A DNA stretch of 64,000 bases from the NCBI RefSeq assembly GCF_022482905.1, contig NZ_JAKVOI010000001.1, positions 558,001 through 622,000 of the forward strand, in the 5' to 3' direction. Below, piece after piece: positions 1 through 64,000 of the stretch (the first letter of the stretch is position 1; every line of letters begins with the position of its first letter). The stretch is from Clostridium sp. GTDB lineage: Bacteria; Bacillota; Clostridia; Clostridiales; Clostridiaceae. The notes below the pieces were generated by a model that searched no databases, was not told the origin of the DNA, and worked only from the letters and a program-made list of their open reading frames with translations. The translations under genes and the position numbers were made by a program.

Positions 1-99
1 AATATAATATATTGTAGGAAGACTTTTTGTATGGATTTATATACTAAAATATATCTTGGTACTTATGATAACAAATAAAACTTTATGGGAGTGAGATAT

Positions 100-1818
100 A
101 TGTTTTTAAAAGAATGTTTTAAAGCGATAAGTGAAAATGTCAATGAGGGTTTGATAGTAGTAGATAAAGGAGGAAGGCTGATTACAGCTAATACTAGGGC
201 GGAAGAATTGCTATCCATTGATTCTAAAAAAAGTATTGGAAAGCATATAGAAACTATTATTCCAGAAACCAAGTTAAACAGGGTGTTAAAAACCGGGAAA
301 AATGAACTCAACAAAAAATTTTTCACCAATGACAGGGAGTTTATGATCAGCAGAATTGCTATAGTTATTGAAGAAAAAGTATGTGGAGCAGTGGCAATTT
401 TTCAGGATATAACTGACCATAAGAAAATTCAGAAGAAGTTGGCAGATAATGAAATATATATAAATGTAATAAATACTATAATAAATACGCTTAACGAATG
501 TATAGTTTTAGTAGATGAGAATGGTATTATAACTATGATGAGCGAGGCATACAAAGAGTTTCTTGGTTGCACTTCCGATCCTGAAGGAAAAAATGTAAGC
601 GATGTAATAGAAAACACCAAGCTGCATGAGGTTGTAAAAAGTGGAAATGTAAAGATAGGAGATATTCAAAAAATAAATGGCAATAGGATGATTGCAGCAC
701 GTGTTCCAATTAAGGAGGATGGAAAGATTGTGGGAGCTGTAGGTAAAGTGATATTCAAGGATATTGGGGATTTTTATACTTTGAGCAAAAAATTGAATAG
801 TCTAGAAAAAGAAATTGAAACATACAAAAATGAACTTGGAAAAGAGAGAAAAGCAAGATATTCAATTGAAAATATTATAGGTAATTCTCCTAAAATACGT
901 GAAGTAAAATCGTTTGCATTAAAAGTAGCGAAAACTGATTCAAATGTACTTATAACAGGTGAAAGTGGTACTGGCAAGGAGCTCTTTGCCCATGGAATTC
1001 ATAATGCCAGTGGAAGGTATCTAGGGCCTTTTGTAGAGATAAATTGTGCAGCTATTCCATCTGAATTGTTTGAATCTGAATTGTTTGGATATGAGGAAGG
1101 AGCTTTTACTGGAGCTAAGAAAGGAGGTAAAAAGGGAAAATTCGAATTGGCCAATGGAGGAACAATATTTTTGGATGAAATAGGTGATATGCCAATGCAT
1201 ATGCAGGTTAAACTTCTTAGAGTAATTCAGAATAGGGAAATTGAGAGGGTAGGAGGCAATAAAATAGAAGAAATAAATGTAAGAATTATTGCAGCTACAA
1301 ATAAGAATCTTGAAGACAGCGTAAGAGAAGGAAAATTCAGAGAAGATCTTTATTATAGGCTTAATGTCATGAGAATAGTACTGCCTCCTTTGAGAGAAAG
1401 AAAAGAAGATATACCTGTTCTGGCCAACAATTTGAGGATTAAAATAGCAAATAAATTAGGAATATATGTAGAGGGAATATCAAGAGAGGCTATTAAATGT
1501 CTTATAAAATATGATTTCCCAGGTAATGTAAGAGAGCTTGAAAATATTATTGAAAGAGCTATTGATCTTCTTGATTCAGATATTATTATAAAAACGGAAC
1601 ACCTTCCGGAGAGACTTACCAATAAAAAAATAAAAAAGTATATAAAATATAATAATTGCAGCAAGCATTTAAAGAGCATAGTATCAGAAGTGGAGAAGGA
1701 GGTCATTTTAGAATGCCTAAACAAAACCAACTGGAATAAAAATAGAACAGCCAATATGCTTGGAATAAGCAGGGTTGGATTATATAAAAAGATAGAGGAA
1801 TACCATCTGAAAAATTGA
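100..1818 (+). CDS. PAS-domain sigma-54-dependent transcriptional activator
   Basis: Enhancer-binding activator for RNA polymerase carrying sigma-54. Two PAS-type sensor domains (about residues 5-105 and 120-225) precede an AAA+ core with Walker A GESGTGKE (about 288), the sigma-54-contacting GAFTGA loop (about 334), Walker B FLDEIGD (about 357) and a C-terminal Fis-type helix-turn-helix (NRTANMLGISRVGLYKKIEE). There is no receiver domain, so the signal is probably sensed by the PAS domains. ATG at 100 is chosen because GGGAG (87-91) is well placed for it; an in-frame ATG at 85 lies upstream of that SD. The next operon has a clear sigma-54 promoter, so that operon is the inferred target. The inducer is not known. 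Confidence 0.93.
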   Translation: MFLKECFKAISENVNEGLIVVDKGGRLITANTRAEELLSIDSKKSIGKHIETIIPETKLNRVLKTGKNELNKKFFTNDREFMISRIAIVIEEKVCGAVAIFQDITDHKKIQKKLADNEIYINVINTIINTLNECIVLVDENGIITMMSEAYKEFLGCTSDPEGKNVSDVIENTKLHEVVKSGNVKIGDIQKINGNRMIAARVPIKEDGKIVGAVGKVIFKDIGDFYTLSKKLNSLEKEIETYKNELGKERKARYSIENIIGNSPKIREVKSFALKVAKTDSNVLITGESGTGKELFAHGIHNASGRYLGPFVEINCAAIPSELFESELFGYEEGAFTGAKKGGKKGKFELANGGTIFLDEIGDMPMHMQVKLLRVIQNREIERVGGNKIEEINVRIIAATNKNLEDSVREGKFREDLYYRLNVMRIVLPPLRERKEDIPVLANNLRIKIANKLGIYVEGISREAIKCLIKYDFPGNVRELENIIERAIDLLDSDIIIKTEHLPERLTNKKIKKYIKYNNCSKHLKSIVSEVEKEVILECLNKTNWNKNRTANMLGISRVGLYKKIEEYHLKN

Positions 1819-1900
1819 GTTGATATTTTATAGTAAAGTATATGTACATGTAAGAAAAGTATACATTGGCTGTAATTTAGTGGATGGGATGTTTGTCATG

Positions 1901-1953
1901 AAAATACAAGAATCAAATGTAAATATAATATACACATTTGATTCTTGTATTTT
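1901..1953. repeat. Perfect 20-bp inverted repeat, 13-nt spacer
   Basis: The arms at 1901-1920 and 1934-1953 are exact reverse complements, starting with AAAA and ending with TTTT. It may be a bidirectional terminator of the activator gene, or the upstream activator site for the sigma-54 promoter, whose -24 element begins about 30 bp downstream. The sequence alone does not decide. Confidence 0.7.
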
Positions 1954-1983
1954 GCAAACGTTTATATAGAGCCATTCTATATT

Positions 1984-2000
1984 TTGGCATGCTATTTGCT
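1984..2000 (+). promoter_or_regulatory. Sigma-54 (-24/-12) promoter of the CoA-transferase operon
   Basis: TTGGCATGCTATTTGCT matches the consensus YTGGCACG-N4-TTGCW at nearly every position. The invariant GG (1986-1987) and GC (1998-1999) are exactly 12 bp apart. Predicted start of transcription is near 2011, about 44 nt before the CoA-transferase start codon. Confidence 0.88.
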
Positions 2001-2054
2001 ATAAATAGTACTGCAATTTAATTAATTTATTCATAGAAGGAGGATTGATTCAGC

Positions 2055-3647
2055 ATGAAGTCAAAAGTAATGTCTAGGGACAGGGCTATTGGGTTGATAA
2101 AAGATAATTATACTGTTGCAGTAGGAGGCTTCGTAGGGTGTGCATTTCCAGAATATATTATATCAGGAATAGAGGATAGATATTTAAAAGATCATTCACC
2201 ACACAATTTAACCTTGATGAATGCTGCAGGACAGGGAGATAGTGGCAGCAGAGGTTTGAATCATCTTGGACATGAAGGGCTGGTGAAGAGGGTAGTAGCT
2301 GGGCATTGGGCATTGGAGCCCAAAATCCAAAAATTGGCCATTGATAATAAAATAGAAGCCTACAATATACCTCAGGGAGTAATATCACAACTATATAGGG
2401 ACATTGCTGCAAAAAGGCCGGGAACAATAACTCATGTCGGTCTGCAGACTTTTATAGATCCTAGAATTGAAGGCGGCAAACTCAATGAAGTTACTAAAGA
2501 AGATATAGTGAAAATTATAAAAATAGATGGAAGAGAATACTTGTTCTATAAAGCTATACCGATAGATGTCGCAATTTTAAAAGCAACCTATGCGGATGCA
2601 TTTGGGAATGCAACTTTGGAAAAGGAAGCTGCTGTATTGGATGCAACCGCTATGGCACAAGCAGCTAAAAACTCTGGTGGAATAGTAATTGTTCAGGTCG
2701 ATAGTGTTGTAGCCGAAGGTTCTCTTGATCCTATGAAAGTCAAAATTCCCGGAATATATGTAGATGCAGTGGTTGTAGCTGATCCTAAAAATCGTATGCA
2801 GACATTTGAAGAATATTATAATCCTTCCTATTCAGGTGAAGTTAGGTTTTTATCTGATTCATTGCCGTCCATACCTTTAAATGAAAGAAAAGTTATAGCA
2901 AGGAGAGCAGCTATGGAGCTAGTTCCTAATTCAATAACCAATCTTGGAATTGGTATACCTGAAGGTATAGCTGCAGTTGCCAATGAGGAGGGAATTGCAG
3001 ATGAAATGACTTTGACTATAGAGTCCGGTGGAGTGGGGGGAGTGCCGGCAGGAGGACAAAGCTTTGGGGCATCGACCAATCCCCACAGCATACTTGATCA
3101 GGCAAGCCAGTTTGATTTTTATGATGGAGGTGGGCTTGATGTAGCGTTTCTAGGACTGGCACAGTGTGATAAAAGTGGAAATATAAATGTAAGCAAGTTC
3201 GGACCAAAGATAGCAGGGTGTGGAGGATTTATAAACATTACGCAAAATTCAAAAAAAGTTGTGTTCTGCGGAACTTTTAAGGCGGGAGGATTGAAAGTAA
3301 AAGTAGGAGATGGAAGACTTGATATAGAAAAAGAGGGAAAATTCAATAAATTTCTTGATGCTGTAGAACAGATAACATTCAGTGGAAAATATGCAAGGAC
3401 TATGGGACAGCAGGCCCTGTATATAACTGAGAGAGCAGTGTTTAGACTGGGCAAGGAAGGACTGGTTCTGGAAGAAATTGCACCGGGAATAGACTTGAAA
3501 AATGATGTATTGGCTCATATGAATTTTAAACCGGTAATATCTAAAAAATTAAAAACAATGGATGAAAGAATATTTAAAGAAGGGCTTGTAGGAATAGAAA
3601 TAGGAAAATCCTCCGGAGAATTTCCCGGGAAAGTGACAACTGCGTGA
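2055..3647 (+). CDS. Acyl-CoA:carboxylate CoA-transferase (Pct/YdiF type)
   Basis: Moves CoA between a short-chain acyl-CoA and a free carboxylate, activating an imported acid without spending ATP. The 530-residue chain is the single-polypeptide form of family I CoA-transferase, with both the alpha-like (VGGFVGCAFPEYI near the N-terminus) and beta-like halves. The catalytic glutamate is expected at Glu323 in the TIESGGVGG segment, and the GIGIPEGIA motif precedes it. A strong SD (GAAGGAGG) precedes ATG 2055. It is the first gene of the sigma-54 operon, followed by acyl-CoA dehydrogenase, EtfBA and a permease. The family covers propionate, acetate and 3-oxoacid transferases, so the real substrate is open. 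Confidence 0.93.
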   Translation: MKSKVMSRDRAIGLIKDNYTVAVGGFVGCAFPEYIISGIEDRYLKDHSPHNLTLMNAAGQGDSGSRGLNHLGHEGLVKRVVAGHWALEPKIQKLAIDNKIEAYNIPQGVISQLYRDIAAKRPGTITHVGLQTFIDPRIEGGKLNEVTKEDIVKIIKIDGREYLFYKAIPIDVAILKATYADAFGNATLEKEAAVLDATAMAQAAKNSGGIVIVQVDSVVAEGSLDPMKVKIPGIYVDAVVVADPKNRMQTFEEYYNPSYSGEVRFLSDSLPSIPLNERKVIARRAAMELVPNSITNLGIGIPEGIAAVANEEGIADEMTLTIESGGVGGVPAGGQSFGASTNPHSILDQASQFDFYDGGGLDVAFLGLAQCDKSGNINVSKFGPKIAGCGGFINITQNSKKVVFCGTFKAGGLKVKVGDGRLDIEKEGKFNKFLDAVEQITFSGKYARTMGQQALYITERAVFRLGKEGLVLEEIAPGIDLKNDVLAHMNFKPVISKKLKTMDERIFKEGLVGIEIGKSSGEFPGKVTTA

Positions 3648-3694
3648 TACAGTTCAAAAAATGTGCAATTAAAAGATATAAGGAGGTAAAATGA

Positions 3695-4834
3695 ATGGAT
3701 TTTACATTGACTAGGGAACAGGAACTTGTAAAACAAATGGTAAGAGAATTTACAGAAAATGAAGTCAAACCCCTGGCTGCCGAAATAGACGAGACAGAAA
3801 GGTTTCCAAGAGAAACAGTAGAAAAGATGGCCAGATACGGCATGATGGGGATACCTTTCCCGGAGGAATATGGCGGGGCAGGTGGAGACACCCTGTCTTA
3901 TATAATAGCTGTGGAAGAACTTTCCAAGGCCTGCGCCTCAACGGGAGTCATACTCTCGGCACACACATCGCTCTGTGCATCGCTTCTCGAACAGTTCGGC
4001 ACGGAAGAACAAAAACAGAAATATCTGGTTCCCCTTGCAAAGGGAGAAAAGATAGGTGCATTTGGACTTACAGAACCCAATGCAGGTACGGATGCATCCG
4101 GACAGCAGAGCCTGGCTGTACTTGAAGGAGACCATTATATACTGAACGGTCAGAAAATATTCATAACAAACGGTGGAGCTGCAGACATATTCGTGGTATT
4201 TGCAATGACTGACAGGAGCAAGGGAAATCATGGCATATCAGCATTCATACTTGAAAAGGGAATGCCGGGTTTTTCAATAGGAAAACTTGAAAACAAAATG
4301 GGAATAAGAGCATCATCAACTACGGAGCTGATATTCGAGGACTGTATAGTTCCAAAGGAGAATCTTGTAGGAAGAGAAGGAAAAGGTTTTGGAATAGCAA
4401 TGAAGACTCTTGATGGAGGAAGAATTGGTATAGCAGCACAGGCACTTGGAATAGCAGAAGGCGCCCTGGAGGAAGCAGTTGAATACATGAAAGAAAGAAA
4501 ACAGTTTGGAAGATCACTTAGCAAGTTCCAGGGGCTGGCATGGACTGTTGCCGATCTGGATACTGAAATACAGGCTGCAAAATACCTTGTGTACAAGGCA
4601 GCATTGAGCAAGGATGCACATGTATCCTATACAGTAGATGCAGCAAGAGCCAAGCTTATGGCAGCAAATGTTGCCATGGAGACTACAGCAAAGGTTGTAC
4701 AGCTCTTTGGAGGATATGGATATACAAAGGACTATCCAGTAGAGAGAATGATGAGAGATGCAAAGATAACTGAAATATATGAAGGAACCTCGGAAGTACA
4801 GAAAATGGTCATTTCAGGAAATATATTTAAATAG
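3695..4834 (+). CDS. Acyl-CoA dehydrogenase (short-chain/enoyl-CoA reductase type)
   Basis: FAD enzyme interconverting an acyl-CoA and its 2,3-enoyl-CoA, with electrons exchanged through ETF. 379 residues, the usual length for butyryl-CoA dehydrogenases. The FAD/substrate motif FGLTEPNAGTDA and the C-terminal signature QLFGGYGYTKDYPVERMMRD are present. The catalytic base is Glu363 in IYEGTSEVQ, the position used by short-chain enzymes. It lies 47 nt after the CoA-transferase and 12 nt before etfB. Without hydratase or thiolase genes in the operon, it is more likely to reduce an imported enoate as its CoA ester than to act in a full butyrate pathway. This is inference. Confidence 0.93.
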   Translation: MDFTLTREQELVKQMVREFTENEVKPLAAEIDETERFPRETVEKMARYGMMGIPFPEEYGGAGGDTLSYIIAVEELSKACASTGVILSAHTSLCASLLEQFGTEEQKQKYLVPLAKGEKIGAFGLTEPNAGTDASGQQSLAVLEGDHYILNGQKIFITNGGAADIFVVFAMTDRSKGNHGISAFILEKGMPGFSIGKLENKMGIRASSTTELIFEDCIVPKENLVGREGKGFGIAMKTLDGGRIGIAAQALGIAEGALEEAVEYMKERKQFGRSLSKFQGLAWTVADLDTEIQAAKYLVYKAALSKDAHVSYTVDAARAKLMAANVAMETTAKVVQLFGGYGYTKDYPVERMMRDAKITEIYEGTSEVQKMVISGNIFK

Positions 4835-4846
4835 GAGGAACGCCTA

Positions 4847-5626
4847 ATGAATATTGTTGTTTGTTTAAAACAGGTACCGGACACAAATGAAGTCAAAATA
4901 GATCCAAAGACAGGAACGCTTATAAGAGAAGGTGTTCCTTCGATAATAAATCCAGATGACAAGAATGCACTTGAGGAATCAATTGCAATTAAAGAAAAAA
5001 CAGGTGGAAAGGTTACAGTAATAAGCATGGGACCACCCCAGGCAGAGTCGGCACTGAGGGAAGCACTTGCAATGGGTGCAGACGAGGCAATACTCATATC
5101 TGACAGGGCTTTTGCAGGAGCAGATACCTGCGCCACAGCATATGCACTTTCAGGAGCACTCAGGAAACTGGACTACGATATAATTTTTGCAGGAAGACAG
5201 GCAATAGACGGAGATACCGCACAGGTTGGACCTGAAATAGCAGAATTTCTGGGAATACCGCAGATAACTTATGTAGAAAAGGTCGATGTGGATGGAAGTA
5301 CGGTTACAGTTAGAAAAGCATGGGAAGACGGGTATGAAACAGTGAAAGTCAATACGCCGGTACTGCTTACTGCTATAAAAGAATTGAACAATCCAAGATA
5401 TATGCATATGAAGAATATATTTAAAATCTTCAACAAGGAAGTAAAAGTGTGGAGCGCTGCCGATCTTGAAGTTGACAGGGAGCGTCTTGGACTTAAAGGT
5501 TCTCCTACGAAGGTAAAGAGATCAGCTACAAAAGAAGCAAGAGGGGCAGGAGAGATTGTCAACAAGCCGGTAAAAGAAGCAGCAGCATATGCAATTTCAA
5601 AATTAAGAGAAAAGCATGTTATTTAA
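4847..5626 (+). CDS. etfB: Electron transfer flavoprotein beta subunit
   Basis: Small ETF subunit that carries electrons to or from the preceding acyl-CoA dehydrogenase. The 259-residue protein starts MNIVVCLKQVPDT, the standard EtfB N-terminus, and contains GRQAIDGDTAQVGPEIAE. That segment resembles the nucleotide-binding stretch of ETFs from anaerobes that perform flavin-based electron bifurcation, but whether this one bifurcates cannot be settled by eye. SD AGGAGG precedes ATG by a short spacer. It is translated with etfA as a pair. Confidence 0.94.
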   Translation: MNIVVCLKQVPDTNEVKIDPKTGTLIREGVPSIINPDDKNALEESIAIKEKTGGKVTVISMGPPQAESALREALAMGADEAILISDRAFAGADTCATAYALSGALRKLDYDIIFAGRQAIDGDTAQVGPEIAEFLGIPQITYVEKVDVDGSTVTVRKAWEDGYETVKVNTPVLLTAIKELNNPRYMHMKNIFKIFNKEVKVWSAADLEVDRERLGLKGSPTKVKRSATKEARGAGEIVNKPVKEAAAYAISKLREKHVI

Positions 5627-5642
5627 TTGGGGGGGATTCGTA

Positions 5643-6647
5643 ATGAATATAGCAGACTACAAAGGTGTATGGGTATTTGCTGAACAGAGAGACGGTGAAC
5701 TTCAAAAAGTAGCTCTGGAATTATTGGGAAAAGGAAGAGAACTTGCAGATAAATTAAAGGTTGATCTGACTGCAGTACTTCTCGGAAGCGATATAGATGA
5801 TGCCGCAGAAGAATTGACTGCGTATGGAGCAGACAAGGTGCTGTATGCAGACAGTCCGCTATTGAAACACTATACTACGGACGGATATACAAAGGTAATT
5901 GCAGACCTTGTAGAAGAGAAAAAACCGGAAATAGTACTTATAGGTGCAAGCTTCATTGGAAGAGATCTGGGACCAAGACTGGCAGCCAAACTCGTTACGG
6001 GACTTACAGCCGATTGTACCGGACTCGACATAGATGCGGAGACGAACAATCTCATGATGACAAGACCGGCTTTTGGTGGGAATCTTATGGCAACAATAGT
6101 TTGCGGGGACCACAGACCGCAGATGTCAACAGTAAGGCCGGGGGTTTTCGATAAACTTGAGAAAGCCGATGTGAAGGCTGACAGGATAGAAAAGGTGAGC
6201 GCAGATGTTTCAGAGGACGACATAAGGATAAAGGTACAGGAAGTAGTGAAACTTGCGAAGGATGTAGTGGACATTGGAGAAGCAAAGGTAATTGTATCCG
6301 GAGGAAGAGGGCTTGGAAGCAAGGAAGGCTTTGAAGTTCTGAAGGAACTGGCAGATGTGCTTGAGGGAACTGTAGGTGGTTCCAGAGCTGCTATTGACAA
6401 TGGCTGGATAGACAAGGCATATCAAGTTGGACAAACCGGGAAGACGGTAAGGCCGGCACTCTATATAGCAGTTGGAATATCAGGAGCAATACAGCACCTG
6501 GCAGGCATGCAGGACAGTGGATATATTGTGGCTGTAAACAAGGATGAAAATGCTGCAATAATGAAGGTGGCTGACCTTGCCATTGTAGGAGACTATACCA
6601 AGGTCATACCTGAACTTGTAACTCAGATTAAAGTTTTGAATGAGTAA
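5643..6647 (+). CDS. etfA: Electron transfer flavoprotein alpha subunit
   Basis: Large ETF subunit, about 334 residues, holding the C-terminal FAD domain: SGGRGLGSKEGF, GGSRAAIDNGW, VGQTGKTVRP, ISGAIQHLAGM and the final VADLAIVGDYTKVIPEL. The start is placed at ATG 5643 because a run of G (5629-5635) forms its SD. An upstream in-frame start at 5616 would overlap etfB and lacks its own SD. There is no N-terminal ferredoxin-like extension of the sort found in Acetobacterium CarE. With EtfB it should link the acyl-CoA dehydrogenase to NADH and perhaps ferredoxin. Confidence 0.94.
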   Translation: MNIADYKGVWVFAEQRDGELQKVALELLGKGRELADKLKVDLTAVLLGSDIDDAAEELTAYGADKVLYADSPLLKHYTTDGYTKVIADLVEEKKPEIVLIGASFIGRDLGPRLAAKLVTGLTADCTGLDIDAETNNLMMTRPAFGGNLMATIVCGDHRPQMSTVRPGVFDKLEKADVKADRIEKVSADVSEDDIRIKVQEVVKLAKDVVDIGEAKVIVSGGRGLGSKEGFEVLKELADVLEGTVGGSRAAIDNGWIDKAYQVGQTGKTVRPALYIAVGISGAIQHLAGMQDSGYIVAVNKDENAAIMKVADLAIVGDYTKVIPELVTQIKVLNE

Positions 6648-6685
6648 TTGTTGTTGAATTTAATAAATTGATGGAGGTGTTGTCA

Positions 6686-8080
6686 ATGGGAGTCATAGGG
6701 ATTATACTGGCTTTAGGATTATTGATATTTATGGCTTATAAAGGATTTTCAGTTATATTCTTTGCACCAATCTTTGCACTGCTTGCTGCATTATTTTCAG
6801 GAATGGCACTTTTACCAACTTACACAGAAATATTTTTGCCTAATCTAGGCAGCTATGTAAAGACATATTTTCCATTTTTTCTGCTGGGGGCCGTATTTGG
6901 CAAGGCGATGGAGCAATCTGGTGCGGCCAAATCCATTGCCAAAACTATAGTGGAAAAACTTGGAAAAGACAAGGCTATATTTTCTGTAGTGCTGTCAGCT
7001 GCAATATTAACTTATGGAGGAGTAAGTCTATTTGTAGTAGCTTTTGCAGTATACCCTTTTGCAGCTTCTATTTTTAAGGAGGCAGATATTCCAAAGAGAC
7101 TTGTTCCAGCAACTATTGCTTTAGGCGCGTTTTCATTTACTATGGATTCACTTCCTGGTACACCGCAAATTCAGAATACCATACCTATGAAGTTCTTTAA
7201 TACTGATCTATATGCAGCGCCGATATTTGGAACACTTGGCTCATCAGTACTGCTTATAGGTGGGATATTCTATTTGGAATGGCGCAAGCGATGTGCTCAA
7301 GCTGCTGGAGAAGGATATGGAACAAATCATATTAATGAACCTGTAACTGGTGATGAAAAAAATATACCTTCCATGTGGAAAGCACTTATTCCATTGGTGA
7401 TGGTATTGGTGATAACCTTGATTTTGCAAAAAATAGTTTTCCCAAATTGGGATATAATTTCATGGGTTACTCAAAAACCTTATTCTATTCCTGAAGATGG
7501 ATTGGTTGGTTCAATGAATAACTGGGCGCTTATAATTGCACTTATAATTGGAACTATCATTGCATTTTGCATTAATCCTTCAAGTATGAAAAACAATATA
7601 GCAGCGACAATAAATGCCGGGGCGATAGGTTCACTCCTGGCTGTTATGAATACTGCATCAGAAGTAGGTTTTGGTAATGTTATAAAAACATTACCGGGAT
7701 TCAGAGTTATAGCTAATGCGTTGATAAATATAAACCCAAATGGAAGCCCGCTTTTATCAGAGGCAGTTAGCGTAAACGTTCTTGCGGGAGTTACGGGTTC
7801 GGCCTCAGGCGGTATGAGTATTGCGCTTGATATGTTTGCCAAAAAGTATTTACAATGGGCTGCAGAAACTGGTATATCACCTGAACTGCTTCACAGAGTG
7901 GCTTCTATGGCTTCCGGTGGTATGGACACATTACCTCATAATGGTGCAGTTATTACGCTTCTTGGAATTGCAGGCCTGACACATAAACAATCCTATAAGG
8001 ATATATTTGCTGTAACGTTGTTTAAAGCAGGAACATGTTTCTTGATGATATTTTTACAGGGCATTTTCCATTTTGTATAG
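6686..8080 (+). CDS. GntP-family carboxylate permease
   Basis: Integral membrane transporter, about 464 residues with roughly 12 hydrophobic segments. It has the GntP/citrate-type arrangement (AAILTYGGVSLFVVAFAVYP, then FSFTMDSLPGTPQIQNTIP in the first half, and AGVTGSASGGMSIALD and SGGMDTLPHNGAVITLLGIAG in the second). Relatives near fatty-acid and hydroxybutyrate genes are often named hydroxybutyrate permeases, without strong specificity data. ATG 6686 follows GGAGGTG; the in-frame TTG/ATG at 6668/6671 overlap that SD. As last gene of the sigma-54 operon it likely imports the acid that the CoA-transferase activates. Confidence 0.88.
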   Translation: MGVIGIILALGLLIFMAYKGFSVIFFAPIFALLAALFSGMALLPTYTEIFLPNLGSYVKTYFPFFLLGAVFGKAMEQSGAAKSIAKTIVEKLGKDKAIFSVVLSAAILTYGGVSLFVVAFAVYPFAASIFKEADIPKRLVPATIALGAFSFTMDSLPGTPQIQNTIPMKFFNTDLYAAPIFGTLGSSVLLIGGIFYLEWRKRCAQAAGEGYGTNHINEPVTGDEKNIPSMWKALIPLVMVLVITLILQKIVFPNWDIISWVTQKPYSIPEDGLVGSMNNWALIIALIIGTIIAFCINPSSMKNNIAATINAGAIGSLLAVMNTASEVGFGNVIKTLPGFRVIANALININPNGSPLLSEAVSVNVLAGVTGSASGGMSIALDMFAKKYLQWAAETGISPELLHRVASMASGGMDTLPHNGAVITLLGIAGLTHKQSYKDIFAVTLFKAGTCFLMIFLQGIFHFV

Positions 8081-8094
8081 ATAAGTACTTTGAC

Positions 8095-8139
8095 AAATAG
8101 TCTAAGGTAACCTTGAGAGGATATCTTAGACTATTTTTA
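8095..8139 (+). terminator. Rho-independent terminator after the permease
   Basis: The arms AAATAGTCTAAG (8095-8106) and CTTAGACTATTT (8125-8136) form a 12-bp stem followed by T residues. It closes the sigma-54 operon. Confidence 0.85.
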
Positions 8140-8468
8140 TAAATTCTTAATGGTATATTTAACAATATCGATATAAGGTATTATAACAGACAAACAAATC
8201 GATATAGTACAGATAATATGAGATTATCTGGAAAACGTTAGCATACAAATACTTTCCAATATTGTGCACAAAGTATAACAAGATCATTACACAATTTGTT
8301 AATAGTTTTGCGGAGTAAATATTTTTATAATTTATATAATTGTTCTAAAAATCGAAGAATTTATATGTACCGAATTGAAAATGAAAGTTAAGATTAAGTT
8401 AATTATGGGTATGAAAATATTTTGTCAAAAAATTATTAATACAGAGTAAAAAAATATAATAATACAGA
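8140..8468. other. Long AT-rich intergenic region upstream of rseC-rnf
   Basis: About 330 bases without a credible ORF. ATCGATAT occurs twice (near 8167 and 8197) and there are several short AT dyads, but I could not recognise a defined operator or riboswitch. It probably holds regulatory sites for the rnf operon. Confidence 0.4.
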
Positions 8469-8496
8469 ATGACAATTTATCGATTTGTGATATAAT
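8469..8496 (+). promoter_or_regulatory. Sigma-A promoter of rseC-rnfCDGEAB
   Basis: ATGACA (8469-8474), a 16-nt spacer and TATAAT (8491-8496), with an extended -10 TGA just before it. Transcription should start near 8503, giving a leader of about 60 nt before rseC. Confidence 0.7.
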
Positions 8497-8562
8497 TAGA
8501 ATTGATAAATTAGATATAAGGCTAAATTTGAAAACAATGACTGATTTATGGAGGTAATATAA

Positions 8563-8976
8563 ATGAAAAATGAATCTTCAGGAGTTGTGATTGAAGTAAA
8601 AGATGGAATTGCTAAAGTTAGGACTAGCAATCACAGTGACTGTGAAAACTGTGGTGCATGTCCTGGCTCGGCTGCTTCTGTAGTCAATGCAAGAAATCCT
8701 GTTGGGGCTAAACCTGGACAACATGTTACATTTGAAATAGAAGAAACAAATATGCTAAAAGCAGCTTTTGTTGTGTATATACTACCCCTTATTGGTATCT
8801 TTATCGGTGCTCTTATTGGAACATTGATATATGGGAGAGTTGGTGGTTCACTAAAGGCCTTTCAAATAGGTGGTGCAGTTGTACTATTTGCTTTATCGCT
8901 TTTATATGTAAAAATTTTTGATAAATCTGCAGGTAAAAACGATTCTATAAAACCAGTTATTAAAAGCATACTTTAA
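8563..8976 (+). CDS. rseC: RseC/MucC-family positive regulator protein of the rnf operon
   Basis: Small membrane protein of 137 residues. A soluble N-terminal part carries a cysteine cluster (CENCGACPG, about residues 27-35), followed by two transmembrane helices (about 67-85 and 100-118) and a short charged tail, the normal RseC layout. In acetogenic clostridia an rseC gene precedes the rnf genes and has been implicated in rnf expression; the same position here supports that role. SD GGAGG precedes ATG 8563. The cysteines suggest a redox-sensing or Fe-S role, which is inference. Confidence 0.88.
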   Translation: MKNESSGVVIEVKDGIAKVRTSNHSDCENCGACPGSAASVVNARNPVGAKPGQHVTFEIEETNMLKAAFVVYILPLIGIFIGALIGTLIYGRVGGSLKAFQIGGAVVLFALSLLYVKIFDKSAGKNDSIKPVIKSIL

Positions 8977-9031
8977 TTTTATCTATAAAACTGTTTTATA
9001 TTTCTATAATTGAATATAAAAATAATTAATA

Positions 9032-9061
9032 TTTTGTTACAAGGTTTTCCTTGTAACAAAA
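9032..9061 (+). promoter_or_regulatory. Stem-loop between rseC and rnfC
   Basis: Perfect 13-bp stem (9032-9044 with 9049-9061) and a TTTT loop, ending about 10 nt before the rnfC SD. The downstream U tract is weak, so it may be an RNA processing or stabilising hairpin or a leaky terminator that sets the rseC:rnfC ratio. Confidence 0.7.
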
Positions 9062-9080
9062 TTTATTGAAAGAGGTGTTA

Positions 9081-10406
9081 ATGTTGATAAAAAGTTTTAA
9101 AGGCGGTGTACATCCGGATGGAAGCAAAAAATATACAGCGAATAAATCTATTGAAATAGCACCTATTCCTGATAAAGTATTTATACCCGTCAGACAGCAT
9201 ATTGGAGCTCCAGCATCTCCTGTTGTAAAAAAAGGGGATTTAGTTAAAAAAGGACAGCTGATTGCTCAAAGTGGTGGATTTGTATCGAGCAATATACATG
9301 CTTCCATTTCTGGAGAAGTAGTAGATGTAGGCATGTATCCACATCCTGGCTTTGGAATGTGCCAGACGATAGTCATTAAAAGTGATGGAAAAGATGAATG
9401 GGTGGAAGGGATTCCGCTATTACGAAAGTTTGAAGATTTAAGTGAAAGTGAAATTATGGATATTATAAAGGAAAACGGTATTGTGGGAATGGGTGGTGCT
9501 ACATTTCCGACACATGTAAAATTATCACCGCCCAAGGATAAAACTGTAGATACTTTTATCTTGAATGCAGCTGAATGTGAACCATATTTAACTGCAGATC
9601 ATAGGGCAATGCTGGAATATGATGACAAAATAGTAAGTGGAATAAAAATAGTAATGAAGGTTTTAAAACCTCAAAAATGTTATGTGGGAATAGAGGATAA
9701 CAAACCAGATGCCATAGAACATATGAAAAAAGCATTTTCAGGCACAGATGTCGAAGTGGTGGGTCTTCCTACCAAGTATCCTCAGGGGGCTGAAAAAATG
9801 CTCATAAAAGTTCTGACTGGAAAAGAGGTTCCATCAGGTGGACTTCCTGTAGATGTAGGAGTGGTAGTACAAAATGTGGGAACAGTTATAGCTATAAGTG
9901 ATGCTGTTGAAAGAGGAATTCCATTGATTCAGAGAATAACAACTGTAACTGGTAGAGCTGTAAAAGAACCCAAAAATCTTCTGCTTAGAATAGGTACAAC
10001 CTTTAGGGACGTTATTGAATTCTGTGGAGGATTTTCAGAAGATCCTGCAAAATTAATAATGGGTGGACCTATGATGGGAGCTGCCCAGTCGAATCTTGAC
10101 ATTCCTGTAATAAAGGGAACTTCAGGAATACTCGCATTGACTAGAAGTGATATCAACAATGGTACACAATCTCCCTGCATTAGATGCGGACGATGCATAG
10201 AAGCCTGTCCAATGGGCCTCAATCCAAGTATGCTGAGTATACTTGGTGAAAATGATTTATACAGGGAAGCCAAGGAAGATTATAATCTTTTGGATTGTGT
10301 CGAATGTGGAAGTTGTGTATATACTTGCCCGGCCAAGAGAAATATTGTTCAATACATTAAATATTCCAAGGCTAAGAATGCAGCTGAAGCTAAAGCTGCT
10401 AAATGA
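9081..10406 (+). CDS. rnfC: Rnf complex subunit C
   Basis: Peripheral NADH-binding subunit of the membrane ferredoxin:NAD oxidoreductase, which pumps H+ or Na+. About 441 residues. It has an N-terminal barrel/biotinyl-like region, a nucleotide/FMN-binding GMGGATFPTHVK segment, and two C-terminal [4Fe-4S] motifs (CIRCGRCIEACP and CVECGSCVYTCP). ATG 9081 follows AGAGGTG; an in-frame TTG at 9066 lies before this SD. It is the first rnf gene of the cluster in the usual clostridial order C-D-G-E-A-B. Confidence 0.96.
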   Translation: MLIKSFKGGVHPDGSKKYTANKSIEIAPIPDKVFIPVRQHIGAPASPVVKKGDLVKKGQLIAQSGGFVSSNIHASISGEVVDVGMYPHPGFGMCQTIVIKSDGKDEWVEGIPLLRKFEDLSESEIMDIIKENGIVGMGGATFPTHVKLSPPKDKTVDTFILNAAECEPYLTADHRAMLEYDDKIVSGIKIVMKVLKPQKCYVGIEDNKPDAIEHMKKAFSGTDVEVVGLPTKYPQGAEKMLIKVLTGKEVPSGGLPVDVGVVVQNVGTVIAISDAVERGIPLIQRITTVTGRAVKEPKNLLLRIGTTFRDVIEFCGGFSEDPAKLIMGGPMMGAAQSNLDIPVIKGTSGILALTRSDINNGTQSPCIRCGRCIEACPMGLNPSMLSILGENDLYREAKEDYNLLDCVECGSCVYTCPAKRNIVQYIKYSKAKNAAEAKAAK

Positions 10407-10425
10407 TGGAAGAGAGGTTATAAAA

Positions 10426-11424
10426 ATGGCAGAGACAGAATTAGTTAAAAAAGAAGTTTTTACTGTTTCAACATCACCACATATAAGATGTGAAGAATCT
10501 ATATCAAAAATAATGTGGAGTGTAAATTTGGCTCTTGCTCCGGCAGCCATATTTTCAATTTATAATTTTGGAGTACCTGCATTAAAAATAATTGTAGTAA
10601 GTATAATTGCAGCTGTCGTGTCAGAAATATTCGTAGAAAAAGTAAGACATAAACCAATAAGCATAAAAGATGGAAGTGCATTCTTGACGGGACTTTTGCT
10701 TGCCATGTGTGTACCGCCTACGCTTCCGCCTTATATGATAGCAATAGGTTCGTTTATAGCGATAGCAATAGCAAAGCATTCAATGGGTGGACTTGGGTAT
10801 AACATATTTAACCCGGCACATGTAGGAAGAGCTGCTCTTATGGCTTCATGGCCGGCTGCAATGACCCTCTGGAGTAAGATGACAACAAGCGTAGATGTTG
10901 TATCTTCTGCAACTCCACTTGGAATATTGAAGATGGAAGGATACTCAAAGCTTATAGAAACTTTTGGAGGTGCTGGAAATCTATACAAGGCTTTATTTAT
11001 AGGAACCAGAAATGGAAGTATAGGTGAAACTTCTACCATATTACTTATTTTAGGCGGACTATATCTCATATACAAACATTATATAAATTGGCAGATTCCA
11101 GTAACCATGATTGCTACTGTAGGAATATTGACCTGGATATTTGGACCTAATGGTGCATTTACAGGTGATCCAATATTTCATATGATGGCTGGAGGACTTA
11201 TAATAGGGGCGTTTTTCATGGCAACGGATATGGTTACAATACCTATAACAGTAAAAGGACAAGTTATTTTTGCAATTGGTGCTGGACTTATAACTACACT
11301 TATAAGGTTAAAAGGTGGTTATCCAGAAGGAGTTTGTTACTCTATACTTTTGATGAATGCTGTTACACCATTGATTGACCGTTTGATTCAGCCGACTAAA
11401 TTTGGTTCAGAGGCGAGGAGGTAA
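10426..11424 (+). CDS. rnfD: Rnf complex subunit D
   Basis: Integral membrane subunit (about 332 residues) with covalently bound FMN. The flavinylation threonine is expected at Thr163 in the VSSATPLG segment. Multiple membrane helices lie either side (for example PAAIFSIYNFGVPALKIIVV and the C-terminal VIFAIGAGLITTLIRL). The start is ATG 10426, preceded by GAGAGG; the frame stays open upstream into rnfC, but that part overlaps the rnfC Fe-S region and is not used. Flavinylation requires an ApbE-type transferase, which is not in this window. Confidence 0.95.
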   Translation: MAETELVKKEVFTVSTSPHIRCEESISKIMWSVNLALAPAAIFSIYNFGVPALKIIVVSIIAAVVSEIFVEKVRHKPISIKDGSAFLTGLLLAMCVPPTLPPYMIAIGSFIAIAIAKHSMGGLGYNIFNPAHVGRAALMASWPAAMTLWSKMTTSVDVVSSATPLGILKMEGYSKLIETFGGAGNLYKALFIGTRNGSIGETSTILLILGGLYLIYKHYINWQIPVTMIATVGILTWIFGPNGAFTGDPIFHMMAGGLIIGAFFMATDMVTIPITVKGQVIFAIGAGLITTLIRLKGGYPEGVCYSILLMNAVTPLIDRLIQPTKFGSEARR

Positions 11425-11428
11425 TTTT

Positions 11429-11986
11429 ATGGCAAAAGAGAAAGATAAATTTTCTATTTTTAATATTGCCAAAAATTTGGCAGGAGCCTGTTTTATATCA
11501 GGGGCCGTAATTGCAGCTACTTATTATTTCACTGCTCCGGTAGCTGCAAAGAAGCAGATACAGATAAAAAATGATTCCATGAAGGAACTGGTAAAGGATG
11601 CAGATAGCTTTAAAACCGTAAGTGGAAAGAAAGAATGGTATTCCGCTGTTAAAGGAAGCAAGACTATTGCCTATGTAATTCCAGCATCAAGTAAAGGTTA
11701 TGGTGGAGCTATAAGTTTATTGGTAGCTGTTACACCCGATGGTAAAGTAATAGATTTCAGCATTGTATCACATAATGAAACGCCTGGATTGGGTGCAAAC
11801 GCAGCTGAACCGTCATTTAGAGGACAGTTTGAAGGTAAAGCGGCTAAAAATCTTACGGTTACAAAGGATAAGTCGGATAAAGATGATATTCAGGCTATGA
11901 CGGGAGCAACTATAACTTCAAGGGCTGTTACAAAGGGAGTCAAAGAAGCTGTAGTTGAGGTTACTAAATATACAGGAGGTAAATAA
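11429..11986 (+). CDS. rnfG: Rnf complex subunit G
   Basis: Membrane-anchored subunit of about 185 residues. One N-terminal transmembrane helix (LAGACFISGAVIAATYYF) is followed by an extracytoplasmic FMN-binding domain. The flavinylation motif is TGATITSRAV near the C-terminus, where the threonine of S/T-GAT-hydrophobic-T/S carries FMN. ATG 11429 follows GAGGAGG. The gene begins 5 nt after rnfD and ends 2 nt before rnfE, so translation is likely coupled. Confidence 0.95.
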   Translation: MAKEKDKFSIFNIAKNLAGACFISGAVIAATYYFTAPVAAKKQIQIKNDSMKELVKDADSFKTVSGKKEWYSAVKGSKTIAYVIPASSKGYGGAISLLVAVTPDGKVIDFSIVSHNETPGLGANAAEPSFRGQFEGKAAKNLTVTKDKSDKDDIQAMTGATITSRAVTKGVKEAVVEVTKYTGGK

Positions 11987-11988
11987 AT

Positions 11989-12639
11989 ATGAAAGATAGT
12001 GTTAAAAAATACACTGGCAGAGAATTATGGGGCATATTTGAAAAAGGAATAGTTATGGAAAACCCTATCTTTGTACTTGCACTCAGCCTTTGTCCGGCAC
12101 TTGCAGTAACAGGTGAAGCAGCTACTGCACTTACAATGGGACTTTCTGTAATGTTTGTAATAACTGCCAATAATACGGTTGTTTCCATAATTAGAAATTT
12201 TGTAAATGCAAAGGTCCGTGTACCGGTTTATATAACTTCTATAGCAACGATAGTTACGATGGTTGAACTTGTACTTCAGGCATTTGCACCACTTTTATAT
12301 AAAAAATTAGGTATATATCTGGCATTGGTTGTTGTATTCGCCATAATACTTGCGCGTGCAGAAGTATTTGCTTCAAAGAACTCAATATTTCCATCATTCC
12401 TCGACGGTCTTGGCATGGGAACTGGATTTTGCTTTGCACTTGTCATAATCGGAATTATACGTGAGCTGTTCGGTATGGGTTCTATATTTGGATTTAAAGT
12501 ATTGGGAGCATGGTATAATCCTGCGCTTATAATGATTCTGCCGCCTGGTGGTTTTATACTTATAGGATACCTTGTTGCAATAGTCAAAGTTCACAATCAG
12601 CGTCAGGAAAAGTTAAAGATAAGTAGGGGTGAATTGTAA
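11989..12639 (+). CDS. rnfE: Rnf complex subunit E
   Basis: Integral membrane subunit of 216 residues with about six helices, homologous to NqrD. Typical segments are ENPIFVLALSLCPALAVT near the N-terminus and LGMGTGFCFALVIIGIIRELFG later. RnfE and RnfA form the central membrane core with an intramembrane Fe-S centre in related complexes. Its SD (GGAGG) lies within the end of rnfG. Its stop overlaps the rnfA start by one base (TAATG). Confidence 0.96.
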   Translation: MKDSVKKYTGRELWGIFEKGIVMENPIFVLALSLCPALAVTGEAATALTMGLSVMFVITANNTVVSIIRNFVNAKVRVPVYITSIATIVTMVELVLQAFAPLLYKKLGIYLALVVVFAIILARAEVFASKNSIFPSFLDGLGMGTGFCFALVIIGIIRELFGMGSIFGFKVLGAWYNPALIMILPPGGFILIGYLVAIVKVHNQRQEKLKISRGEL

Positions 12640-13220
12640 TGGCATATCTTACATTATTTATAAGTTCGGTACTTATAAACAATTTTGTTTTGACAAGATT
12701 TCTTGGACTCTGTATTTTCTTCGGAGTTTCAAAAAATTTAAATGCTTCCATTGGAATGGGAATGGCTGTTACTTCGGTTTTGACACTTAGTTCAATATTT
12801 GCGTGGATCATATATCATTTTGTACTTCTGCCTTTTCATCTAACATTCTTGACTACAGTTGTATTTGTACTTCTGATTGCAAGCTTTGTACAGCTGCTTG
12901 AAATGATAATAAAGAAGCAGGCACCGGCATTATACAATATGTGGGGAATTTATTTACTGCTGATTGCAACAAATTGTATTGTACTTTCGGTACCTCTTTT
13001 AAATGTGGATTCAAACTATTCATTTTTAATGAGTGTTGTAAATGCTATCGGTGGTGGTATGGGTTTTGCTCTTGCCATAATACTTATGGCAAGTTTAAGA
13101 GAAAAATTGAGACTGGCGGATGTTCCTAAGCCTCTTGAAGGACTTGGAATTGCTTTTATTCTTGCAGGAATGCTGGCACTGGCTTTTCTTGGTTTCTCAG
13201 GTATGATACCAGTATCATAA
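12639..13220 (+). CDS. rnfA: Rnf complex subunit A
   Basis: Integral membrane subunit of 193 residues, homologous to NqrE, with six predicted helices. Recognisable segments are INNFVLTRFLGLCIFFGVS at the start and AIGGGMGFALAIILMASLREKL in the second half. The cysteine in LGLCIFFG corresponds to the conserved intramembrane Cys of the family. The start codon overlaps the rnfE stop. Confidence 0.96.
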   Translation: MAYLTLFISSVLINNFVLTRFLGLCIFFGVSKNLNASIGMGMAVTSVLTLSSIFAWIIYHFVLLPFHLTFLTTVVFVLLIASFVQLLEMIIKKQAPALYNMWGIYLLLIATNCIVLSVPLLNVDSNYSFLMSVVNAIGGGMGFALAIILMASLREKLRLADVPKPLEGLGIAFILAGMLALAFLGFSGMIPVS

Positions 13221-13246
13221 AGCTCTATAGAAAGGAGATTTTTTAA

Positions 13247-14104
13247 ATGTTAAGTATAGCAATTATGGTTCTCGTTGTAATGACGGCTACAGGTATAATA
13301 TTTGGAGTTGTACTTGGATATGCGAACAAGAGATTTGCCATTGAGTCAAATCCTCTTATAGATTTAGTTGAAGAAGAACTCCCCAAAGGTCAGTGCGGAG
13401 GATGTGGATATGCTGGATGTCGTGCCTATGCAGAGGCAGTAGTTCTGGACAAGGATGTGCCGCCGAATCTCTGTATTCCGGGAAAGGCAGCTGTAGCGGA
13501 AGCCGTAGCTAAGTTAACTGGAAAAGCGGCTGCAGAGGTTGAACCCAAAGTTGCACATGTTATGTGCAATGGAAATTTTCAAAATGCCACTAGAAAATAT
13601 AACTATGCAGGCGTAAAAGACTGTGCTGCGGCAAATCTTCTTCAGGGAGGCCCGAAATCATGTGAGTATGGATGTATAGGTTTCGGCACCTGTGTCAAGA
13701 ATTGTCCTTTCGGCGCAATGATGATGGGATCAAATGGTTTACCATTAATAGATACGGATGTATGTGTTGGCTGTGGAAAATGTGAGAGTGTATGTCCTAA
13801 GAGTGTAATTTCACTTATACCTTTGGGAGCAAAAGTTGAAGTTGAGTGTAACTCCAAGGATAAAGGTGCCAAAGTACGTAAAAATTGTAAGGTTGGCTGT
13901 CTGGGATGTGGTATGTGTGCAAGAAATTGTGATCACAATGCAATCAAGGTTGTAGATAATCTGGCTGTAGTTGATACGCATATTTGCATAAATGAGTGTT
14001 CGGAGGAGAAATGTCTTACCAAATGTCCAACTGGTGCAATCAAGTATATACTTAAGGATTTAAATGAACATGAAAAGAGCAAACAGGAAGCAGCAGCTAA
14101 TTAA
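13247..14104 (+). CDS. rnfB: Rnf complex subunit B (polyferredoxin)
   Basis: Ferredoxin-accepting subunit of 285 residues. An N-terminal membrane helix (IAIMVLVVMTATGIIFGVVLGY) precedes a Fe-S domain with CGGCGYAGC (about residues 50-58) and Cys near 75. Then come several 4Fe-4S clusters: CIGFGTCVKNCP, CVGCGKCESVCP, CLGCGMCARNC and CINECSEEKCLTKCP. It passes electrons from reduced ferredoxin towards NAD while ions are pumped. The downstream hairpin terminates the operon. The many cysteine codons make the identification secure. Confidence 0.96.
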   Translation: MLSIAIMVLVVMTATGIIFGVVLGYANKRFAIESNPLIDLVEEELPKGQCGGCGYAGCRAYAEAVVLDKDVPPNLCIPGKAAVAEAVAKLTGKAAAEVEPKVAHVMCNGNFQNATRKYNYAGVKDCAAANLLQGGPKSCEYGCIGFGTCVKNCPFGAMMMGSNGLPLIDTDVCVGCGKCESVCPKSVISLIPLGAKVEVECNSKDKGAKVRKNCKVGCLGCGMCARNCDHNAIKVVDNLAVVDTHICINECSEEKCLTKCPTGAIKYILKDLNEHEKSKQEAAAN

Positions 14105-14127
14105 ATATAGTTGAATCAAATTTATAA

Positions 14128-14161
14128 TTAAAGGTTACTTCCAGTAAGAAGTAACCTTTAA
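14128..14161. terminator. Bidirectional terminator between rnfB and the convergent gene
   Basis: Perfect 14-bp stem (14128-14141 with 14148-14161) with TTAA ends and T-rich flanks on both strands, between two convergent stop codons. Confidence 0.88.
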
Positions 14162-14162
14162 T

Positions 14163-14702
14163 TTATTGAATCAAATCCTTGAACATGGGTATATTTTTCA
14201 GGCGTGCAATTAGAAATTTAGTACATAGACCTATAAAATAGCCAGTTATAATAGCTGAAATCAAGAGTACCGGAAGATATACATATATTCTAAAATCATT
14301 TATTATAAGTGAAGCTGCAAATAACTGGCCTATATTATGGAATATTGCTCCACATATACTTATTGTCCACAGGCTCATTGAATTTTTGAAGAACTTATAT
14401 AGCAGTATCATTACCAAGTTGCTCAGTATTCCGCCGCATATGCTGAAAATAAAGGCTGACATGCTTCCTCCAAACATGGAGCCAAGAAGTGTTCTAAGCA
14501 GCATGATAGTTAAAGCCTCTTTCCAGCCAAGAAGGATCAGTGCTGAAAGTGAAATCATGTTTGCGAGTCCAAGTTTTATTCCAGGGAATATGACTGGAAT
14601 TTGAGCTTCTAACACATATATAACGAGGGCAATGCCTAGCAAAAAACTTAGAAAAACCATTTTTTTTGTGCTGTTATTCATCATAATATCCAATCCAATC
14701 AT
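14163..14702 (-). CDS. Gx transporter / heptaprenyl diphosphate synthase component I-like membrane protein
   Basis: Membrane protein of 179 residues with five or six hydrophobic segments (for example MVFLSFLLGIALVIYVLEA, then LGLANMISLSALILLGWKEA). It matches the Hpre_diP_synt_I/Gx type, annotated both as a heptaprenyl diphosphate synthase component and as a possible transporter. Its biochemical role is unsettled. The start ATG overlaps the stop of the upstream NusG-domain-II gene (ATGA), so the two are co-translated. Such pairs are often found near rnf or flavin-transfer genes, hinting at a redox-membrane role (inference). Confidence 0.8.
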   Translation of the reverse strand: MIGLDIMMNNSTKKMVFLSFLLGIALVIYVLEAQIPVIFPGIKLGLANMISLSALILLGWKEALTIMLLRTLLGSMFGGSMSAFIFSICGGILSNLVMILLYKFFKNSMSLWTISICGAIFHNIGQLFAASLIINDFRIYVYLPVLLISAIITGYFIGLCTKFLIARLKNIPMFKDLIQ

Positions 14703-15082
14703 TGTGTAATATTGTCGTAATCTGAATCTTTACCCGTTATTTCTATTATAAGTTTATGTGGAAGACAGACTATGCTTTGTCCGGGTTCTGATATCCATCC
14801 GGTTTTCACGCATATTTTATCAGGACAATCTGCATCCTCAATTGAAATTTTGCCTTTCTGCATTTTAACTTTATTGAAATGAGTACCTTTGTATTTTACG
14901 ATAAATTCTTCCGTATTATTTACCTTGTTCAAGTCAACATTTTTTATTGTTTTTCCATCTTGTTTTATTATGGCTATTTTTTTTGAACCTGACAAATTAT
15001 TTCTATATGTAAAAACTCCAACTATGCTTATTACAACTAATAAAATTATTGTTATCGATGCAATTTTATCTCCTTTTTTCAT
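14699..15082 (-). CDS. NusG domain II-containing protein
   Basis: Small exported or membrane-anchored protein of 127 residues. An N-terminal hydrophobic helix (IASITIILLVVISIVGVFTY) is followed by a domain containing DADCPDKICVKTGWI and SIVCLPHKLIIEI, the hallmark of the NusG domain II family in Firmicutes. Despite the name it lacks the NGN domain and is not a transcription factor. Three cysteines lie in the conserved positions. It forms a two-gene operon with the following Gx-type gene. Function unknown. Confidence 0.85.
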   Translation of the reverse strand: MKKGDKIASITIILLVVISIVGVFTYRNNLSGSKKIAIIKQDGKTIKNVDLNKVNNTEEFIVKYKGTHFNKVKMQKGKISIEDADCPDKICVKTGWISEPGQSIVCLPHKLIIEITGKDSDYDNITQ

Positions 15083-15216
15083 GCAAATCTCCCATTTTTA
15101 TATATAATAATATATTGTACTATTAAATTTTACTACATTATCAATACAGTTACTATAGTCATAATGGCAAAAATGTGCAATAATTATAAATATATTCGTA
15201 ATAGGGGGCAAAAATT

Positions 15217-17394
15217 ATGGTTAAATTAAAGTTTATGTATGCACTTAACAGAAAAATTAAGAAGCAATCCGAACAGGTGTTTGAAGGTATATCCAAAGGC
15301 AGAAAAAAGGCTTTGGACAACTGGTTCAGGGATAAATGGATGCAGCTGGAAACTACGAGTAATGTATTGAAAAGCTTTGATGAAAACGAAGATGAATTTA
15401 GTGAGGAATTGAATGGAAGGCTTGAACAGTATGATGATTTTTGCGAACTTTTTATACTGGATGGTAATGCCAAAGTACTGAAATCTACCTGTAAAAAGCA
15501 CTTGGGACTTGATATGAATGATCTTCCGAATTATGAGACTGGTATGAAAAATGAAAGACTGATGTATGGACCCTATGAAGATCCTAATACTATGGATATT
15601 GATCTATCCGGTAAGAAATTTGCAGATGAAGTCACATTGATGTTTTCCATTCCATATATCAATTATTCCGGAGATAGAAGAATACTTTTGGGAAGGGTGC
15701 TAAATGATGACATGAGCAACGTAATTCAGGATGAAGATACCCATGTTTACAAGGATTCAGGAGACAATTATCTTTTTATGGTAGATACTGACAGGGATAT
15801 ACTTCCGGGTACAGCAATTTCCAGAAGCAGATTTGAGGACAGTACTTTTACAAAGGGGGACAATCTCAAAGACGGGGTAAGAACTTCTAAATGGGGAGTT
15901 GTAAAGATTAAAAAACATACCGAATTTGAAATAAGATTTACGGATCCTGAAACTGGAGATCTACATCAGGGTGTAAAGAATACCATAAAGAATGGAAGCA
16001 ATCTTGACTGCTGGCCTGGATATCCAGATTACAGACATATAATGGTTGGAGGAAAGGGAACACTTATAAAACCGCCTTACAGTGGAGAAATATGGGGGAT
16101 GATGTGTGAAGGCGATATAGCTGAAATATATAATTTCAACAGCATAAGTCTCAAGGTACCATTTATAATATCAATCATTACAGCATTTGTTACAATAATG
16201 AATTCCATTATATATTTCCTGAATCCGGATGTCAGATTTATAGGTTTGTTTGCAGCCTGGCTTTTAATAACAGTAATAAGCTATATTATATGTAAAAAGA
16301 TTATCGTAAAACCTCTGAACAAAACTGTAAACATGCTGCATGTTTTAGCTGAAGGAGAAGGAGATCTTACAATGAGAGTGGACAAGTTATCCTATGATGA
16401 AATAGGTGAATTGTCAAGGTGGTTTAATAAATTTATCAACAATCAGATGACAATGATAAAGAGAGTAGGTACTTCTTCAAAAACTTCCAAATCATCGATT
16501 GAAGTGGTTTCAGGACTGACCAATAATATAAAGAAAAGTATGAAAACGATAGCTAAAACAGTAAAGGTACTGGTAGATGTTTCAAAGAATCAAAATGATG
16601 TATTCCAGGGCACAAAGGAACATTTCAATAATCTGTCCGGCTCCATACAGGAAATGGGCGGACTCATAAATGAAGTTACAAATAAGGTTGTAGATACAAG
16701 TGAACATGCACTTGGTGCAAATGAATCATCCAATAAAGTGCTCAATTCCATAAATGAACTTGAAAAGAGCATGAAAATAACATTGGATAGAATAACAATA
16801 CTTCAGCAGCACTCGGATTCCATAACAAAAGCGGTTACAGCCATAAGCAATATAAGTAAGCAAACCCAGCTCCTGGCGTTAAATGCAACCATAGAAGCTG
16901 CAAGGGCTGGAGAATATGGCAAGGGTTTTGGAGTAGTCGCAGGGGAAATATCAAAATTATCGGTGGAGACAGAAGAAGCAACTAAATCAATAGGAAATAT
17001 TGTTTCAAATATTCAAGGTGAGATTACAAATACTTTTGAGGAAATAAATGAAATAGATACTGAAGTCCATGAATCGACGAGTAATGTAAAATCTAATATC
17101 GACACTTTCAAATATATTGTAAATAATATAAAAGATATAAATGAGAATATGGAAACCATACTCGAGATAACAAATAAAGAAAGCCAGGATGTGGACAGCA
17201 TGGTTGTGAGTATAAATGAAGCAGCTGACGAGATAAACAGCAAAACAGCCAGAGGAGCAAACAGCAGCGCAGAATGTCTTGCATTGCTTGAAAGGATATT
17301 GGATAAAACAGTAATATTGCAACAGACAACGGATAATCTGGAATATTCATCCAACAATCTTCAGGAAATGGTTGGTGCATTCAAGACCTCATAG
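15217..17394 (+). CDS. Methyl-accepting chemotaxis protein with unusual topology
   Basis: Chemoreceptor of 725 residues. A Cache-like sensor region (about 20-300) is not preceded by a membrane helix. Two helices follow it (about 313-335 and 343-365), then HAMP (about 366-420) and the methyl-accepting signalling domain. The signalling tip [20 protein letters not shown] is near residues 549-568. Most receptors place the sensor between TM1 and TM2; here the order implies a cytoplasmic sensor. ATG 15217 has an upstream AGGGGG. It is a single gene with no che neighbours. Confidence 0.92.
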
Positions 17395-17521
17395 TCAATA
17401 TTTCTATCTGTTCAATAGAAATTTGGAATTTTTGTGTATAATTTAACTGAAATATGGAGAATATACAATAAGAATATGACTTTGTTTTTATTGAACAAAT
17501 AAAATTATAGAGGTACTGATT

Positions 17522-17974
17522 ATGTTGTTTAGATTGAATAAGACGCAGAGGATAACTGGTAATGTATTTGTTGTTAAAACATTTATTTCCAACTTTTTTA
17601 TATATTCGGACAACAATACGGCAGTATGTTTTGACGCGGGATTTATGCCCTTACTTATAAACAGAGAATTGAAAAAGATAAATATAGATCCGGATGTCAT
17701 ATCTGGTATATTTCTGACGGATACGGATTTCAGCCGTACAGGAGGAATCAGAGTATTCAAAAATGCCGATGTGTACTTGTCCTGTGATATTTCATCCAAA
17801 AGATCACAAAAACTTGTATCCTATTTGAACAATAAAATAAAAACAGACTGTAAAAGACTTAAAGATGGAGATGTAGTAAATATAGGGAAAATAAGGATCA
17901 GACCATTTGTAATTCCAGAGCATCCGTCAGGATCAATGTCATATATGGTAAATGACAGTATATTGTTTATATAG
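17522..17974 (+). CDS. Truncated, metal-site-degenerate MBL-fold protein
   Basis: A 150-residue protein that looks like the N-terminal two thirds of a metallo-beta-lactamase-fold hydrolase (NVFVVKTFISNFFIY, CFDAGF, IFLTDTDFSRTGG, IPEHPSGSMSYMVNDSILFI). The usual HxH/DxDH metal ligands are replaced: LTDTDFSRTGG stands where relatives have LTHSDFDHTGG. It ends just where the next ligand (GD) would follow. It could be a decayed gene or a non-catalytic ligand-binding derivative. The SD before ATG 17522 is weak (AGAGG). A terminator hairpin lies right after it. Confidence 0.65.
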   Translation: MLFRLNKTQRITGNVFVVKTFISNFFIYSDNNTAVCFDAGFMPLLINRELKKINIDPDVISGIFLTDTDFSRTGGIRVFKNADVYLSCDISSKRSQKLVSYLNNKIKTDCKRLKDGDVVNIGKIRIRPFVIPEHPSGSMSYMVNDSILFI

Positions 17975-17985
17975 TATAAAAAGAG

Positions 17986-18008
17986 AGCTGGACTTCAAAA
18001 GTCCGGCT
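17986..18008. terminator. Terminator between convergent genes
   Basis: Hairpin AGCTGGACTT / AAGTCCGGCT (one G-U pair) between the MBL-like gene and the convergent DUF255 gene; it overlaps the end of the latter. Confidence 0.7.
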
Positions 18009-20035
18009 CATAACATTTTATCAAGTAGTTTCAGATCTGTTATGGGTTTCTTGCAGGAAAAGTTTTCACATATATACACAGTAGTACTACCATTTATCAA
18101 GTTATAATTTTTCATGAGTGGAAAGCTGTGTTCCAAATTTCTATCATAATCTGAGAATATAAAGGATACTGTAAACGGATCTAATTTGCAGTCCAGTACG
18201 TTCTTTAAAAAATTTTTTCCATTATTATTTTTTCCGAGAACTGCAATAATTTGTCTTGTTGAAACTTGTGAAAATTGAAAAGCTATAAGAGAGAAACAGT
18301 ATGATACAGGATATGTGCTTATCTCACTTGAGAAACACTTGAATATTTGCAGGCCTTTTTGTCTAAGTTCAAGGTTTCCAGTTAAATAGGACAATCTTAT
18401 TAAATTCAATGCAGATACTGAGTTCGCAGATGGAATTGCACCGTCATATATTTCCTTTGGCCTTGTAATAAGGTGTTCACTGTCACTCCCATACAGAAAA
18501 AATCCTCCCTTATCGTGATCCCAGAAAAATTTAAAAAAGTCATTATTGAAATCAAGGGCTTTTTTTATATACTTCAAATTGTAAGTCGACTCATACAGTT
18601 CTATGAGACCCCATATTAGAAAGGAATAGTCATCCGCATATCCGGGAAATGAGGAATCGCCATCGCGATATCTGGATAACAGTCGACCATCTTTTCTTGT
18701 CAATTTATTCAGTATGAAGTCAACAGCTTTTTCTGCACACGATATATATTTTTTGTCCCTGAATATTCTTCCGGCTATGGACATGGCAGCGATCATCAAC
18801 CCATTCCAGGATGTCAGAATTTTATCATCTTTGTTTGGATGAATTCTAGTTTCCCTATAATCGAACAGTTTTTCCCTGCAGTTTTCTATGAATCCCATAT
18901 CGGAAGATTTAATTGAAGTACCGATTAAATTTGGTATATTTCTTCCATCAAAATTGCCCTTTTCATTTATATTGTAATAGTCACAAAATTTTCTCCCTGA
19001 TTCTTCTCCAAGAACAGCTTTTATCTCATCAATAGTCCATATATAAAAGCTTCCTTCTTTTCCACCAGAATCCGCATCTTCTGATGAGTAGAAACCTCCA
19101 TTTTTTGACGTCATATCCCGCATGATATAGGTTAATATATTCTTGGCTGTTGAAGAATAACTAGGGTCTCCGGTAGATTTATAAGCTTCGGAGTAGATTA
19201 TTGCAAGCAGCGCATTGTCATAAAGCATTTTTTCAAAGTGGGGTACAAGCCATTTCCTATCTACAGAATATCTGCTGAAGCCGTAGCCTATGTGATCGTA
19301 TATTCCACCACATTGCATGAAGTCAAGAGTTTCCCTGAGCATCTTCATTGCAGAAGCATCTTCTGTCTTGTACCAGTACCTTAAAAGAAACATGAGATTG
19401 TGGGGTGAAGGAAATTTGGGGGATATTCCAAAGCCTCCGTAATGGGCATCAAAATTTTCTTTCAGGCCCAAAAAGCATTTTTCAAGAATATCAGATGGAA
19501 TATCCTCAGTTGATTTCTGTTTTGTTCTGTTTGCTATTTCCAATATGTTATTGCTTTCCTCTATAAGTCTGGATTTATCATTTTTCCACATGTTCAATAT
19601 ATATGACAATATATTTTCAAGGTCATCCTTGGGAAAATACGTACCTGCAAAAAATGGTTTTTGATCCGGGGTCATAATTATTGTAAGGGGCCAGCCGCCG
19701 CTTCCCGTAAGGTGCTGACATATATTCATGTAAATGCTGTCTATATCCGGTCTCTCCTCACGATCTACTTTTATGGAAACAAAATATTTATTTAGTATAT
19801 CAGCAATATTCTTATTTTCAAAATCTTCCTTTTCCATTACATGACACCAGTGACATGATGACTTAATGACCCACTAAGAATACCCAATAGATAAAAAAAT
19901 TGGTTTATTCTCCGATTTTGCCTTTATAAAGGCTTCCTTACACCATGGAAACCAGTTTACAGGATTGTAGGCATGCTGGAGTAAATATGGTGATTTTTCA
20001 TTTATCAATCTATTGGGCGTGCTAGTCAGGTTCAT
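18008..20035 (-). pseudogene. DUF255/YyaL thioredoxin-like protein gene interrupted by in-frame TAG
   Basis: Full-length homologues (about 670 residues) carry an N-terminal thioredoxin-like domain with a GYSxCHWCHVM motif and a six-hairpin glycosidase-like domain. Here the reading frame opens at 20035 (SD GGAGGTGAT) with the family start ([21 protein letters not shown]). It runs in frame to GYS and then meets TAG at 19876-19874, codon 54. Past six extra codons it continues in the same frame with SCHWCHVMEKEDF to the end. Restart at ATG 19837 would give 609 residues without the CHWCH motif. The cause appears to be an 18-nt in-frame insertion. Either a pseudogene or a protein with its redox motif removed. 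Confidence 0.8.
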
Positions 20036-20098
20036 AAGATCACCTCCTTCAAATATTTTAAATATAGTATAACCTGGATAACATAAAATATAATAAAA

Positions 20099-21373
20099 TT
20101 AAATATTGCAGGACTTATACACTATCTGGCCATTGTGTATTGTAAATTTAATTCTTCCTGTCAATGTCTGACCAATAAAGGGTGAATTGCAGGATTTCGA
20201 AAGAAAATTTCTGACTGTATATTTTTCATCGGGATTAAATATAACAATATCTGCACTGTGGCCTACTTTTATATAACCTCTGTCAAGTCCATATAATTTT
20301 GCTGGATTGACTGTAAGTTTTGAAATCATGTCCATATAAGTTAAAGAGCCGGATTTTACCAGATAAGTTATACACAAGGGAAGAGAAGTTTCCAGGCCTA
20401 TTATTCCACTTGGGGCTTTGGAAAATTCTCTTCCTTTTTCTTCAGCTGAATGAGGTGCATGGTCGGTCGCTATTATTTCGATTGTATTGTCTTTTAACGC
20501 TTCTATTATGGATAGTCTGTCTTTTTCCATCCTAAGGGGAGGGTTTATTTTGGCATTTGTTCCTTTTTCAAGAATCATATTTTCTGTCATGCTGAAATGG
20601 TGAGGTGTGGCTTCTGCCGTTATATCCGCCCCCATTTTTTTTGCCCATTTTATGAGATCTACAGACAGGGATGAGCTTATATGCTGTATATTTATCTTTG
20701 CACCTGTCGATATAGCAAGACAAGCATCTCTTGCAATGAGTATGTCTTCTGCCTCATGAGGAGAACCTTCAAGACCAAGATTTTCTGATATCTTCCCTGA
20801 ATTTATTCCATTTTGTTTTATGAGACAAGGGTCCTCCTCGTGGAAACTTAAAGGAACATCCAGTTTTTTTGCCATTTTCATAGCGTCCAGTGCCAATTTT
20901 GAGTTCGTTATGGGTCTGCCGTCATCGGAAAAACCTACAGCACCGGCACTTTTTAGGATAGTCATGTCTACAAGTTCCTTACCATCCATATTTTTTGTGA
21001 TTGAAGCCACCTGGAGTATTTCAATCTTTGCCGATACTACTTTGTCAAGTATATATTTTAGAGTATCTAAATTGTCAACGACAGGTTCCGTATTTGCCAT
21101 GCATACAACAGTAGTGTAGCCACCTGCAGCTGCAGCTTCGGCACCGGTAAACATATCCTCTTTATATGTAAAACCAGGATCGCGGAAATGACTATGTATG
21201 TCGATGAACCCTGGTGACACAATGCAATTTGAAGCATCAATTAGTTCCATGCAAGGCAAAGCGGCTATATTTTTATCAATTTTTATTATATTTTTTTCAT
21301 CTATAAGTATATCAAGTTCTTCTTGTGTATTGCTTAAAGGGTCAACAAAACATCCATTCTTTATAAGCAGCAT
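20099..21373 (-). CDS. pyrC: Dihydroorotase
   Basis: Zinc enzyme of pyrimidine biosynthesis that closes carbamoyl-aspartate to dihydroorotate. 424 residues, class I type. The metal ligands are in DIHSHFRDPG (about residues 57-66). The FSDDGRPI, SFHEED, IQHISS and EIIATDHAPHS segments are all present, including the final catalytic aspartate. SD GGAGGCG precedes the ATG at 21373. It stands alone, not in a pyr operon. No PyrR attenuator is obvious upstream. Confidence 0.96.
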   Translation of the reverse strand: MLLIKNGCFVDPLSNTQEELDILIDEKNIIKIDKNIAALPCMELIDASNCIVSPGFIDIHSHFRDPGFTYKEDMFTGAEAAAAGGYTTVVCMANTEPVVDNLDTLKYILDKVVSAKIEILQVASITKNMDGKELVDMTILKSAGAVGFSDDGRPITNSKLALDAMKMAKKLDVPLSFHEEDPCLIKQNGINSGKISENLGLEGSPHEAEDILIARDACLAISTGAKINIQHISSSLSVDLIKWAKKMGADITAEATPHHFSMTENMILEKGTNAKINPPLRMEKDRLSIIEALKDNTIEIIATDHAPHSAEEKGREFSKAPSGIIGLETSLPLCITYLVKSGSLTYMDMISKLTVNPAKLYGLDRGYIKVGHSADIVIFNPDEKYTVRNFLSKSCNSPFIGQTLTGRIKFTIHNGQIVYKSCNI

Positions 21374-21503
21374 GAATATATCGCCTCCAAATATTAAGTT
21401 TATTTATAAGTATAGCATATTCCAGTGAATTTTGATAAAATATAAAAAAGGGTGATTAATTTTGATCGAATACTAGCTATATAATTTTTAGGAGGATTTT
21501 TTC

Positions 21504-22064
21504 ATGGATGATAATGATGACAAAATTGTGAGTTTTAATGAATTAAAAAACAAGGCAAGGGAAAAGGATGTAGAAAAAATAGAAGACTACGTATACGGAC
21601 TTTGCTATGATATGGCTCAGGGGAAAATCACCATGGCTGATTTTTCAAAAAGTCTTCAAAAATATATGGATGAAAACAATATATCCCAGGAAAAGATGTT
21701 TAACATACAAAAAGAACTTATGAAGAGATATGGCATTGATATGGAAGATATGGAAAATCAGATGAAAAGTATGGGATTCAATATACCGGCGATGAATAGA
21801 AGTACTGATTATGAAACGGTAAGAAAGGCCCTGAGTTTTCAAGAAAAGTATAAGGATAAGATTGGAAGCGCATTGATTACAACTTATAGTATAGGCAATG
21901 TAGAAATATATATAAATGAAGAAAAAATACTGCTTAAAAGTTCAGGAAAAATAGATTTGAAGGATGTTGAGTTGAATGAATTTTTATGCTCCTACAAGAA
22001 TGTAATAAAGGATAAAAAGTTGAATATATCAATTTGTGAAAATACAAAAGTATTTGAGTATTAG
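21504..22064 (+). CDS. Conserved clostridial protein, DUF3867-like
   Basis: Soluble 186-residue protein, highly charged at the N-terminus (MDDNDDKIVSFNELKNKAREKDVEK), with a helical middle part (KSLQKYMDENNISQEKMFNIQKELMKRYG) and a mixed C-terminal domain. It recalls a DUF3867-type clostridial family, but I am not certain of that name. No catalytic motif or membrane segment is visible. It has a strong SD (AGGAGG) and its own terminator, and lies just before a two-component system. Confidence 0.7.
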   Translation: MDDNDDKIVSFNELKNKAREKDVEKIEDYVYGLCYDMAQGKITMADFSKSLQKYMDENNISQEKMFNIQKELMKRYGIDMEDMENQMKSMGFNIPAMNRSTDYETVRKALSFQEKYKDKIGSALITTYSIGNVEIYINEEKILLKSSGKIDLKDVELNEFLCSYKNVIKDKKLNISICENTKVFEY

Positions 22065-22073
22065 ACTGACTAT

Positions 22074-22103
22074 AATGCCGCGTAATAAGTAGTACGTGGT
22101 ATT
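22074..22103 (+). terminator. Hairpin terminator
   Basis: AATGCCGCGTA pairs with TACGTGGTATT across an 8-nt loop, with T-rich sequence after it. Confidence 0.6.
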
Positions 22104-22145
22104 CTTTATAAAATAGATATTTTTATTTATGAAGGGAATAATGAT

Positions 22146-22826
22146 ATGAATAGAACTATTCTAATGGTAGATGATGAAGATAGAATGAGAGTACTTATGG
22201 AGGCCTATTTGAAAAAAGAAGGCTTTGGAGTTATACTGGCAGAAAATGGGCAGAAGGCTCTGGACAAATTTAAAAAGAACAGCATAGATCTTGTGGTATT
22301 GGATATAATGATGCCGGTTATGGACGGATGGACGGTATGCCGCAGACTTAGGGAGATTTCAAATGTACCAATAATAATGTTGACTGCAAAAGCGGAGGAT
22401 GAGGATCAACTTCTGGGATTTCAACTCGGAACGGACAGTTATGTAACCAAGCCTGTGAGTCCCAATGTATTGGTGGCAAAAGTAAAGGCGCTTTTGAAGA
22501 GAGCTTATTCATCACTGGATGAAAACATAAATTCCGAAAATTTTGATGGACTTAATGTAAATGAAGATGCTCATGAGGTTAAGATAGATGGAAACGATAT
22601 ATACCTTTCACCAAAGGAATTTGAACTTTTATGTTATATTATGAAGAATAAAAATATAGTTTTAACTAGAGAAAAAATACTTGACTCCGTATGGGGAATG
22701 GATTATTATGGGGATTTAAGAACTGTCGATACTCACGTAAAACGGCTTAGAGAAAAGCTTGGAGACAGGGCTTATTTGATAAGTACTGTAAGAGGAGTAG
22801 GATATAAGTTTGGAGTAAAAAAATGA
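22146..22826 (+). CDS. OmpR-family response regulator
   Basis: DNA-binding response regulator of 226 residues. The receiver domain has the acidic pocket DDED near residue 9, phospho-acceptor Asp53 (VVLDIMMPVMDGW), Thr in MLTAKAE and Lys in VTKPVSP. A winged-helix domain follows (LSPKEFELLCYIMKNKN, TVDTHVKRLREKLG, ISTVRGVGYKF). It is translationally coupled to the histidine kinase (ATGA overlap at 22823). The regulon is unknown; the neighbouring osmolyte transporter is a possible but unproven target. Confidence 0.94.
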   Translation: MNRTILMVDDEDRMRVLMEAYLKKEGFGVILAENGQKALDKFKKNSIDLVVLDIMMPVMDGWTVCRRLREISNVPIIMLTAKAEDEDQLLGFQLGTDSYVTKPVSPNVLVAKVKALLKRAYSSLDENINSENFDGLNVNEDAHEVKIDGNDIYLSPKEFELLCYIMKNKNIVLTREKILDSVWGMDYYGDLRTVDTHVKRLREKLGDRAYLISTVRGVGYKFGVKK

Positions 22827-24355
22827 AACTAGAGGATGTATTTTCTCAGAATAAATTTATTGTAAAAATAAGAAAAAATATAACACTTAAATTGTTTGTA
22901 ATAACCACATTGGTTTTTACCATATTTATAACTAGTACACTCGTTTTTGAGTCGCTATTTTTTGGAAAATTTTATATATCACAGAAGAAGAGAAATTTAC
23001 AAAACAGACTGGAAAAATTTGAAGACAGCTATAATAAAACAAAAGATAAGGAAGCTGCGGTTAATTTAATAAGAAGTTTTGAAGAGGATAACAATTCCAA
23101 GATTGTAATAGTAGATAAAAATGGAAAAATAAAATTTCTTACGAGTCCTGATACTAGAGGTTATGATGAAATAAGAGTTAAAATTATAAATGACATCATA
23201 GTTGAATGGAATATGAATTCAAATTTACTGGATGAAATGAAATCAAAAGATAAGCCTATTACAGTTGTTACGGAAATGAGGATCAATGGTGTTAAAAATA
23301 TACTGAGTGCAGTTCCCGATAATAAAAAAGGTGAAATAATATTTGCAATAATTTCACTTCAGCCTGTAAATGAGGCTTCCCTGGTTATAAAGCAGTTTTA
23401 TGTATATTTTTATATAGGAGCTATTGTACTTATTGTCATTTTATCTTTGATATATACCAATATGGTTTCCAATCCGCTTGTAAAAATGAACAACGTTGCA
23501 AAAAAAATGGCTTTGATGAATTTTTCAGAAAAGTGCAATATTGAAAGTGAAGATGAAATCGGGAATCTGGCAAGTACTCTTAACTTTTTGTCGAATAACT
23601 TGGACAATGCACTCACATCTTTAAAAGAAGCAAATAAAAAATTGGAAGATGATATAGAGAAGGAGAGAAAACTTGAAAAAACAAGAAAGAATTTTATAGA
23701 TTCAGTATCACATGAATTGAAAACACCTATAAATCTTATAGGTGGATATGCGGAGGGGCTTAAGGACAGGGTGTTCGAATCTGAAAAAAGGGACTATTAT
23801 ATTGATATAATAATAGATGAAAGCAGGAAAATGGCTGGTCTTGTAAATGATATGTTAAACCTGTCGCATATGGAGTCTGGAACCTTCAAGTTGACAAAGG
23901 AAAAATTTTTTATAGACAAATTAGTAAATTCAGTCATACACAGGTTTTCAGTGATTATAGAAAGCAAAGGCATTCATCTTGAAAACAGAATGTTAAAAAA
24001 TATTGAAATATATGCTGATTGGGATGCTATTGAACAGGTGACTACTAATTTTTTAACAAATGCAATCAGATATACTGATGAGGGAGGTAAAATAGTATTT
24101 TCGACTAAAAAAACAAATGGAGATGTTATTGTTTCTGTGGAAAATTCAGGCAGGCATATACCTGAACCTCAAATTGATAAGGTATGGGACAATTTTTATA
24201 GAATAGATAAGTCCAGAAATAGAAAGTTGGGAGGCACTGGCCTCGGACTTTCAATAGTAAAAAATATACTCACACTCCATAGATATAAATATGGAGTAAA
24301 AAATACGGATATGGGAGTAAAATTTTATTTTATATGCAATACAATAGAAAAATAA
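22823..24355 (+). CDS. Membrane sensor histidine kinase
   Basis: Kinase partner of the preceding response regulator, 510 residues. Two membrane helices (about 27-47 and 192-212) flank an extracellular sensor region. HAMP follows, then HisKA with phospho-accepting His297 in DSVSHELKTP, and HATPase_c with the N box (NFLTNAIRYT) and G boxes (GRHIPEPQ, GGTGLGLSIV). The stimulus is not evident. The gene ends 90 nt before a strong terminator. Confidence 0.93.
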   Translation: MKLEDVFSQNKFIVKIRKNITLKLFVITTLVFTIFITSTLVFESLFFGKFYISQKKRNLQNRLEKFEDSYNKTKDKEAAVNLIRSFEEDNNSKIVIVDKNGKIKFLTSPDTRGYDEIRVKIINDIIVEWNMNSNLLDEMKSKDKPITVVTEMRINGVKNILSAVPDNKKGEIIFAIISLQPVNEASLVIKQFYVYFYIGAIVLIVILSLIYTNMVSNPLVKMNNVAKKMALMNFSEKCNIESEDEIGNLASTLNFLSNNLDNALTSLKEANKKLEDDIEKERKLEKTRKNFIDSVSHELKTPINLIGGYAEGLKDRVFESEKRDYYIDIIIDESRKMAGLVNDMLNLSHMESGTFKLTKEKFFIDKLVNSVIHRFSVIIESKGIHLENRMLKNIEIYADWDAIEQVTTNFLTNAIRYTDEGGKIVFSTKKTNGDVIVSVENSGRHIPEPQIDKVWDNFYRIDKSRNRKLGGTGLGLSIVKNILTLHRYKYGVKNTDMGVKFYFICNTIEK

Positions 24356-24452
24356 AAATATAAATTTTATATTAACATATCGTAAAATTTTATTTAATTA
24401 TATGAAAACATAAAATTTTCAAGCAATGTCCTAATCTATACTATATGGTGAA

Positions 24453-24496
24453 GTAGAGCTATTGTTAATAAAATAACAATAGCTCTACTACTTTTT
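24453..24496 (+). terminator. Strong terminator after the two-component operon
   Basis: A perfect 15-bp stem (24453-24467 with 24474-24488) with a short AT loop followed by TACTTTTTATATTTTTTT. Confidence 0.9.
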
Positions 24497-24604
24497 ATAT
24501 TTTTTTCATAAATTTACTTTTTATGTATTGTGCATTTGATAAGTCATGTATTTTTATGTTAACATTAAGTTAGTTAAATTATTAAATATATAAAATAATT
24601 TGAT

Positions 24605-24621
24605 AATTTGTTTAACAAATT
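24605..24621. promoter_or_regulatory. Near-palindrome just upstream of the osmolyte-transporter operon
   Basis: AATTTGTTTAACAAATT is a 17-bp near-perfect palindrome 22 nt before the ATP-binding gene. It may be an operator for a repressor; no specific factor recognised. Confidence 0.4.
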
Positions 24622-24642
24622 TAGTCGAAGGGAGAAATTTCT

Positions 24643-25773
24643 ATGATAGAATTCAAGAATGTTAGCAAGTCTTTTAAAAGCAAAACAGTATTGAATAATA
24701 TAAATCTGGAAATTCATAAGGGTGAACTGGCAGTACTTATCGGTCCCAGCGGATGCGGGAAAACAACTACATTGAAGATGATAAACAAACTTATAAAACC
24801 AACTTCTGGAGATATTTTTGTCAATGGCAGGAATATAAGAAAAGAGGATACCATAGAACTCAGGAGAAATATTGGATATGTAATTCAGCAGACCGGACTT
24901 TTTCCCCATATGACTATATCAGAAAATATATCATTGATACCGAGACTGCAAAAATGGCCTGAAGATAGAATAGAGCGTAGAACAATTGAGCTAATGGATA
25001 TGGTTGGAATGAATCCTGAAGAATATTTAGATAGGTACCCTGAAGAATTAAGTGGTGGACAGCAGCAAAGGGTGGGAGTGGCAAGAGCTTTTGCTATGGA
25101 TTCGGATATAGTTCTTATGGACGAACCATTCAGTGCTCTTGATCCCATAACTAAAAACCAGCTTCAGGATGAATTGTTTGATCTGCAGCAGGAATTGAAA
25201 AAGACAATAGTATTTGTAACTCATGATATGGATGAAGCAATAAAACTTGGAGATAGAATATGCATAATGAAGGATGGCAATATACTTCAATTTGATATTC
25301 CGGAAGAAATATTGAAAAATCCAGCACATGGTTTTGTAGAAGAATTCATAGGAAAGAATAGAATTTGGAATAAGCCTGAATTTATAAAGGCAAGAGATAT
25401 AATGATAACTAATCCTGTAGTAACCAATTCAGAAAGAACAATAGTTCAGGCGGTAGAAATAATGAGGGCAAATAAAGTGGATGCACTTATGATCGTAGAT
25501 AAGACTTCGAAACTAATTGGCATAACAACCATTAAAGATATAAGAAGAGGTATGGATAAGACCTTGAAATTGAAAGATATAATGGAAAAGAATATATTTT
25601 CGGTGGATGAAGAAGACAGCATAGTTGATGTACTTAAGGAGATAAATGATGAGAAAGTAGGATATATACCTGTTCTGGATAATAAAGGTAAATTGGCAGG
25701 ACTTATTACTAGAAGCAGTCTAATAACAGTTTTAAGTACTCAATTTTTGGATGCAGAGGAGGTTATCCAATGA
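24643..25773 (+). CDS. opuCA: Glycine betaine/carnitine/choline ABC transporter ATPase with CBS domains
   Basis: Energy subunit of an OpuC/OpuB-type compatible-solute importer, 376 residues. The ABC domain has Walker A GPSGCGKTT, the ABC signature ELSGGQQQRVGVARAFA and Walker B IVLMDEP. Two C-terminal CBS domains (from about residue 245; MITNPVVTNSERTIVQAVEIM and IMEKNIFSVDEEDS) are the regulatory part that senses ionic strength or nucleotides in this family. The stop overlaps the start of the next gene (ATGA). Exact substrate not decided by sequence. Confidence 0.92.
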   Translation: MIEFKNVSKSFKSKTVLNNINLEIHKGELAVLIGPSGCGKTTTLKMINKLIKPTSGDIFVNGRNIRKEDTIELRRNIGYVIQQTGLFPHMTISENISLIPRLQKWPEDRIERRTIELMDMVGMNPEEYLDRYPEELSGGQQQRVGVARAFAMDSDIVLMDEPFSALDPITKNQLQDELFDLQQELKKTIVFVTHDMDEAIKLGDRICIMKDGNILQFDIPEEILKNPAHGFVEEFIGKNRIWNKPEFIKARDIMITNPVVTNSERTIVQAVEIMRANKVDALMIVDKTSKLIGITTIKDIRRGMDKTLKLKDIMEKNIFSVDEEDSIVDVLKEINDEKVGYIPVLDNKGKLAGLITRSSLITVLSTQFLDAEEVIQ

Positions 25774-27320
25774 ATTCGATAGTGGAATTTTTCAATTTTG
25801 TGGCAAACAGGTCGGAAGAAATATTAAAGCTTTTTTTCCAGCATATAGAGCTTACATTACTGGCGGTTGTTATAGCTGTGTTGATAGGTGTACCTCTGGG
25901 GATACTCATAGAAAAAAACAAAAAAATATCCTCTATTATAATAGGAATAGCAAATATAATACAGGCAATTCCCAGTCTGGCACTTTTAGGATTCTTGATT
26001 CCAGTTATAGGTATAGGAAGTAAGCCTGCGGTTGTAATGGTGATTCTATATTCACTTCTGCCGATTATAAAAAATACATATACCGGACTGGTAGGTATAA
26101 ATCCAAACATTATAGAAGCGGCTGAAGGAATGGGTATGACGGAGCCGCAGATATTAAAAATCGTGAAACTGCCTCTTGCACTTCCTGTAATAATGGCAGG
26201 TATAAGGATATCAGCTGTTACAGCGGTAGGACTTATGACAATAGCAGCTTTTGTAGGAGCAGGAGGCCTGGGTTATATGGTATTTACCGGAGTCCAAAGT
26301 GTAAACAATGATATGATACTTTCAGGGGCAATACCAGCCTGTATATTAGCTCTTATAATAGACTTCTCAATTGGATCAATTGAGAAGTCAGTAACCAGAA
26401 AAAAGAGAAGAAAAAGAAAATCTTCGTTGAAATATAAAAGTATAGCAGCTTTTGCAATCTGCATAATCATAGTTCTGGGATCAGTATTTTATTATAAAAA
26501 TTCAAAGGATACTGTAGTAGTTGGAGGAAGAAATTTTACGGAGCAGACTATTATGGTATATATGGTTGGGGAACTTATTGAAAAAAACAGTGATGTAAAA
26601 GTAGAGTATAAGCCTAATCTAGGTGGGACAAATGTAATGTTCAATGCAATGAAATCGGGAAATATGGATATAGGTGTGGAATATACTGGTACTGCGTTTA
26701 TGAGCATAATGAAACGTGACCTGGTTCAGGATTCTGATAAGGTATACAGAACAGTTAAAGATTATTATAAGAAGAATTTCGGGATAGAGTGGCTTGAACC
26801 AATTGGATTCAACAATACATATACCCTTGCTGTGTCGAGGGATACTTCAGGTAAATATGGATTGAATACAATGTCCGATCTTGCAAAGATAAGTAATGAT
26901 CTGCGGTTGAGCTGTACCATGGATTTCAGGGAAAGACCGGATGCATTGAAGGCAGTCGAAAAAGTGTATGGAATTAATTTTAAGGACGTAAAAGGTATAG
27001 ATGGTGGACTGAGGTATACTGCATTAAATCAAAAAGAATCAGATGTAATTGATGCTTTTTCTACGGATGGATTGCTCAAACAATTTGATCTGAAAATTCT
27101 AAAAGATGATAAAGGTGCATTTCCACCATATTATGCAGTTCCTACTATAAGAAGTGAAGTACTTAAAAAGAATCCTGAACTTAAAGACATTTTAAATAAG
27201 CTTGCAGGTAAAATAGATGATGAAACTATGATGGAGTTAAATTACAAAGTTGATAGTCTGGGACAGAAACCTGAAGCAGTTGCAGATCAATTTTTAAGGG
27301 AGAAAAAGCTTGTAAAATAA
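25770..27320 (+). CDS. Osmolyte ABC transporter permease fused to substrate-binding protein
   Basis: 516 residues combining two OpuC parts. Residues 1-210 form the permease (six helices, EAA-like loop EAAEGMGMTEPQILKIVKLPLALPV). Following a basic linker and an anchoring helix (IAAFAICIIIVLGSVFYY), residues about 250-516 form an OpuAC/ProX-type binding domain (VVGGRNFTEQTIMVYMVGELIE, NLGGTNVMFNAMKSGNMDIGVEYTG). The fusion puts the receptor on the outer membrane face. It is co-translated with the ATPase. Such fusions are common in Firmicutes. The substrate class is quaternary ammonium compounds. Confidence 0.92.
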   Translation: MNSIVEFFNFVANRSEEILKLFFQHIELTLLAVVIAVLIGVPLGILIEKNKKISSIIIGIANIIQAIPSLALLGFLIPVIGIGSKPAVVMVILYSLLPIIKNTYTGLVGINPNIIEAAEGMGMTEPQILKIVKLPLALPVIMAGIRISAVTAVGLMTIAAFVGAGGLGYMVFTGVQSVNNDMILSGAIPACILALIIDFSIGSIEKSVTRKKRRKRKSSLKYKSIAAFAICIIIVLGSVFYYKNSKDTVVVGGRNFTEQTIMVYMVGELIEKNSDVKVEYKPNLGGTNVMFNAMKSGNMDIGVEYTGTAFMSIMKRDLVQDSDKVYRTVKDYYKKNFGIEWLEPIGFNNTYTLAVSRDTSGKYGLNTMSDLAKISNDLRLSCTMDFRERPDALKAVEKVYGINFKDVKGIDGGLRYTALNQKESDVIDAFSTDGLLKQFDLKILKDDKGAFPPYYAVPTIRSEVLKKNPELKDILNKLAGKIDDETMMELNYKVDSLGQKPEAVADQFLREKKLVK

Positions 27321-27435
27321 AAAAAGATATAATTAACAAATTGTTCATATAATTGCCATGAATGTGCCATGTTATTAATGTAAAATCTATGTTATTAATG
27401 TTAAAAAGTAGTTAAGCGAGGGAAGAGGAAAAACG

Positions 27436-29328
27436 ATGAAGGCAAAGAGCGAAAAGATCTTTCACTTTATATTCAACTTTATATTTAACAATGTAGATAT
27501 TATATTATTTAGTGTTCTCATTTTTATTAAATTATTCAAGTATTCTGAGGCTATTTCTCCAGACTATTTGTATAAGGCGGTTATATTGCCTATAATAGCT
27601 TCCATAGCTGTTCTGGTAAGTATTTCCCTGATGTTCAAGGAAAAATCCAGAGTCAGTTTTCTCTATATTTCCAACATAGTAATAAGTTGTATGCTTATTG
27701 CAGATATTATGTATTATAGATATTTCAAGGATATAACAACATTGTCTGCAGTGAGAAATGCCAAGCTGCTTGTTGGTGTATCGGACAGTGTAACCAATTT
27801 ATTCAATTTTAAAGACATGTTTTATATACTGGATGTTTTTATATTGGTTCCATTTGAGAGAATCTATAAAAGGGTAAAGCAAAATTCCCTTACCTTTCCA
27901 AAGAGAATGTTAAGCTTTATAATTGTATTTGCAATTGGGATAGGTGTCAATGCAAAAGTACTGTATGGGGTTTCAAAAAGCCAGCCTACGCTATTGACTG
28001 CAATGAGCAATAGAATCTATCTTACTAAAATGATAGGAAATATAGACTTTCATATAGTGGATGCATATAACTTCATAAGTACAAATATAAAAAATTCTAA
28101 AAAACTTCCACTGGAAAGGCAGAATGAAATAAAGAGTTATTTTGAAAATAATAGTAAAATTAATGGACAGGCTACTGTAATAAAGGGAAAATACGAGGGA
28201 AAAAATTTAATAGTAATACAGGTGGAGGCACTGCAGGAATTTGTAATAAACAAGAAGGTAAATGGACAGGAAATAACTCCAAATTTGAATAGATGGATTA
28301 AAAAAAGCATGTATTTTAACAATTATTATTATCAGGTAGCAGGAGGTACTACTTCGGATGCCGAATTTATGTCAAACAATTCATTGTATCCTGCACAATC
28401 AGGAGCAGCCTACTATACTTACAGCGGCAATACCTATGATTCCCTGGGGGTTGCTTTAAAAAACAAAGGATACTATACTGCTGCATTTCATGGGAATACT
28501 GAAGGATTCTGGAACAGAAATGTAATGTACAAGGCTGAGGGATTTGACGATTTTTATGGAGAACACAGCTTCAATGTAGATGAAATAATAGGCCTGGGAC
28601 TTAGTGATGAATCATTTTTAAAGCAGTCTCTTGACAAGATGAAAAAATTAAAACAGCCATATTATTCTTTTCTGGTAACCCTTACAAGCCATTTCCCGTA
28701 TGATGCAGGAGAAAAATATGGTGACTTTGATGTAGGAGAGTATAAGGGTACTTTTATTGGAGATTATTTGAGGGCTATACACTATACTGATGCTCAACTG
28801 GGAAGGTATTTAGATGCTCTTGAAAAGGATGGTATACTTAAAAATTCAGTTTTGGCCATGTATGGAGATCATTTTGCAATACCAAAGGACAAAATTGACC
28901 AATTGTATAAATTTGAAAATGTAAGCAATCAAAATGATTATAGCTGGTTCATGTATCAGAAGGTTCCGCTTATAATGCATTTCCCTGATGGAAGCAATAC
29001 TGGTGTTGTGAATCACAACTATACATGCCAAATGGATTTGTATCCTACTTTGGCAAATCTGCTTAATATTGAGAATAAATATATGCTTGGGAAGGATATG
29101 CTTAACAGCAAAAGTGGAAAAGTCGTATTCAGAAATGGTTCCTTTATAGATGGTAAAAATTTATATGTATCCTGGTCAAACAGTTACTATGATCTTGCTA
29201 CGGGAAAGCCTGTTCAGGAAACTGCAGAGTTGAGGAAGGAAAAAGATAAATATACTAAGGAACTTCAGTATTCGGATGATTTTTTAAATCATAACTTATT
29301 GAAAACTTTTATGAATGAAGACAAATAA
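27436..29328 (+). CDS. ltaS: Lipoteichoic acid synthase-family sulfatase-fold enzyme
   Basis: Membrane enzyme (630 residues) of the LtaS family, which adds glycerol-phosphate from phosphatidylglycerol to lipoteichoic acid on the outer face. Five N-terminal membrane helices (to about residue 170) precede a sulfatase-fold domain. The nucleophile is Thr306 in GGTTSDAEFMSNNSLYP. Metal and substrate residues lie in AAFHGNTEGFWNRN and AMYGDHFAIP. SD GAGGGAAGAGG lies upstream. It is alone in its operon, with a terminator after it. Assignment as LtaS rather than a paralogue (YfnI/YqgS type) is by family only. Confidence 0.88.
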   Translation: MKAKSEKIFHFIFNFIFNNVDIILFSVLIFIKLFKYSEAISPDYLYKAVILPIIASIAVLVSISLMFKEKSRVSFLYISNIVISCMLIADIMYYRYFKDITTLSAVRNAKLLVGVSDSVTNLFNFKDMFYILDVFILVPFERIYKRVKQNSLTFPKRMLSFIIVFAIGIGVNAKVLYGVSKSQPTLLTAMSNRIYLTKMIGNIDFHIVDAYNFISTNIKNSKKLPLERQNEIKSYFENNSKINGQATVIKGKYEGKNLIVIQVEALQEFVINKKVNGQEITPNLNRWIKKSMYFNNYYYQVAGGTTSDAEFMSNNSLYPAQSGAAYYTYSGNTYDSLGVALKNKGYYTAAFHGNTEGFWNRNVMYKAEGFDDFYGEHSFNVDEIIGLGLSDESFLKQSLDKMKKLKQPYYSFLVTLTSHFPYDAGEKYGDFDVGEYKGTFIGDYLRAIHYTDAQLGRYLDALEKDGILKNSVLAMYGDHFAIPKDKIDQLYKFENVSNQNDYSWFMYQKVPLIMHFPDGSNTGVVNHNYTCQMDLYPTLANLLNIENKYMLGKDMLNSKSGKVVFRNGSFIDGKNLYVSWSNSYYDLATGKPVQETAELRKEKDKYTKELQYSDDFLNHNLLKTFMNEDK

Positions 29329-29329
29329 T

Positions 29330-29373
29330 AAACAACTAGCTTGGACATGAGTTTATGTTCAAGTTAGTTGTTT
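29330..29373. terminator. Terminator between ltaS and the convergent small gene
   Basis: A 19-bp stem starting AAACAACTAGCTTG and closing with CAAGTTAGTTGTTT, T-rich on both sides, so likely used from both directions. Confidence 0.85.
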
Positions 29374-29395
29374 ATTTAGCTGTTCAGATGAATTC

Positions 29396-29800
29396 TTATA
29401 AAAACCACCAGAGCCAGAAAGGAAAACCACCAGGATAATAGTAAGGGTAATCGTATCTTCTCCTTCTTCTGCGTCGTCTTCTGGATCTTGTCATGTTGTC
29501 AGGATCATAGTCTTCATCATCATTTTCGCTGTCTGAGTAAGCACTATTGTATATTGTATCATTGTCTTTTTGTGGATAATATTGATTTGGCGCTGGCATC
29601 ATTTCGGGAATACCGGGCACTATTCCGTAAGGCATCATCCCATAGGGAATCATTCCACATGGCATAGGCATATTATTATAATAGTCTTCGTTATCAATGC
29701 AACTAGAATCATAACATCCAGTGCTGCAGCTGGAATCATCGTTTATGTCGATTATTTGACCTTTGTCCTCATAGTCATTTTCTTGATCTTTAAACTTCAT
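29396..29800 (-). CDS. Low-complexity acidic/arginine-tract protein
   Basis: Unrecognised 134-residue protein in three compositional blocks. First is an acidic, cysteine-containing N-terminus (DINDDSSCSTGCYDSSCIDN). Next is a Met/Pro/Gly/Tyr-rich middle with short repeats (MIPYGMMPYGIVPGIPEMMP). Last is a run of nine arginines followed by an aromatic tail (YDYPYYYPGGFPFWLWWFL). The composition recalls spore-coat or surface proteins, but this is only resemblance. The start is the second ATG (29800), 6 nt after GGAGG; the first (29806) abuts that SD. Confidence 0.7.
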   Translation of the reverse strand: MKFKDQENDYEDKGQIIDINDDSSCSTGCYDSSCIDNEDYYNNMPMPCGMIPYGMMPYGIVPGIPEMMPAPNQYYPQKDNDTIYNSAYSDSENDDEDYDPDNMTRSRRRRRRRRRYDYPYYYPGGFPFWLWWFL

Positions 29801-29872
29801 ATTCATCCTCCATACAATTGACTATAATATTAAAGTATGTAACCGGACATATAATTGTTACAAATTTATAAG

Positions 29873-30892
29873 TTAATCATGTATTTTTACATTTAAAAGA
29901 TCAAGTATAAACATGAATAAAGGTATTCCAATGAGGAGACCCCATACTCCAAGTATGTGTTCTGAAACTATCAATATTATAAAAGTAAAAAATATCGGTA
30001 TTTTTACTTTTGATGACATGAGCTTTGGATTCAGTATATAGCTTTCTATACAGTGTATTATGGCTACCATGATGAGTACATATACAACTTTGGTCAATCC
30101 ACCTATATTAAAGGCTATGAGAGACAGCGGAACAAGTGATATTATAACTCCGGCTACAGGTATGAGGCTGAGTACGAATATCATGAATCCAAGGGTTAAA
30201 AGCTGTGGAAAGTCTAATATGGACAGCATTATCACTGATAAAATTGTGTTTACAAAAGCTATTACTAATTGAGCCTGAACTACCTTACCGAAAGAATTCA
30301 AAAAATTTTTTCCAAAGAAAACAAGGTATTTATATAATCCGGATATCTTGCTATGTTCGAATTTTTTTGTAAATTCAGCCAGTGTCCTTTTTTCCAGAAG
30401 GAAAAACATACTCAACATAATTGATATGAATATGTTGATACTCCATTTCCCGATATCTGATACCAATTGTATGGATGCATTAAAACCGGACTTTATGTAA
30501 CTTTTAATATCTATTTGACCTAACATGTCTACCAAATATTTTTGAATTATGTCTGAACTGTCATTATCAGTGAACTGAAGCTCGGAAAAATAGCTTACAA
30601 GTGATTTCGTCTGATTTATGAGCTGAGGAATATATTTTACTATTATAAATATGATAGATGAAAATAATGCAGCATACAGTATTGATGTAATTAAATTCTC
30701 AATGGCAGGAGTTACTTTTTTAAATCCTCTTAATATAAATGATTGAAGACTGTTCATTATGTAGGAAAATAAAAAAGTAAGCAGAAATAAATTTAATAGA
30801 GACTGAAATGTATAGAAAAATAATATTATGGCTACAAATAGAAGTGCTCTCTTTGTAGATTCTTTTGAAAAAAAATCTGTAAAAAAGTTCAT
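29873..30892 (-). CDS. AI-2E family transporter
   Basis: Membrane protein of about 339 residues, with an N-terminal helix pair (RALLFVAIILFFYTFQSLLNLFLLTFLFSYIM), a central cytoplasmic or extracellular segment, and the C-terminal helix set (LVIAFVNTILSVIMLSILDFPQ, VLSLIPVAGVIISLVPL, LGVWGLLIGIPLFMFILDLL) typical of the UPF0118/AI-2E exporter family. Members export autoinducer-like compounds or act as Na+/H+ antiporters, so the name is loose. ATG 30892 follows GAGGGGAG; an in-frame TTG at 30907 overlaps that SD. Confidence 0.88.
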   Translation of the reverse strand: MNFFTDFFSKESTKRALLFVAIILFFYTFQSLLNLFLLTFLFSYIMNSLQSFILRGFKKVTPAIENLITSILYAALFSSIIFIIVKYIPQLINQTKSLVSYFSELQFTDNDSSDIIQKYLVDMLGQIDIKSYIKSGFNASIQLVSDIGKWSINIFISIMLSMFFLLEKRTLAEFTKKFEHSKISGLYKYLVFFGKNFLNSFGKVVQAQLVIAFVNTILSVIMLSILDFPQLLTLGFMIFVLSLIPVAGVIISLVPLSLIAFNIGGLTKVVYVLIMVAIIHCIESYILNPKLMSSKVKIPIFFTFIILIVSEHILGVWGLLIGIPLFMFILDLLNVKIHD

Positions 30893-31025
30893 ATTAGCTC
30901 CCCTCAATAATAATATTTTATATTTCTAAAAAACATTATAATGATTAAATGGCTACAATTTCAATACATATTGGATAAAAAAGTGTCCAATAATAAAAAA
31001 ATAATGAATTTCATACAATAAAATG

Positions 31026-31054
31026 TTGACATAAGAACATATGTTCGTTATAAT
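31026..31054 (+). promoter_or_regulatory. Consensus sigma-A promoter with an embedded LexA (SOS) box
   Basis: TTGACA (31026-31031), exactly 17 nt, TATAAT (31049-31054). The spacer contains GAACATATGTTC (31035-31046), which is the Gram-positive LexA box CGAAC-N4-GTTCG type, with the final G present at 31047. LexA binding here would block the promoter, so the downstream gene should be induced by DNA damage. Confidence 0.82.
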
Positions 31055-31151
31055 TAGATAACAAATTAATTTCGGGTAATATTTCTGTAAGGTTTCATAT
31101 ATATTATTATATAGTTTCATCTATTAAATCTAATAATGGAGGTTTTGTCAA

Positions 31152-31412
31152 ATGAGGGGATATAATCTTTTTGTAAGCATAAATTATAATGACGGCAGCA
31201 GAATTGTGTCTAAAAATAGCCTTAAAGTAAATAATGCAAATGTAAATTCAGGAAAATACATAGTGGGCAGTGGGATCATAAATAAGAGAAGAGGCAGTAT
31301 AATATATACAGCGAAAACCATGAATGAAGTAAAACAGGTCACTGAAAATACAGGGCTTTCTAAAAATATACCAATAAAATACAAAATAGCTTTTATACCA
31401 AAGGAGTTATAG
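31152..31412 (+). CDS. Orphan small protein, predicted SOS-induced
   Basis: An 86-residue basic protein I do not recognise. It has no clear membrane helix or cysteine pair. The sequence is rich in Asn, Lys and Ser (GSRIVSKNSLKVNNANVNSGKY, GSGIINKRRGSIIYTAKTMNEV). SD GGAGG is 10 nt before ATG 31152. The gene lies about 100 nt after a consensus promoter with a LexA box, so it may act in the DNA-damage response, for example as a division inhibitor like YneA. It lacks the LysM domain of YneA, so function is open. Confidence 0.7.
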   Translation: MRGYNLFVSINYNDGSRIVSKNSLKVNNANVNSGKYIVGSGIINKRRGSIIYTAKTMNEVKQVTENTGLSKNIPIKYKIAFIPKEL

Positions 31413-31478
31413 TTTGATATGCTGTTGATGATTTATGTCAATGGCTTTTTTTATAAATTTATATAAATTGATGAACTG

Positions 31479-31507
31479 TTGACTTATAGACACATATAGT
31501 GTACTAT
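31479..31507 (+). promoter_or_regulatory. Candidate promoter of the GntR-ABC operon
   Basis: TTGACT (31479-31484), 17-nt spacer, TACTAT (31502-31507). The -10 region overlaps the GntR-type inverted repeat described separately. Confidence 0.5.
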
Positions 31508-31529
31508 GTATATAGATCACTATATGTGT
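31490..31529. promoter_or_regulatory. 12-bp inverted repeat, probable YtrA-type GntR operator
   Basis: ACACATATAGTG (31490-31501) and its exact reverse complement CACTATATGTGT (31518-31529), 16 nt apart, overlap the candidate -10. The position is right for autorepression by the GntR protein encoded 25 nt downstream. Confidence 0.7.
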
Positions 31530-31553
31530 AAAAAGCTATAATGGAGGTGCAGT

Positions 31554-31940
31554 ATGAAAACTGAATTTGATCCTAATATACCTATATACAAGCAGATAAT
31601 GGATGGAGTTAAAAGAAGTATAGTATCTGCTGAAGTAAAGCCAGGTGACAAGCTCCTATCTATAAGGGAGATGTCTGAAAAACTTAAAGTTAATCCGAAT
31701 ACTATTCAAAGAGCTTATCAGGAGTTAGAAAGACTGGGTATTACATATACTCAGAGGGGAATGGGAAATTTTGTTAAAGAGGATGTGGGTATGGTGAAAA
31801 GATTGAAAGAAGAAATGGCAGAAAAAATAATAGAAAGGTTTATAGATGGAATGAGAAATATAGGATTTACAAATTCGGAAATAGTTAGTATAGTCAAGGA
31901 CAAGATTGAAAATGAAAATACTGAAGAGGAGGGCAAATAG
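31554..31940 (+). CDS. GntR-family (YtrA subfamily) transcriptional regulator
   Basis: Repressor-type regulator of 128 residues. The N-terminal winged helix is typical of GntR (PIYKQIMDGVKRSIVSAEVKPGDKL, NPNTIQRAYQELERLGITYTQRGMGNFV). It carries only a short C-terminal dimerising helix, as in the YtrA subfamily that controls ABC exporters. It is the first gene of a three-gene operon with an ATPase and a permease, with zero-spacing to the next gene. The palindrome upstream is the likely binding site. Cell-wall antibiotics are common inducers of this subfamily. Confidence 0.92.
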   Translation: MKTEFDPNIPIYKQIMDGVKRSIVSAEVKPGDKLLSIREMSEKLKVNPNTIQRAYQELERLGITYTQRGMGNFVKEDVGMVKRLKEEMAEKIIERFIDGMRNIGFTNSEIVSIVKDKIENENTEEEGK

Positions 31941-32636
31941 ATGGAAACTTTGCTTAAATGCTCAAATTTGAAAAAGATATACTTTAATAAAAAAGCCCTG
32001 GATGGACTGGATATAGAGATAGCAAAAGGAAGGATAGTTGGCCTTCTTGGACCGAATGGAAGTGGAAAGACAACATTTCTTAAAATTGCAGCTGGAATAT
32101 TGAAGCAGAGTTCAGGAGAAATACTTATAGATAATAATAAACCTGGAATTATTACAAAAGCAGAAGTTTCATATCTTCCTGACAAAGATTATCTGTTCAA
32201 ATGGATGAAAATAAAGGATGCCATTAATTTTTTTAATGACATGTATAAGGATTTTGACTATGAAAAAGCCGTAAAGCTTCTTGAATTTATGAATCTTGAT
32301 ATGGATAGCAGAGTGAAGACACTTTCAAAGGGAATGAGTGAAAAACTGTATTTGACTTTGGTTCTCTCAAGAAACGCAAAATTGTATATACTTGATGAAC
32401 CTCTTGGAGGTGTTGATCCTACCACAAGACAAAAAATACTTGATGCCATACTGAATATATATGACAAGGAAAGTTCAATACTCATAACAACACATCTTGT
32501 AAGTGATATAGAAAGATTGTTTAATGATGTTATCTTTATATCGGAAGGAAAAAAAATATTGTCCGGTGATGCCGAAGAACTCAGGTCAGAACGTGGTAAA
32601 TCAATAGATGAAATATACAGGGAGGTATTCAAATAA
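31941..32636 (+). CDS. ABC transporter ATP-binding protein
   Basis: ATPase subunit of 231 residues. Walker A is GPNGSGKTT (about residue 36), the signature TLSKGMSEKLYLTL replaces the usual LSGGQ with a SKGM variant, and Walker B is LYILDEP. The H-loop is ITTHLV. The SKGM form is usual for exporters of this YtrB/EcsA-like type. The start codon directly follows the GntR stop, and the stop overlaps the permease ATG. The product should drive the permease encoded next. Confidence 0.92.
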   Translation: METLLKCSNLKKIYFNKKALDGLDIEIAKGRIVGLLGPNGSGKTTFLKIAAGILKQSSGEILIDNNKPGIITKAEVSYLPDKDYLFKWMKIKDAINFFNDMYKDFDYEKAVKLLEFMNLDMDSRVKTLSKGMSEKLYLTLVLSRNAKLYILDEPLGGVDPTTRQKILDAILNIYDKESSILITTHLVSDIERLFNDVIFISEGKKILSGDAEELRSERGKSIDEIYREVFK

Positions 32637-33415
32637 TGTTTAATCTTGTTAAATATGATGTAAAAAGCTATTATAAGGATTTTATCATAATGATATGTGC
32701 CATGGTACTTCTGAATCTGGCATTGTCAATTAAAATAAACAACTGGGGTCCAGATGCAATACTTGGATTGAGTATGGCAATAAGCTTTGTAGCAGGTATT
32801 GTAGCTATAATATGGAATGTAAGAGTGTTTAGCAGGGACATGTATGAGGATACAGGATATCTCCTGTTTACAACTCCCAAAAGTGGGTATACAATTCTTG
32901 GAAGCAAGGTTATAACATCTATTGTACAGGTACTCGCAGTAGCAGTAGTTTCATTGATTAGTATACTGATCTGGATTAATATATTAAAGGTAACCTCAGG
33001 ATTCGTGTTTGATGTAAGAAGGATATTTGATCTGGTTATAAAAAATTTAAGTGCCAGTTTTATTATATTGTCCATTTTAGGTTCATTTGTAATTTATATG
33101 ATCTTTCTTCTTACGGTATATCTTGCAATAACTTTAAGCAAGGTTGCAATTAAAAATAAAAAGTTTGGTAAAGTAGGAAGCTTTGTTATATTTATAATAC
33201 TGGCAGTGGTTGAGGGAAAATTGCAGGACATTTTAATGAAGTTATTTCCGCAGACATTAAAACTGAGTGTAGTATCTTCAAAGGCTAAAGATCTGTTTAT
33301 AACTTCAAATGATTTTATAGATGTAAATGTATCCCTGGTAATATCCAGTATAGTAATCATGGTTGTTACATTCTGGATTACAGCCTATCTTCTGGAGAAC
33401 AAGCTGGATTTATAA
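32636..33415 (+). CDS. ABC-2 type permease
   Basis: Membrane subunit of 259 residues with six predicted helices (for example DFIIMICAMVLLNLALSI, AISFVAGIVAIIWNVRVF, ITSIVQVLAVAVVSLISILIW, LVISSIVIMVVTFWITAYLL). It is co-translated with the ATP-binding gene. The substrate is unknown; drug or peptide export is the usual guess for YtrA-regulated systems. A terminator hairpin follows directly. Confidence 0.88.
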   Translation: MFNLVKYDVKSYYKDFIIMICAMVLLNLALSIKINNWGPDAILGLSMAISFVAGIVAIIWNVRVFSRDMYEDTGYLLFTTPKSGYTILGSKVITSIVQVLAVAVVSLISILIWINILKVTSGFVFDVRRIFDLVIKNLSASFIILSILGSFVIYMIFLLTVYLAITLSKVAIKNKKFGKVGSFVIFIILAVVEGKLQDILMKLFPQTLKLSVVSSKAKDLFITSNDFIDVNVSLVISSIVIMVVTFWITAYLLENKLDL

Positions 33416-33418
33416 TAT

Positions 33419-33450
33419 AAGAGTGGGGCCATAAAGTCCCACTCTTTGCT
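33419..33450 (+). terminator. Terminator of the GntR-ABC operon
   Basis: AAGAGTGGG (33419-33427) pairs with CCCACTCTT (33438-33446), followed by TGCTTTGATTTT. Confidence 0.85.
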
Positions 33451-33562
33451 TTGATTTTATATATCAATAATGCTATATATCACTATTGATATATAAATGA
33501 AAGATGATATAATTAAATATAATATTTATTAAAATTGTCTGTTAGTTTTGGGAGGAATAGTT

Positions 33563-34414
33563 TTGGAAAAAATAGCTTTGATAACGGATTCAACCAGCGA
33601 TTTGCCGGAGGAGATAGTAAAAAGATATAATATCTACATAATGCATTATAGAATAATATATAAAGACAGAGAATACAGAGACAAGATAGATATAAATCCT
33701 GATTATGTTTACAAGAATTTACACATAGAAATTCCAACATCGTCCATACCGCCTGTAGATGAAATGGAAAATACATTTAGTCTTCTTGAAAAACAAGGAT
33801 ATACCAATGCAATAATTGTAACTTTGTCAAGTGGTTTAACAGGATTTTATAATGGAATAAAGCTTGTAAGTGGAAATCATCCAAATATAAAAACTCATAT
33901 AGTTGATTCCAAGTCCATATCCGTTGGAGAGGGTATTATAATTATGGAATGTGCGAAGTTAATAGAAAAAGGAATGAATTTTGATGATATAGTAAAAAGC
34001 ATTCCATCCATAAAGAAGAGGATAAATTTGTTTTTTATAGTCGGTACCCTGGAATATTTAAAGAAAGGAGGAAGAATTGGAAAAGTTGCTGGAACTATAG
34101 GTGAACTTTTAAATATAAAGCCTATTATATCCGTGGACAGTAGTGATGGAAAATATTATACATATGATAAAGTAAGAGGAAGAAAGAAGTCTCTAAACAG
34201 AATGATAGAAATAGCATATAAAATTTTGAATATGAAAAAATGCAACTTATATGTCGTGCATGGGTTTGCACTTGAGGAAGCACGAAATGTATTTGAAAGA
34301 GTGAAGAGACACTCCAATATAATTTCATCAAAGTTTTGCGGCTCTATAAGCCCGGTGGCGGGAGCCCACAGTGGACCTGGTCTTGTCGGAATGCTGCTTT
34401 TTGAAGAAGAATAA
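33563..34414 (+). CDS. DegV-family fatty-acid-binding protein
   Basis: About 283 residues with the DegV fold: ITDSTSDLPEEI at the start, TSSIPPVDEM, VTLSSGLTGFYNG, IVDSKSISVGEG, VGTLEYLKKGGRIGK and IKPIISVDSSDGKYYTYDKVRGRKKS. DegV/FakB proteins bind a fatty acid and present it to the kinase FakA, feeding exogenous fatty acids into phospholipid synthesis. FakA is not in the window. The start is TTG 33563, set by GGGAGGA at 33550-33555. A PadR regulator gene follows 6 nt later. Confidence 0.9.
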   Translation: MEKIALITDSTSDLPEEIVKRYNIYIMHYRIIYKDREYRDKIDINPDYVYKNLHIEIPTSSIPPVDEMENTFSLLEKQGYTNAIIVTLSSGLTGFYNGIKLVSGNHPNIKTHIVDSKSISVGEGIIIMECAKLIEKGMNFDDIVKSIPSIKKRINLFFIVGTLEYLKKGGRIGKVAGTIGELLNIKPIISVDSSDGKYYTYDKVRGRKKSLNRMIEIAYKILNMKKCNLYVVHGFALEEARNVFERVKRHSNIISSKFCGSISPVAGAHSGPGLVGMLLFEEE

Positions 34415-34420
34415 TTTGCA

Positions 34421-34879
34421 ATGGATAGGCCTAAATTTACTAAAAGTACCAAAGAACAGGAGAAGATGTTGTACAGGGAGTACAAAAAAAAGCTGGAGAA
34501 TCTAAAAAAAATAAAAAAAGAGCGTGAATCAGTAGGTCAGGTATTTACAAAAGGGCTTCTTCCTTTGTATGTTATGTACATTTTAAGTCTGGGACCAACC
34601 AATGGAAACGAAGTATCACATAAAATCGGGGAAAGAACGGATGGAAGGTGGATTCCAAGTACAGGTGGAATTTATCCGATTTTAAAAAAACTTGAGAAAA
34701 ATAATATGGTGGAAGGCAGATGGGATGATTCAAATAAAAAAATGCAGAAGATATATTATTTGACGGATATAGGAAATGCAGAACTTGAGCATAGAAAATA
34801 TCTTTTGAAAAACAAGATAGAGGAGGCACTTGAGGTATTTGAAATAGTATATAGGGATTTGTATGGAGAAGGAGATTGA
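34421..34879 (+). CDS. PadR-family transcriptional regulator
   Basis: Regulator of 152 residues. A lysine/glutamate-rich N-terminal extension (about 40 residues, probable helix) precedes the PadR winged helix (LPLYVMYILSLGPTNGNEVSHKIGERT, PSTGGIYPILKKLEKNNMVEGRW, KIYYLTDIGNAELEHRK). It is co-transcribed with the DegV gene. Target unknown. The stop codon sits inside a terminator stem shared with the convergent TerC gene. Confidence 0.88.
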   Translation: MDRPKFTKSTKEQEKMLYREYKKKLENLKKIKKERESVGQVFTKGLLPLYVMYILSLGPTNGNEVSHKIGERTDGRWIPSTGGIYPILKKLEKNNMVEGRWDDSNKKMQKIYYLTDIGNAELEHRKYLLKNKIEEALEVFEIVYRDLYGEGD

Positions 34880-34914
34880 TGTATGTTTTAAAAATCATGC
34901 ATCAATCTCCTTCT
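34867..34914. terminator. Bidirectional terminator overlapping two stop codons
   Basis: A perfect 15-bp stem (34867-34881 with 34900-34914). It includes the stop of the PadR gene on one strand and the last codons of the TerC gene on the other. Confidence 0.85.
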
Positions 34915-35653
34915 AATTTACTTTTCTTTTTTTCTCTTTTTGTTTTTCATATTCTCTGTATTCTTTAAATGAGTAGTTTCTTGATCTATTTATGCTATAG
35001 ATTCCATAAGCTATAGTCAATATGGCGGCACCATAACTTATTATATTTACCATAGTGGATGACAAGAGATTTTTAGTCAGGTTGTCCTCAAAAACCAGTT
35101 TGAAAGATGTATGTGCAAGCACGGCAGCACCTATATAGGTAACTATTGGATATCGCTTCATTAGAGTGGCTACAAACTGACTGCCGAAAAATATAATAGG
35201 TATATTCAGAATCAGACCAAATATTATAAGTATGGTATTCCCGTCTGCAACGCTGGCTATTGCAAGGACATTATCCAGGCTCATGGTTGCATCCGCAGCT
35301 ACTATGCTGAGAATTGCGCCCATAAATTTATTCGAAGAGTTTATATGTATATCATTATTGTCACCATTTTTTTGTTCGGGTTTTATAAAATTAAAAGTGA
35401 TATATATTAATATAATTCCCCCTATAAGTCTTATGGGAAGCCATTCTATTACCAAAATGTAAGTTATCAGGCAGGCAAATATTATCCTTAAAACTACAGC
35501 AGCAATAACTCCAATCAGGGAGGCTGCTTTTGCATGCTTTTTTGGTAGATTTCTGGTGGCAAGTGCAATAACACCTATGTTGTCACCACTTAATACTATA
35601 TCCAGAAGAGTAATTTGCAGAACACTTACTGCAAAAGCGGTTAGATTTTCCAT
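34913..35653 (-). CDS. TerC-family integral membrane protein (YjbE-type)
   Basis: 246 residues with about seven helices. The TerC acidic membrane motifs are visible: DIVLSGDNIGVIALATRNLP near the N-terminus and VAADATMSLDNVLAIASVADGN in the middle. Relatives such as MeeF/MeeY export manganese, supporting a metal export role, though the name TerC comes from tellurium resistance. No yybP-ykoY manganese riboswitch is recognisable upstream. The C-terminal tail is strongly charged (REYEKQKEKKRKVN). Confidence 0.87.
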   Translation of the reverse strand: MENLTAFAVSVLQITLLDIVLSGDNIGVIALATRNLPKKHAKAASLIGVIAAVVLRIIFACLITYILVIEWLPIRLIGGIILIYITFNFIKPEQKNGDNNDIHINSSNKFMGAILSIVAADATMSLDNVLAIASVADGNTILIIFGLILNIPIIFFGSQFVATLMKRYPIVTYIGAAVLAHTSFKLVFEDNLTKNLLSSTMVNIISYGAAILTIAYGIYSINRSRNYSFKEYREYEKQKEKKRKVN

Positions 35654-35944
35654 ATTTTTAGCTCCTTATTAATTAGTCTTTGATTGTATATTCAACAACT
35701 ATTAATATTTTATCATAAATTTACAAGAATATAAAGCGGGTAATCTTATAATATAGTTACAATACATGCTATATAAGTTTTTAAACACCACATAGCTTTA
35801 TTAAACTTTTGATATTACTAATTTATGTATACTTTATTTTCAATATATTTATAACTAGTTTTTATTTTAGTTCATACATGTACACTTTTAGTATGAATTG
35901 TGCTAAAATAATTCTAAAATAAATTATTTCGGAGTTGTTTTTAA

Positions 35945-36250
35945 ATGAGTTTGGAAGTTAAAGCTACTGAAGATACAAAATCCAAAATCAAGTTGGAGAA
36001 ACCTAGATTATACAAAGTTGTTATATATAATGATGATTATACTACCATGAATTTTGTAATTGAAGTTTTGATGAAGATATTTATGAAACAGCTGGAAGAG
36101 GCTACTAGGATAATGTATGATGTACATAAACGGGGGATTGGAATTGCAGGAATCTACTGCTATGATATAGCTCAAACGAAAATGATTCAGGCTATGGATA
36201 TGGCAAAAAACAGTGGATTTCCACTGAAATTTAGTATGGAAGAGGAATAG
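35945..36250 (+). CDS. clpS: ATP-dependent Clp protease adaptor ClpS
   Basis: Adaptor that delivers N-degron substrates to ClpA. 101 residues. The core is YKVVIYNDDYTTMNFVIEVLMKIF (substrate pocket Asn-Asp-Asp), followed by A-T-R-I-M-Y-D-V-H-K-R-G and the C-terminal KNSGFPLKFSMEEE, all typical of ClpS. It lies 3 nt before clpA, so the two are translated together. SD CGGAG precedes ATG 35945. Confidence 0.95.
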   Translation: MSLEVKATEDTKSKIKLEKPRLYKVVIYNDDYTTMNFVIEVLMKIFMKQLEEATRIMYDVHKRGIGIAGIYCYDIAQTKMIQAMDMAKNSGFPLKFSMEEE

Positions 36251-36253
36251 CTT

Positions 36254-38479
36254 ATGAAACTGGATAAAATAGTAAATGAAATTATAAATGCTGCCTATGA
36301 CGAGGCAAAATACTGTAAACACGAATATTTTACTCCCGAACATATTCTATATGCATCTCTGTTCTTTTTAGAAGGAATAGATATTATAGAAGGATGCGGT
36401 GGTAATGTACAGGATATAAAAAGGGATCTCATGCAGTATTTCAATGATCACATAGATACTATCGACAAAGGGGAGCCTGTTGAAACTGTTTCTCTTCAAA
36501 ATATAATTACTTCTGCAGGTGAACATGTCCTTGCTTCTGAAAAGGAAGTCATACGATTGGGGGATATATTCATATCCATATATGACGAGGAGAAAAGTTT
36601 TGCCAGTTACTATTTAAAAAAGCAGGGAATAAAGAGAATAGATATATTGAACTATATAACTCATGGAATCTCTGAAAAGGGTGCAGAATACAATGAAAAG
36701 AATGAGTCAAAATACAATTTTGAAAGTGACCTTCAGAGCGCAAATATCAAAATGGAGGATTTCACGGTGGAACTTACTCAAAAAGCCAGAAAAGGAGAAA
36801 TTGACCCACTAATTGGAAGAGACGAAATATTAAACAGAACCATGCAGGTATTGACAAGAAGAACAAAAAACAATCCAATCCATGTAGGTGAACCGGGAGT
36901 AGGGAAAACTGCCATCACAGAGGGGCTTGCAAAGTTGATTGCAGATGACAGAGTACCTTCAAAACTGAAAAACAGCAGGATATATTCTCTTGACATGGGA
37001 TCAATACTTGCAGGTACAAAATACAGGGGAGATTTTGAAGAGAGGATAAAAAATATATTGAACACAATACAAAAACAGGATAAATCCATTGTGTACATAG
37101 ATGAAATACATACAATAATAGGTGCAGGATCGGTATCTGGAAGTTCACTTGATGCAGCAAATATTCTAAAACCATTTTTAACCAGCGGCAAGATTAAATT
37201 TATAGGGGCTACTACCTATGATGAATATAAAAAAATATTTGAAAAAGACAGAGCCCTGTCGAGAAGATTTCAAAAGATAGAAGTTCCTGAGCCATCTATA
37301 GAGGAAACTTATAAAATACTTACTGGTATCAAGGGTCAGTATGAGAAATTTCATAATGTAACCTACACTGAGGATGCCTTGAGTGTTGCAGTGGAGCTTT
37401 CTGCAAAATACATAAATGATAGGTTCCTCCCGGATAAAGCTATAGATGTAATAGATGAAACTGCAGCATATTCGAGACTCCATTCGGAAACTGATGACAA
37501 TATATTAATTTCAAAAGAAGATATAGAGAAAACAGTTTCCTTGATTGCAAAGATCCCACAGGAAAGTGTATCCAAGGATGAATGTGCCATATTAAAAAAT
37601 CTGGAAACTACTCTTAAAAATAAAATATTCAGCCAGGATAAGGCTATAACTTCACTGACAAGAGCCATAAAAAGATCAAGAGCCGGTTTTAATGATGAAA
37701 ACAAGACAATTGCGAACCTTCTGTTTGTAGGGCCCACAGGTGTTGGAAAAACTGAAATAACAAAACAGCTTGCAAAAGCAATGGGAATTCCACTTATAAG
37801 ATTTGATATGAGTGAATATCAGGAAAAACATACCGTAGCCAGACTTATAGGTTCTCCTCCAGGTTATGTAGGATATGAAGAAGGCGGACTGCTGACGGAT
37901 TCTATAAAAAAGACTCCTTATTGTGTTCTGCTTCTCGATGAAATAGAGAAAGCTCATCCTGACGTATTAAATGTACTTCTTCAGCTTATGGATTATGCTA
38001 CACTTACAGACAATACCGGAAGAAAAACTGATTTTAAAAATGTCATACTCATAATGACGTCCAATGCAGGTGCAAGATCTGTCGGAAAGCCACTTGTGGG
38101 ATTTGGGAACAGGGTTATGGAAAGAGATGCCATAGATGATGCCGTTGAGAAAGCATTCTCACCTGAATTCAGAAACAGGCTTGATGATATTATAGTATTT
38201 AATGCCATTGACAAGAATATGGCTTATCTAGTTGCCAAAAAAGTACTGGGTGAATTCGAAGATAAGCTCAAGACAAAGAGAATAAATGTAGAGATTACTG
38301 AAAGATGTTATGACTTTCTGGCATCAAAGGGAATATCCATGGAATATGGTGCAAGAGAGATAATAAGGATAGTGAATCAGGAAATAAAACCTTACTTTGT
38401 GGACAGAGTATTATTTGATGAAGATGTTCGTAATAATACAATTATAGATGCACAGGACGGAAAGATAAAGATTATATAG
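36254..38479 (+). CDS. clpA: Clp protease ATP-binding subunit ClpA
   Basis: AAA+ unfoldase partner of ClpP, 741 residues. The N-domain (1-140) binds ClpS. Two AAA modules follow: the first with GEPGVGKTA and YIDEIHTIIGAG, the second with GPTGVGKTE and LLLDEIEKAHPDV. The arginine-finger region RFQKIEVPEPS, the sensor-2 segment MEYGAREI and the ClpP-type architecture are consistent with ClpA rather than ClpB (no long middle coiled coil) or ClpC (no M-domain). The clpS-clpA order is the classical one. ClpP is not encoded here. Confidence 0.95.
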   Translation: MKLDKIVNEIINAAYDEAKYCKHEYFTPEHILYASLFFLEGIDIIEGCGGNVQDIKRDLMQYFNDHIDTIDKGEPVETVSLQNIITSAGEHVLASEKEVIRLGDIFISIYDEEKSFASYYLKKQGIKRIDILNYITHGISEKGAEYNEKNESKYNFESDLQSANIKMEDFTVELTQKARKGEIDPLIGRDEILNRTMQVLTRRTKNNPIHVGEPGVGKTAITEGLAKLIADDRVPSKLKNSRIYSLDMGSILAGTKYRGDFEERIKNILNTIQKQDKSIVYIDEIHTIIGAGSVSGSSLDAANILKPFLTSGKIKFIGATTYDEYKKIFEKDRALSRRFQKIEVPEPSIEETYKILTGIKGQYEKFHNVTYTEDALSVAVELSAKYINDRFLPDKAIDVIDETAAYSRLHSETDDNILISKEDIEKTVSLIAKIPQESVSKDECAILKNLETTLKNKIFSQDKAITSLTRAIKRSRAGFNDENKTIANLLFVGPTGVGKTEITKQLAKAMGIPLIRFDMSEYQEKHTVARLIGSPPGYVGYEEGGLLTDSIKKTPYCVLLLDEIEKAHPDVLNVLLQLMDYATLTDNTGRKTDFKNVILIMTSNAGARSVGKPLVGFGNRVMERDAIDDAVEKAFSPEFRNRLDDIIVFNAIDKNMAYLVAKKVLGEFEDKLKTKRINVEITERCYDFLASKGISMEYGAREIIRIVNQEIKPYFVDRVLFDEDVRNNTIIDAQDGKIKII

Positions 38480-38492
38480 AATAATTGGGAAG

Positions 38493-39734
38493 GTGACTCC
38501 AATATTTAGGTTAAGTAAAAAAATCATTGCCATATTAGTTGCAGTAGTGAGTGTACTGTTTATATCTTCCGGGGTTATTGCATCTTCTACAAACAGTAGT
38601 TCAGAAAATAAGCCGGTTCACGGTAAAGTTGTCAAGATACATAATACATCGGAATCCTTGAAGAAAAATTCAATAAGATATTTATATGTAGATGTAAAGA
38701 TAACCTCGGGAGAAATGAAGGGTAAGGTAATTACAGTCCAGAATTCAGTAAGTGGAAAAATAAATGATGAAAGCAGCAATACCCAGAGTTTTGCAAGAGT
38801 AGGCGACAATGTACTTGTAAATATAGACAAATACAAAAGTGGAGATCCAAGTAGTGCATATATATATGAAATTGTAAGATACAGATATTTATATGAACTA
38901 GGTGCAGTGTTTGTAATTCTGCTTATTGTCATTGGAGGATTTAAGGGGTTTAAGTCCGTAATAACCCTTGCAATAACCGGTTTTGCCATAGTAAAGGTAC
39001 TTATTCCCCTTGTAATGCAGGGATTTAATCCTATTTTTGTAGCTACGGCAATATGTTTGTTTTTGATTGTAGTAAATCTCACCATAATAAGCGGCAGAAA
39101 TGAGAAAACACTGGCTGCAATTATAGGTACTTCAGGTGGGGTTGTGATTGCTGGTGCCATAGCGCTGTTCTCCAATTCAATTTTAAGAGTGAGCGGACTT
39201 ACTGATGATGAAATGCAGACCATAATATATACTGTACAAAATGCAAATTTCAATTTTTCGGGTTTATTGTTTGCTGAAATAATAATGGGAGCATTGGGAG
39301 CAGTTATGGATACAAGCATATCAATTGCATCTGCAATAAAGGAGTTAAAGGATGCAAGACAGGATATGAACATGAAGGAACTTGTGAAGTCAGGAATGAA
39401 TGTAGGAAAGGACATTATGGGAAGCATGTCAAATACGCTTATACTTGCCTATGCTGGTGGTGCCATGTACCTTATGATAATGATAGCTTCCTATTCATAT
39501 ACAACATCCATATCCACTGCCATAAATCAGGATGTAATAGCGGCAGAAGTTCTTAAGGCACTTGCAGGAAGTATAGGGCTCATATTTGCAATACCCATAA
39601 CTGCATTTGCGGCATCATTTTTAATTACCAGAAAGAAGAAAAAGGTTCAGTATGATAAAAGCCCCGGAGTGGATGAATTATATGACAAATTCAAGAGCCT
39701 ATTCTTCAAGGACAAAAAAGATGAAAATTCATAG
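38493..39734 (+). CDS. YibE/F family membrane protein
   Basis: About 413 residues with an N-terminal signal-anchor (IIAILVAVVSVLFISSGVIAS), an extracytoplasmic domain (about 30-130) and a C-terminal block of seven or eight helices, with family segments GGFKGFKSVITLAITGFAIVKVLIPL, MGALGAVMDTSISIASAIKEL and LILAYAGGAMYLMIM. Function is not established. The start is uncertain: GTG 38493 overlaps the SD AGGTGA (38491-38496), so it either starts there or a few codons later at a non-standard ATA. Confidence 0.88.
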   Translation: MTPIFRLSKKIIAILVAVVSVLFISSGVIASSTNSSSENKPVHGKVVKIHNTSESLKKNSIRYLYVDVKITSGEMKGKVITVQNSVSGKINDESSNTQSFARVGDNVLVNIDKYKSGDPSSAYIYEIVRYRYLYELGAVFVILLIVIGGFKGFKSVITLAITGFAIVKVLIPLVMQGFNPIFVATAICLFLIVVNLTIISGRNEKTLAAIIGTSGGVVIAGAIALFSNSILRVSGLTDDEMQTIIYTVQNANFNFSGLLFAEIIMGALGAVMDTSISIASAIKELKDARQDMNMKELVKSGMNVGKDIMGSMSNTLILAYAGGAMYLMIMIASYSYTTSISTAINQDVIAAEVLKALAGSIGLIFAIPITAFAASFLITRKKKKVQYDKSPGVDELYDKFKSLFFKDKKDENS

Positions 39735-39826
39735 ATAATTTATCTCAGTAACACTTATAAGTCTAAAGTAATATACTAAGTACTGAAAATATCAGGATGA
39801 AAAATCAGTAAAAGGAGGACGAGCAA

Positions 39827-40141
39827 GTGGATACTACGGTAAATTTTTATATGGTTTCAGATTATGATTCAGGGGATGTATTGAAACCTTATGAGAGCAT
39901 AAAATCGGACAATGATATGTATTTTAATCTCAAGCCAGGTGATACGATAATCTTAAAAGACGATAAAGTAGAGTATTCAATAATTAAAGTTGTAAAAAAT
40001 CTACATGCTGATGAATTGAATATATATATTGATAGAATAAAGAGCAAAGAGGAAGTTATGGATGATATTGAGGAATTGGCTAACAAGGCTTTAAAAGGTG
40101 TTCTGGAATCATTAAAAGAAACACTTGAAACAGATAAATAG
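39827..40141 (+). CDS. Hypothetical acidic protein
   Basis: Unrecognised 104-residue protein. The first two thirds are beta-rich (VNFYMVSDYDSGDVLKPYESI, LKPGDTIILKDDKVEYSIIKVV), and the end is an amphipathic helix (EVMDDIEELANKALKGVLESLKETLETDK). It begins at GTG 39827 after AAAGGAGGA with about 9 nt spacing. It sits between YibE/F and rlmH, with its own terminator 130 nt downstream. No motif suggests a function. Confidence 0.75.
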   Translation: MDTTVNFYMVSDYDSGDVLKPYESIKSDNDMYFNLKPGDTIILKDDKVEYSIIKVVKNLHADELNIYIDRIKSKEEVMDDIEELANKALKGVLESLKETLETDK

Positions 40142-40271
40142 CATTATAAACAAAATTTTTGTATTGTAAAATTTAATTCAATGTGATATCATAGTAACTA
40201 ACATTATAATTGATTATTTTATTTTGAATTGAACAAATGAGTATTTGTTTTAAGAAAAATGTAATTTTATG

Positions 40272-40308
40272 ATGGAAAGTCCTTTTAAGGGGCTTTCTAT
40301 TATTTTTT
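40272..40308 (+). terminator. Hairpin terminator before rlmH
   Basis: ATGGAAAG-CCTTTTAAGG-CTTTCTAT hairpin (40272-40300) followed by TATTTTTTGG. Confidence 0.75.
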
Positions 40309-40350
40309 GGTAATTGTGTTTGTAATATTTTATATGCAGGTGAGGGTAAT

Positions 40351-40830
40351 ATGAATATAACATTGGTTACAGTTGGAAGGCTGAAAGAAAAATACTTAAA
40401 GGATGCAGTAGGAGAATATACCAAAAGATTATCCAGATACTGTAAAATAACTATAATAGAACTTCAAGATGAAAAAGTTCCTGATAATGCCTCGGAAAAG
40501 GATAAAGAAATTATTAAAGACAGAGAGGGAAAAAGGGTACTAAAACATATAAATAGCAATATGTATATAGTAGTACTTGATTTAAATGGAAATATGATTA
40601 CATCAGAAGAATTTTCAAGGTTTATTGGGAATCTTGCTTTAAAGGGAAACAGCAGCATTGCTTTTGTAATAGGGGGCTCCCTCGGTATTTCCAGGGAAAT
40701 TTTATATAAAGCCAATTATAGGCTCTGTTTTTCACAGATGACATTCCCTCATCAGCTTTTCAGGGTAATGCTTCTCGAGCAGATTTACAGGGGATTTAGG
40801 ATATTGAAAGGAGAACCTTACCATAAATGA
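40351..40830 (+). CDS. rlmH: 23S rRNA (pseudouridine(1915)-N3)-methyltransferase
   Basis: SPOUT methyltransferase of 159 residues that methylates the pseudouridine at position 1915 in helix 69 of 23S rRNA, using SAM. The family start MNITLVTVGRLKEKYLKDAV is seen, with the SAM knot residues in FVIGGSLGISREIL and the very conserved end MTFPHQLFRVMLLEQIYRGFRILKGEPYHK. Length and motifs are canonical. It often lies alone near clostridial housekeeping loci. Confidence 0.97.
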   Translation: MNITLVTVGRLKEKYLKDAVGEYTKRLSRYCKITIIELQDEKVPDNASEKDKEIIKDREGKRVLKHINSNMYIVVLDLNGNMITSEEFSRFIGNLALKGNSSIAFVIGGSLGISREILYKANYRLCFSQMTFPHQLFRVMLLEQIYRGFRILKGEPYHK

Positions 40831-40935
40831 CGTAGCTTTTTTGTTCAATGTGTTGATATGAGCGGGTTAAAGGGATATGTTTAAAATAATATGAATGAAA
40901 ATTTTTATAAAAATATGATTTTAAATCATAAAATG

Positions 40936-40944
40936 TGTTATAAT
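40936..40944 (+). promoter_or_regulatory. Extended -10 promoter of the antisense RNA
   Basis: TGT-TATAAT (40936-40944) is an extended -10 element; transcription should start near 40951, giving the RNA that ends in the 41047-41090 terminator. Confidence 0.6.
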
Positions 40945-40950
40945 ATAAAT

Positions 40951-41090
40951 ACAAAGAGAGAAAATAAAAACAGGATGCTGGTAACATCCTGTAGTGTACA
41001 ATCTAGTTGCTTAGGCAACTGGTATAACTATTTAATGTTTATATAAAATAGTAGTCTCCAATTGCGAGGTGGGACTACTATTTTTTTATT
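40951..41090 (+). ncRNA. Candidate antisense antitoxin RNA
   Basis: About 140 nt between an extended -10 and a terminator, with no ORF. Three stem-loops are visible: ACAGGATG / CATCCTGT (40970-40992), AGTTGC / GCAACT (41005-41020) and the terminator AATAGTAGTC / GACTACTATT (41047-41082) followed by T7. The 3' end overlaps the end of the holin-like toxin gene on the opposite strand, as in TxpA/RatA-type pairs. The RNA should base-pair with the toxin mRNA 3' end. It is inferred from sequence layout only. Confidence 0.62.
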
Positions 41091-41176
41091 TCTTTAATAA
41101 GTAAAACTATAAATGTTAACAATGAAATGAGGAATAATCCTGCTTCAAAAAGTAACATTAAGATGTCATTACTCAT
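41078..41176 (-). CDS. Holin-like type I toxin peptide
   Basis: A 32-residue hydrophobic peptide: MSNDILMLLFEAGLFLISLL then TFIVLLIKEIKK. It has one transmembrane helix and a basic tail, the form of the putative holin-like toxins (TxpA/BsrG-like) of Firmicutes. Such peptides depolarise the membrane and are silenced by an antisense RNA. SD GGGAGGTGAT is very strong but buried in a hairpin. The stop codon lies inside the shared terminator. A TGCTATAAT promoter lies about 70 nt upstream. Too short for usual gene callers. Confidence 0.82.
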   Translation of the reverse strand: MSNDILMLLFEAGLFLISLLTFIVLLIKEIKK

Positions 41177-41177
41177 T

Positions 41178-41210
41178 GTATCACCTCCCTTCAGCAGGGA
41201 TGAGTGATAC
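41178..41210 (-). promoter_or_regulatory. SD-sequestering hairpin in the toxin mRNA leader
   Basis: On the minus strand GTATCAC and TCCCT pair with AGGGA and GTGATAC, burying the SD GGGAGG in a stem just before the toxin ATG. This kind of structure keeps translation low until the mRNA is processed. Confidence 0.75.
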
Positions 41211-41248
41211 CAGTAGCCCACATGCAACGTATTCAATTGTACCAGTAA

Positions 41249-41257
41249 ATTATAGCA
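41249..41257 (-). promoter_or_regulatory. Extended -10 promoter of the toxin
   Basis: TGCTATAAT read on the minus strand; the mRNA would start near 41242 and run to the terminator around 41047. Confidence 0.65.
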
Positions 41258-41386
41258 TGTCTAATAGAATAATTCTACAGTTTGTATTATGTGTTACTTT
41301 AAATATATATTATAAAAAAGAAAAGTATTTGTTGATGATACTAAAGTCAATGAATGCTTTATTTTTTATATTTGGAGGATGGTAAT

Positions 41387-41788
41387 ATGAGAATTATCAA
41401 AACACTAAGAGATATTGAGCTGCTGAAGAAGAAATCACAAATAAATAGAAAAGTACTTCAGGAAATTGAGGAATATTTCAATAATGTATACAGCAACATA
41501 GGCAAGCCAGAAGGAAAGACAATAGATGAGTTTTCACTAAAGGATTGTGGAATAATTGTATACATTGAAGATGGAGACAATGTCTGGGACTTGGAACAAA
41601 TAGGGCTGAACCCAGGAGACAATGGACTTTTGGGAGCAGTTCCGGAGTGGATTGATGAACAGCCTATAGGAGAAGATAAACTGGAGAGTAGATGCATAGT
41701 TTGCAACAACGAATATGTCTTGAGCATATTTTTGCTAAAGAACAACATGGATAATGAAGTAAAAAATTGGATAGAAGATAACAGATAA
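41387..41788 (+). CDS. Hypothetical protein, phage-like
   Basis: Unrecognised 133-residue acidic protein (VYIEDGDNVWDLEQIGLNPGDNG, AVPEWIDEQPIGEDKLESRCIVCNNEY). ATG 41387 is set by GGAGGATG; an in-frame start 11 codons earlier has no SD. Next comes a terminator, and then a frameshifted gene of similar size, as in tail or late modules of clostridial prophages. The phage link is an impression from context, not from a recognised domain. Confidence 0.65.
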   Translation: MRIIKTLRDIELLKKKSQINRKVLQEIEEYFNNVYSNIGKPEGKTIDEFSLKDCGIIVYIEDGDNVWDLEQIGLNPGDNGLLGAVPEWIDEQPIGEDKLESRCIVCNNEYVLSIFLLKNNMDNEVKNWIEDNR

Positions 41789-41790
41789 CT

Positions 41791-41834
41791 ACCTAATCTC
41801 GAATTAAAAAAAGAGATTGGGTGGTTATTTTTCT
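41791..41834 (+). terminator. Terminator
   Basis: ACCTAATCTC (41791-41800) pairs with GAGATTGGGT (41813-41822), followed by GGTTATTTTTC. Confidence 0.85.
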
Positions 41835-41852
41835 ACCTGAAAAACTAGAAAG

Positions 41853-41890
41853 CCTTAATTGCTGTTTTTTGCCAGTGATTAAGGTTTTTT
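41853..41890 (+). terminator. Second hairpin terminator
   Basis: CCTTAAT (41853-41859) and ATTAAGG (41878-41884) followed by TTTTTT. It lies right after the terminator of the previous gene. Confidence 0.65.
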
Positions 41891-41917
41891 AATATTTTTA
41901 ATGGAAGGGGAGTAAAT

Positions 41918-42255
41918 ATGGTAGAAAAATCATAAAGGATACTAAATACTGTCAGATATTCAGCCAGGGGAAAATATCAGATGAAGAATATTATTGTATT
42001 GAGAAGATATTTGTAAAGGCCAAGGAGAGAGAAGAAATAAGGTTTAGCCTATACAGAGATACAACATTGACACCGCAGAGATATATTCCAAGGTCACTGG
42101 ATGTGACGGAAGAAGAACTGCTTGAATTAATGAAACAGGCTATGGATAATTCAGTATTTTCAAAGGAATTCATAAAGAAGTTGAGTGAACTGTTGAATCA
42201 AAAGCAGCCTAAAAATCAGAGTAAAGGGGAGTTGAAAGATGACAAACAAAATTAA
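41918..42255 (+). pseudogene. Frameshifted small gene
   Basis: From ATG 41918 (SD AAGGGGAG) the frame reads MVEKS and stops. Adding one A in the run of five at 41926-41930 gives a continuous protein of about 112 residues: MVEKIIKDTKYCQIFSQGKI at the start, then DEEYYCIEKIF, LTPQRYIPRSLDVTEEELLEL and a basic end at 42255. The C-terminal part alone stays open from 42067. One missing base in a homopolymer could be mutation or sequencing error. Function unknown. Confidence 0.7.
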
Positions 42256-42295
42256 TGGGAAAATATTAGATACAGATAAATCTAAGGCTATTCTC
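42239..42295 (+). pseudogene. 5' fragment of a gene cut by the truncated intron
   Basis: ATG 42239 with SD AAAGGGGAG opens a frame reading MTNKINGKILDTDKSKAIL, overlapping the end of the previous gene, until it meets intron sequence at 42296. I cannot identify it, and the rest of the gene is not seen after the intron. Confidence 0.45.
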
Positions 42296-42568
42296 GTACT
42301 ATGGCGTATCTTTCAATGGTAAGATGATAACAAACTTTTTGCATAGAGTACAGAAATTTCTATGTAAGACTCTTAACAGACGAAGTGATAAGAAAAGTTA
42401 CTGTTGGGATGGATATACAGAAATGCTAAAGTATTATCCGCTAGCAAGACCAAAGATATATTTTAAACTGTTTTAACTGTGAATGTTATTATGAGGAGCC
42501 GTATGCGGGAAAGCCGCACGTACGGATTCTGTGAGGGGCTTACATTGTGAGGTGTAAGTCTACTCGAC
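42296..42568 (+). mobile_element. 5'-truncated group II intron (3' 273 nt)
   Basis: These 273 bases match 50375-50647, the 3' end of the full group II intron, with only about two differences seen (for example near 42399 and 42405). They contain the end of the maturase gene, domain V (GAGCCGTATGCGGG and its pairing strand) and domain VI. The copy lacks the 5' part and the reverse transcriptase domains, so it is inactive. The very high identity indicates a recent event. Confidence 0.9.
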
Positions 42569-42602
42569 TGTTTAATACACACTTATAGTGCAATAAAATG
42601 GC

Positions 42603-42645
42603 ATGTAAAATCCATTTTACATATTAAAAAGTAGTGATGTAAAAT
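42603..42645. promoter_or_regulatory. Palindrome plus third half-site upstream of the XRE gene
   Basis: ATGTAAAAT (42603-42611) and its reverse complement (42614-42622) form a perfect palindrome; a third copy of ATGTAAAAT is at 42637-42645. This is a good candidate for autoregulation by the helix-turn-helix protein encoded at 42704. Confidence 0.6.
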
Positions 42646-42703
42646 AGATTTGATAGCATGAACACGCTCCGAATGATAGAATGTAAGCAGGAGGAATATC
42701 AAA

Positions 42704-43309
42704 GTGGACATTAGCAAACAAATAAAAAAATATAGACTCGATTCAAAATTATCGCAGGAGGATTTGGCTGAAAAAGTATTTGTAACGCGGCAGACAATTT
42801 CAAACTGGGAAAACGGTAAGAACTATCCTGATATAAATAGCCTGGTACTATTAAGCACTCTCTTTGGTGTTTCTCTTGATATTCTAGTTAAAGGAGATTT
42901 GGAGGAAATGAAAGAAGAAATTAAAATAGAGGACATCAAAAAATTTAACCGTGATGGTATGATTTTTACTGTACTGCTTATGGCAACAGGAATATTGGTC
43001 ATTCCACTATTTCTTTACCTTAATTTTATTGGAGTTGCAATCTGGTTAGTGCTATTTGGCATTACGATGTATTATGCAAGGTGTATTGAAAAGCAAAAGA
43101 AAACCCATGACGTTCAGACATACAGAGAAATCATAGCTTTTACGGAGGGAAAAAAACTTGATCAAATTGAAAAGAGTTGTGAAATTGCAAAACGCCCATA
43201 CCAAAAAGCGTTATTAGTAATTTGTTCAGGATTGATTGCAGTAGTTGTATCTCTAGGAATGTATTTTTTATTTAGATTAATTCAGTATATCAAATTGTTA
43301 CTGGTTTAG
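42704..43309 (+). CDS. XRE-family regulator with C-terminal membrane helices
   Basis: 201 residues. The N-terminal helix-turn-helix (KQIKKYRLDSKLSQEDLAEKVFVTRQTISNWENGKNYPDI, about residues 4-45) is followed by a linker and three hydrophobic segments (MIFTVLLMATGILVIPLFLYL, VAIWLVLFGITMYYA and ALLVICSGLIAVVVSLGMYFLF). This is a membrane-bound DNA-binding protein of a type common in Firmicutes. It starts at GTG 42704 with SD GCAGGAGG. The adjacent palindrome suggests autoregulation. The signal is unknown. Confidence 0.88.
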   Translation: MDISKQIKKYRLDSKLSQEDLAEKVFVTRQTISNWENGKNYPDINSLVLLSTLFGVSLDILVKGDLEEMKEEIKIEDIKKFNRDGMIFTVLLMATGILVIPLFLYLNFIGVAIWLVLFGITMYYARCIEKQKKTHDVQTYREIIAFTEGKKLDQIEKSCEIAKRPYQKALLVICSGLIAVVVSLGMYFLFRLIQYIKLLLV

Positions 43310-43618
43310 AAATTCCAACTAATTGTACAATATTCTTAGACTACGGTGATGATAGTGCTTATTTTTTCAAATCTAAGTGTCTTTATTATCTCTGATTACT
43401 TTTTTAGCCTTGAGATAGTAAAGTAGTTCTTTTTTATCTTCTTTAAAAAAGTGTTGGTATGTCGATAGTTTCTGTATTTTTAGATACTAAGGGGGAGCAG
43501 TTTTGTTTTTATATTTTAAGGATGAGTACATTATATTAAATGGTATAATTTATTTATGAACTAATTCACAGTAGTAAGATTATTGTGATTTTATTATTAA
43601 AAATTAAGGAGGGCACAT
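43310..43618. other. Intergenic region, no gene seen
   Basis: About 310 bases with no credible ORF. It holds a 19-nt sequence, TACGGTGATGATAGTGCTT (43342-43360), identical to the right arm of the terminator at 45636-45654, and AT-rich sequence with a possible promoter (TGGTATAAT near 43540) for the next gene. Confidence 0.5.
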
Positions 43619-43891
43619 ATGAGTGATGGAATTGCTTTAGTAGGTTTTTTGATAGTAATACTTATGGGCTTAGAAATTAATCAATTACGAAGTGAAGTTA
43701 ATCTTATGAATTCAAAATTAAATAAGATTTCTAAATGTGTTGGCGTTTGTGATGAATTGAAAGAGGAAATTATTGAAGAATTGAAAGAACTTGTTTCTCG
43801 AGGAGAGAAGATTAAAGCAATTAAAAAATATAGAATGGTGACTGGAGCTGGTTTAAAAGAAGCCAAGGATTACGTTGATTCTTTAAGTTAG
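43619..43891 (+). CDS. Membrane-anchored protein with ribosomal L7/L12 C-terminal-like domain
   Basis: 90 residues. An N-terminal transmembrane helix (IALVGFLIVILMGLEI) is followed by a coiled-coil-like stretch (NQLRSEVNLMNSKLNKIS), then a segment resembling the C-terminal domain of ribosomal protein bL12: RGEKIKAIKKYRMVTGAGLKEAKDYVDSL. In bL12 this region binds translation factors. Small proteins with this domain and no ribosomal role are known, but their function is not. SD GGAGGGC precedes ATG 43619. Confidence 0.75.
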   Translation: MSDGIALVGFLIVILMGLEINQLRSEVNLMNSKLNKISKCVGVCDELKEEIIEELKELVSRGEKIKAIKKYRMVTGAGLKEAKDYVDSLS

Positions 43892-43944
43892 TTAAAAAAG
43901 ATATTCTTTGAAAATTGAATAGGTTAAGAAAGGAAATTTTAATT

Positions 43945-44055
43945 ATGAGATTATCACAAAAATTAAAACAATTGAGAAAGACAAAAAATGTCAATTGCGA
44001 GAATTCAATTTACATTGAGGTGATTAGTAATGTCGAAAATGAACTTCTAGTCTAA
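43945..44055 (+). pseudogene. Remnant of an XRE-type gene start
   Basis: A 36-codon frame starting MRLSQKLKQLRKTKNVNC, which looks like the first helix of an XRE helix-turn-helix protein, then continuing in unrelated sequence to a stop. SD AAAGG is present. Most likely a truncated gene; a short expressed peptide is possible but unsupported. Confidence 0.4.
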
Positions 44056-44082
44056 TTTTTAGTTCAGCTCTGGAGGGAAAAA

Positions 44083-44592
44083 ATGGATTTAAGATTGGCT
44101 AATATCAACGACTTATCGAAACTCAAAGCTATGTATGAAAATATAATTGATGATATGATAAGAAACAATATACCGATTTGGGACGAAATCTATCCGTGTG
44201 AGTTTTTTAGCGATGATATTAAAAATAATCGCCTTTATTTATTGGTCGAGGAGCATGATGATATAGTTGCAGCGTTTGCATTATGTGAATCAAATGCTGG
44301 AGAAAGTTATATGAAATGGGGAAATGCCCATAACAAAGCATTATATCTTGACCGTTTTGGAGTTAATGTTGATTATTCAAGACGAGGGATTGGCAGTATA
44401 ATGCTTAAGCATGCTATTGCACTCACTAAGCAGAAAAATGCTAAATATTTAAGGCTTTTCGTTGTGGATATAAATAAACCAGCCGTAAACATGTATTTAA
44501 AAAATGGATTTAGACAGATAGATGGAATCTATGAAGAAAGAATCGATGATAATCTTATATTGTGTGAATATGGATTTGAAATAGAAGTTTAA
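44083..44592 (+). CDS. GNAT-family N-acetyltransferase
   Basis: 169 residues of the GNAT fold. The acetyl-CoA motif A is VNVDYSRRGIGSIMLKHAIALTKQ (Q/RxxGxG/A as RRGIGS). The end has the common GNAT pattern NKPAVNMYLKNGFRQIDG. It is annotated only to the family; the acceptor (small molecule, peptide or antibiotic) cannot be told. SD GGAGGG precedes ATG 44083. Neighbours are unrelated accessory genes. Confidence 0.92.
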   Translation: MDLRLANINDLSKLKAMYENIIDDMIRNNIPIWDEIYPCEFFSDDIKNNRLYLLVEEHDDIVAAFALCESNAGESYMKWGNAHNKALYLDRFGVNVDYSRRGIGSIMLKHAIALTKQKNAKYLRLFVVDINKPAVNMYLKNGFRQIDGIYEERIDDNLILCEYGFEIEV

Positions 44593-44720
44593 GGTAGTCA
44601 CAAATTTTAAATTTTGTAGAGAAGGTGAAGTTATGAAGATATTTTTTCGTATGCATCCAAGAAATCGCTTATCCTCTGTGCAACTATAAAATTATTACTG
44701 TACAGAGGAGTGTATATTAA

Positions 44721-45536
44721 ATGAATAGATTAAATAAACCAGTTTTTACAAAAGAAACAATCAGAGAAATGGAAGATATGTCATTTTTCATACATGCTAA
44801 GATTTTTGATGATTTGCTAATTGTTGCACAAAAGCAGACAAATTGTTTTGTATTGAAAACAAGTGATGGGCTGATAGTAATAGACGCTATTTGGCCGGCA
44901 AAAGAAGCTTTTGAGGCAATAATAGATTCCATTGAAGATATTGGCTGGGATCCCGCTGCAATAAAAAAACTGGTCCTGACACATGGCCATGTTGATCATA
45001 CTGGATGCGGAAAATGGTTTGTTGAAAAATATCATGTTGATACATATCTTTCTAAAGTGGATGATATTTTTTGGAGCGAGCATCCAACAAAACCTGGCAG
45101 ACCGGAAACGTGGAAAGATTATAAGATTAATATTTATATCCAGGATGGTGATGCTGTAACATTAGGTGATAAAACAATATATGTTTATGGTACTCCTGGT
45201 CATACTCCGGGAGGACTAAGTTACATGTTCCCTGTAAAAGAAAAGGGGAAAATGCATATGGCAGCATTATGGGGAGGAACGACACCACCTTGGACAAAGA
45301 ACGAAGTGAAACAATATCTCAAGTCATTGGATTACTTTATAAGTGAAGCAATCTGTAAAAAAGTAGATGTGGCTTTAAGTAATCATACAGCTATAGATAA
45401 TGGCTTGGAACGTATTATGTATTCAAAAAAAAGATTGGACTACATGCCCAATATTTATATTGTTGGTCAGGATGGATTCCAAAATTATTGTCAGGTATTT
45501 CGTACATTGAGTTATGAGATGCTTGAAAAATTATAA
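44721..45536 (+). CDS. MBL-fold metallo-hydrolase
   Basis: 271 residues with an intact metal site: LVLTHGHVDHTGCGKWF (HxHxDH), the next His in GTPGHTPGGLSYMF, and the final His in LSNHTAIDNG. The N-terminal strand (FDDLLIVAQKQTNCFVLKTSDGLIVIDA) is typical of B3-like or general MBL hydrolases. The substrate is unknown. SD GAGG is moderately spaced from ATG 44721. A terminator is found about 75 nt after the stop. It contrasts with the degenerate MBL-like gene at 17522. Confidence 0.9.
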   Translation: MNRLNKPVFTKETIREMEDMSFFIHAKIFDDLLIVAQKQTNCFVLKTSDGLIVIDAIWPAKEAFEAIIDSIEDIGWDPAAIKKLVLTHGHVDHTGCGKWFVEKYHVDTYLSKVDDIFWSEHPTKPGRPETWKDYKINIYIQDGDAVTLGDKTIYVYGTPGHTPGGLSYMFPVKEKGKMHMAALWGGTTPPWTKNEVKQYLKSLDYFISEAICKKVDVALSNHTAIDNGLERIMYSKKRLDYMPNIYIVGQDGFQNYCQVFRTLSYEMLEKL

Positions 45537-45608
45537 ATATAACATGAAATCGATAAATTCAAGGTTTGTATAATTCAATATAGATTCATCCGAGTACCAA
45601 AAATATCG

Positions 45609-45658
45609 GCACTATTGTCACTGTAAAAGATAGAATACGGTGATGATAGTGCTTTTTT
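45609..45658 (+). terminator. Terminator after the MBL-fold gene
   Basis: GCACTATTGTCACTGTA (45609-45625) pairs with TACGGTGATGATAGTGC (45636-45652), allowing G-U pairs, followed by T6. The right arm recurs at 43342. Confidence 0.85.
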
Positions 45659-45686
45659 AAGCTAATATCTACTGTACATTAGAATA

Positions 45687-46502
45687 TCATTCAATGAAAT
45701 TAACTTTTAGTGGATTTCTATTAACTAATCTCTGAAATTTATATTTTGGATATCCAACCATAACAGCACCCGTTACTACTTTATCCTGGGAAATATTAAT
45801 CAAATCTAATAGAGGTGCATATTCTGCAAAAGCACACATCTCAAATAGTCCGGCCCAGCAGCTTCCTAGTCCTAAAGAGGTTGCAAAAAGCTCCATATAT
45901 GTAAACTGTGAAATTGTATTTTGTCTGCCATTTTTTAAATCTTTAGAAGCAGTTCCCAAAATCAAATTGGGTGCATCCCGTAGTATTACATCGTTTCGAT
46001 TTTCCTTGTAATCTTTAATATGAGCAGAAAAACTCCAGTATCCTGATGACTTGGTTACTTGTTCTTCCATCCACGCCATTACAGTTTCTGTCAATTTTCT
46101 AAGCAACTCTCTATTTTTAATAATAATATATGAAATCCCCTGGCTATTACTTGCCGTAGGGGCAAGCCTCGCAATATTAACTAATTTTATAAGTTTTTCT
46201 TTTTCTACAGTTATGTCTTTATAACAGCGAATCGATCTGCGTGATCTAAGAAATTTTTCCGCTGTTACTTCATTTATTACAGGAAATGTTTCTAATTTAA
46301 TCTGATTTTTTAAAGGAGTTTTAATATTGTCAATTGCACTATTAGGGCATACTGCAGTACATTGTCCGCAGTCGATACAAACTTTTTCAACGACCTCTTT
46401 TGGACCATTTTCGTCCATATGTAAAAACTTTGTTGGACACACTTTAGTACAAATTCCACATTTAATACATTTCTCTTTGTTTATCTTAATTAATTTCACC
46501 AT
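45687..46502 (-). CDS. Ferredoxin-domain nitroreductase
   Basis: 271 residues. Two [4Fe-4S] motifs at the N-terminus (CIKCGICTKVCP and CIDCGQCTAVCP, residues about 11-53) are fused to a nitroreductase-fold FMN domain (RRSIRCYKD, APTASNSQGISYIII, GLGSCWAGLFEMCA). The Fe-S part would pass electrons from ferredoxin to the flavin. Substrate unknown; such proteins reduce nitro or quinone compounds or serve in cofactor pathways. It is divergent from the HxlR gene, whose product likely regulates it. Confidence 0.9.
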   Translation of the reverse strand: MVKLIKINKEKCIKCGICTKVCPTKFLHMDENGPKEVVEKVCIDCGQCTAVCPNSAIDNIKTPLKNQIKLETFPVINEVTAEKFLRSRRSIRCYKDITVEKEKLIKLVNIARLAPTASNSQGISYIIIKNRELLRKLTETVMAWMEEQVTKSSGYWSFSAHIKDYKENRNDVILRDAPNLILGTASKDLKNGRQNTISQFTYMELFATSLGLGSCWAGLFEMCAFAEYAPLLDLINISQDKVVTGAVMVGYPKYKFQRLVNRNPLKVNFIE

Positions 46503-46586
46503 CTACGCCTCATTTTTGTTTGAAATTTGTATACGAAAACTACTTACGCTATAATAATATATATAAATGTAAAACATGACAAGTAC

Positions 46587-46600
46587 GCACTTATAAGTGC
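46587..46600. promoter_or_regulatory. Palindromic operator between nitroreductase and hxlR-type gene
   Basis: GCACTTATAAGTGC is a perfect 14-bp palindrome in the divergent intergenic region. Its position suits binding of the HxlR-type regulator to control both genes. Confidence 0.6.
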
Positions 46601-46640
46601 TATAGTAACCATTTGTATACTATTTAAGGAGATGTTCCTA

Positions 46641-46982
46641 ATGATAAAATATAAAAATACAGAATACCAATGTTCTATGGAATTAACTTTAAATATAATA
46701 GGTGGAAAATGGAAACCAATTATTCTTTGGTATTTGAGCAGCAATACTCTAAGATTTGGAGAATTAAAAAGGAAAATGCCTAAAATAACACAAAAAATGC
46801 TTGCACAGCAGCTTAAATCACTTGAAGAAAATGGACTTGTCAATAGATTTGTATATAATGAAATACCACCTAGAGTAGAATATTCTCTTACATATACAGG
46901 AAAAACTCTTATTCCAATTTTAGAGAATTTATCTGAATGGGCACATGAATATATAAATGTAAATAAATCGCAATGCCTTTGA
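46641..46982 (+). CDS. HxlR-family transcriptional regulator
   Basis: 113-residue winged-helix regulator: CSMELTLNIIGGKWKPIILWYL, LRFGELKRKMPKITQKMLAQQLKSLEENGLVNR and VEYSLTYTGKTLIPILENLSEWAHE are all family marks, including the Cys near residue 11 that is redox-active in several members. ATG 46641 is set by AGGAGAT; a longer in-frame start at 46527 lies upstream of the operator and is not used. Its neighbour across the divergent promoter is the Fe-S nitroreductase. Confidence 0.92.
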   Translation: MIKYKNTEYQCSMELTLNIIGGKWKPIILWYLSSNTLRFGELKRKMPKITQKMLAQQLKSLEENGLVNRFVYNEIPPRVEYSLTYTGKTLIPILENLSEWAHEYINVNKSQCL

Positions 46983-47049
46983 CAGGATATTGATATCGAA
47001 ATTTAGAAAGTAAAGTTTAAATCTATACAACAGCAGTTAACCAGAAAAC

Positions 47050-47100
47050 TAGAGACTAGGTTTATAACTAAATTAATTTAGTTATAAAGTCTGGTCTTTT
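47050..47100 (+). terminator. Long hairpin terminator
   Basis: A stem centred at about 47074 with ATAACTAAAT / ATTTAGTTAT and outer AGACTAGG / GTCTGGTCT pairs, followed by TTTATTTTT. Confidence 0.75.
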
Positions 47101-47116
47101 ATTTTTAATATTATAA

Positions 47117-47266
47117 AAGAGTTTTGGGGTAGAAGGAGCATCCGTGTCATGTTTTGAAATCGTGATAATTGGAAAGGAATTGAGCCAGAAAATACTTGCA
47201 AAGATTTTATTTTGCCAGGTGATTGCAGACGTTATAGAGGCTGTGGACAAAGAAATTAAAAAATAA
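47117..47266 (+). other. Open 49-codon stretch, possible gene remnant
   Basis: The frame from 47117 to the TAA at 47264 reads KSFGVEGASVSCFEIVIIGK and ends QVIADVIEAVDKEIKK, without a start codon or SD. It could be the tail of a lost gene. No family is recognised. Confidence 0.3.
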
Positions 47267-47369
47267 GTAAAACGTAATTAAAAAAACTATGAGTACTCAG
47301 GAGGTATCAACAATGAATTGGTTTATTAGCAAATCGAGGATATTAAAAGTAAAGGACTAAAGACAAAAG

Positions 47370-47963
47370 ATGAAAATATATGCGTATATTAGAGTGTCCA
47401 CAAAGGATCAAAATGTAGATCGACAGCATGAAGCTTTAAAAAAATATGCTGAATCCAGGAATATTAAATATGATGCTATATTTGAGGATAAAGCAAGTGG
47501 AAAAGACTTTGAGAGGCAACAATATAGAGCACTAAAGCAGGTTGTAAGAAAAGGTGATATGATAGTTATAAAAGAGCTTGATAGACTAGGCAGGAACTTC
47601 ATGGACACACCAAAAGAGCTTCAATATTTCTTTGAAAAGGGTATAAAAGTTGAGATACTTGATACACCATTAATTCATACAGGTGACGAAAAGCTTGATT
47701 ATACTATAAACAACATGCTTATAGGCTTCCTCTCATATATTGCAGATAAAGAGAGGGAAAAAATAAGATCCAGGGTTAGAGAAGGGTTAAAGGCTGCAAA
47801 AAAAAATGGAGTTATACTTGGCCGGCCCAGAAGGAAACTACCCAAGGATTTCGAGAAATATTATAATAAATGGAAAGAAAAAAGCATTACAGCAGTAGAA
47901 TTTGCAAAATTACTAGGCGTTAGCAGAGCCACATTATATAGATATATTAAGGACTGTCAATAA
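47370..47963 (+). CDS. Serine recombinase (resolvase/invertase family)
   Basis: 197-residue site-specific recombinase. The catalytic domain starts MKIYAYIRVSTKDQN with nucleophile Ser10. Then come GDMIVIKELDRLGR and the long helix region LSYIADKEREKIRSRVREGLKAAKKNG. A C-terminal Hin-type helix-turn-helix (SITAVEFAKLLGVSRATLYRYIKD) binds DNA. The size is that of small invertases/resolvases, not of the large phage integrases. No inverted crossover sites are obvious nearby. It lies in the decaying accessory segment. Confidence 0.92.
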   Translation: MKIYAYIRVSTKDQNVDRQHEALKKYAESRNIKYDAIFEDKASGKDFERQQYRALKQVVRKGDMIVIKELDRLGRNFMDTPKELQYFFEKGIKVEILDTPLIHTGDEKLDYTINNMLIGFLSYIADKEREKIRSRVREGLKAAKKNGVILGRPRRKLPKDFEKYYNKWKEKSITAVEFAKLLGVSRATLYRYIKDCQ

Positions 47964-48150
47964 CTCACCGCCTATAGAGGTGGGAACTTGTAACTCTGCT
48001 AACGATATTAGGTATCTCCCATCTCAAACACAGGTTATGATACGGTGATTGACTACACTGCAGCATAGTAAGTTTACTTACTACGCTCTTTGGAAGATTG
48101 TTCGATATATTCAATGCCTTTTCTCCAAAGATTTATTACTCCGATTCTAT
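47964..48150. other. Intergenic sequence, possible mobile-element end
   Basis: About 190 bases without a gene. A short hairpin near 47968-47986 (CACCGCC then GAGGTGGG) and the following sequence look like the 3' end of an IS200/IS605- or IS607-type element, but no transposase is present and I could not confirm the ends. Confidence 0.3.
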
Positions 48151-48777
48151 TTATTTACATGTTTTTGTACCTTTTATTATGAGTTTTAAAATTAATTTAT
48201 ATATTAGTAAACCTACATAAGATCCTATAATAGCTAATATAATGTGATCAATATCAGAAATTCCTAAGGGAAGAATAAGTTTTATTATTTCTATAAAGAA
48301 GCTTATACATAAAGCTATTTTGATAATATTTTTAAAATTGTTGTACATTTTAGAACAGAGTGGTAATAATATACCAGAGGTATGAATATTAATATTCTAC
48401 CAAAAATATTATATAAAAATATAAAGATATTATTATTATGAAATGATATTATATATCCTATTATTGTCTTAAAAGGTATAATATTAACTGTTACACCTAA
48501 ATATCCACCATTTAATCTTGCTATAGCAACCCATTGGGATATGTTTCTTCCTGGATTAATAGACACAAATATTAATGCTACAATATATATAACAAAACAG
48601 GCAATAAAAAATTTTTCACTTTTTTATTGTATGAATATGTCTCAAAATTAAATTCATCTGAAATGTTTTTTTGATCTCCAAAATCTTTAATTGCTAATTT
48701 TATGGATTTATTTTCACTATACCCCTTATTTATATAGTCATTTTTTAATGAATTTAAATGGTCAATAAATAGTAATT

Positions 48778-50647
48778 GTGCGCCCAGCAAAGGGTAATTA
48801 ACCTAGCAGGTGGAAATCCTGTCTGAGTAAGGTCTAGCCAACCAACAGTAGCGAGTCTTGAGTTGTCATCAGTAATGGTGGGAGCTAAGCGTAGACAGCG
48901 AGAAAGTAGGGTTGAAGAGCTATTGAGCCTCGAAATTTTATACATCCAGATGGTTGACGTATTAATTACTGCGGAAAACAACATCACATAAGTCATAATG
49001 GCAAGAACTATGTGGCACTGCGGGGTCAAGGGGCCAATCATGCTTTACACTGTGGTTAATTATCAACTGGGGAGAGCCTGTTGTTTCTTGAGAATAAGTA
49101 TGGCAAACGACAATAAAACGGAGAATGTCAAATGAATGACAGGCAGTCGGATAGTCTCATAGTACTGATGAGACTGGGTAATGCCAGTGGAGGGAAGGAG
49201 ACTACATAATAACAATCTTTCTGAGGACACATCATCTGTACTCAGGGACAGGAGAAATGATGGAAACAAAATTAGAAAGAATAGCAGAAATATCAGCCCA
49301 TACAAGAAGACCAGAATTTACTTCACTGTATCATCATATTAATGCTGAAATGCTTAAACAATGTCACAGAGAACTGGACGGGAAGAAGGCAGTAGGCATT
49401 GATAAAGTTACAAAAGCAGAGTATGAAGTAAATCTAGAAGAAAATATATCAAACCTAGTAAAAAGGCTAAAGAATAAGTCATACAAGCCGTTACCATCAT
49501 TAAGAGTATTTATACCAAAAGGTAATGGTAAAATGCGACCGTTAGGAATTTCATCCTATGAAGATAAGATAGTACAACTTGCTGTGAAGAAGATACTGGA
49601 GGCAATTTATGAACCAAGATTTCTAAGAAATATGTATGGTTTCAGACCAAGATGTGGTTGTCATGATGCTATAAAGGAAGTATACAACAGAATGCATAGT
49701 GGAAAGATAAACTACATTGTTGATGCAGATATCAAAGGATTCTTTAACCATATGAATCATGAGTGGATAATGAAATTTTTAGGAGTGTACATAAAAGACC
49801 CCAATGTATTATGGCTGATTAAGAAATACTTGAAAGCTGGTGTAATGACCGATGGAGTATTTCAGGAAAGCATGGATGGTTCTGGGCAAGGAAATATAAT
49901 GAGTCCAATAATAGCAAACATTTATATGCACAATGTTTTGATATTATGGTACAAGATTATTTTCTCAAAAGGAATTAAGGGAGATAGCTTCCTTGTAGTT
50001 TACGCAGATGATTTTATAGCAGGATTCCAGTATAAATGGGAAGCAAAGAAATATTATGAACAACTTAAGATAAGAATGGCAAAGTTTAACCTAGAACTTG
50101 AAGATAGTAAAAGTAGATTGCTTGAATTTGGCAAATATGCAGAAAGTAATCGGAAAGCAAGGGGAGAGGGAAAACCAGAAACATTCGATTTCTTAGGATT
50201 TACATTTTTCTGTGGAAGAAGTCGCAGAGGATATCCATGTATCAAGCTGCAAACAAGTAGGAAGAAATTCAGACAAAAGCTGAAGAATACTAAAAAGTGG
50301 CTATATGATAATAGAACTATGCCGGTTAAAGAAATGATAAAGGCATTAAATCTGAAATTGGTTGGGCATTATAGGTACTATGGCGTATCTTTCAATGGTA
50401 AGATGATAACAAACTTTTTGCATAGAGTACAGAAATTTCTATGTAAGACTCTTAACAGACGAAGTGATAAGAAAAGCTACTGCTGGGATGGATATACAGA
50501 AATGCTAAAGTATTATCCGCTAGCAAGACCAAAGATATATTTTAAACTGTTTTAACTGTGAATGTTATTATGAGGAGCCGTATGCGGGAAAGCCGCACGT
50601 ACGGATTCTGTGAGGGGCTTACATTGTGAGGTGTAAGTCTACTCGAC
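48778..50647 (+). mobile_element. Full-length group II intron (1870 nt)
   Basis: The 5' end GTGCGCCC and the 3' end ...CTACTCGAC fit bacterial group II introns. Domain V (GAGCCGTATGCGGGAAAGC, 50575-50594) and domain VI follow the maturase gene. The last seven exon bases AGTAATT (48771-48777) are exactly complementary to AATTACT (48964-48970) in domain I, the expected IBS1/EBS1 pair. The 3' boundary is confirmed because removing 48778-50647 restores the reading frame of the host gene. The element looks intact. It is inserted antisense to its host gene. Confidence 0.92.
49257..50555 (+). CDS. ltrA: Group II intron reverse transcriptase/maturase
   Basis: 432-residue intron-encoded protein. The reverse transcriptase domain includes LRVFIPKGNGKMRPLGISSYEDKIVQ, MYGFRPRCGCHDAI, ADIKGFFNHMNHEW and the active site VVYADDFIAGF (YADD about 249-252). 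The maturase X domain is the C-terminal part (GHYRYYGVSFNGKMITNFLHRV). No HNH endonuclease domain follows, so it probably targets single-stranded DNA at forks or transcribed regions. The first ATG at 49257 or 49260 follows GGACAGGAG. Confidence 0.95.
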   Translation: MMETKLERIAEISAHTRRPEFTSLYHHINAEMLKQCHRELDGKKAVGIDKVTKAEYEVNLEENISNLVKRLKNKSYKPLPSLRVFIPKGNGKMRPLGISSYEDKIVQLAVKKILEAIYEPRFLRNMYGFRPRCGCHDAIKEVYNRMHSGKINYIVDADIKGFFNHMNHEWIMKFLGVYIKDPNVLWLIKKYLKAGVMTDGVFQESMDGSGQGNIMSPIIANIYMHNVLILWYKIIFSKGIKGDSFLVVYADDFIAGFQYKWEAKKYYEQLKIRMAKFNLELEDSKSRLLEFGKYAESNRKARGEGKPETFDFLGFTFFCGRSRRGYPCIKLQTSRKKFRQKLKNTKKWLYDNRTMPVKEMIKALNLKLVGHYRYYGVSFNGKMITNFLHRVQKFLCKTLNRRSDKKSYCWDGYTEMLKYYPLARPKIYFKLF

Positions 50648-50725
50648 TTAAATCTGATTTTTCTTTTTCTGTAATATCTAAAGTATCTACAATTTCTTCA
50701 GCGTATTTTTTTATACTACTATACA

Positions 50726-51073
50726 TCATATACCCTCCCTCTCATTTATAAAGGTTTTAATTAAATTATCTATACGATCCCAACATTTTAATTTAAAGGC
50801 TAATTCTATTCTGCCATTCTCAGTTATTTTATAGTATTTTCTTTTTATTTTATTAGGAGAATTTTGCCAATAGGATTCTATTAACTTCTTTTGTTCTAAT
50901 CTTTTTAATGCTGGATAGAGAGTACCTTCTTGCATTTGATACATATTATTTGTATTTATTTTTATTATTTTTGCAATTTCGTAGCCATATTTATCGCTAT
51001 TTAGAATTAGAAGAAGTATTAAAATATCTATGCTTCCTTTTAAAAGTTCCTTATCCAATTTATCACCTACCAT
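50726..51073 (-). CDS. PadR-family transcriptional regulator
   Basis: 115 residues, the short PadR form: LLKGSIDILILLLILNSDKYGYEIAKII, MQEGTLYPALKRLEQKKLIESYW and KYYKITENGRIELAFKLKCW. The stop overlaps the start of the downstream permease-prefix/VanZ gene (ATGA), the standard regulator-target layout. The target is broken by the intron, so this regulator may have lost its purpose. A second, longer PadR gene is at 34421. Confidence 0.9.
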   Translation of the reverse strand: MVGDKLDKELLKGSIDILILLLILNSDKYGYEIAKIIKINTNNMYQMQEGTLYPALKRLEQKKLIESYWQNSPNKIKRKYYKITENGRIELAFKLKCWDRIDNLIKTFINEREGI

Positions 51074-51106
51074 TTATATAAAAATAACATAAAATACGTA
51101 GTAATA

Positions 51107-51208
51107 CAAGGTATATTAAGGGCAATATTGGATAGAGGATATGCTGGATATAATGGTGGATTGCATCTAATGGAAGACTTGCTGGATATCATTTTTATGG
51201 GGAGGTAG
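51107..51208 (+). pseudogene. C-terminal remnant of a nitrogenase-component-1-like gene
   Basis: The open frame ends with LRAILDRGYAGYNGGLHLME then DLLDIIFMGR. Nitrogenase-like component 1 subunits often end with GYxGGLxLLEDI segments, and an adjacent gene of the same family follows 6 nt later. This suggests a D/K-type pair whose first gene is nearly all deleted. Confidence 0.5.
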
Positions 51209-51214
51209 ATTTTA

Positions 51215-52498
51215 GTGGATTATTTTAAAAATAAAGTTGCTCCTATGCGTGAACAGAGGTTGAAACTTGTTGGAAGTGCTTTTGGTGGAAGTTCCTGTGA
51301 ATTGTTGAACTGCTCTAAAAATGGGTGCTTAAAGAATAAGAAAAGAAGTTTTCTCAGGCGAGTGCCTGCCAGCTAAGTTTGGTTCTGGGAATGGCACTTA
51401 CAATGCCGGATACTGTGTTTATAATTCATGGCCCTGTTGGGTGTGGCTCCCAGACTCATACATCAAATTTTTTAACTAGGTCTGGAACAAAGGTAAGGGG
51501 AAAAGTTCCTAAATCTTTAATATGGTTATCTACAAATCTGAATGAAAAAGAAATTATTGACGGTGGTGAAGATAAATTAAAGGAAACAATAAAAGAGGCA
51601 GATAAGCGTTATAGGTCGGTGGCTATTATCGTTATGAATACTTGTTCTCCAAGTATGATTGGTGATGATATTGAAGAGGTGGTAAAAATAACTCAGGAAG
51701 TTGTGAATGCGAAAATAATACCAATGCATTGTGAAGGTATTAAATCTCCGGTGGTGGCAAATGCCTATGATACCTATTATCATGGAATAGGTCGTAATTT
51801 GGATCTCTCCTCTGGTCATTCCCATAATGCAAATAATTTCAAGAGAAAAATTGTCAATTTATTTAATTTTGGATCATTAACTTATCCGGATGAAGTTGAA
51901 ATTGGAAGGCTATTAGAAACTTTGGGCCTTGAGGTAAGAATATTTCCGGATTTTGTATACCCTAAAGATTTTGCAAATTTGTCCGAGGCTGCGTTGAATA
52001 TAAGCCTTTGTAATGTACATAATGATTATTTCTTAAAATTCCTAAAGCAAAAATTTGATATACCATATGTAATTCATAATATGCCAGTTGGGATAAAAAA
52101 TACAAGTGAATGGTTAATGACAGTTGCGAAACAGTTTAATCTTGAAGAAAAAGCCGGCAAAATAATTGCAGTTGAAGAAAATGAAATTTTTTCTGCAGTA
52201 GAGAAATGGACCAAGTCAAGTATTTGAATTAATTAATATAGTAAATAGAGACAAACCGGACATATGTCTGGCACATGCAGGAAGTGGAGTGTGGATATCC
52301 AAGCTTGGGATTCCAACAGTTCCTTTATTTGGAGGACCTTCAAATTATTTTGGGTATAAAGGAGTTTATGAAATAGCAAGGAGAATGGTGAGATTGTTGG
52401 AAAATACTTCTTTTCAACGCAAATTATCCGAAAATGTAAAACTTCCCTATAAAAAGAACTGGTATACTAAAAATCCTTTTGCGTATATAAAAGACTAG
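51215..52498 (+). pseudogene. Nitrogenase component 1-like protein, frameshifted and internally deleted
   Basis: GTG 51215 (SD GGGGAGG) opens VDYFKNKVAPMREQRLKLVG and runs to a stop at 51376. One missing T in the run near 51350 breaks the frame; restored, it continues as SQASACQLSLVLGMALTMPD and then IIHGPVGCGSQTHTSNFL (cluster-binding HGPVGCG region) to 52227. The last part (VFELINIVNRDKPDICLAHA, IPTVPLFGGPSNYFGYKGVYEIARRM) is in another frame, and the central segment expected between VEKWTK and GPSQVF is absent. No nifH-like gene is nearby. The subtype cannot be fixed. Confidence 0.78.
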
Positions 52499-52570
52499 AT
52501 AATTTATGCTAATTCAACATAGGATACTTATATATGGATCAAATTTTTCAGTAGTATTATTATATTAGGT

Positions 52571-52853
52571 ATGTTTATGTTGAATTGTGAAATGTTTAGG
52601 GAAACTGATAATATTTATTTTCCAGAGCCTGTAGTTGAAGATGCTTATTGTGAAAATGGTATATACAGAATGTTTTCTCTGTTGATGGATGAATTTTCTT
52701 CATTATTGGAATGTCAGAGCTGCTTTTTGGTAAATATGATTGAAATACTGAAGTATCATGCAAAATTTTATTCAAAGCCACTTTACTAGATGTTTTAAAA
52801 GTATGGTTGGTACGACACCTTATAAATATAGAAAGGCTTATATAAAAAAGTAG
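52571..52853 (+). pseudogene. AraC-family regulator remnant
   Basis: Two frames in tandem. The first (MFMLNCEMFRETDNIYFPEP) resembles the sensor part of AraC regulators and ends at 52789. The second, in another frame and ending at 52853, reads HFTRCFKSMVGTTPYKYRKA then YIKK, a clear C-terminal end of an AraC helix-turn-helix domain. Most of the DNA-binding domain is missing between them. Confidence 0.65.
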
Positions 52854-52948
52854 TGCTCACACTATAAGAGCACTGGATGTAGAAAATCCCTGACGGGATA
52901 TTCTTGCAGATGTATGTTTTTGATTTTATGTTTTGTAATAAATATTTG

Positions 52949-53686
52949 TTATTTTTGTGTGCCAAATAATAAACTTGCCAAATGCTTTGCTTGTTTTCCA
53001 CCGAGGCTAAGCCCTTTGACGCAGTAATGACAATATGCAACCACTTTATCGGTAGTGATTTTCTGACAGTGTTCTTCCATTAATTTTATCTGTTCTTCTT
53101 TTGTATGTGGAATGAATTTCCCATCTGCATGTTCTACAAATCTTCTTGGAGCTAAGTTCAGATTCCGTTTTGGAGAAGGTGCATACAATGATATACCACA
53201 AAACTGCGTTTTTTCATAATTCTCTTTTTGTTCTACCACATCTACATTCATTTTCTTCAGCAATTCCCGGACAGCTTCCTGCTCTGAATGGTTATCATAG
53301 GAACGCCAACAGTCCTGTAAAGTTATTTTTTCATGTGAATAATCAGGAAAATGAAATTTTGTATCATTTAGGATAAGCTCCCACAGCGAAATCCTCTTCA
53401 CATCAGGCATGGTTTCCTGAAAGATGGCCGCGCAATTATGACAGACATAAACCATTGTGTTATCTACAGTGAAATTTTTGAAATCAGGAGTATTTCTCCA
53501 GCGGGGCTGCAGCCATTCTGGCATATCATCCGTAAACTCCTCCAGCTTGTACTTGGGAACACAACACCTTATTATCTGCATATGAAATCGTTTTTTCAAA
53601 TAATCTTGAATTTTCACACTTAAAGCCGGATTTTCTCTAGTAAATACACAACTTGCAACATATATACAGTTATTGAAATCTATCAT
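52949..53686 (-). CDS. Cysteine-rich (HdrB/CCG-like) Fe-S protein
   Basis: 245 residues with several cysteine motifs: YVASCVFTRENPALS at the start, IIRCCVPKYK, VYVCHNCAAIFQET, LQDCWRSYDNHSEQ, CGISLY and YCHYCVKGLS. The spacing recalls heterodisulfide-reductase subunit B/CCG domains, which hold a noncubane Fe-S cluster and act on disulfide or carbonyl substrates. It has no membrane helix. The exact family is not certain. It is divergent from a LysR gene that probably regulates it. Confidence 0.65.
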   Translation of the reverse strand: MIDFNNCIYVASCVFTRENPALSVKIQDYLKKRFHMQIIRCCVPKYKLEEFTDDMPEWLQPRWRNTPDFKNFTVDNTMVYVCHNCAAIFQETMPDVKRISLWELILNDTKFHFPDYSHEKITLQDCWRSYDNHSEQEAVRELLKKMNVDVVEQKENYEKTQFCGISLYAPSPKRNLNLAPRRFVEHADGKFIPHTKEEQIKLMEEHCQKITTDKVVAYCHYCVKGLSLGGKQAKHLASLLFGTQK

Positions 53687-53834
53687 TACGATACCTCCAT
53701 TATTTTAAAGCTCTTGATACATATATTATACAGCTGTTTTGATATATGGTATAATATAAAAAACAGATTTTAGATATCTATAATAAAGATGGCAATATAA
53801 AGAAAAGGAAATTTATGTATAAGGGGATAATCTT

Positions 53835-54701
53835 ATGGATTTACAAGTCTTAAAGATTTTTCAGATGGTTGCTAAGATGGGAAGTATTTCAAAAGCGGCA
53901 CGAGAACTTAATTATGCACAGTCTAATATTTCTACTAAAATTCAGCAGCTGGAATCTTACATGGAAACTTCATTATTTTACAGGCATAATCGAGGTGTTA
54001 CATTGTCGGTCAAGGGGCATATGTTACTTAAATACACTGAGAAAATATTCCGTCTTATAGATGAGACTACTAGTGCAGTAAAAGAGGATAATATTCCAAG
54101 AGGACCTTTACGTATAGGATCCATGGAGACAACCGCAGCAGTCCATTTACCAAAGCTGCTTTCAATATATCACAAGAATTATCCCAATGTGGATTTGACC
54201 TTAAAGACAGGAACAACTGAAAAAAATATTCGAGAAATTCTTGAATATAATTTGGATGGTGCTTTTGTAATGGGCCCAATTAATCATCCTGAATTGGTTC
54301 AAAAAACGGTTTTTGATGAAAATCTGGTATTTATTACAGATACAGCACAGCCTGCTATTTCATCTATGGGAGATATTCAGACTCGAACTTTACTAGTATT
54401 TCCTGTAGGGTGCTCTTATCGAAAAATATTAGAACAATTGCTGTACAATGAAGGATTGATACCAAATAAAATTATAGAATTCGATTCACTTGGGGCTATT
54501 ATTTCCAGTGTGTGTTCAGGTTTAGGTGTAACCCTGCTCCCATTATCCGTAGTAGAAAGGTATGTACAAGCTGGTACGCTCAAATGCCATACTATCCAAA
54601 ATTTATGTACAAGTGTACCAACAGTATTTATTTATCGAAAAGATAAGTTTATGTCCAGCTCGTTGATAAAATTTATGGATATCTTCGGTAATGAACTTTA
54701 G
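53835..54701 (+). CDS. LysR-family transcriptional regulator
   Basis: 288 residues. N-terminal winged helix: MDLQVLKIFQMVAKMGSISK then AARELNYAQSNISTKIQQLESYMETSLFYRHNRGVTLS. The effector-binding domain (LRIGSMETTAAVHLPKLLSIYHKNYPNV, FPVGCSYRKILEQLL, SVCSGLGVTLLPLSVVERY) has the CysB/LysR fold. It resembles the YusT-like subgroup. The divergent cysteine-protein gene is the natural target. The 148-nt intergenic region contains ATATATTATACAGC and TGGTATAATAT, likely -10 elements on both strands. Confidence 0.92.
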   Translation: MDLQVLKIFQMVAKMGSISKAARELNYAQSNISTKIQQLESYMETSLFYRHNRGVTLSVKGHMLLKYTEKIFRLIDETTSAVKEDNIPRGPLRIGSMETTAAVHLPKLLSIYHKNYPNVDLTLKTGTTEKNIREILEYNLDGAFVMGPINHPELVQKTVFDENLVFITDTAQPAISSMGDIQTRTLLVFPVGCSYRKILEQLLYNEGLIPNKIIEFDSLGAIISSVCSGLGVTLLPLSVVERYVQAGTLKCHTIQNLCTSVPTVFIYRKDKFMSSSLIKFMDIFGNEL

Positions 54702-54731
54702 CTCTGCAGGATAAAAATCTAAAGTTGAATA

Positions 54732-56144
54732 CTATAAAATTATACTTATAGTTGTACCTTCACCCAGAGTACTTTCTATATTTATACTTCCGCCTTGTGC
54801 ATCTATTATCTGCTTGGATATTGCCATGCCAAGACCTGAGCCTTCGGTGGAAGAACTGGTATTTGTCCCTCTGTAATATCTTTCAAAAACATAATTCAGA
54901 TCTTTTTCAGGTATACCTCTGCCATTATCTTTTATTGTAATATGGATTTTATCTTTCTTGTAAATTGAAATGTCAATCTGCACGTTGTCCTTGTTGTGAA
55001 TTATGGCATTTAAAATTAAATTGATCAGCGCCCTTCTTAAAAATTTTTTATCTACGAAAGCTTTTATATTTTCATTTTCAGGGTAGAAATTCACATTTTT
55101 ATTTGAATAAAGGGGATTGTTTAAAATTTCTATGATTGTATTTTGTAAAAGCAGGGTCATGTTTGCCTCTTCCTTTTTTAGGGGTATGGCTTTGTTTTTT
55201 AATTTGTAAGTTAAGTTTAAATCCTGGATTAATGACTGTATGTAGGTGGATTTATTGTATATTATCTCCGAGTACTGCTGAATCTCATCTTTGGAAAAAG
55301 TATAGTCAGGGTCTTTCATTATTTCGGCATAGCCCTTTATGGAGGATAGTGGAGTTTTCAGGTCATGGGATATGGAGGAAATCCAGGTAGATCTTATCTT
55401 ATCCAGTTCTTCTCTTTTTTTCTTGTTTTCTCCGAGAGTTTTGCCTAGATTGTTTAAGTTTGAAAAAACGCCTTTATAGACACCTTTTTCCTGGTAATTA
55501 GTTCCATAAGCGCCCTTTGAAAGTTCATCTATGCCGTTGACTATGTTTTGAAGTGGTTTTCCCATCTTCTTTCCAAATACAAAATAAGATATAATTACTG
55601 CCACCAGTATATCCATACCCAATAACAGCAGAACTCCATTCCAGAAAAAACTTCTCAGTGAAGAGGGATTGAAGACAAGGGTGTGTTTTGCCACCCTGTT
55701 TAGAGGGAAACCTATTATATAGGAAAAGTTCCTGCTTCCATATTTCTTTTCGCCTATAAATATGGAAGAGTTGGCTATGTCGTATTTGTAGATATGGGCA
55801 AATTTTATGGGAATATATTTAACGGGAACTGTACTGGGTTTTTTAAAAGAATAGACTTCCCGGAAATTTTCATCTACTATTTGAATCCAGACATTGTTTT
55901 CTTGAATTTGTCTTATACCTTCTTCTTTTACAAAGGGTATTCCATTTTTAAAGGCCATATATTTGGAGAAATTCAATGTGAATTTCTCCGGGGTGGGAGC
56001 GGTAAAGTTTTCCTTGGTATACAGAATTATCTGATTCCAGAAAAGCAGATTTATAAATAATTCAATTATAACTATGAATATCAGTGTTACAAGAAATCTT
56101 GTAGTGATATTCCAATTGGTTTTGATTTTGTTTCTGATTTTCAT
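54732..56144 (-). CDS. Sensor histidine kinase
   Basis: 470 residues. Two helices (about 15-37 and 170-190) flank an outer sensor region, followed by HAMP, HisKA (WISSISHDLKTPLSSIKGYA, phospho-accepting His) and HATPase_c (LINLILNAIIHNK, DNGRGIPEKDL, GSGLGMAISKQI). It is the partner of the response regulator upstream in the same operon. The size and linkage to an ABC exporter are like LanK/BcrS-type kinases that sense cell-wall-active peptides; this link is inference. Confidence 0.92.
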   Translation of the reverse strand: MKIRNKIKTNWNITTRFLVTLIFIVIIELFINLLFWNQIILYTKENFTAPTPEKFTLNFSKYMAFKNGIPFVKEEGIRQIQENNVWIQIVDENFREVYSFKKPSTVPVKYIPIKFAHIYKYDIANSSIFIGEKKYGSRNFSYIIGFPLNRVAKHTLVFNPSSLRSFFWNGVLLLLGMDILVAVIISYFVFGKKMGKPLQNIVNGIDELSKGAYGTNYQEKGVYKGVFSNLNNLGKTLGENKKKREELDKIRSTWISSISHDLKTPLSSIKGYAEIMKDPDYTFSKDEIQQYSEIIYNKSTYIQSLIQDLNLTYKLKNKAIPLKKEEANMTLLLQNTIIEILNNPLYSNKNVNFYPENENIKAFVDKKFLRRALINLILNAIIHNKDNVQIDISIYKKDKIHITIKDNGRGIPEKDLNYVFERYYRGTNTSSSTEGSGLGMAISKQIIDAQGGSINIESTLGEGTTISIIL

Positions 56145-56158
56145 ATTAAGCTACCTCT

Positions 56159-56872
56159 TCATTGAATTTTCAGCTTATAACCCAGGCCTTTGGCTGTAAT
56201 TATGTATTTTGGACTGGAAGGATTGTCTTCTAATTTTTGCCTTAGTTTTCTTATATGAACCATAATTGTGTTGTCATATCCCTCATAGCTGTCTTTCCAG
56301 ACTTCACTGCATATCATCTGTTTGGTTAGAATTTGATTGGCATTTTGGGCCATGTAACATAACAGGTGATATTCCTTGGGAGTAAGTGTTATATTTTTAC
56401 CTGACTTTGACACTTCGCCTTTTGCAGGGTCAATTGTTATGTCTCCGAAGCTTATCTTTTTCTTTTTCATTGACATTTCATTTTTAATATATATATTTCT
56501 ACGCAAATGTGCCTTGATCCTGAAAGCCACCTCCTTTGGACTGAAAGGTTTGGTTACATAATCGTCCGCACCCATTCCCAGGGCAAGTATTTTATCTACA
56601 TCTTCAGATTTTGCAGACAGAAAGATAATAGGCACAAAAGAAAAATTCCTTATATTTCTGCACACTTCAAATCCGTCCATATCCGGCATCATTATGTCCA
56701 GAACTACTATGTCAGGTTTTTCGTTTCTGCATATTTTTATACCCTCTGATCCATTTTTTCCTTTGAATATTCTCCTGAAGCCTTCTTTTCTAAGGACCGT
56801 CTCCATCAGCTTTAAAAGCTCAACTTCATCATCTATTAAAAGTATCTTTCTATCTAAAATTTGATCCTGCAT
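56159..56872 (-). CDS. OmpR-family response regulator
   Basis: About 237 residues. Receiver domain with LLIDDEVELLKLMETVL, phospho-acceptor Asp59 (VVLDIMMPDMDGFEV), FLSAKSED and VTKPFSPKEV. The winged-helix domain follows (LTPKEYHLLCYMAQNANQIL, YDNTIMVHIRKLRQKLEDN, ITAKGLGYKLKIQ). The start is ATG 56872 behind GGAGGTAAAA; an in-frame TTG at 56884 lies before this SD. It precedes its kinase by 14 nt. A shared direct repeat near both its own promoter region and the ABC operon suggests it controls both. Confidence 0.93.
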   Translation of the reverse strand: MQDQILDRKILLIDDEVELLKLMETVLRKEGFRRIFKGKNGSEGIKICRNEKPDIVVLDIMMPDMDGFEVCRNIRNFSFVPIIFLSAKSEDVDKILALGMGADDYVTKPFSPKEVAFRIKAHLRRNIYIKNEMSMKKKKISFGDITIDPAKGEVSKSGKNITLTPKEYHLLCYMAQNANQILTKQMICSEVWKDSYEGYDNTIMVHIRKLRQKLEDNPSSPKYIITAKGLGYKLKIQ

Positions 56873-56950
56873 TTTTACCTCCAATGGTCAAAAATATATA
56901 TATTTTAATTATAGCATCATTTAGGTATCCTTCGCCTAAGATACAAAATT

Positions 56951-56969
56951 TTAATGTTCTGTTAAGGTT
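56951..56969. promoter_or_regulatory. Direct repeat, candidate response-regulator site (copy 1)
   Basis: TTAATGTT-CTG-TTAAGGTT: two 8-mers spaced 11 bp apart, then TTGA. It is 7 nt upstream of the purH -35 on one strand and about 80 bp upstream of the response regulator on the other. Confidence 0.6.
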
Positions 56970-56976
56970 TGAATCA

Positions 56977-57005
56977 TTGACATGGATATTGGAGTATAAT
57001 ATAAT
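56977..57005 (+). promoter_or_regulatory. Sigma-A promoter of the ZTP riboswitch-purH unit
   Basis: TTGACA (56977-56982), 17 nt, TATAAT (57000-57005). The RNA would start near 57012, just ahead of the riboswitch. Confidence 0.8.
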
Positions 57006-57018
57006 TTAATGGATAAAT

Positions 57019-57123
57019 AAGTGATCATGTGACTGGCGGAAATGGAGTTTACCATGGGAAGCATGATTGAATAGAAGTTGTATCGACCGCCTGGGTAATT
57101 AATAATTTACCCGGGTTTTTTTG
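57019..57123 (+). promoter_or_regulatory. ZTP (pfl) riboswitch
   Basis: Conserved core: ATCATGTGACTGGCGGA, then GGAGTTTACCATGGGAAGCA and, after a variable loop, CCGCCTGGGTA. Next, the strand pairing GGGTAATTA...TTTACCC is followed by GGGTTTTTTTG, forming the terminator (about 57092-57123). ZTP/ZMP riboswitches switch on purine and one-carbon genes when AICAR derivatives build up. ZTP binding should prevent termination and allow expression of the formyltransferase that consumes ZMP. Confidence 0.93.
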
Positions 57124-57151
57124 TGTTCAAATTTGGAAGGGAGTAATGCAG

Positions 57152-58327
57152 ATGAAAAATAATGAACTTATATTAAAGTATGGTTGTAATCCACATCAGA
57201 AACCTGCCAGGGTTTATATGAAAAAAGGAGAACTTCCATTTAGAATTATAAATGGCAAGCCCGGATATATAAATCTCATGGATGCACTTAATTCATGGCA
57301 GCTTGTAAAGGAATTGAAAAATACTACAGGTATTGCAAGTGCGGCCTCTTTTAAACATGTAAGTCCTGCCGGTGCTGCAGTTGCAGTGCAGCTTGATGAC
57401 ATACTGAAGAAGGTATATGCGGCTGGGGATGAGGAGCTTTCGCCTGCAGCTACTGCATATTGCAGGGCGAGAGGTGCCGATAGAATGTCTTCTTATGGAG
57501 ATTTTGCGGCTTTAAGTGATGAAGTTGATTTATCTACGGCTAAAGTATTAAAAAGTGCTGTTTCTGATGGAATAATTGCGCCGGCCTATAGTAAGGAGGC
57601 TCTTGAAGTTTTAAAGAAGAAAAAGAGAGGAAATTACTGCATAATTCAAATTGACAGAGATTATGAACCCTGTGAAATGGAGAAAAGAGAAATATTTGGA
57701 GTAACCTTTGAGCAGAAAAGGAATAACGCAATTATAACAGATGAACTTTTGAAAAATATAGTAACAAAAAGAAAAGATCTCACTCAAAATGCAAAGAGAG
57801 ATCTCTTAATATCAATGATTACACTTAAGTATACTCAATCCAATTCTGTATGTTTTGTGCTTGATGGACAGGTGATTGGAGTTGGTGCAGGACAGCAGTC
57901 GAGAATTCACTGCACAAGACTTGCCGGATCAAAAGCAGACGTATGGTTTTTAAGACAGCATCCTTCAGTCTTATCACTTCCATTTAGAGACGGACTTAAA
58001 AAAGCTGAGAAAGATAATGCAATAGATCAGTATCTTCGTAATGATGTAACAGAAGAGGAGACACGACACTGGAAAGATGTATTTACTGAAGTTCCAAGAA
58101 AGCTTACGGAAGAGGAGAAGAAAAATTGGATTTCAAAACTTAAAGGAGTTTCTCTAGGCTCTGATGCATTTTTCCCATTTAGGGATAACATAGACAGGGC
58201 ATCTAAAAGCGGGGTTGAGTACATTGTTGAGCCAGGCGGTTCCATAAGAGATGATGCTGTGATAGAAGCCTGCAATGATTATAATATGGTAATGGCCTTT
58301 TCAGATTTAAGGCTGTTTCATCATTAG
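57152..58327 (+). CDS. Phosphoribosylaminoimidazolecarboxamide formyltransferase (stand-alone)
   Basis: Transfers a formyl group from 10-formyl-THF to AICAR (ZMP), the ninth step of purine synthesis. About 391 residues: only the AICARFT part of PurH, without the N-terminal IMP cyclohydrolase. The catalytic Lys68-His69 pair lies in ASFKHVSPAGAAV. Other marks are YCRARGADRMSSYGDFAALS, YTQSNSVCFVLDGQVIGVGAGQQSR and SLGSDAFFPFRDNIDRA. The second ATG (57152) fits GGAAGGGAG better than that at 57146. The ZTP riboswitch senses this enzyme's own substrate derivative. Confidence 0.94.
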   Translation: MKNNELILKYGCNPHQKPARVYMKKGELPFRIINGKPGYINLMDALNSWQLVKELKNTTGIASAASFKHVSPAGAAVAVQLDDILKKVYAAGDEELSPAATAYCRARGADRMSSYGDFAALSDEVDLSTAKVLKSAVSDGIIAPAYSKEALEVLKKKKRGNYCIIQIDRDYEPCEMEKREIFGVTFEQKRNNAIITDELLKNIVTKRKDLTQNAKRDLLISMITLKYTQSNSVCFVLDGQVIGVGAGQQSRIHCTRLAGSKADVWFLRQHPSVLSLPFRDGLKKAEKDNAIDQYLRNDVTEEETRHWKDVFTEVPRKLTEEEKKNWISKLKGVSLGSDAFFPFRDNIDRASKSGVEYIVEPGGSIRDDAVIEACNDYNMVMAFSDLRLFHH

Positions 58328-58394
58328 AGGAAAAGAGAAAGATACATTTCAAAGATATAAAAAAATTTGGTAAAATTCAAACCTTTTATGATAG

Positions 58395-58420
58395 AGCCTA
58401 TTTCATAGAAGGCTTTTTTA
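58395..58420 (+). terminator. Terminator after the formyltransferase
   Basis: Short AGCCT / AGGCT hairpin (58395-58414) followed by TTTTTTATTTAT. Confidence 0.65.
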
Positions 58421-58435
58421 TTTATCAAATGGAAT

Positions 58436-58454
58436 TTAAGGTTCCCTTAAGGTT
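58436..58454. promoter_or_regulatory. Direct repeat, candidate response-regulator site (copy 2)
   Basis: TTAAGGTT-CCC-TTAAGGTT followed by TTGA: the same architecture as at 56951, here upstream of the ABC operon. A -10 candidate TATTAT (58484) sits at the right distance for activation from this site. The repeat is nested in a TTTATCAAA / TTTGATAAA inverted repeat (58421-58462). Confidence 0.65.
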
Positions 58455-58521
58455 TTGATAAATGGGATTTAAGCTGCAGGATCTATTATATGTTCATATG
58501 CTAGTTCAAGGAGGAAATTGT

Positions 58522-59433
58522 ATGGAGGAAAATATTGTAAAAACCATAGATTTGACGAAAAGTTTTAAAAACTTTAAGGCAGTAAAGGGAATAAATTTAT
58601 CTGTAAAGAAAGGAAGGGTATACGGATTTCTGGGTCCCAACGGGGCTGGAAAATCCACAACTATAAGGATGCTTTTGGGGCTTATAAAGCCTACAGGTGG
58701 ACAAGTCCGTATGTTTGGCAAAGATCTTCAGAAAAACAGAATGGATATTCTGAAGAGAGTTGGGTCCATGGTGGAAGCGCCATCTTATTATGGAAATTTG
58801 ACAGCCTATGAAAATCTGCAGGTATCGGCGGAACTTCTGGAACTTGACTATAAATATATTGATGAAGTTCTGGAGGTTGTGAAACTAACGGAGTGGAAAA
58901 ATAGACAAGCTAGTAAATTTTCACTCGGCATGAAACAGAGACTTGGAATTGCCCAGGCACTCATATCAAAACCGGAACTTCTTATATTGGATGAACCCAC
59001 CAACGGACTTGATCCCTCTGGAATCCATGAGATAAGGGGCCTTATTAAAAGACTTCCCAAGCTCTACAATATGACAGTCATCATATCCAGTCATAACCTG
59101 AGTGAAATTGAACTTGTAGCAGATGATATTGGAATTATAAACAGGGGAAATATGCTGTTTCAAGGAACTCTTGAAGAACTTCATTCAAAAAGCAAGGGTC
59201 AGATCTGTATAGGAGCCAGGGATTCCAGAAGGCTTCAGGATACACTGGACAGCTGTGGATATGAGTATAGGACAGAGGGCAAGGATGTTTTATTAAAGCC
59301 AAGGGGAGAGGATCCGGAGGAGATTTTAAGACAGCTGGTATTGAAGAACAATAGGGTATTTAAATTTGTGGAAGTGCAAAAATCCCTTGAAGAAATATTT
59401 CTTGATCTTACTGAAGGGGGAGAAAAACTATGA
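58522..59433 (+). CDS. ABC exporter ATP-binding protein (BcrA/LanF type)
   Basis: 303 residues. Walker A GPNGAGKST, signature KFSLGMKQRLGIAQAL, Walker B LLILDEPTNGLDP and H-loop ISSHNLSE are present. A C-terminal extension (LHSKSKGQICIGARDSRRLQ) is typical of bacitracin/lantibiotic-immunity ATPases. ATG 58522 follows AAGGAGG; an in-frame ATG at 58462 has no SD. Two permeases follow, each with tight spacing, giving a LanFEG-like set. The two-component system lies on the other side of the formyltransferase. Substrate unknown, likely an antimicrobial peptide. Confidence 0.9.
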   Translation: MEENIVKTIDLTKSFKNFKAVKGINLSVKKGRVYGFLGPNGAGKSTTIRMLLGLIKPTGGQVRMFGKDLQKNRMDILKRVGSMVEAPSYYGNLTAYENLQVSAELLELDYKYIDEVLEVVKLTEWKNRQASKFSLGMKQRLGIAQALISKPELLILDEPTNGLDPSGIHEIRGLIKRLPKLYNMTVIISSHNLSEIELVADDIGIINRGNMLFQGTLEELHSKSKGQICIGARDSRRLQDTLDSCGYEYRTEGKDVLLKPRGEDPEEILRQLVLKNNRVFKFVEVQKSLEEIFLDLTEGGEKL

Positions 59434-60191
59434 CATTTACTTCAATTTTAAAATCCGAGCTTATGAAATACAAAAGGTCGATACTCTGGAAGGGTGTATT
59501 TTTCATTCCGGTTCTCTCTTTTTTACTTTTGACCGCGGATTTGCACGTGAGATATAGTTTTTTAATGGCAGAGGAGCATATAAAATCCCTGTATGATCTT
59601 GGAATTTATGACAGGATAGGAGCACTTATTTATGAGAGCCATGCCTCTACCTTGTGGTTTATTCTACTAAATTTATCCATTGTTGTAGTGGCGGTTATTG
59701 TAAATTATATGGAATACAGTGAGAAAACCTGGAAACAGATAATATCAAGGCCCGTTGAAAGAAGCAAGATTTATTTGTCCAAGTGGATTGTAGTGCTTGC
59801 AGCTGCATTTATCCTGGTGATTTTAAACGGTATATTTCTGATAATTATAAAAAACTTGTTCCATATTGACGGAAGTTACAGATTGATTTTCAATTATATA
59901 GGATTTGAGCTGTGTACAGTTTTAGGAGTGGTGGGTTTTGAGCAGTTTATAAGCTGTTACATGGAGAACTCACTGGCAGCTGCGGCCGTGGGTTTTGCGG
60001 GAAGCATAGGGGCCTATATGCTTGCGCAGAGTAAATTTCTCTCCTATGTGGTTCCCTATGCCAATGTATTGCTGGCGATGCCTACGGGAGATAAAAGCGA
60101 CGCCCAGAGAGCAGCTTTTTTTGGGATAGCTTCAGGGATACTATGGCTTGTAATAGGGGTTCTGGAATTTGATAAAAGGGATATAAAATAG
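59430..60191 (+). CDS. ABC-2 permease (LanE/BcrB-like), first
   Basis: 253-residue membrane protein with about six helices (GVFFIPVLSFLLLTADLHVR, LWFILLNLSIVVVAVIVNYM, WIVVLAAAFILVILNGIFLII, ending with IASGILWLVIGVLEF). The sequence YSEKTWKQIISRPVERSKIYLSK fits the MutE/EpiE/BcrB permease families that protect against peptide antibiotics. Its ATG overlaps the stop of the ATP-binding gene (ATGA). Confidence 0.86.
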   Translation: MTFTSILKSELMKYKRSILWKGVFFIPVLSFLLLTADLHVRYSFLMAEEHIKSLYDLGIYDRIGALIYESHASTLWFILLNLSIVVVAVIVNYMEYSEKTWKQIISRPVERSKIYLSKWIVVLAAAFILVILNGIFLIIIKNLFHIDGSYRLIFNYIGFELCTVLGVVGFEQFISCYMENSLAAAAVGFAGSIGAYMLAQSKFLSYVVPYANVLLAMPTGDKSDAQRAAFFGIASGILWLVIGVLEFDKRDIK

Positions 60192-60203
60192 GTGGTGAAT
60201 AGT

Positions 60204-60935
60204 ATGAAAAGTATATATAAAGTGGAATTATTGAAATTGAAGCACTCCAAAATATTGAATATAGTTATGTTTGTTCCATTGTTTTTTGTTATATTGGGTC
60301 TTACAAATTTTTTGAGATATAAAGAGCTTTTTACCTCAAAAGGACAAAATGTATGGAATCAGGTGTATACTCAGAGCTCACTTTTCTATGGATTGTTTAT
60401 TATAGGGCTTTTTATTACCATAGTGACGGCTGTTCTGGTGAGAATAGAAAACAGCGGGGATAATTTTAAGTGGATGCTGACATTGCCCGTAGAAAGAGAA
60501 CAGCTTTATAGGGCAAAACTTCTTGTTAGCTGCGGCATAGTATTTTTAAATCTTGTGCTGTTTATGATACTTACAATTCTAGCCGGTCTGATTATAGCGC
60601 CGCAGAATCAGAGTATGCCCCAAGAGTTAATATATGCTCCGTTACTTTGCATTATAGCTTCACTGCCTGTTATAGCAGTTCAGTATTATCTGAGTATGAA
60701 ATACAATAATATTGCTGTGCCGTTAGGCGTTGGGCTGGTATTTTCTCTGCCTGCAGTTTTAATTGACAATACCAGGTACTGGATGTTTTTTCCCTGGGAT
60801 TATCCGGGCAGGGTATTGGTAGGTGCAGCAAATGCAAGTTTCAATTTCCCGCTTTATATGTATGCGGTATCTGTTGTTTTGTTTATAATGTTTACGCTCA
60901 TTGGTGCACATGAATTTAAAAGCAGGGATATATAG
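60204..60935 (+). CDS. ABC-2 permease (LanG-like), second
   Basis: About 243 residues with six helices (ILNIVMFVPLFFVILGLTNF, LFYGLFIIGLFITIVTAVLV, IVFLNLVLFMILTILAGLII). It pairs with the previous permease as a heterodimer driven by the ATP-binding protein. It contains the same kind of segment (NFKWMLTLPVEREQLYRAKLL) as LanE/LanG proteins. ATG 60204 follows AGGTGGTGA; the GTG codons at 60192 and 60195 lie within that SD. The operon ends here. Confidence 0.86.
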   Translation: MKSIYKVELLKLKHSKILNIVMFVPLFFVILGLTNFLRYKELFTSKGQNVWNQVYTQSSLFYGLFIIGLFITIVTAVLVRIENSGDNFKWMLTLPVEREQLYRAKLLVSCGIVFLNLVLFMILTILAGLIIAPQNQSMPQELIYAPLLCIIASLPVIAVQYYLSMKYNNIAVPLGVGLVFSLPAVLIDNTRYWMFFPWDYPGRVLVGAANASFNFPLYMYAVSVVLFIMFTLIGAHEFKSRDI

Positions 60936-60986
60936 TTTGAGTGCTTATCCGAAACTAAGAGTCATTTGATCTTGATAGTGGTGTAT

Positions 60987-61451
60987 ATGATGTATACAAT
61001 TGTTAATATGGATAGAAAATTTTATGCAGATAAATTACCTGGAAAGTTATTGGATGTCATAAACCGTTTTAATGAAACTGATAAAAAGGCGAGAAATTTT
61101 GGTACGGATACAGTGCTTCACCTTTCAGAAATTCATCTTGTTGAGTTCATAGGCGACAACGAAAAACTTTCCGTGTCAGAAATAGCCAGGAGGAACAATA
61201 TTACAAAAGGTGCGGTTTCACAAACGCTCATTAGATTGGAGGGTAAAAAATTAATTGTAAAGGCACTGAATCCGGAAAATAAATCCCAGGCTGTTGTTTT
61301 ACTGACTAAAAAGGGATGGACAGCTTATTGCGAACACAAAAAATATCATGAAAACATCAACAGAGTTATTTTGTCCTGTGTACAGGATAAGTCCGGGAAG
61401 GACATGGAAGCTATCTATAGTTTTTTAGAGCAGCTGGAGAAACTTCTTTGA
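60987..61451 (+). CDS. MarR-family transcriptional regulator
   Basis: About 154 residues. The winged helix is typical of MarR (LSEIHLVEFIGDNEKLSVSE, NNITKGAVSQTLIRLEGKKLIVKAL, SQAVVLLTKKGWTAYCEH). The start is not certain: ATG 60987 or 60990 has only a weak SD (TGGTG), and the frame is open from a TTG at 60966. It is followed by an inverted repeat and a broken MFS gene, so it probably controlled that efflux pump. Confidence 0.87.
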   Translation: MMYTIVNMDRKFYADKLPGKLLDVINRFNETDKKARNFGTDTVLHLSEIHLVEFIGDNEKLSVSEIARRNNITKGAVSQTLIRLEGKKLIVKALNPENKSQAVVLLTKKGWTAYCEHKKYHENINRVILSCVQDKSGKDMEAIYSFLEQLEKLL

Positions 61452-61467
61452 AGGAAGTTCTCCATAC

Positions 61468-61496
61468 CTATAGTGTATAGTACATATACGCTATAG
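61468..61496. promoter_or_regulatory. Palindromic operator, probable MarR site
   Basis: CTATAGTGTATA ... TATACGCTATAG is a 29-bp near-perfect palindrome (one mismatch in each 12-bp arm) between the MarR gene and the MFS pseudogene. Confidence 0.6.
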
Positions 61497-61580
61497 AATA
61501 ATTTTTTATCCAAAGTCCGATATATTTTATATGAAGTTCAAAGTTCAGATATTAAATACTGATTGAGGAGAGTTTTACAA

Positions 61581-62440
61581 TTGAAAGATTTTGGAGAGAA
61601 AAAGAAGTTTGTTTTAAGTAAATCACTAGTTTTGCTGATGGCAGTTGCCTGCGGAGTCTGTGTTGCAAATTTGTACTATATTCAACCACTTGAATCACAG
61701 ATTGCGGGTGCCTTTTCCGTATCACAGAGTTCGGCAGGAATAGCAGCTACAGTCACTCAGATTGGATATGCCCTTGGACTTTTATTTATAGTGCCCCTGG
61801 GAGATATGTGCGAAAGACGTTCACTTATACTGCGAATGTTGGTTTTGGTAGTTTTATCCCTGATTGTAACTGCATTTTCACAAAATTATTTTGTCATGCT
61901 TTTATCCATGTTTGCAATAGGTCTTACCACCATTGTTCCGCAGATTATTGTTCCCTATGCTGCTCACCTTTCACCGGAAGGTCAGGAGGGCAAGATTATA
62001 GGAAATGTTATGGTGGTCTTCTTATTGGAATTTTGCTCTCACGTACCTTTAGTGGAGTAATAGGTTCAATTTTTAATTGGAGAGTTGTGTATATTTTCGG
62101 TGCGTTTTTCATTGTCCTGCTATTTGCTTTTATTTTAGGGCTTTTTCCTAAAGATAAGCCGGCAAATGTAATTCCTTACAAGGAGCTTTTAAGGTCCATA
62201 TTATTGGTCTTATATTAGGTGCAGTTATTCTTGATCTTGGAAATCAGTGCGGTCAGGTATCAAATCAGGCAAGAGTACAACTTCTGGGGGACAAGGTTCG
62301 CAGCCGTAATAATACTGTATTTATGTTTTCTTATTTTATGGGAGGCGCAGCAGGCTGCTCTTTTGTCCCAAATCTTTGATTTGGTGACAGTCGCTTTTAC
62401 AGAGTGCGTGGGAATATTAGCAATGGTAGCATTAGGATAA
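61581..62440 (+). pseudogene. MFS efflux transporter, frameshifted and internally deleted
   Basis: TTG 61581 (SD GAGGAGAG) starts a major-facilitator protein: SKSLVLLMAVACGVCVANLY, then PLGDMCERRSLILRM and VPYAAHLSPEGQEGKIIGNVM. One missing G near 62010 shifts the frame to GGLLIGILLSRTFSGVIGSI and IPYKELLRSI. Sequence for about 80 residues of the middle is then missing, after which AVILDLGNQCGQVSNQARVQ continues in another frame, and a final shift near 62360 leads to the last helix. At least three lesions show it is not functional. Confidence 0.85.
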
Positions 62441-62642
62441 AAAATGATGAGTTGAGGTAAAAACTTTGTTCATGTCTTTTTATTATAATAACAGCCAGGG
62501 ATAGTCATAGGGATAAGGAGGAATTGGATATAAAATGGAGGAATATTAAGATGACCATAGAATATGTTTAGGATTGAATTGTCTGCTTATGTCTGATAAC
62601 ATATATCTTACGAAAGATGATCTATGAAGGGATTAACTCAAA

Positions 62643-63215
62643 TTGTGTAAAATAATTAAATTTATACCTGACGGTATTACTGCAGCAAGGATAATTATGT
62701 CCATTTTATTTGTATCAAATATTTTGGAACAGTTTAAATATGGGCGGCAGAAAACTTTGAGCCTGATAGTTATATTTTTGTGCATATGCATATCCGATTT
62801 TATCGATGGTTATATTGCAAGAAAGTTCAACTGTACTTCAGCAGAAGGTGCCAAATTTGATATTCTTGCTGATTTGTTTTTCCTGGGCTCATCTTATATA
62901 ACTTTAGTGGTTTTGAGGATATTGCCTTTATGGTTTCTAATATTTATATGTCTCAAATTTGTAGAATTTTTATGTACTTCAAATTTTATAAAAAGGCATG
63001 ACAGATTATCAATACATCCATTTATTTTTGACAGGCTGGGAAGAATTGTGGCAGTTATGTTCTTTATTGTACCAGGTGCAGCCTGTATTTTTAATGTGTT
63101 CACATATGGCAACTCTGAAAATGGGGTAAATCTTTTATTGTATATTATTCTGGTATTGGGACTATTGTCTTCATATTTTAGAATAAGGAACTGTTTTAAA
63201 TTATTATCTGATTGA
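62643..63215 (+). CDS. CDP-alcohol phosphatidyltransferase family protein
   Basis: 190-residue membrane enzyme with the complete CDP-alcohol motif DFIDGYIAR-x8-G-x3-D-x3-D (DFIDGYIARKFNCTSAEGAK then FDILADLF). It joins a CDP-diacylglycerol head to an alcohol such as glycerol-phosphate, inositol or serine; the substrate is not identifiable. About five helices follow the motif. The start is TTG 62643 with a poor SD (GAAGGGA). A membrane-anchored methyltransferase follows. Confidence 0.85.
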   Translation: MCKIIKFIPDGITAARIIMSILFVSNILEQFKYGRQKTLSLIVIFLCICISDFIDGYIARKFNCTSAEGAKFDILADLFFLGSSYITLVVLRILPLWFLIFICLKFVEFLCTSNFIKRHDRLSIHPFIFDRLGRIVAVMFFIVPGAACIFNVFTYGNSENGVNLLLYIILVLGLLSSYFRIRNCFKLLSD

Positions 63216-63310
63216 TTGCTTTACAGAACAATATCATCTATTATAGGATCTTTTATTTCTCAGAAAACTGTATGACTTACTTTAATTGAAATATTGAAAG
63301 GGGCGGTAAA

Positions 63311-64000
63311 ATGAATGTCAAACAACCTGATTATGGGAACTGGGTTCCTCTAAAAATCATATATGTACTAGGTATCTTGTCTATTGTAATGATATGTATC
63401 AGCATAGTTAGTTTTGGAAAGTTTTCATTTTTGATGAATTTACCTGTCTATATTTTATGGATCCTTCGAATACTTGCTTTGGCAATTACACTCATTGTTA
63501 TGGCATTTTTGCTTTATATGCTGATCTCCCGGTACTTGTTTTCTTATAATGGAGGGGCTGTTTCTTCAAAAATACTGGATTATGTACTTGGACATCTACA
63601 ATGGGACGGGAGCGGAAAACTTCTGGATATCGGCTGTGGAAGCGGGGCAATGACTATAAAGGCGGCAAAAAAGTATCAAAGGGCAAAACTTGTGGGAATT
63701 GATTATTGGGGAATAGAATGGGATTATGGAGAGGCACAGTGCAGACGAAATGCCAGCCTTGAAAGAATTGATGACAGAATTGATTTTATAAGAGGTGATG
63801 CGGCAGCCCTTCCATTTGAAGATGAATATTTTGACGCTGCCGTAAGCAATTTTGTATTTCATGAGGTAAAGAGCCAGAAAGATAAAAGATTGGTGGTGAA
63901 AGAGGCTCTCAGAGTAGTTAAAAAGGGAGGGACTTTTGCCTTCCACGATCTTTTCCTGGATAAAAAACTTTATGGGGATATAGATGAATTTGTTGAAGAA
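63311..64000 (+). CDS. Membrane-anchored SAM-dependent methyltransferase (partial, 3' end outside window)
   Basis: Begins at ATG 63311 (SD AAAGGGGCGG) and runs off the end of the window at about 230 residues. Two N-terminal helices (IIYVLGILSIVMICISIVSF and ILWILRILALAITLIVMAFL) precede a class I methyltransferase domain: LLDIGCGSGAMTIKAAKK (motif I), GIDYWGIEWDYG, DFIRGDAAALPFEDEYFDAAVSNFVFHEV. The anchor suggests a membrane-near substrate, perhaps a lipid, given the phosphatidyltransferase before it. Inference only. Confidence 0.88.
   Translation, partial: MNVKQPDYGNWVPLKIIYVLGILSIVMICISIVSFGKFSFLMNLPVYILWILRILALAITLIVMAFLLYMLISRYLFSYNGGAVSSKILDYVLGHLQWDGSGKLLDIGCGSGAMTIKAAKKYQRAKLVGIDYWGIEWDYGEAQCRRNASLERIDDRIDFIRGDAAALPFEDEYFDAAVSNFVFHEVKSQKDKRLVVKEALRVVKKGGTFAFHDLFLDKKLYGDIDEFVEE

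Follow-up and report, generated by a model that had tools for sequence, protein, structure and literature searches.

Architecture of the locus

Near the 5′ end of the window, a 64,000-nucleotide stretch of a Clostridium sp. genome, five plus-strand genes separated by short gaps encode a CoA-transferase, an acyl-CoA dehydrogenase, EtfB, EtfA, and a GntP-type permease (Table 1), a content that gene calls and Pfam matches bear out as the preliminary description gave it. Among solved structures, the CoA-transferase is closest to YdiF (2ahu; 518 bits), the dehydrogenase carries an IYEGTSE motif at residue 361, and the EtfA aligns with CarE only from CarE residue 65 onward, in agreement with the earlier statement that it has no ferredoxin extension. 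A gene for an enhancer-binding protein (EBP) precedes these five genes; its start may lie at 100, as in C. tyrobutyricum.

Table 1. Features of the operon and its surroundings, in window coordinates
Feature	Position	Strand	Remarks
EBP, PAS-PAS-AAA+-Fis type, predicted operon activator	85–1818	+	Pfam
Putative activator site (UAS) TGTACATGTAAG	1843–1854		10/12 to TTTACATGTAAA
Near-perfect AT-rich palindrome	1901–1953		26-nt arms, 92% complementary
Sigma-54 promoter TTGGCATGCTATTTGCT	1984–2000	+	exact −24/−12 match TGGCATGCTATTTGCT at 1985–2000
CoA-transferase, propionate CoA-transferase/YdiF type	2055–3647	+	530 aa; ESGGVGG motif at residue 323
Duplicated bcd-etfB-etfA cassette, between CoA-transferase and permease	3666–6669	+	99.43% identical, 3,004 bp
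Butyryl-CoA dehydrogenase (crotonyl-CoA reductase by similarity)	3695–4834	+	protein identical to that of second copy
EtfB, bifurcating type by similarity	4847–5626	+
EtfA without ferredoxin domain	5643–6647	+	334 aa, 2 Cys
GntP-family permease, predicted 3-hydroxybutyrate importer	6686–8080	+	ATG at 6686; Pfam PF02447
Rnf cluster rseC-rnfCDGEAB	8563–14104		downstream of permease

The lack of a hydratase had been counted among the features of the operon, which does not hold as a property of the system. A 140-residue MaoC protein of the (R)-hydratase type is encoded at G000:C1:557494–557916, ending 84 bp before the first base of the window. Its gene has a separate sigma-54 promoter and carries the putative activator site seen before the CoA-transferase gene. 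The protein matches PF01575 above the cut-off, retains a D-x-N-P-x-H motif, and finds its best PDB match in the (R)-specific enoyl-CoA hydratase 5cpg (127 bits); alignments to 5cpg and 1iq6 place it in the PhaJ family, with a predicted stereospecificity to match.

Proposed sigma-54 control

The −24/−12 site before the CoA-transferase gene is the sole match in the window, where 0.23 would be expected, and since 18 of 100 shuffled windows contain at least one match, the site taken alone is not beyond chance. The case for sigma-54 control, as originally proposed, is nonetheless upheld by the genome-wide tally of the pattern (28 matches vs. none for the reversed control), by the EBP gene upstream, and by conservation in relatives. 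Such a site lies 5′ of the CoA-transferase gene in 18 of the 32 loci examined, a count that takes the upstream region from the first possible start codon, thus misses sites inside over-long reading frames (perhaps L011 or L017), and includes one locus without upstream sequence (L033).

Putative UAS elements lie 123 nt upstream of the maoC sigma-54 site and 142 nt upstream of that of the CoA-transferase gene. UAS-like sites (core ACATGT, at least 10/12) occur in all eight regions examined, which are those with the operon's own EBP or one at least 57% identical to it and include four hold-outs, at about 0.013 expected per region; no ACATGT-core site of at least 10/12 lies within 300 nt of the other 26 of the 28 genomic sigma-54 sites. 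The EBP, 80% identical to its C. tyrobutyricum counterpart (L001), which stands before the same CoA-transferase, would bind these TTTACATGTAAA-like sites and thereby act on both maoC and the CoA-transferase gene. With a −24/−12 site, an EBP gene, and an upstream site all present, the locus has the makings of a sigma-54/EBP regulon. The 53-bp palindrome was also considered as an activator site and dropped: palindromes of different sequence (compared by eye) are similarly placed in L003 and L004, which makes it more likely, and indeed probable, that the element is the terminator of the EBP gene.

A duplicated housekeeping cassette

The bcd-etfB-etfA segment of the operon has a second copy at G000:C1:3321549–3324552 (13550–16553 of L097). 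The copies differ at 17 positions (13 synonymous, 3 non-synonymous, and 1 intergenic). When these differences were polarized against five relatives, the second copy proved more derived in bcd and the window copy showed some derived positions at its 3′ end, and the older copy was not revealed. Within the region upstream of the second copy, 134 bp are 80% identical to the sequence preceding the crt gene of that locus.

The ancestral order crt-bcd-etfB-etfA-hbd is found in 8 of 13 genus genomes. Bcd orthologs, 73–93% identical, are present in 9 of the 12 other genomes and stand in that order in eight; in G001, bcd-etfBA is located elsewhere than crt-hbd, and in three genomes the best Bcd match is only 40–41% identical. 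The genome under study has crt and hbd separated by a 107-bp gap with no bcd between them. C. tyrobutyricum possesses the same EBP–CoA-transferase–GntP operon with no bcd-etf insert; its permease, 88% identical, lies directly 3′ of the CoA-transferase gene, and the 25 bp between the CoA-transferase stop and the GntP start match the right junction in the window. The right end of the cassette truly falls within approximately 6662–6669, AATAA being common to insert and target. Given the 99.4% duplicate and the insert-free operon of C. tyrobutyricum, the operon is, as far as sequence comparison can tell, a recent mosaic into which a copy of the housekeeping bcd-etfB-etfA was inserted.

A pair of nearly identical repeats of 3 kb is a typical spot for a mis-join, and the evidence consists of an assembled contig, so that the insertion and the loss might in principle both be artefacts of assembly. 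The chance of this appears close to negligible: 17 differences separate the copies, the borders lie in the spacer 5′ of bcd and the one 3′ of etfA, beyond which the sequences are unrelated, and the gap between crt and hbd contains a ribosome-binding site of its own and looks, on visual comparison, like the spacer between etfA and hbd in C. tyrobutyricum.

The reductase, its ETF, and the Rnf complex

The operon had been likened to caffeate respiration and to the acrylate pathway, a kinship that the comparisons do not support. The dehydrogenase scores 578 bits to Bcd in the Bcd-Etf structure 5ol2 versus 377 to CarC, and it is orthologous to the crt-bcd-etfBA-hbd enzyme of butyrate clostridia; all NCBIfam scores for AcrC, AcrB, and AcrA remain below cut-off (555.8/640, 282.2/475, and 437.2/600, respectively), and the acrylate family (Pct plus AcrABC) was rejected on these scores. 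By similarity, the reductase is an ordinary crotonyl-CoA reductase rather than one of the CarC or acryloyl-CoA type. By bit score, EtfA and EtfB stand closer to the Etfs of 5ol2, 6fah, and 4kpu than to those of 1efv and 1efp, and electron bifurcation by Bcd-EtfAB is probable. Of the original proposal, import, CoA transfer, and enoyl-CoA reduction by a complex of a type known to bifurcate are supported, and the kinship with CarC and the substrate are not.

Several known systems share parts of this design. CarABCDE of Acetobacterium woodii likewise joins a CoA transferase, a reductase, and an ETF, its bifurcation principle is probably the same, and among solved Etfs the present EtfA scores best with CarE (400 vs. 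356 bits). The acyl-CoA synthetase CarB sits in that operon, whereas none of the seven proteins scanned here has a CarB-type domain; together with the distant CarC, the missing EtfA ferredoxin domain, and a predicted C4 aliphatic substrate, this sets the two systems apart, and the caffeate family was dropped. The Bcd-EtfAB of butyrate clostridia is orthologous and ancestrally resides in crt-bcd-etfBA-hbd, but here it is relocated and duplicated, with one copy behind a sigma-54 promoter. The ydiF-ydiO-ydiQRST cluster of E. coli also combines a CoA-transferase, a dehydrogenase, and an ETF, and its YdiF is the solved structure nearest to the CoA-transferase, yet the dehydrogenase and EtfB fall far below the cut-offs of PRK12341 and PRK12342, which we take to be the YdiO and YdiQ models.

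The Rnf cluster does stand directly downstream, as first described, but a conserved link to it finds no support in related loci. A search for RnfC in 80 such loci gave no convincing match (one of 52 residues and 38 bits in L077), rseC-rnf has other neighbors in four relatives, and the 3′ part of the GntP-rseC gap has its homolog in the sequence that precedes rseC in relatives. The adjacency is by this comparison lineage-specific, a link of the operon to Rnf is unsupported, and Rnf was dropped as part of the unit. Since no plus-strand terminator-like site was found between GntP and rseC, transcription from the operon may read through into Rnf.

Gene neighborhoods and the predicted substrate

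In Maledivibacter (L021) and McBI.64 (L027), the order is MaoC-Bcd-EtfB-EtfA-EBP-CoAT-GntP, with no sigma-54 site found before MaoC, and in L011, L013, and L017 it is thiolase-EBP-CoAT-GntP-SDR, with no hydratase near the operon. C4 partner genes accompany 22 of 26 CoA-transferase loci with GntP nearby versus 20 of 45 without, a count over 80 loci less the 9 whose CoA-transferase could not be framed (L022, L025, L053, L055, L057, L065, L066, L067, and L069). No such partner lies within the sequence examined at four of the loci with CoAT and GntP (C. tyrobutyricum L001, L010, L019, and L040). The linked MaoC of cel8 is only 38% identical to that of the present operon, and in C. luticellarii a 77% identical CoA-transferase lies beside a 3-hydroxyacyl-CoA dehydrogenase-like gene and another transporter (TIGR00366-like, below cut-off) rather than GntP.

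As (R)-3-hydroxybutyrate fits both kinds of core in relatives, that with MaoC, Bcd, and Etf and that with thiolase and SDR but no hydratase, we favor on balance reading the operon as a sigma-54/EBP-controlled regulon for (R)-3-hydroxybutyrate fermentation with a recently captured bcd-etfBA duplicate. The permease would import (R)-3-hydroxybutyrate and the CoA-transferase would activate the acid, with butyryl-CoA or acetyl-CoA as the CoA donor; dehydration of (R)-3-hydroxybutyryl-CoA by the PhaJ/MaoC hydratase would give crotonyl-CoA, which Bcd-EtfAB would reduce to butyryl-CoA with NADH, reducing alongside it ferredoxin that the Rnf complex of the cell could use. Ilyobacter is described as converting two 3-hydroxybutyrate to two acetate and one butyrate (PMC10096456), and Pseudomonas aeruginosa as using (R)-3-hydroxybutyrate under the control of RpoN and a PAS-type EBP, HbcR (PA2005), with an oxidative pathway that, unlike the one predicted here, involves a dehydrogenase (PMC13390443). 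The open-licence literature yielded nothing on point for GntP-linked 3-hydroxybutyrate systems in clostridia.

The import of a 2-enoate, as initially suggested, survives in the form of crotonate, which the permease and the CoA-transferase would turn into intracellular crotonyl-CoA, one part of it to be reduced by Bcd-EtfAB and the other oxidized via Crt, Hbd, and thiolase encoded elsewhere in the genome. The reductase is after all the housekeeping crotonyl-CoA reductase, and C. kluyveri is described as fermenting crotonate by the same chemistry (PMC5861303). We nevertheless regard crotonate as unlikely, and (R)-3-hydroxybutyrate as the likelier import, because the gene with sites in common with the operon encodes a hydratase of the (R)-specific type, unneeded between crotonate and crotonyl-CoA, and because the L011, L013, and L017 variants carry SDR and thiolase but no nearby hydratase. 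Genome G003, taken here as C. kluyveri, has no match to the CoA-transferase or the permease.

A further reading has butyrate or valerate taken up and re-activated by a metabolism that elongates chains or forms solvents, in which Bcd-EtfAB and MaoC would increase the formation of acyl chains. It would accord with the butyrate/butanol label of the XcgR operon cotY-gntT-bcd-etfAB and the CrbR operons (PMC6615313). An importer would be odd for a product acid, and thiolase and SDR variants in lineages such as Salipaludibacillus, which are not known to ferment to butyrate, would go unexplained, making this reading improbable. More improbable still is that this gene set reduces 3-hydroxypropionate or acrylate to propionate. 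The CoA-transferase is of the Pct/YdiF type, and the NCBIfam models for AcrC, AcrB, and AcrA rank first or second for the three proteins; against this stand their sub-threshold scores, the orthology of the dehydrogenase to the Bcd of the genus, and the thiolase and SDR partners in relatives, which are unfit for a C3 substrate.

Implications

Under the preferred (R)-3-hydroxybutyrate reading, the housekeeping cassette would have moved out from between crt and hbd and is now present in two copies, one of them captured by the sigma-54 operon. Whether the bifurcating crotonyl-CoA reductase cassette moves as a unit in this manner, leaving crt-hbd, being copied, and entering a sigma-54 (R)-3-hydroxybutyrate operon so as to rebuild the Maledivibacter-type gene content in another order, we judge evenly balanced. 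The ancestral site, the empty target, and both copies are all at hand for comparison, in a case where recent insertion has rewired a central energy-conserving enzyme to a new promoter.

The XcgR and CrbR regulons of Clostridium and Geosporobacter, likened here by gene content, combine sigma-54 and an EBP with a CoA-transferase, a GntP permease (our reading of cot and gntT), Bcd, and EtfAB, and with maoC for CrbR; in the account of Nie et al. (2019; PMC6615313) they are filed under butyrate/butanol synthesis, and in the present operon bcd-etfBA is a recent duplicate. If our reading is true, clostridial sigma-54 CoAT-GntP regulons so labelled would be regulons for the fermentation of 3-hydroxybutyrate, the monomer of PHB, and a published kind of regulon would gain a testable inducer and substrate. 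It would also suggest how anaerobes could gain energy from this monomer, PHB being a bioplastic that is both made in nature and sold commercially.

Operon setting

All five operon genes named in the preliminary description are present in the window, bases 558001-622000 of a single-contig genome of 3,567,184 bp. Within the window the sigma-54 pattern matches once, which is unremarkable alone, at least one match occurring in 18 of 100 shuffles; genome-wide it matches 28 times, against none for a backwards-read control, and of 32 loci examined, 18 have such a site upstream of the CoA-transferase (CoAT). At 1901-1953 a large palindrome probably serves as terminator of the gene for the enhancer-binding protein (EBP). 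Elsewhere in the window, Rfam matches were obtained for a group II intron (three: 42494-42568, 48813-49035 and 50573-50647) and a ZMP/ZTP riboswitch (57019-57103).

Features of the operon region (window coordinates unless marked)
Feature	Coordinates	Position	Remark
MaoC protein	557494-557916 (genome)	84 bp before window	140 aa; MaoC family match
EBP gene	85-1818	upstream of five-gene operon	
Sigma-54 -24/-12 site	1985-2000	upstream of five-gene operon	exact
CoA-transferase	2055-3647		
Acyl-CoA dehydrogenase	3695-4834		
EtfB	4847-5626		
EtfA	5643-6647		
GntP-family permease	6686-8080		

The suggested link between the operon and the Rnf genes downstream is not supported: their nearness is a lineage-specific placement, RnfC being all but absent from the best 80 of 154 related loci, with a single match of 52 residues and 38 bits (L077). 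In four relatives (L120-L123) the upstream neighbour of rseC, where the Rnf cluster starts, belongs to family c33, adjacent in three and separated by two short reading frames in L123; in the window's own genome, the c33 gene and the genes behind it stand directly before the MaoC gene. By these positions, the MaoC-EBP-CoAT-Bcd-EtfBA-GntP island separates genes that adjoin in the relatives. The sequence 5′ of rseC in cel8 has an 84% identical counterpart at window 8412-8510, and a sigma-70-type match (11/12) lies at 8469-8496, although the whole scan gave 6 sites of this kind where shuffles gave 8.3. The scan detected no terminator on the + strand in the interval from GntP to rseC, so transcription may read through from the operon into Rnf.

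Origin of the reductase genes

The window dehydrogenase has five matches in its own genome, two of them 100% identical at the protein level. Window 3666-6669 and genome 3,321,549-3,324,552 share 3,004 bp at 99.43% identity, a block that begins in the spacer 5′ of bcd and ends 22 bp past the etfA stop. The copies differ at 17 positions (13 synonymous, three amino-acid changes in EtfB or EtfA, one intergenic), of which the intergenic one, at 6667, may be part of the target and not of the bcd-etfB-etfA cassette. The second copy has an upstream region of its own and sits 3′ of a GntP2-crt-CoAT2-ACD2 gene row. By this comparison, the window reductase genes are a recent duplicate. The neighbouring row, MarR-GntP2-crt-CoAT2-ACD2 (L097 7398-13181; G000:C1:3315397-3321180), is a second CoA-transferase row, and the exact sigma-54 site is absent from this 20-kb L097 stretch.

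Some acyl-CoA dehydrogenase occurs in all 13 genus genomes, the window's own included; the window dehydrogenase has a counterpart at 73-93% identity in nine relatives and a best match of just 40-41% in three. Eight of the nine keep it in the butyrate operon order rex-crt-bcd-etfB-etfA-hbd, the first gene being presumably rex; the ninth, G001, has it at another place. The window's own genome retains rex, crt and hbd in ancestral order, but without bcd-etfB-etfA between crt and hbd, and the 3′ part of the 107-bp crt-hbd spacer resembles, by eye, the C. tyrobutyricum etfA-hbd spacer. ECH_1 (crotonase family) is matched twice in this genome, and the window-type bcd is present in two copies. Gene order in relatives, the cassette missing from the own crt-hbd interval and these gene counts together argue that in this organism the window dehydrogenase corresponds to the housekeeping butyryl-CoA dehydrogenase. 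Excerpts of a literature source describe the C. tyrobutyricum crt-bcd-etf-hbd cluster as butyryl-CoA-forming, and the same source, retrieved in a literature search on bcd-etf duplication, reports an ordinary bcd-etf arrangement there (PMC10397141).

Other arrangements were seen as well. The G001 bcd-etfB-etfA (L115, G001:C11:40000-56000, 6863-9821) likewise lies outside the crt-hbd order, near genes of clusters c48/c47. Those genes border an etfB-etfA-FAD oxidoreductase-acyl-CoA dehydrogenase cluster in C. tyrobutyricum (L107). This may be a second relocation of the cassette. The window's genome has a cluster resembling that of L107 (etfB-etfA-oxidoreductase-acyl-CoA dehydrogenase; L098 5876-10379, G000:C1:1677875-1682378), its dehydrogenase 66% identical to the window's. 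Ten of 13 genus genomes have a further type, represented by a 566-aa acyl-CoA dehydrogenase whose C-terminal part matches the EtfA FAD-binding part (L099 7817-9517).

The recipient site can be read from C. tyrobutyricum, where EBP (80%), CoA-transferase (78%) and GntP permease (88%) are consecutive without the cassette. Among the 13 genus genomes, a GntP permease above 32% identity occurs only in this species and the window genome. The 25 bp from CoA-transferase stop to GntP start in C. tyrobutyricum, AATAAATTGTATGGAGG, match the window sequence right of the insert, AATAAATTGATGGAGG, and AATAA is common to the cassette end and the target spacer. Given this cassette-free operon and the matching right junction, the window operon is best read as an older EBP-CoAT-GntP operon with an inserted bcd-etfBA copy. 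The junction sequences that were inspected show no sign of a mobile element.

A hydratase partner under predicted shared control

Among solved structures, the MaoC protein is closest to the (R)-specific enoyl-CoA hydratase 5cpg (127 bits), followed by 3ir3 (3-hydroxyacyl-thioester dehydratase 2, 98 bits) and a second (R)-specific enoyl-CoA hydratase, 1iq6 (85 bits). A separate sigma-54 site lies 74 bp ahead of the start of its gene. In L016, too, MaoC has such a site to itself, with a looser version in L009; in L003, L005, L006, L007, L021 and L027 the search gave no sigma-54 site ahead of MaoC, which in some of them may lie inside a longer operon. Clostridium lacusfryxellense (L006 3105-9820) has a tandem CoAT-GntP-CoAT-GntP followed by MaoC, with a sigma-54 site for each CoAT.

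The motif TTTACATGTAAA was spotted by eye 5′ of the CoAT and MaoC genes of this genome and of one gene each in L001 (C. tyrobutyricum) and L003, and then sought in the rest. Defined as an ACATGT core with 10 or more of 12 positions matching, this putative activator site occurs in all eight regions with the own EBP or one of 57% identity or more (window CoAT, own MaoC, L001, L002, L003, L004, L021, L027), four of them hold-outs, against a chance expectation of about 0.013 per 450-bp region estimated from 213 kb of the own genome. Ten loci whose EBP is 44-53% identical (L005, L006, L007, L009, L010, L011, L013, L016, L017, L020) lack a site so defined ahead of the CoA-transferase. Only those of MaoC and CoAT, among the genome's 28 sigma-54 sites, have the putative activator site within 300 nt; at L152 an 11/12 match occurs but lacks the core. 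This shared site of MaoC and CoAT predicts one EBP for both transcripts. In Clostridium sp. OS1-26 (L004 5989-7700) the EBP frame is broken into two ORFs of 348 and 208 aa.

Relatives and the likely substrate

Neighbourhoods were compared in the best 80 of 154 relatives, 71 of which were parsed, counting partner genes (MaoC, SDR, thiolase, Hbd, Crt, dehydrogenase, ETF) from five genes before to six after. GntP lies within two genes of the CoA-transferase at 26 of these 71 loci, and partners are present at 22 of the 26 versus 20 of the 45 without GntP; four CoAT-GntP loci (L001, L010, L019, L040) have none of the listed kinds in the stretch. Maledivibacter halophilus (L021) and L027 reproduce the window system's content in changed order, MaoC-Bcd-EtfB-EtfA-EBP-CoAT-GntP. 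L011, L013 and L017 carry thiolase-EBP-CoAT-GntP-SDR, hydratase and dehydrogenase being absent from the stretch, and Geosporobacter (L016) has MaoC, thiolase and SDR all with CoAT-GntP. Four SDRs were scanned: FabG-type models give the highest scores, and matches to models of acetoacetyl-CoA reductase and of 3-hydroxybutyrate dehydrogenase fall below cut-off. We infer that the imported acid is (R)-3-hydroxybutyrate, since its CoA ester would suit an (R)-hydratase as well as the route through an (R)-type SDR and then thiolase.

Implications

(R)-3-hydroxybutyrate would be imported, activated by CoA transfer and dehydrated as its CoA ester to crotonyl-CoA, which Bcd-EtfAB would convert to butyryl-CoA while reducing ferredoxin; butyryl-CoA could then donate CoA to the next 3-hydroxybutyrate. 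Bcd-EtfAB bifurcation and the C. kluyveri crotonate pathway are established, according to excerpts of PMC5861303, and by orthology we infer bifurcation for the window enzyme. For redox balance, part of the substrate would be oxidised to acetate, as in Ilyobacter, for which 2 3-hydroxybutyrate yielding 2 acetate and butyrate is described (PMC10096456, in part).

The operon layout is not new, as excerpts of Nie et al. 2019 (PMC6615313) indicate, where cotY-gntT-bcd-etfAB is assigned to butyrate/butanol synthesis and the signal of CrbR is called unknown. For Pseudomonas aeruginosa, passages of PMC13390443 and PMC8694187 cite a known sigma-54 EBP for (R)-3-hydroxybutyrate, and no published account of the 3-hydroxybutyrate reading was found in the open-licence literature. 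Apparently new are the recent duplication and relocation of the cassette, the MaoC partner with its shared putative activator site, and the reading of the system as one for 3-hydroxybutyrate.
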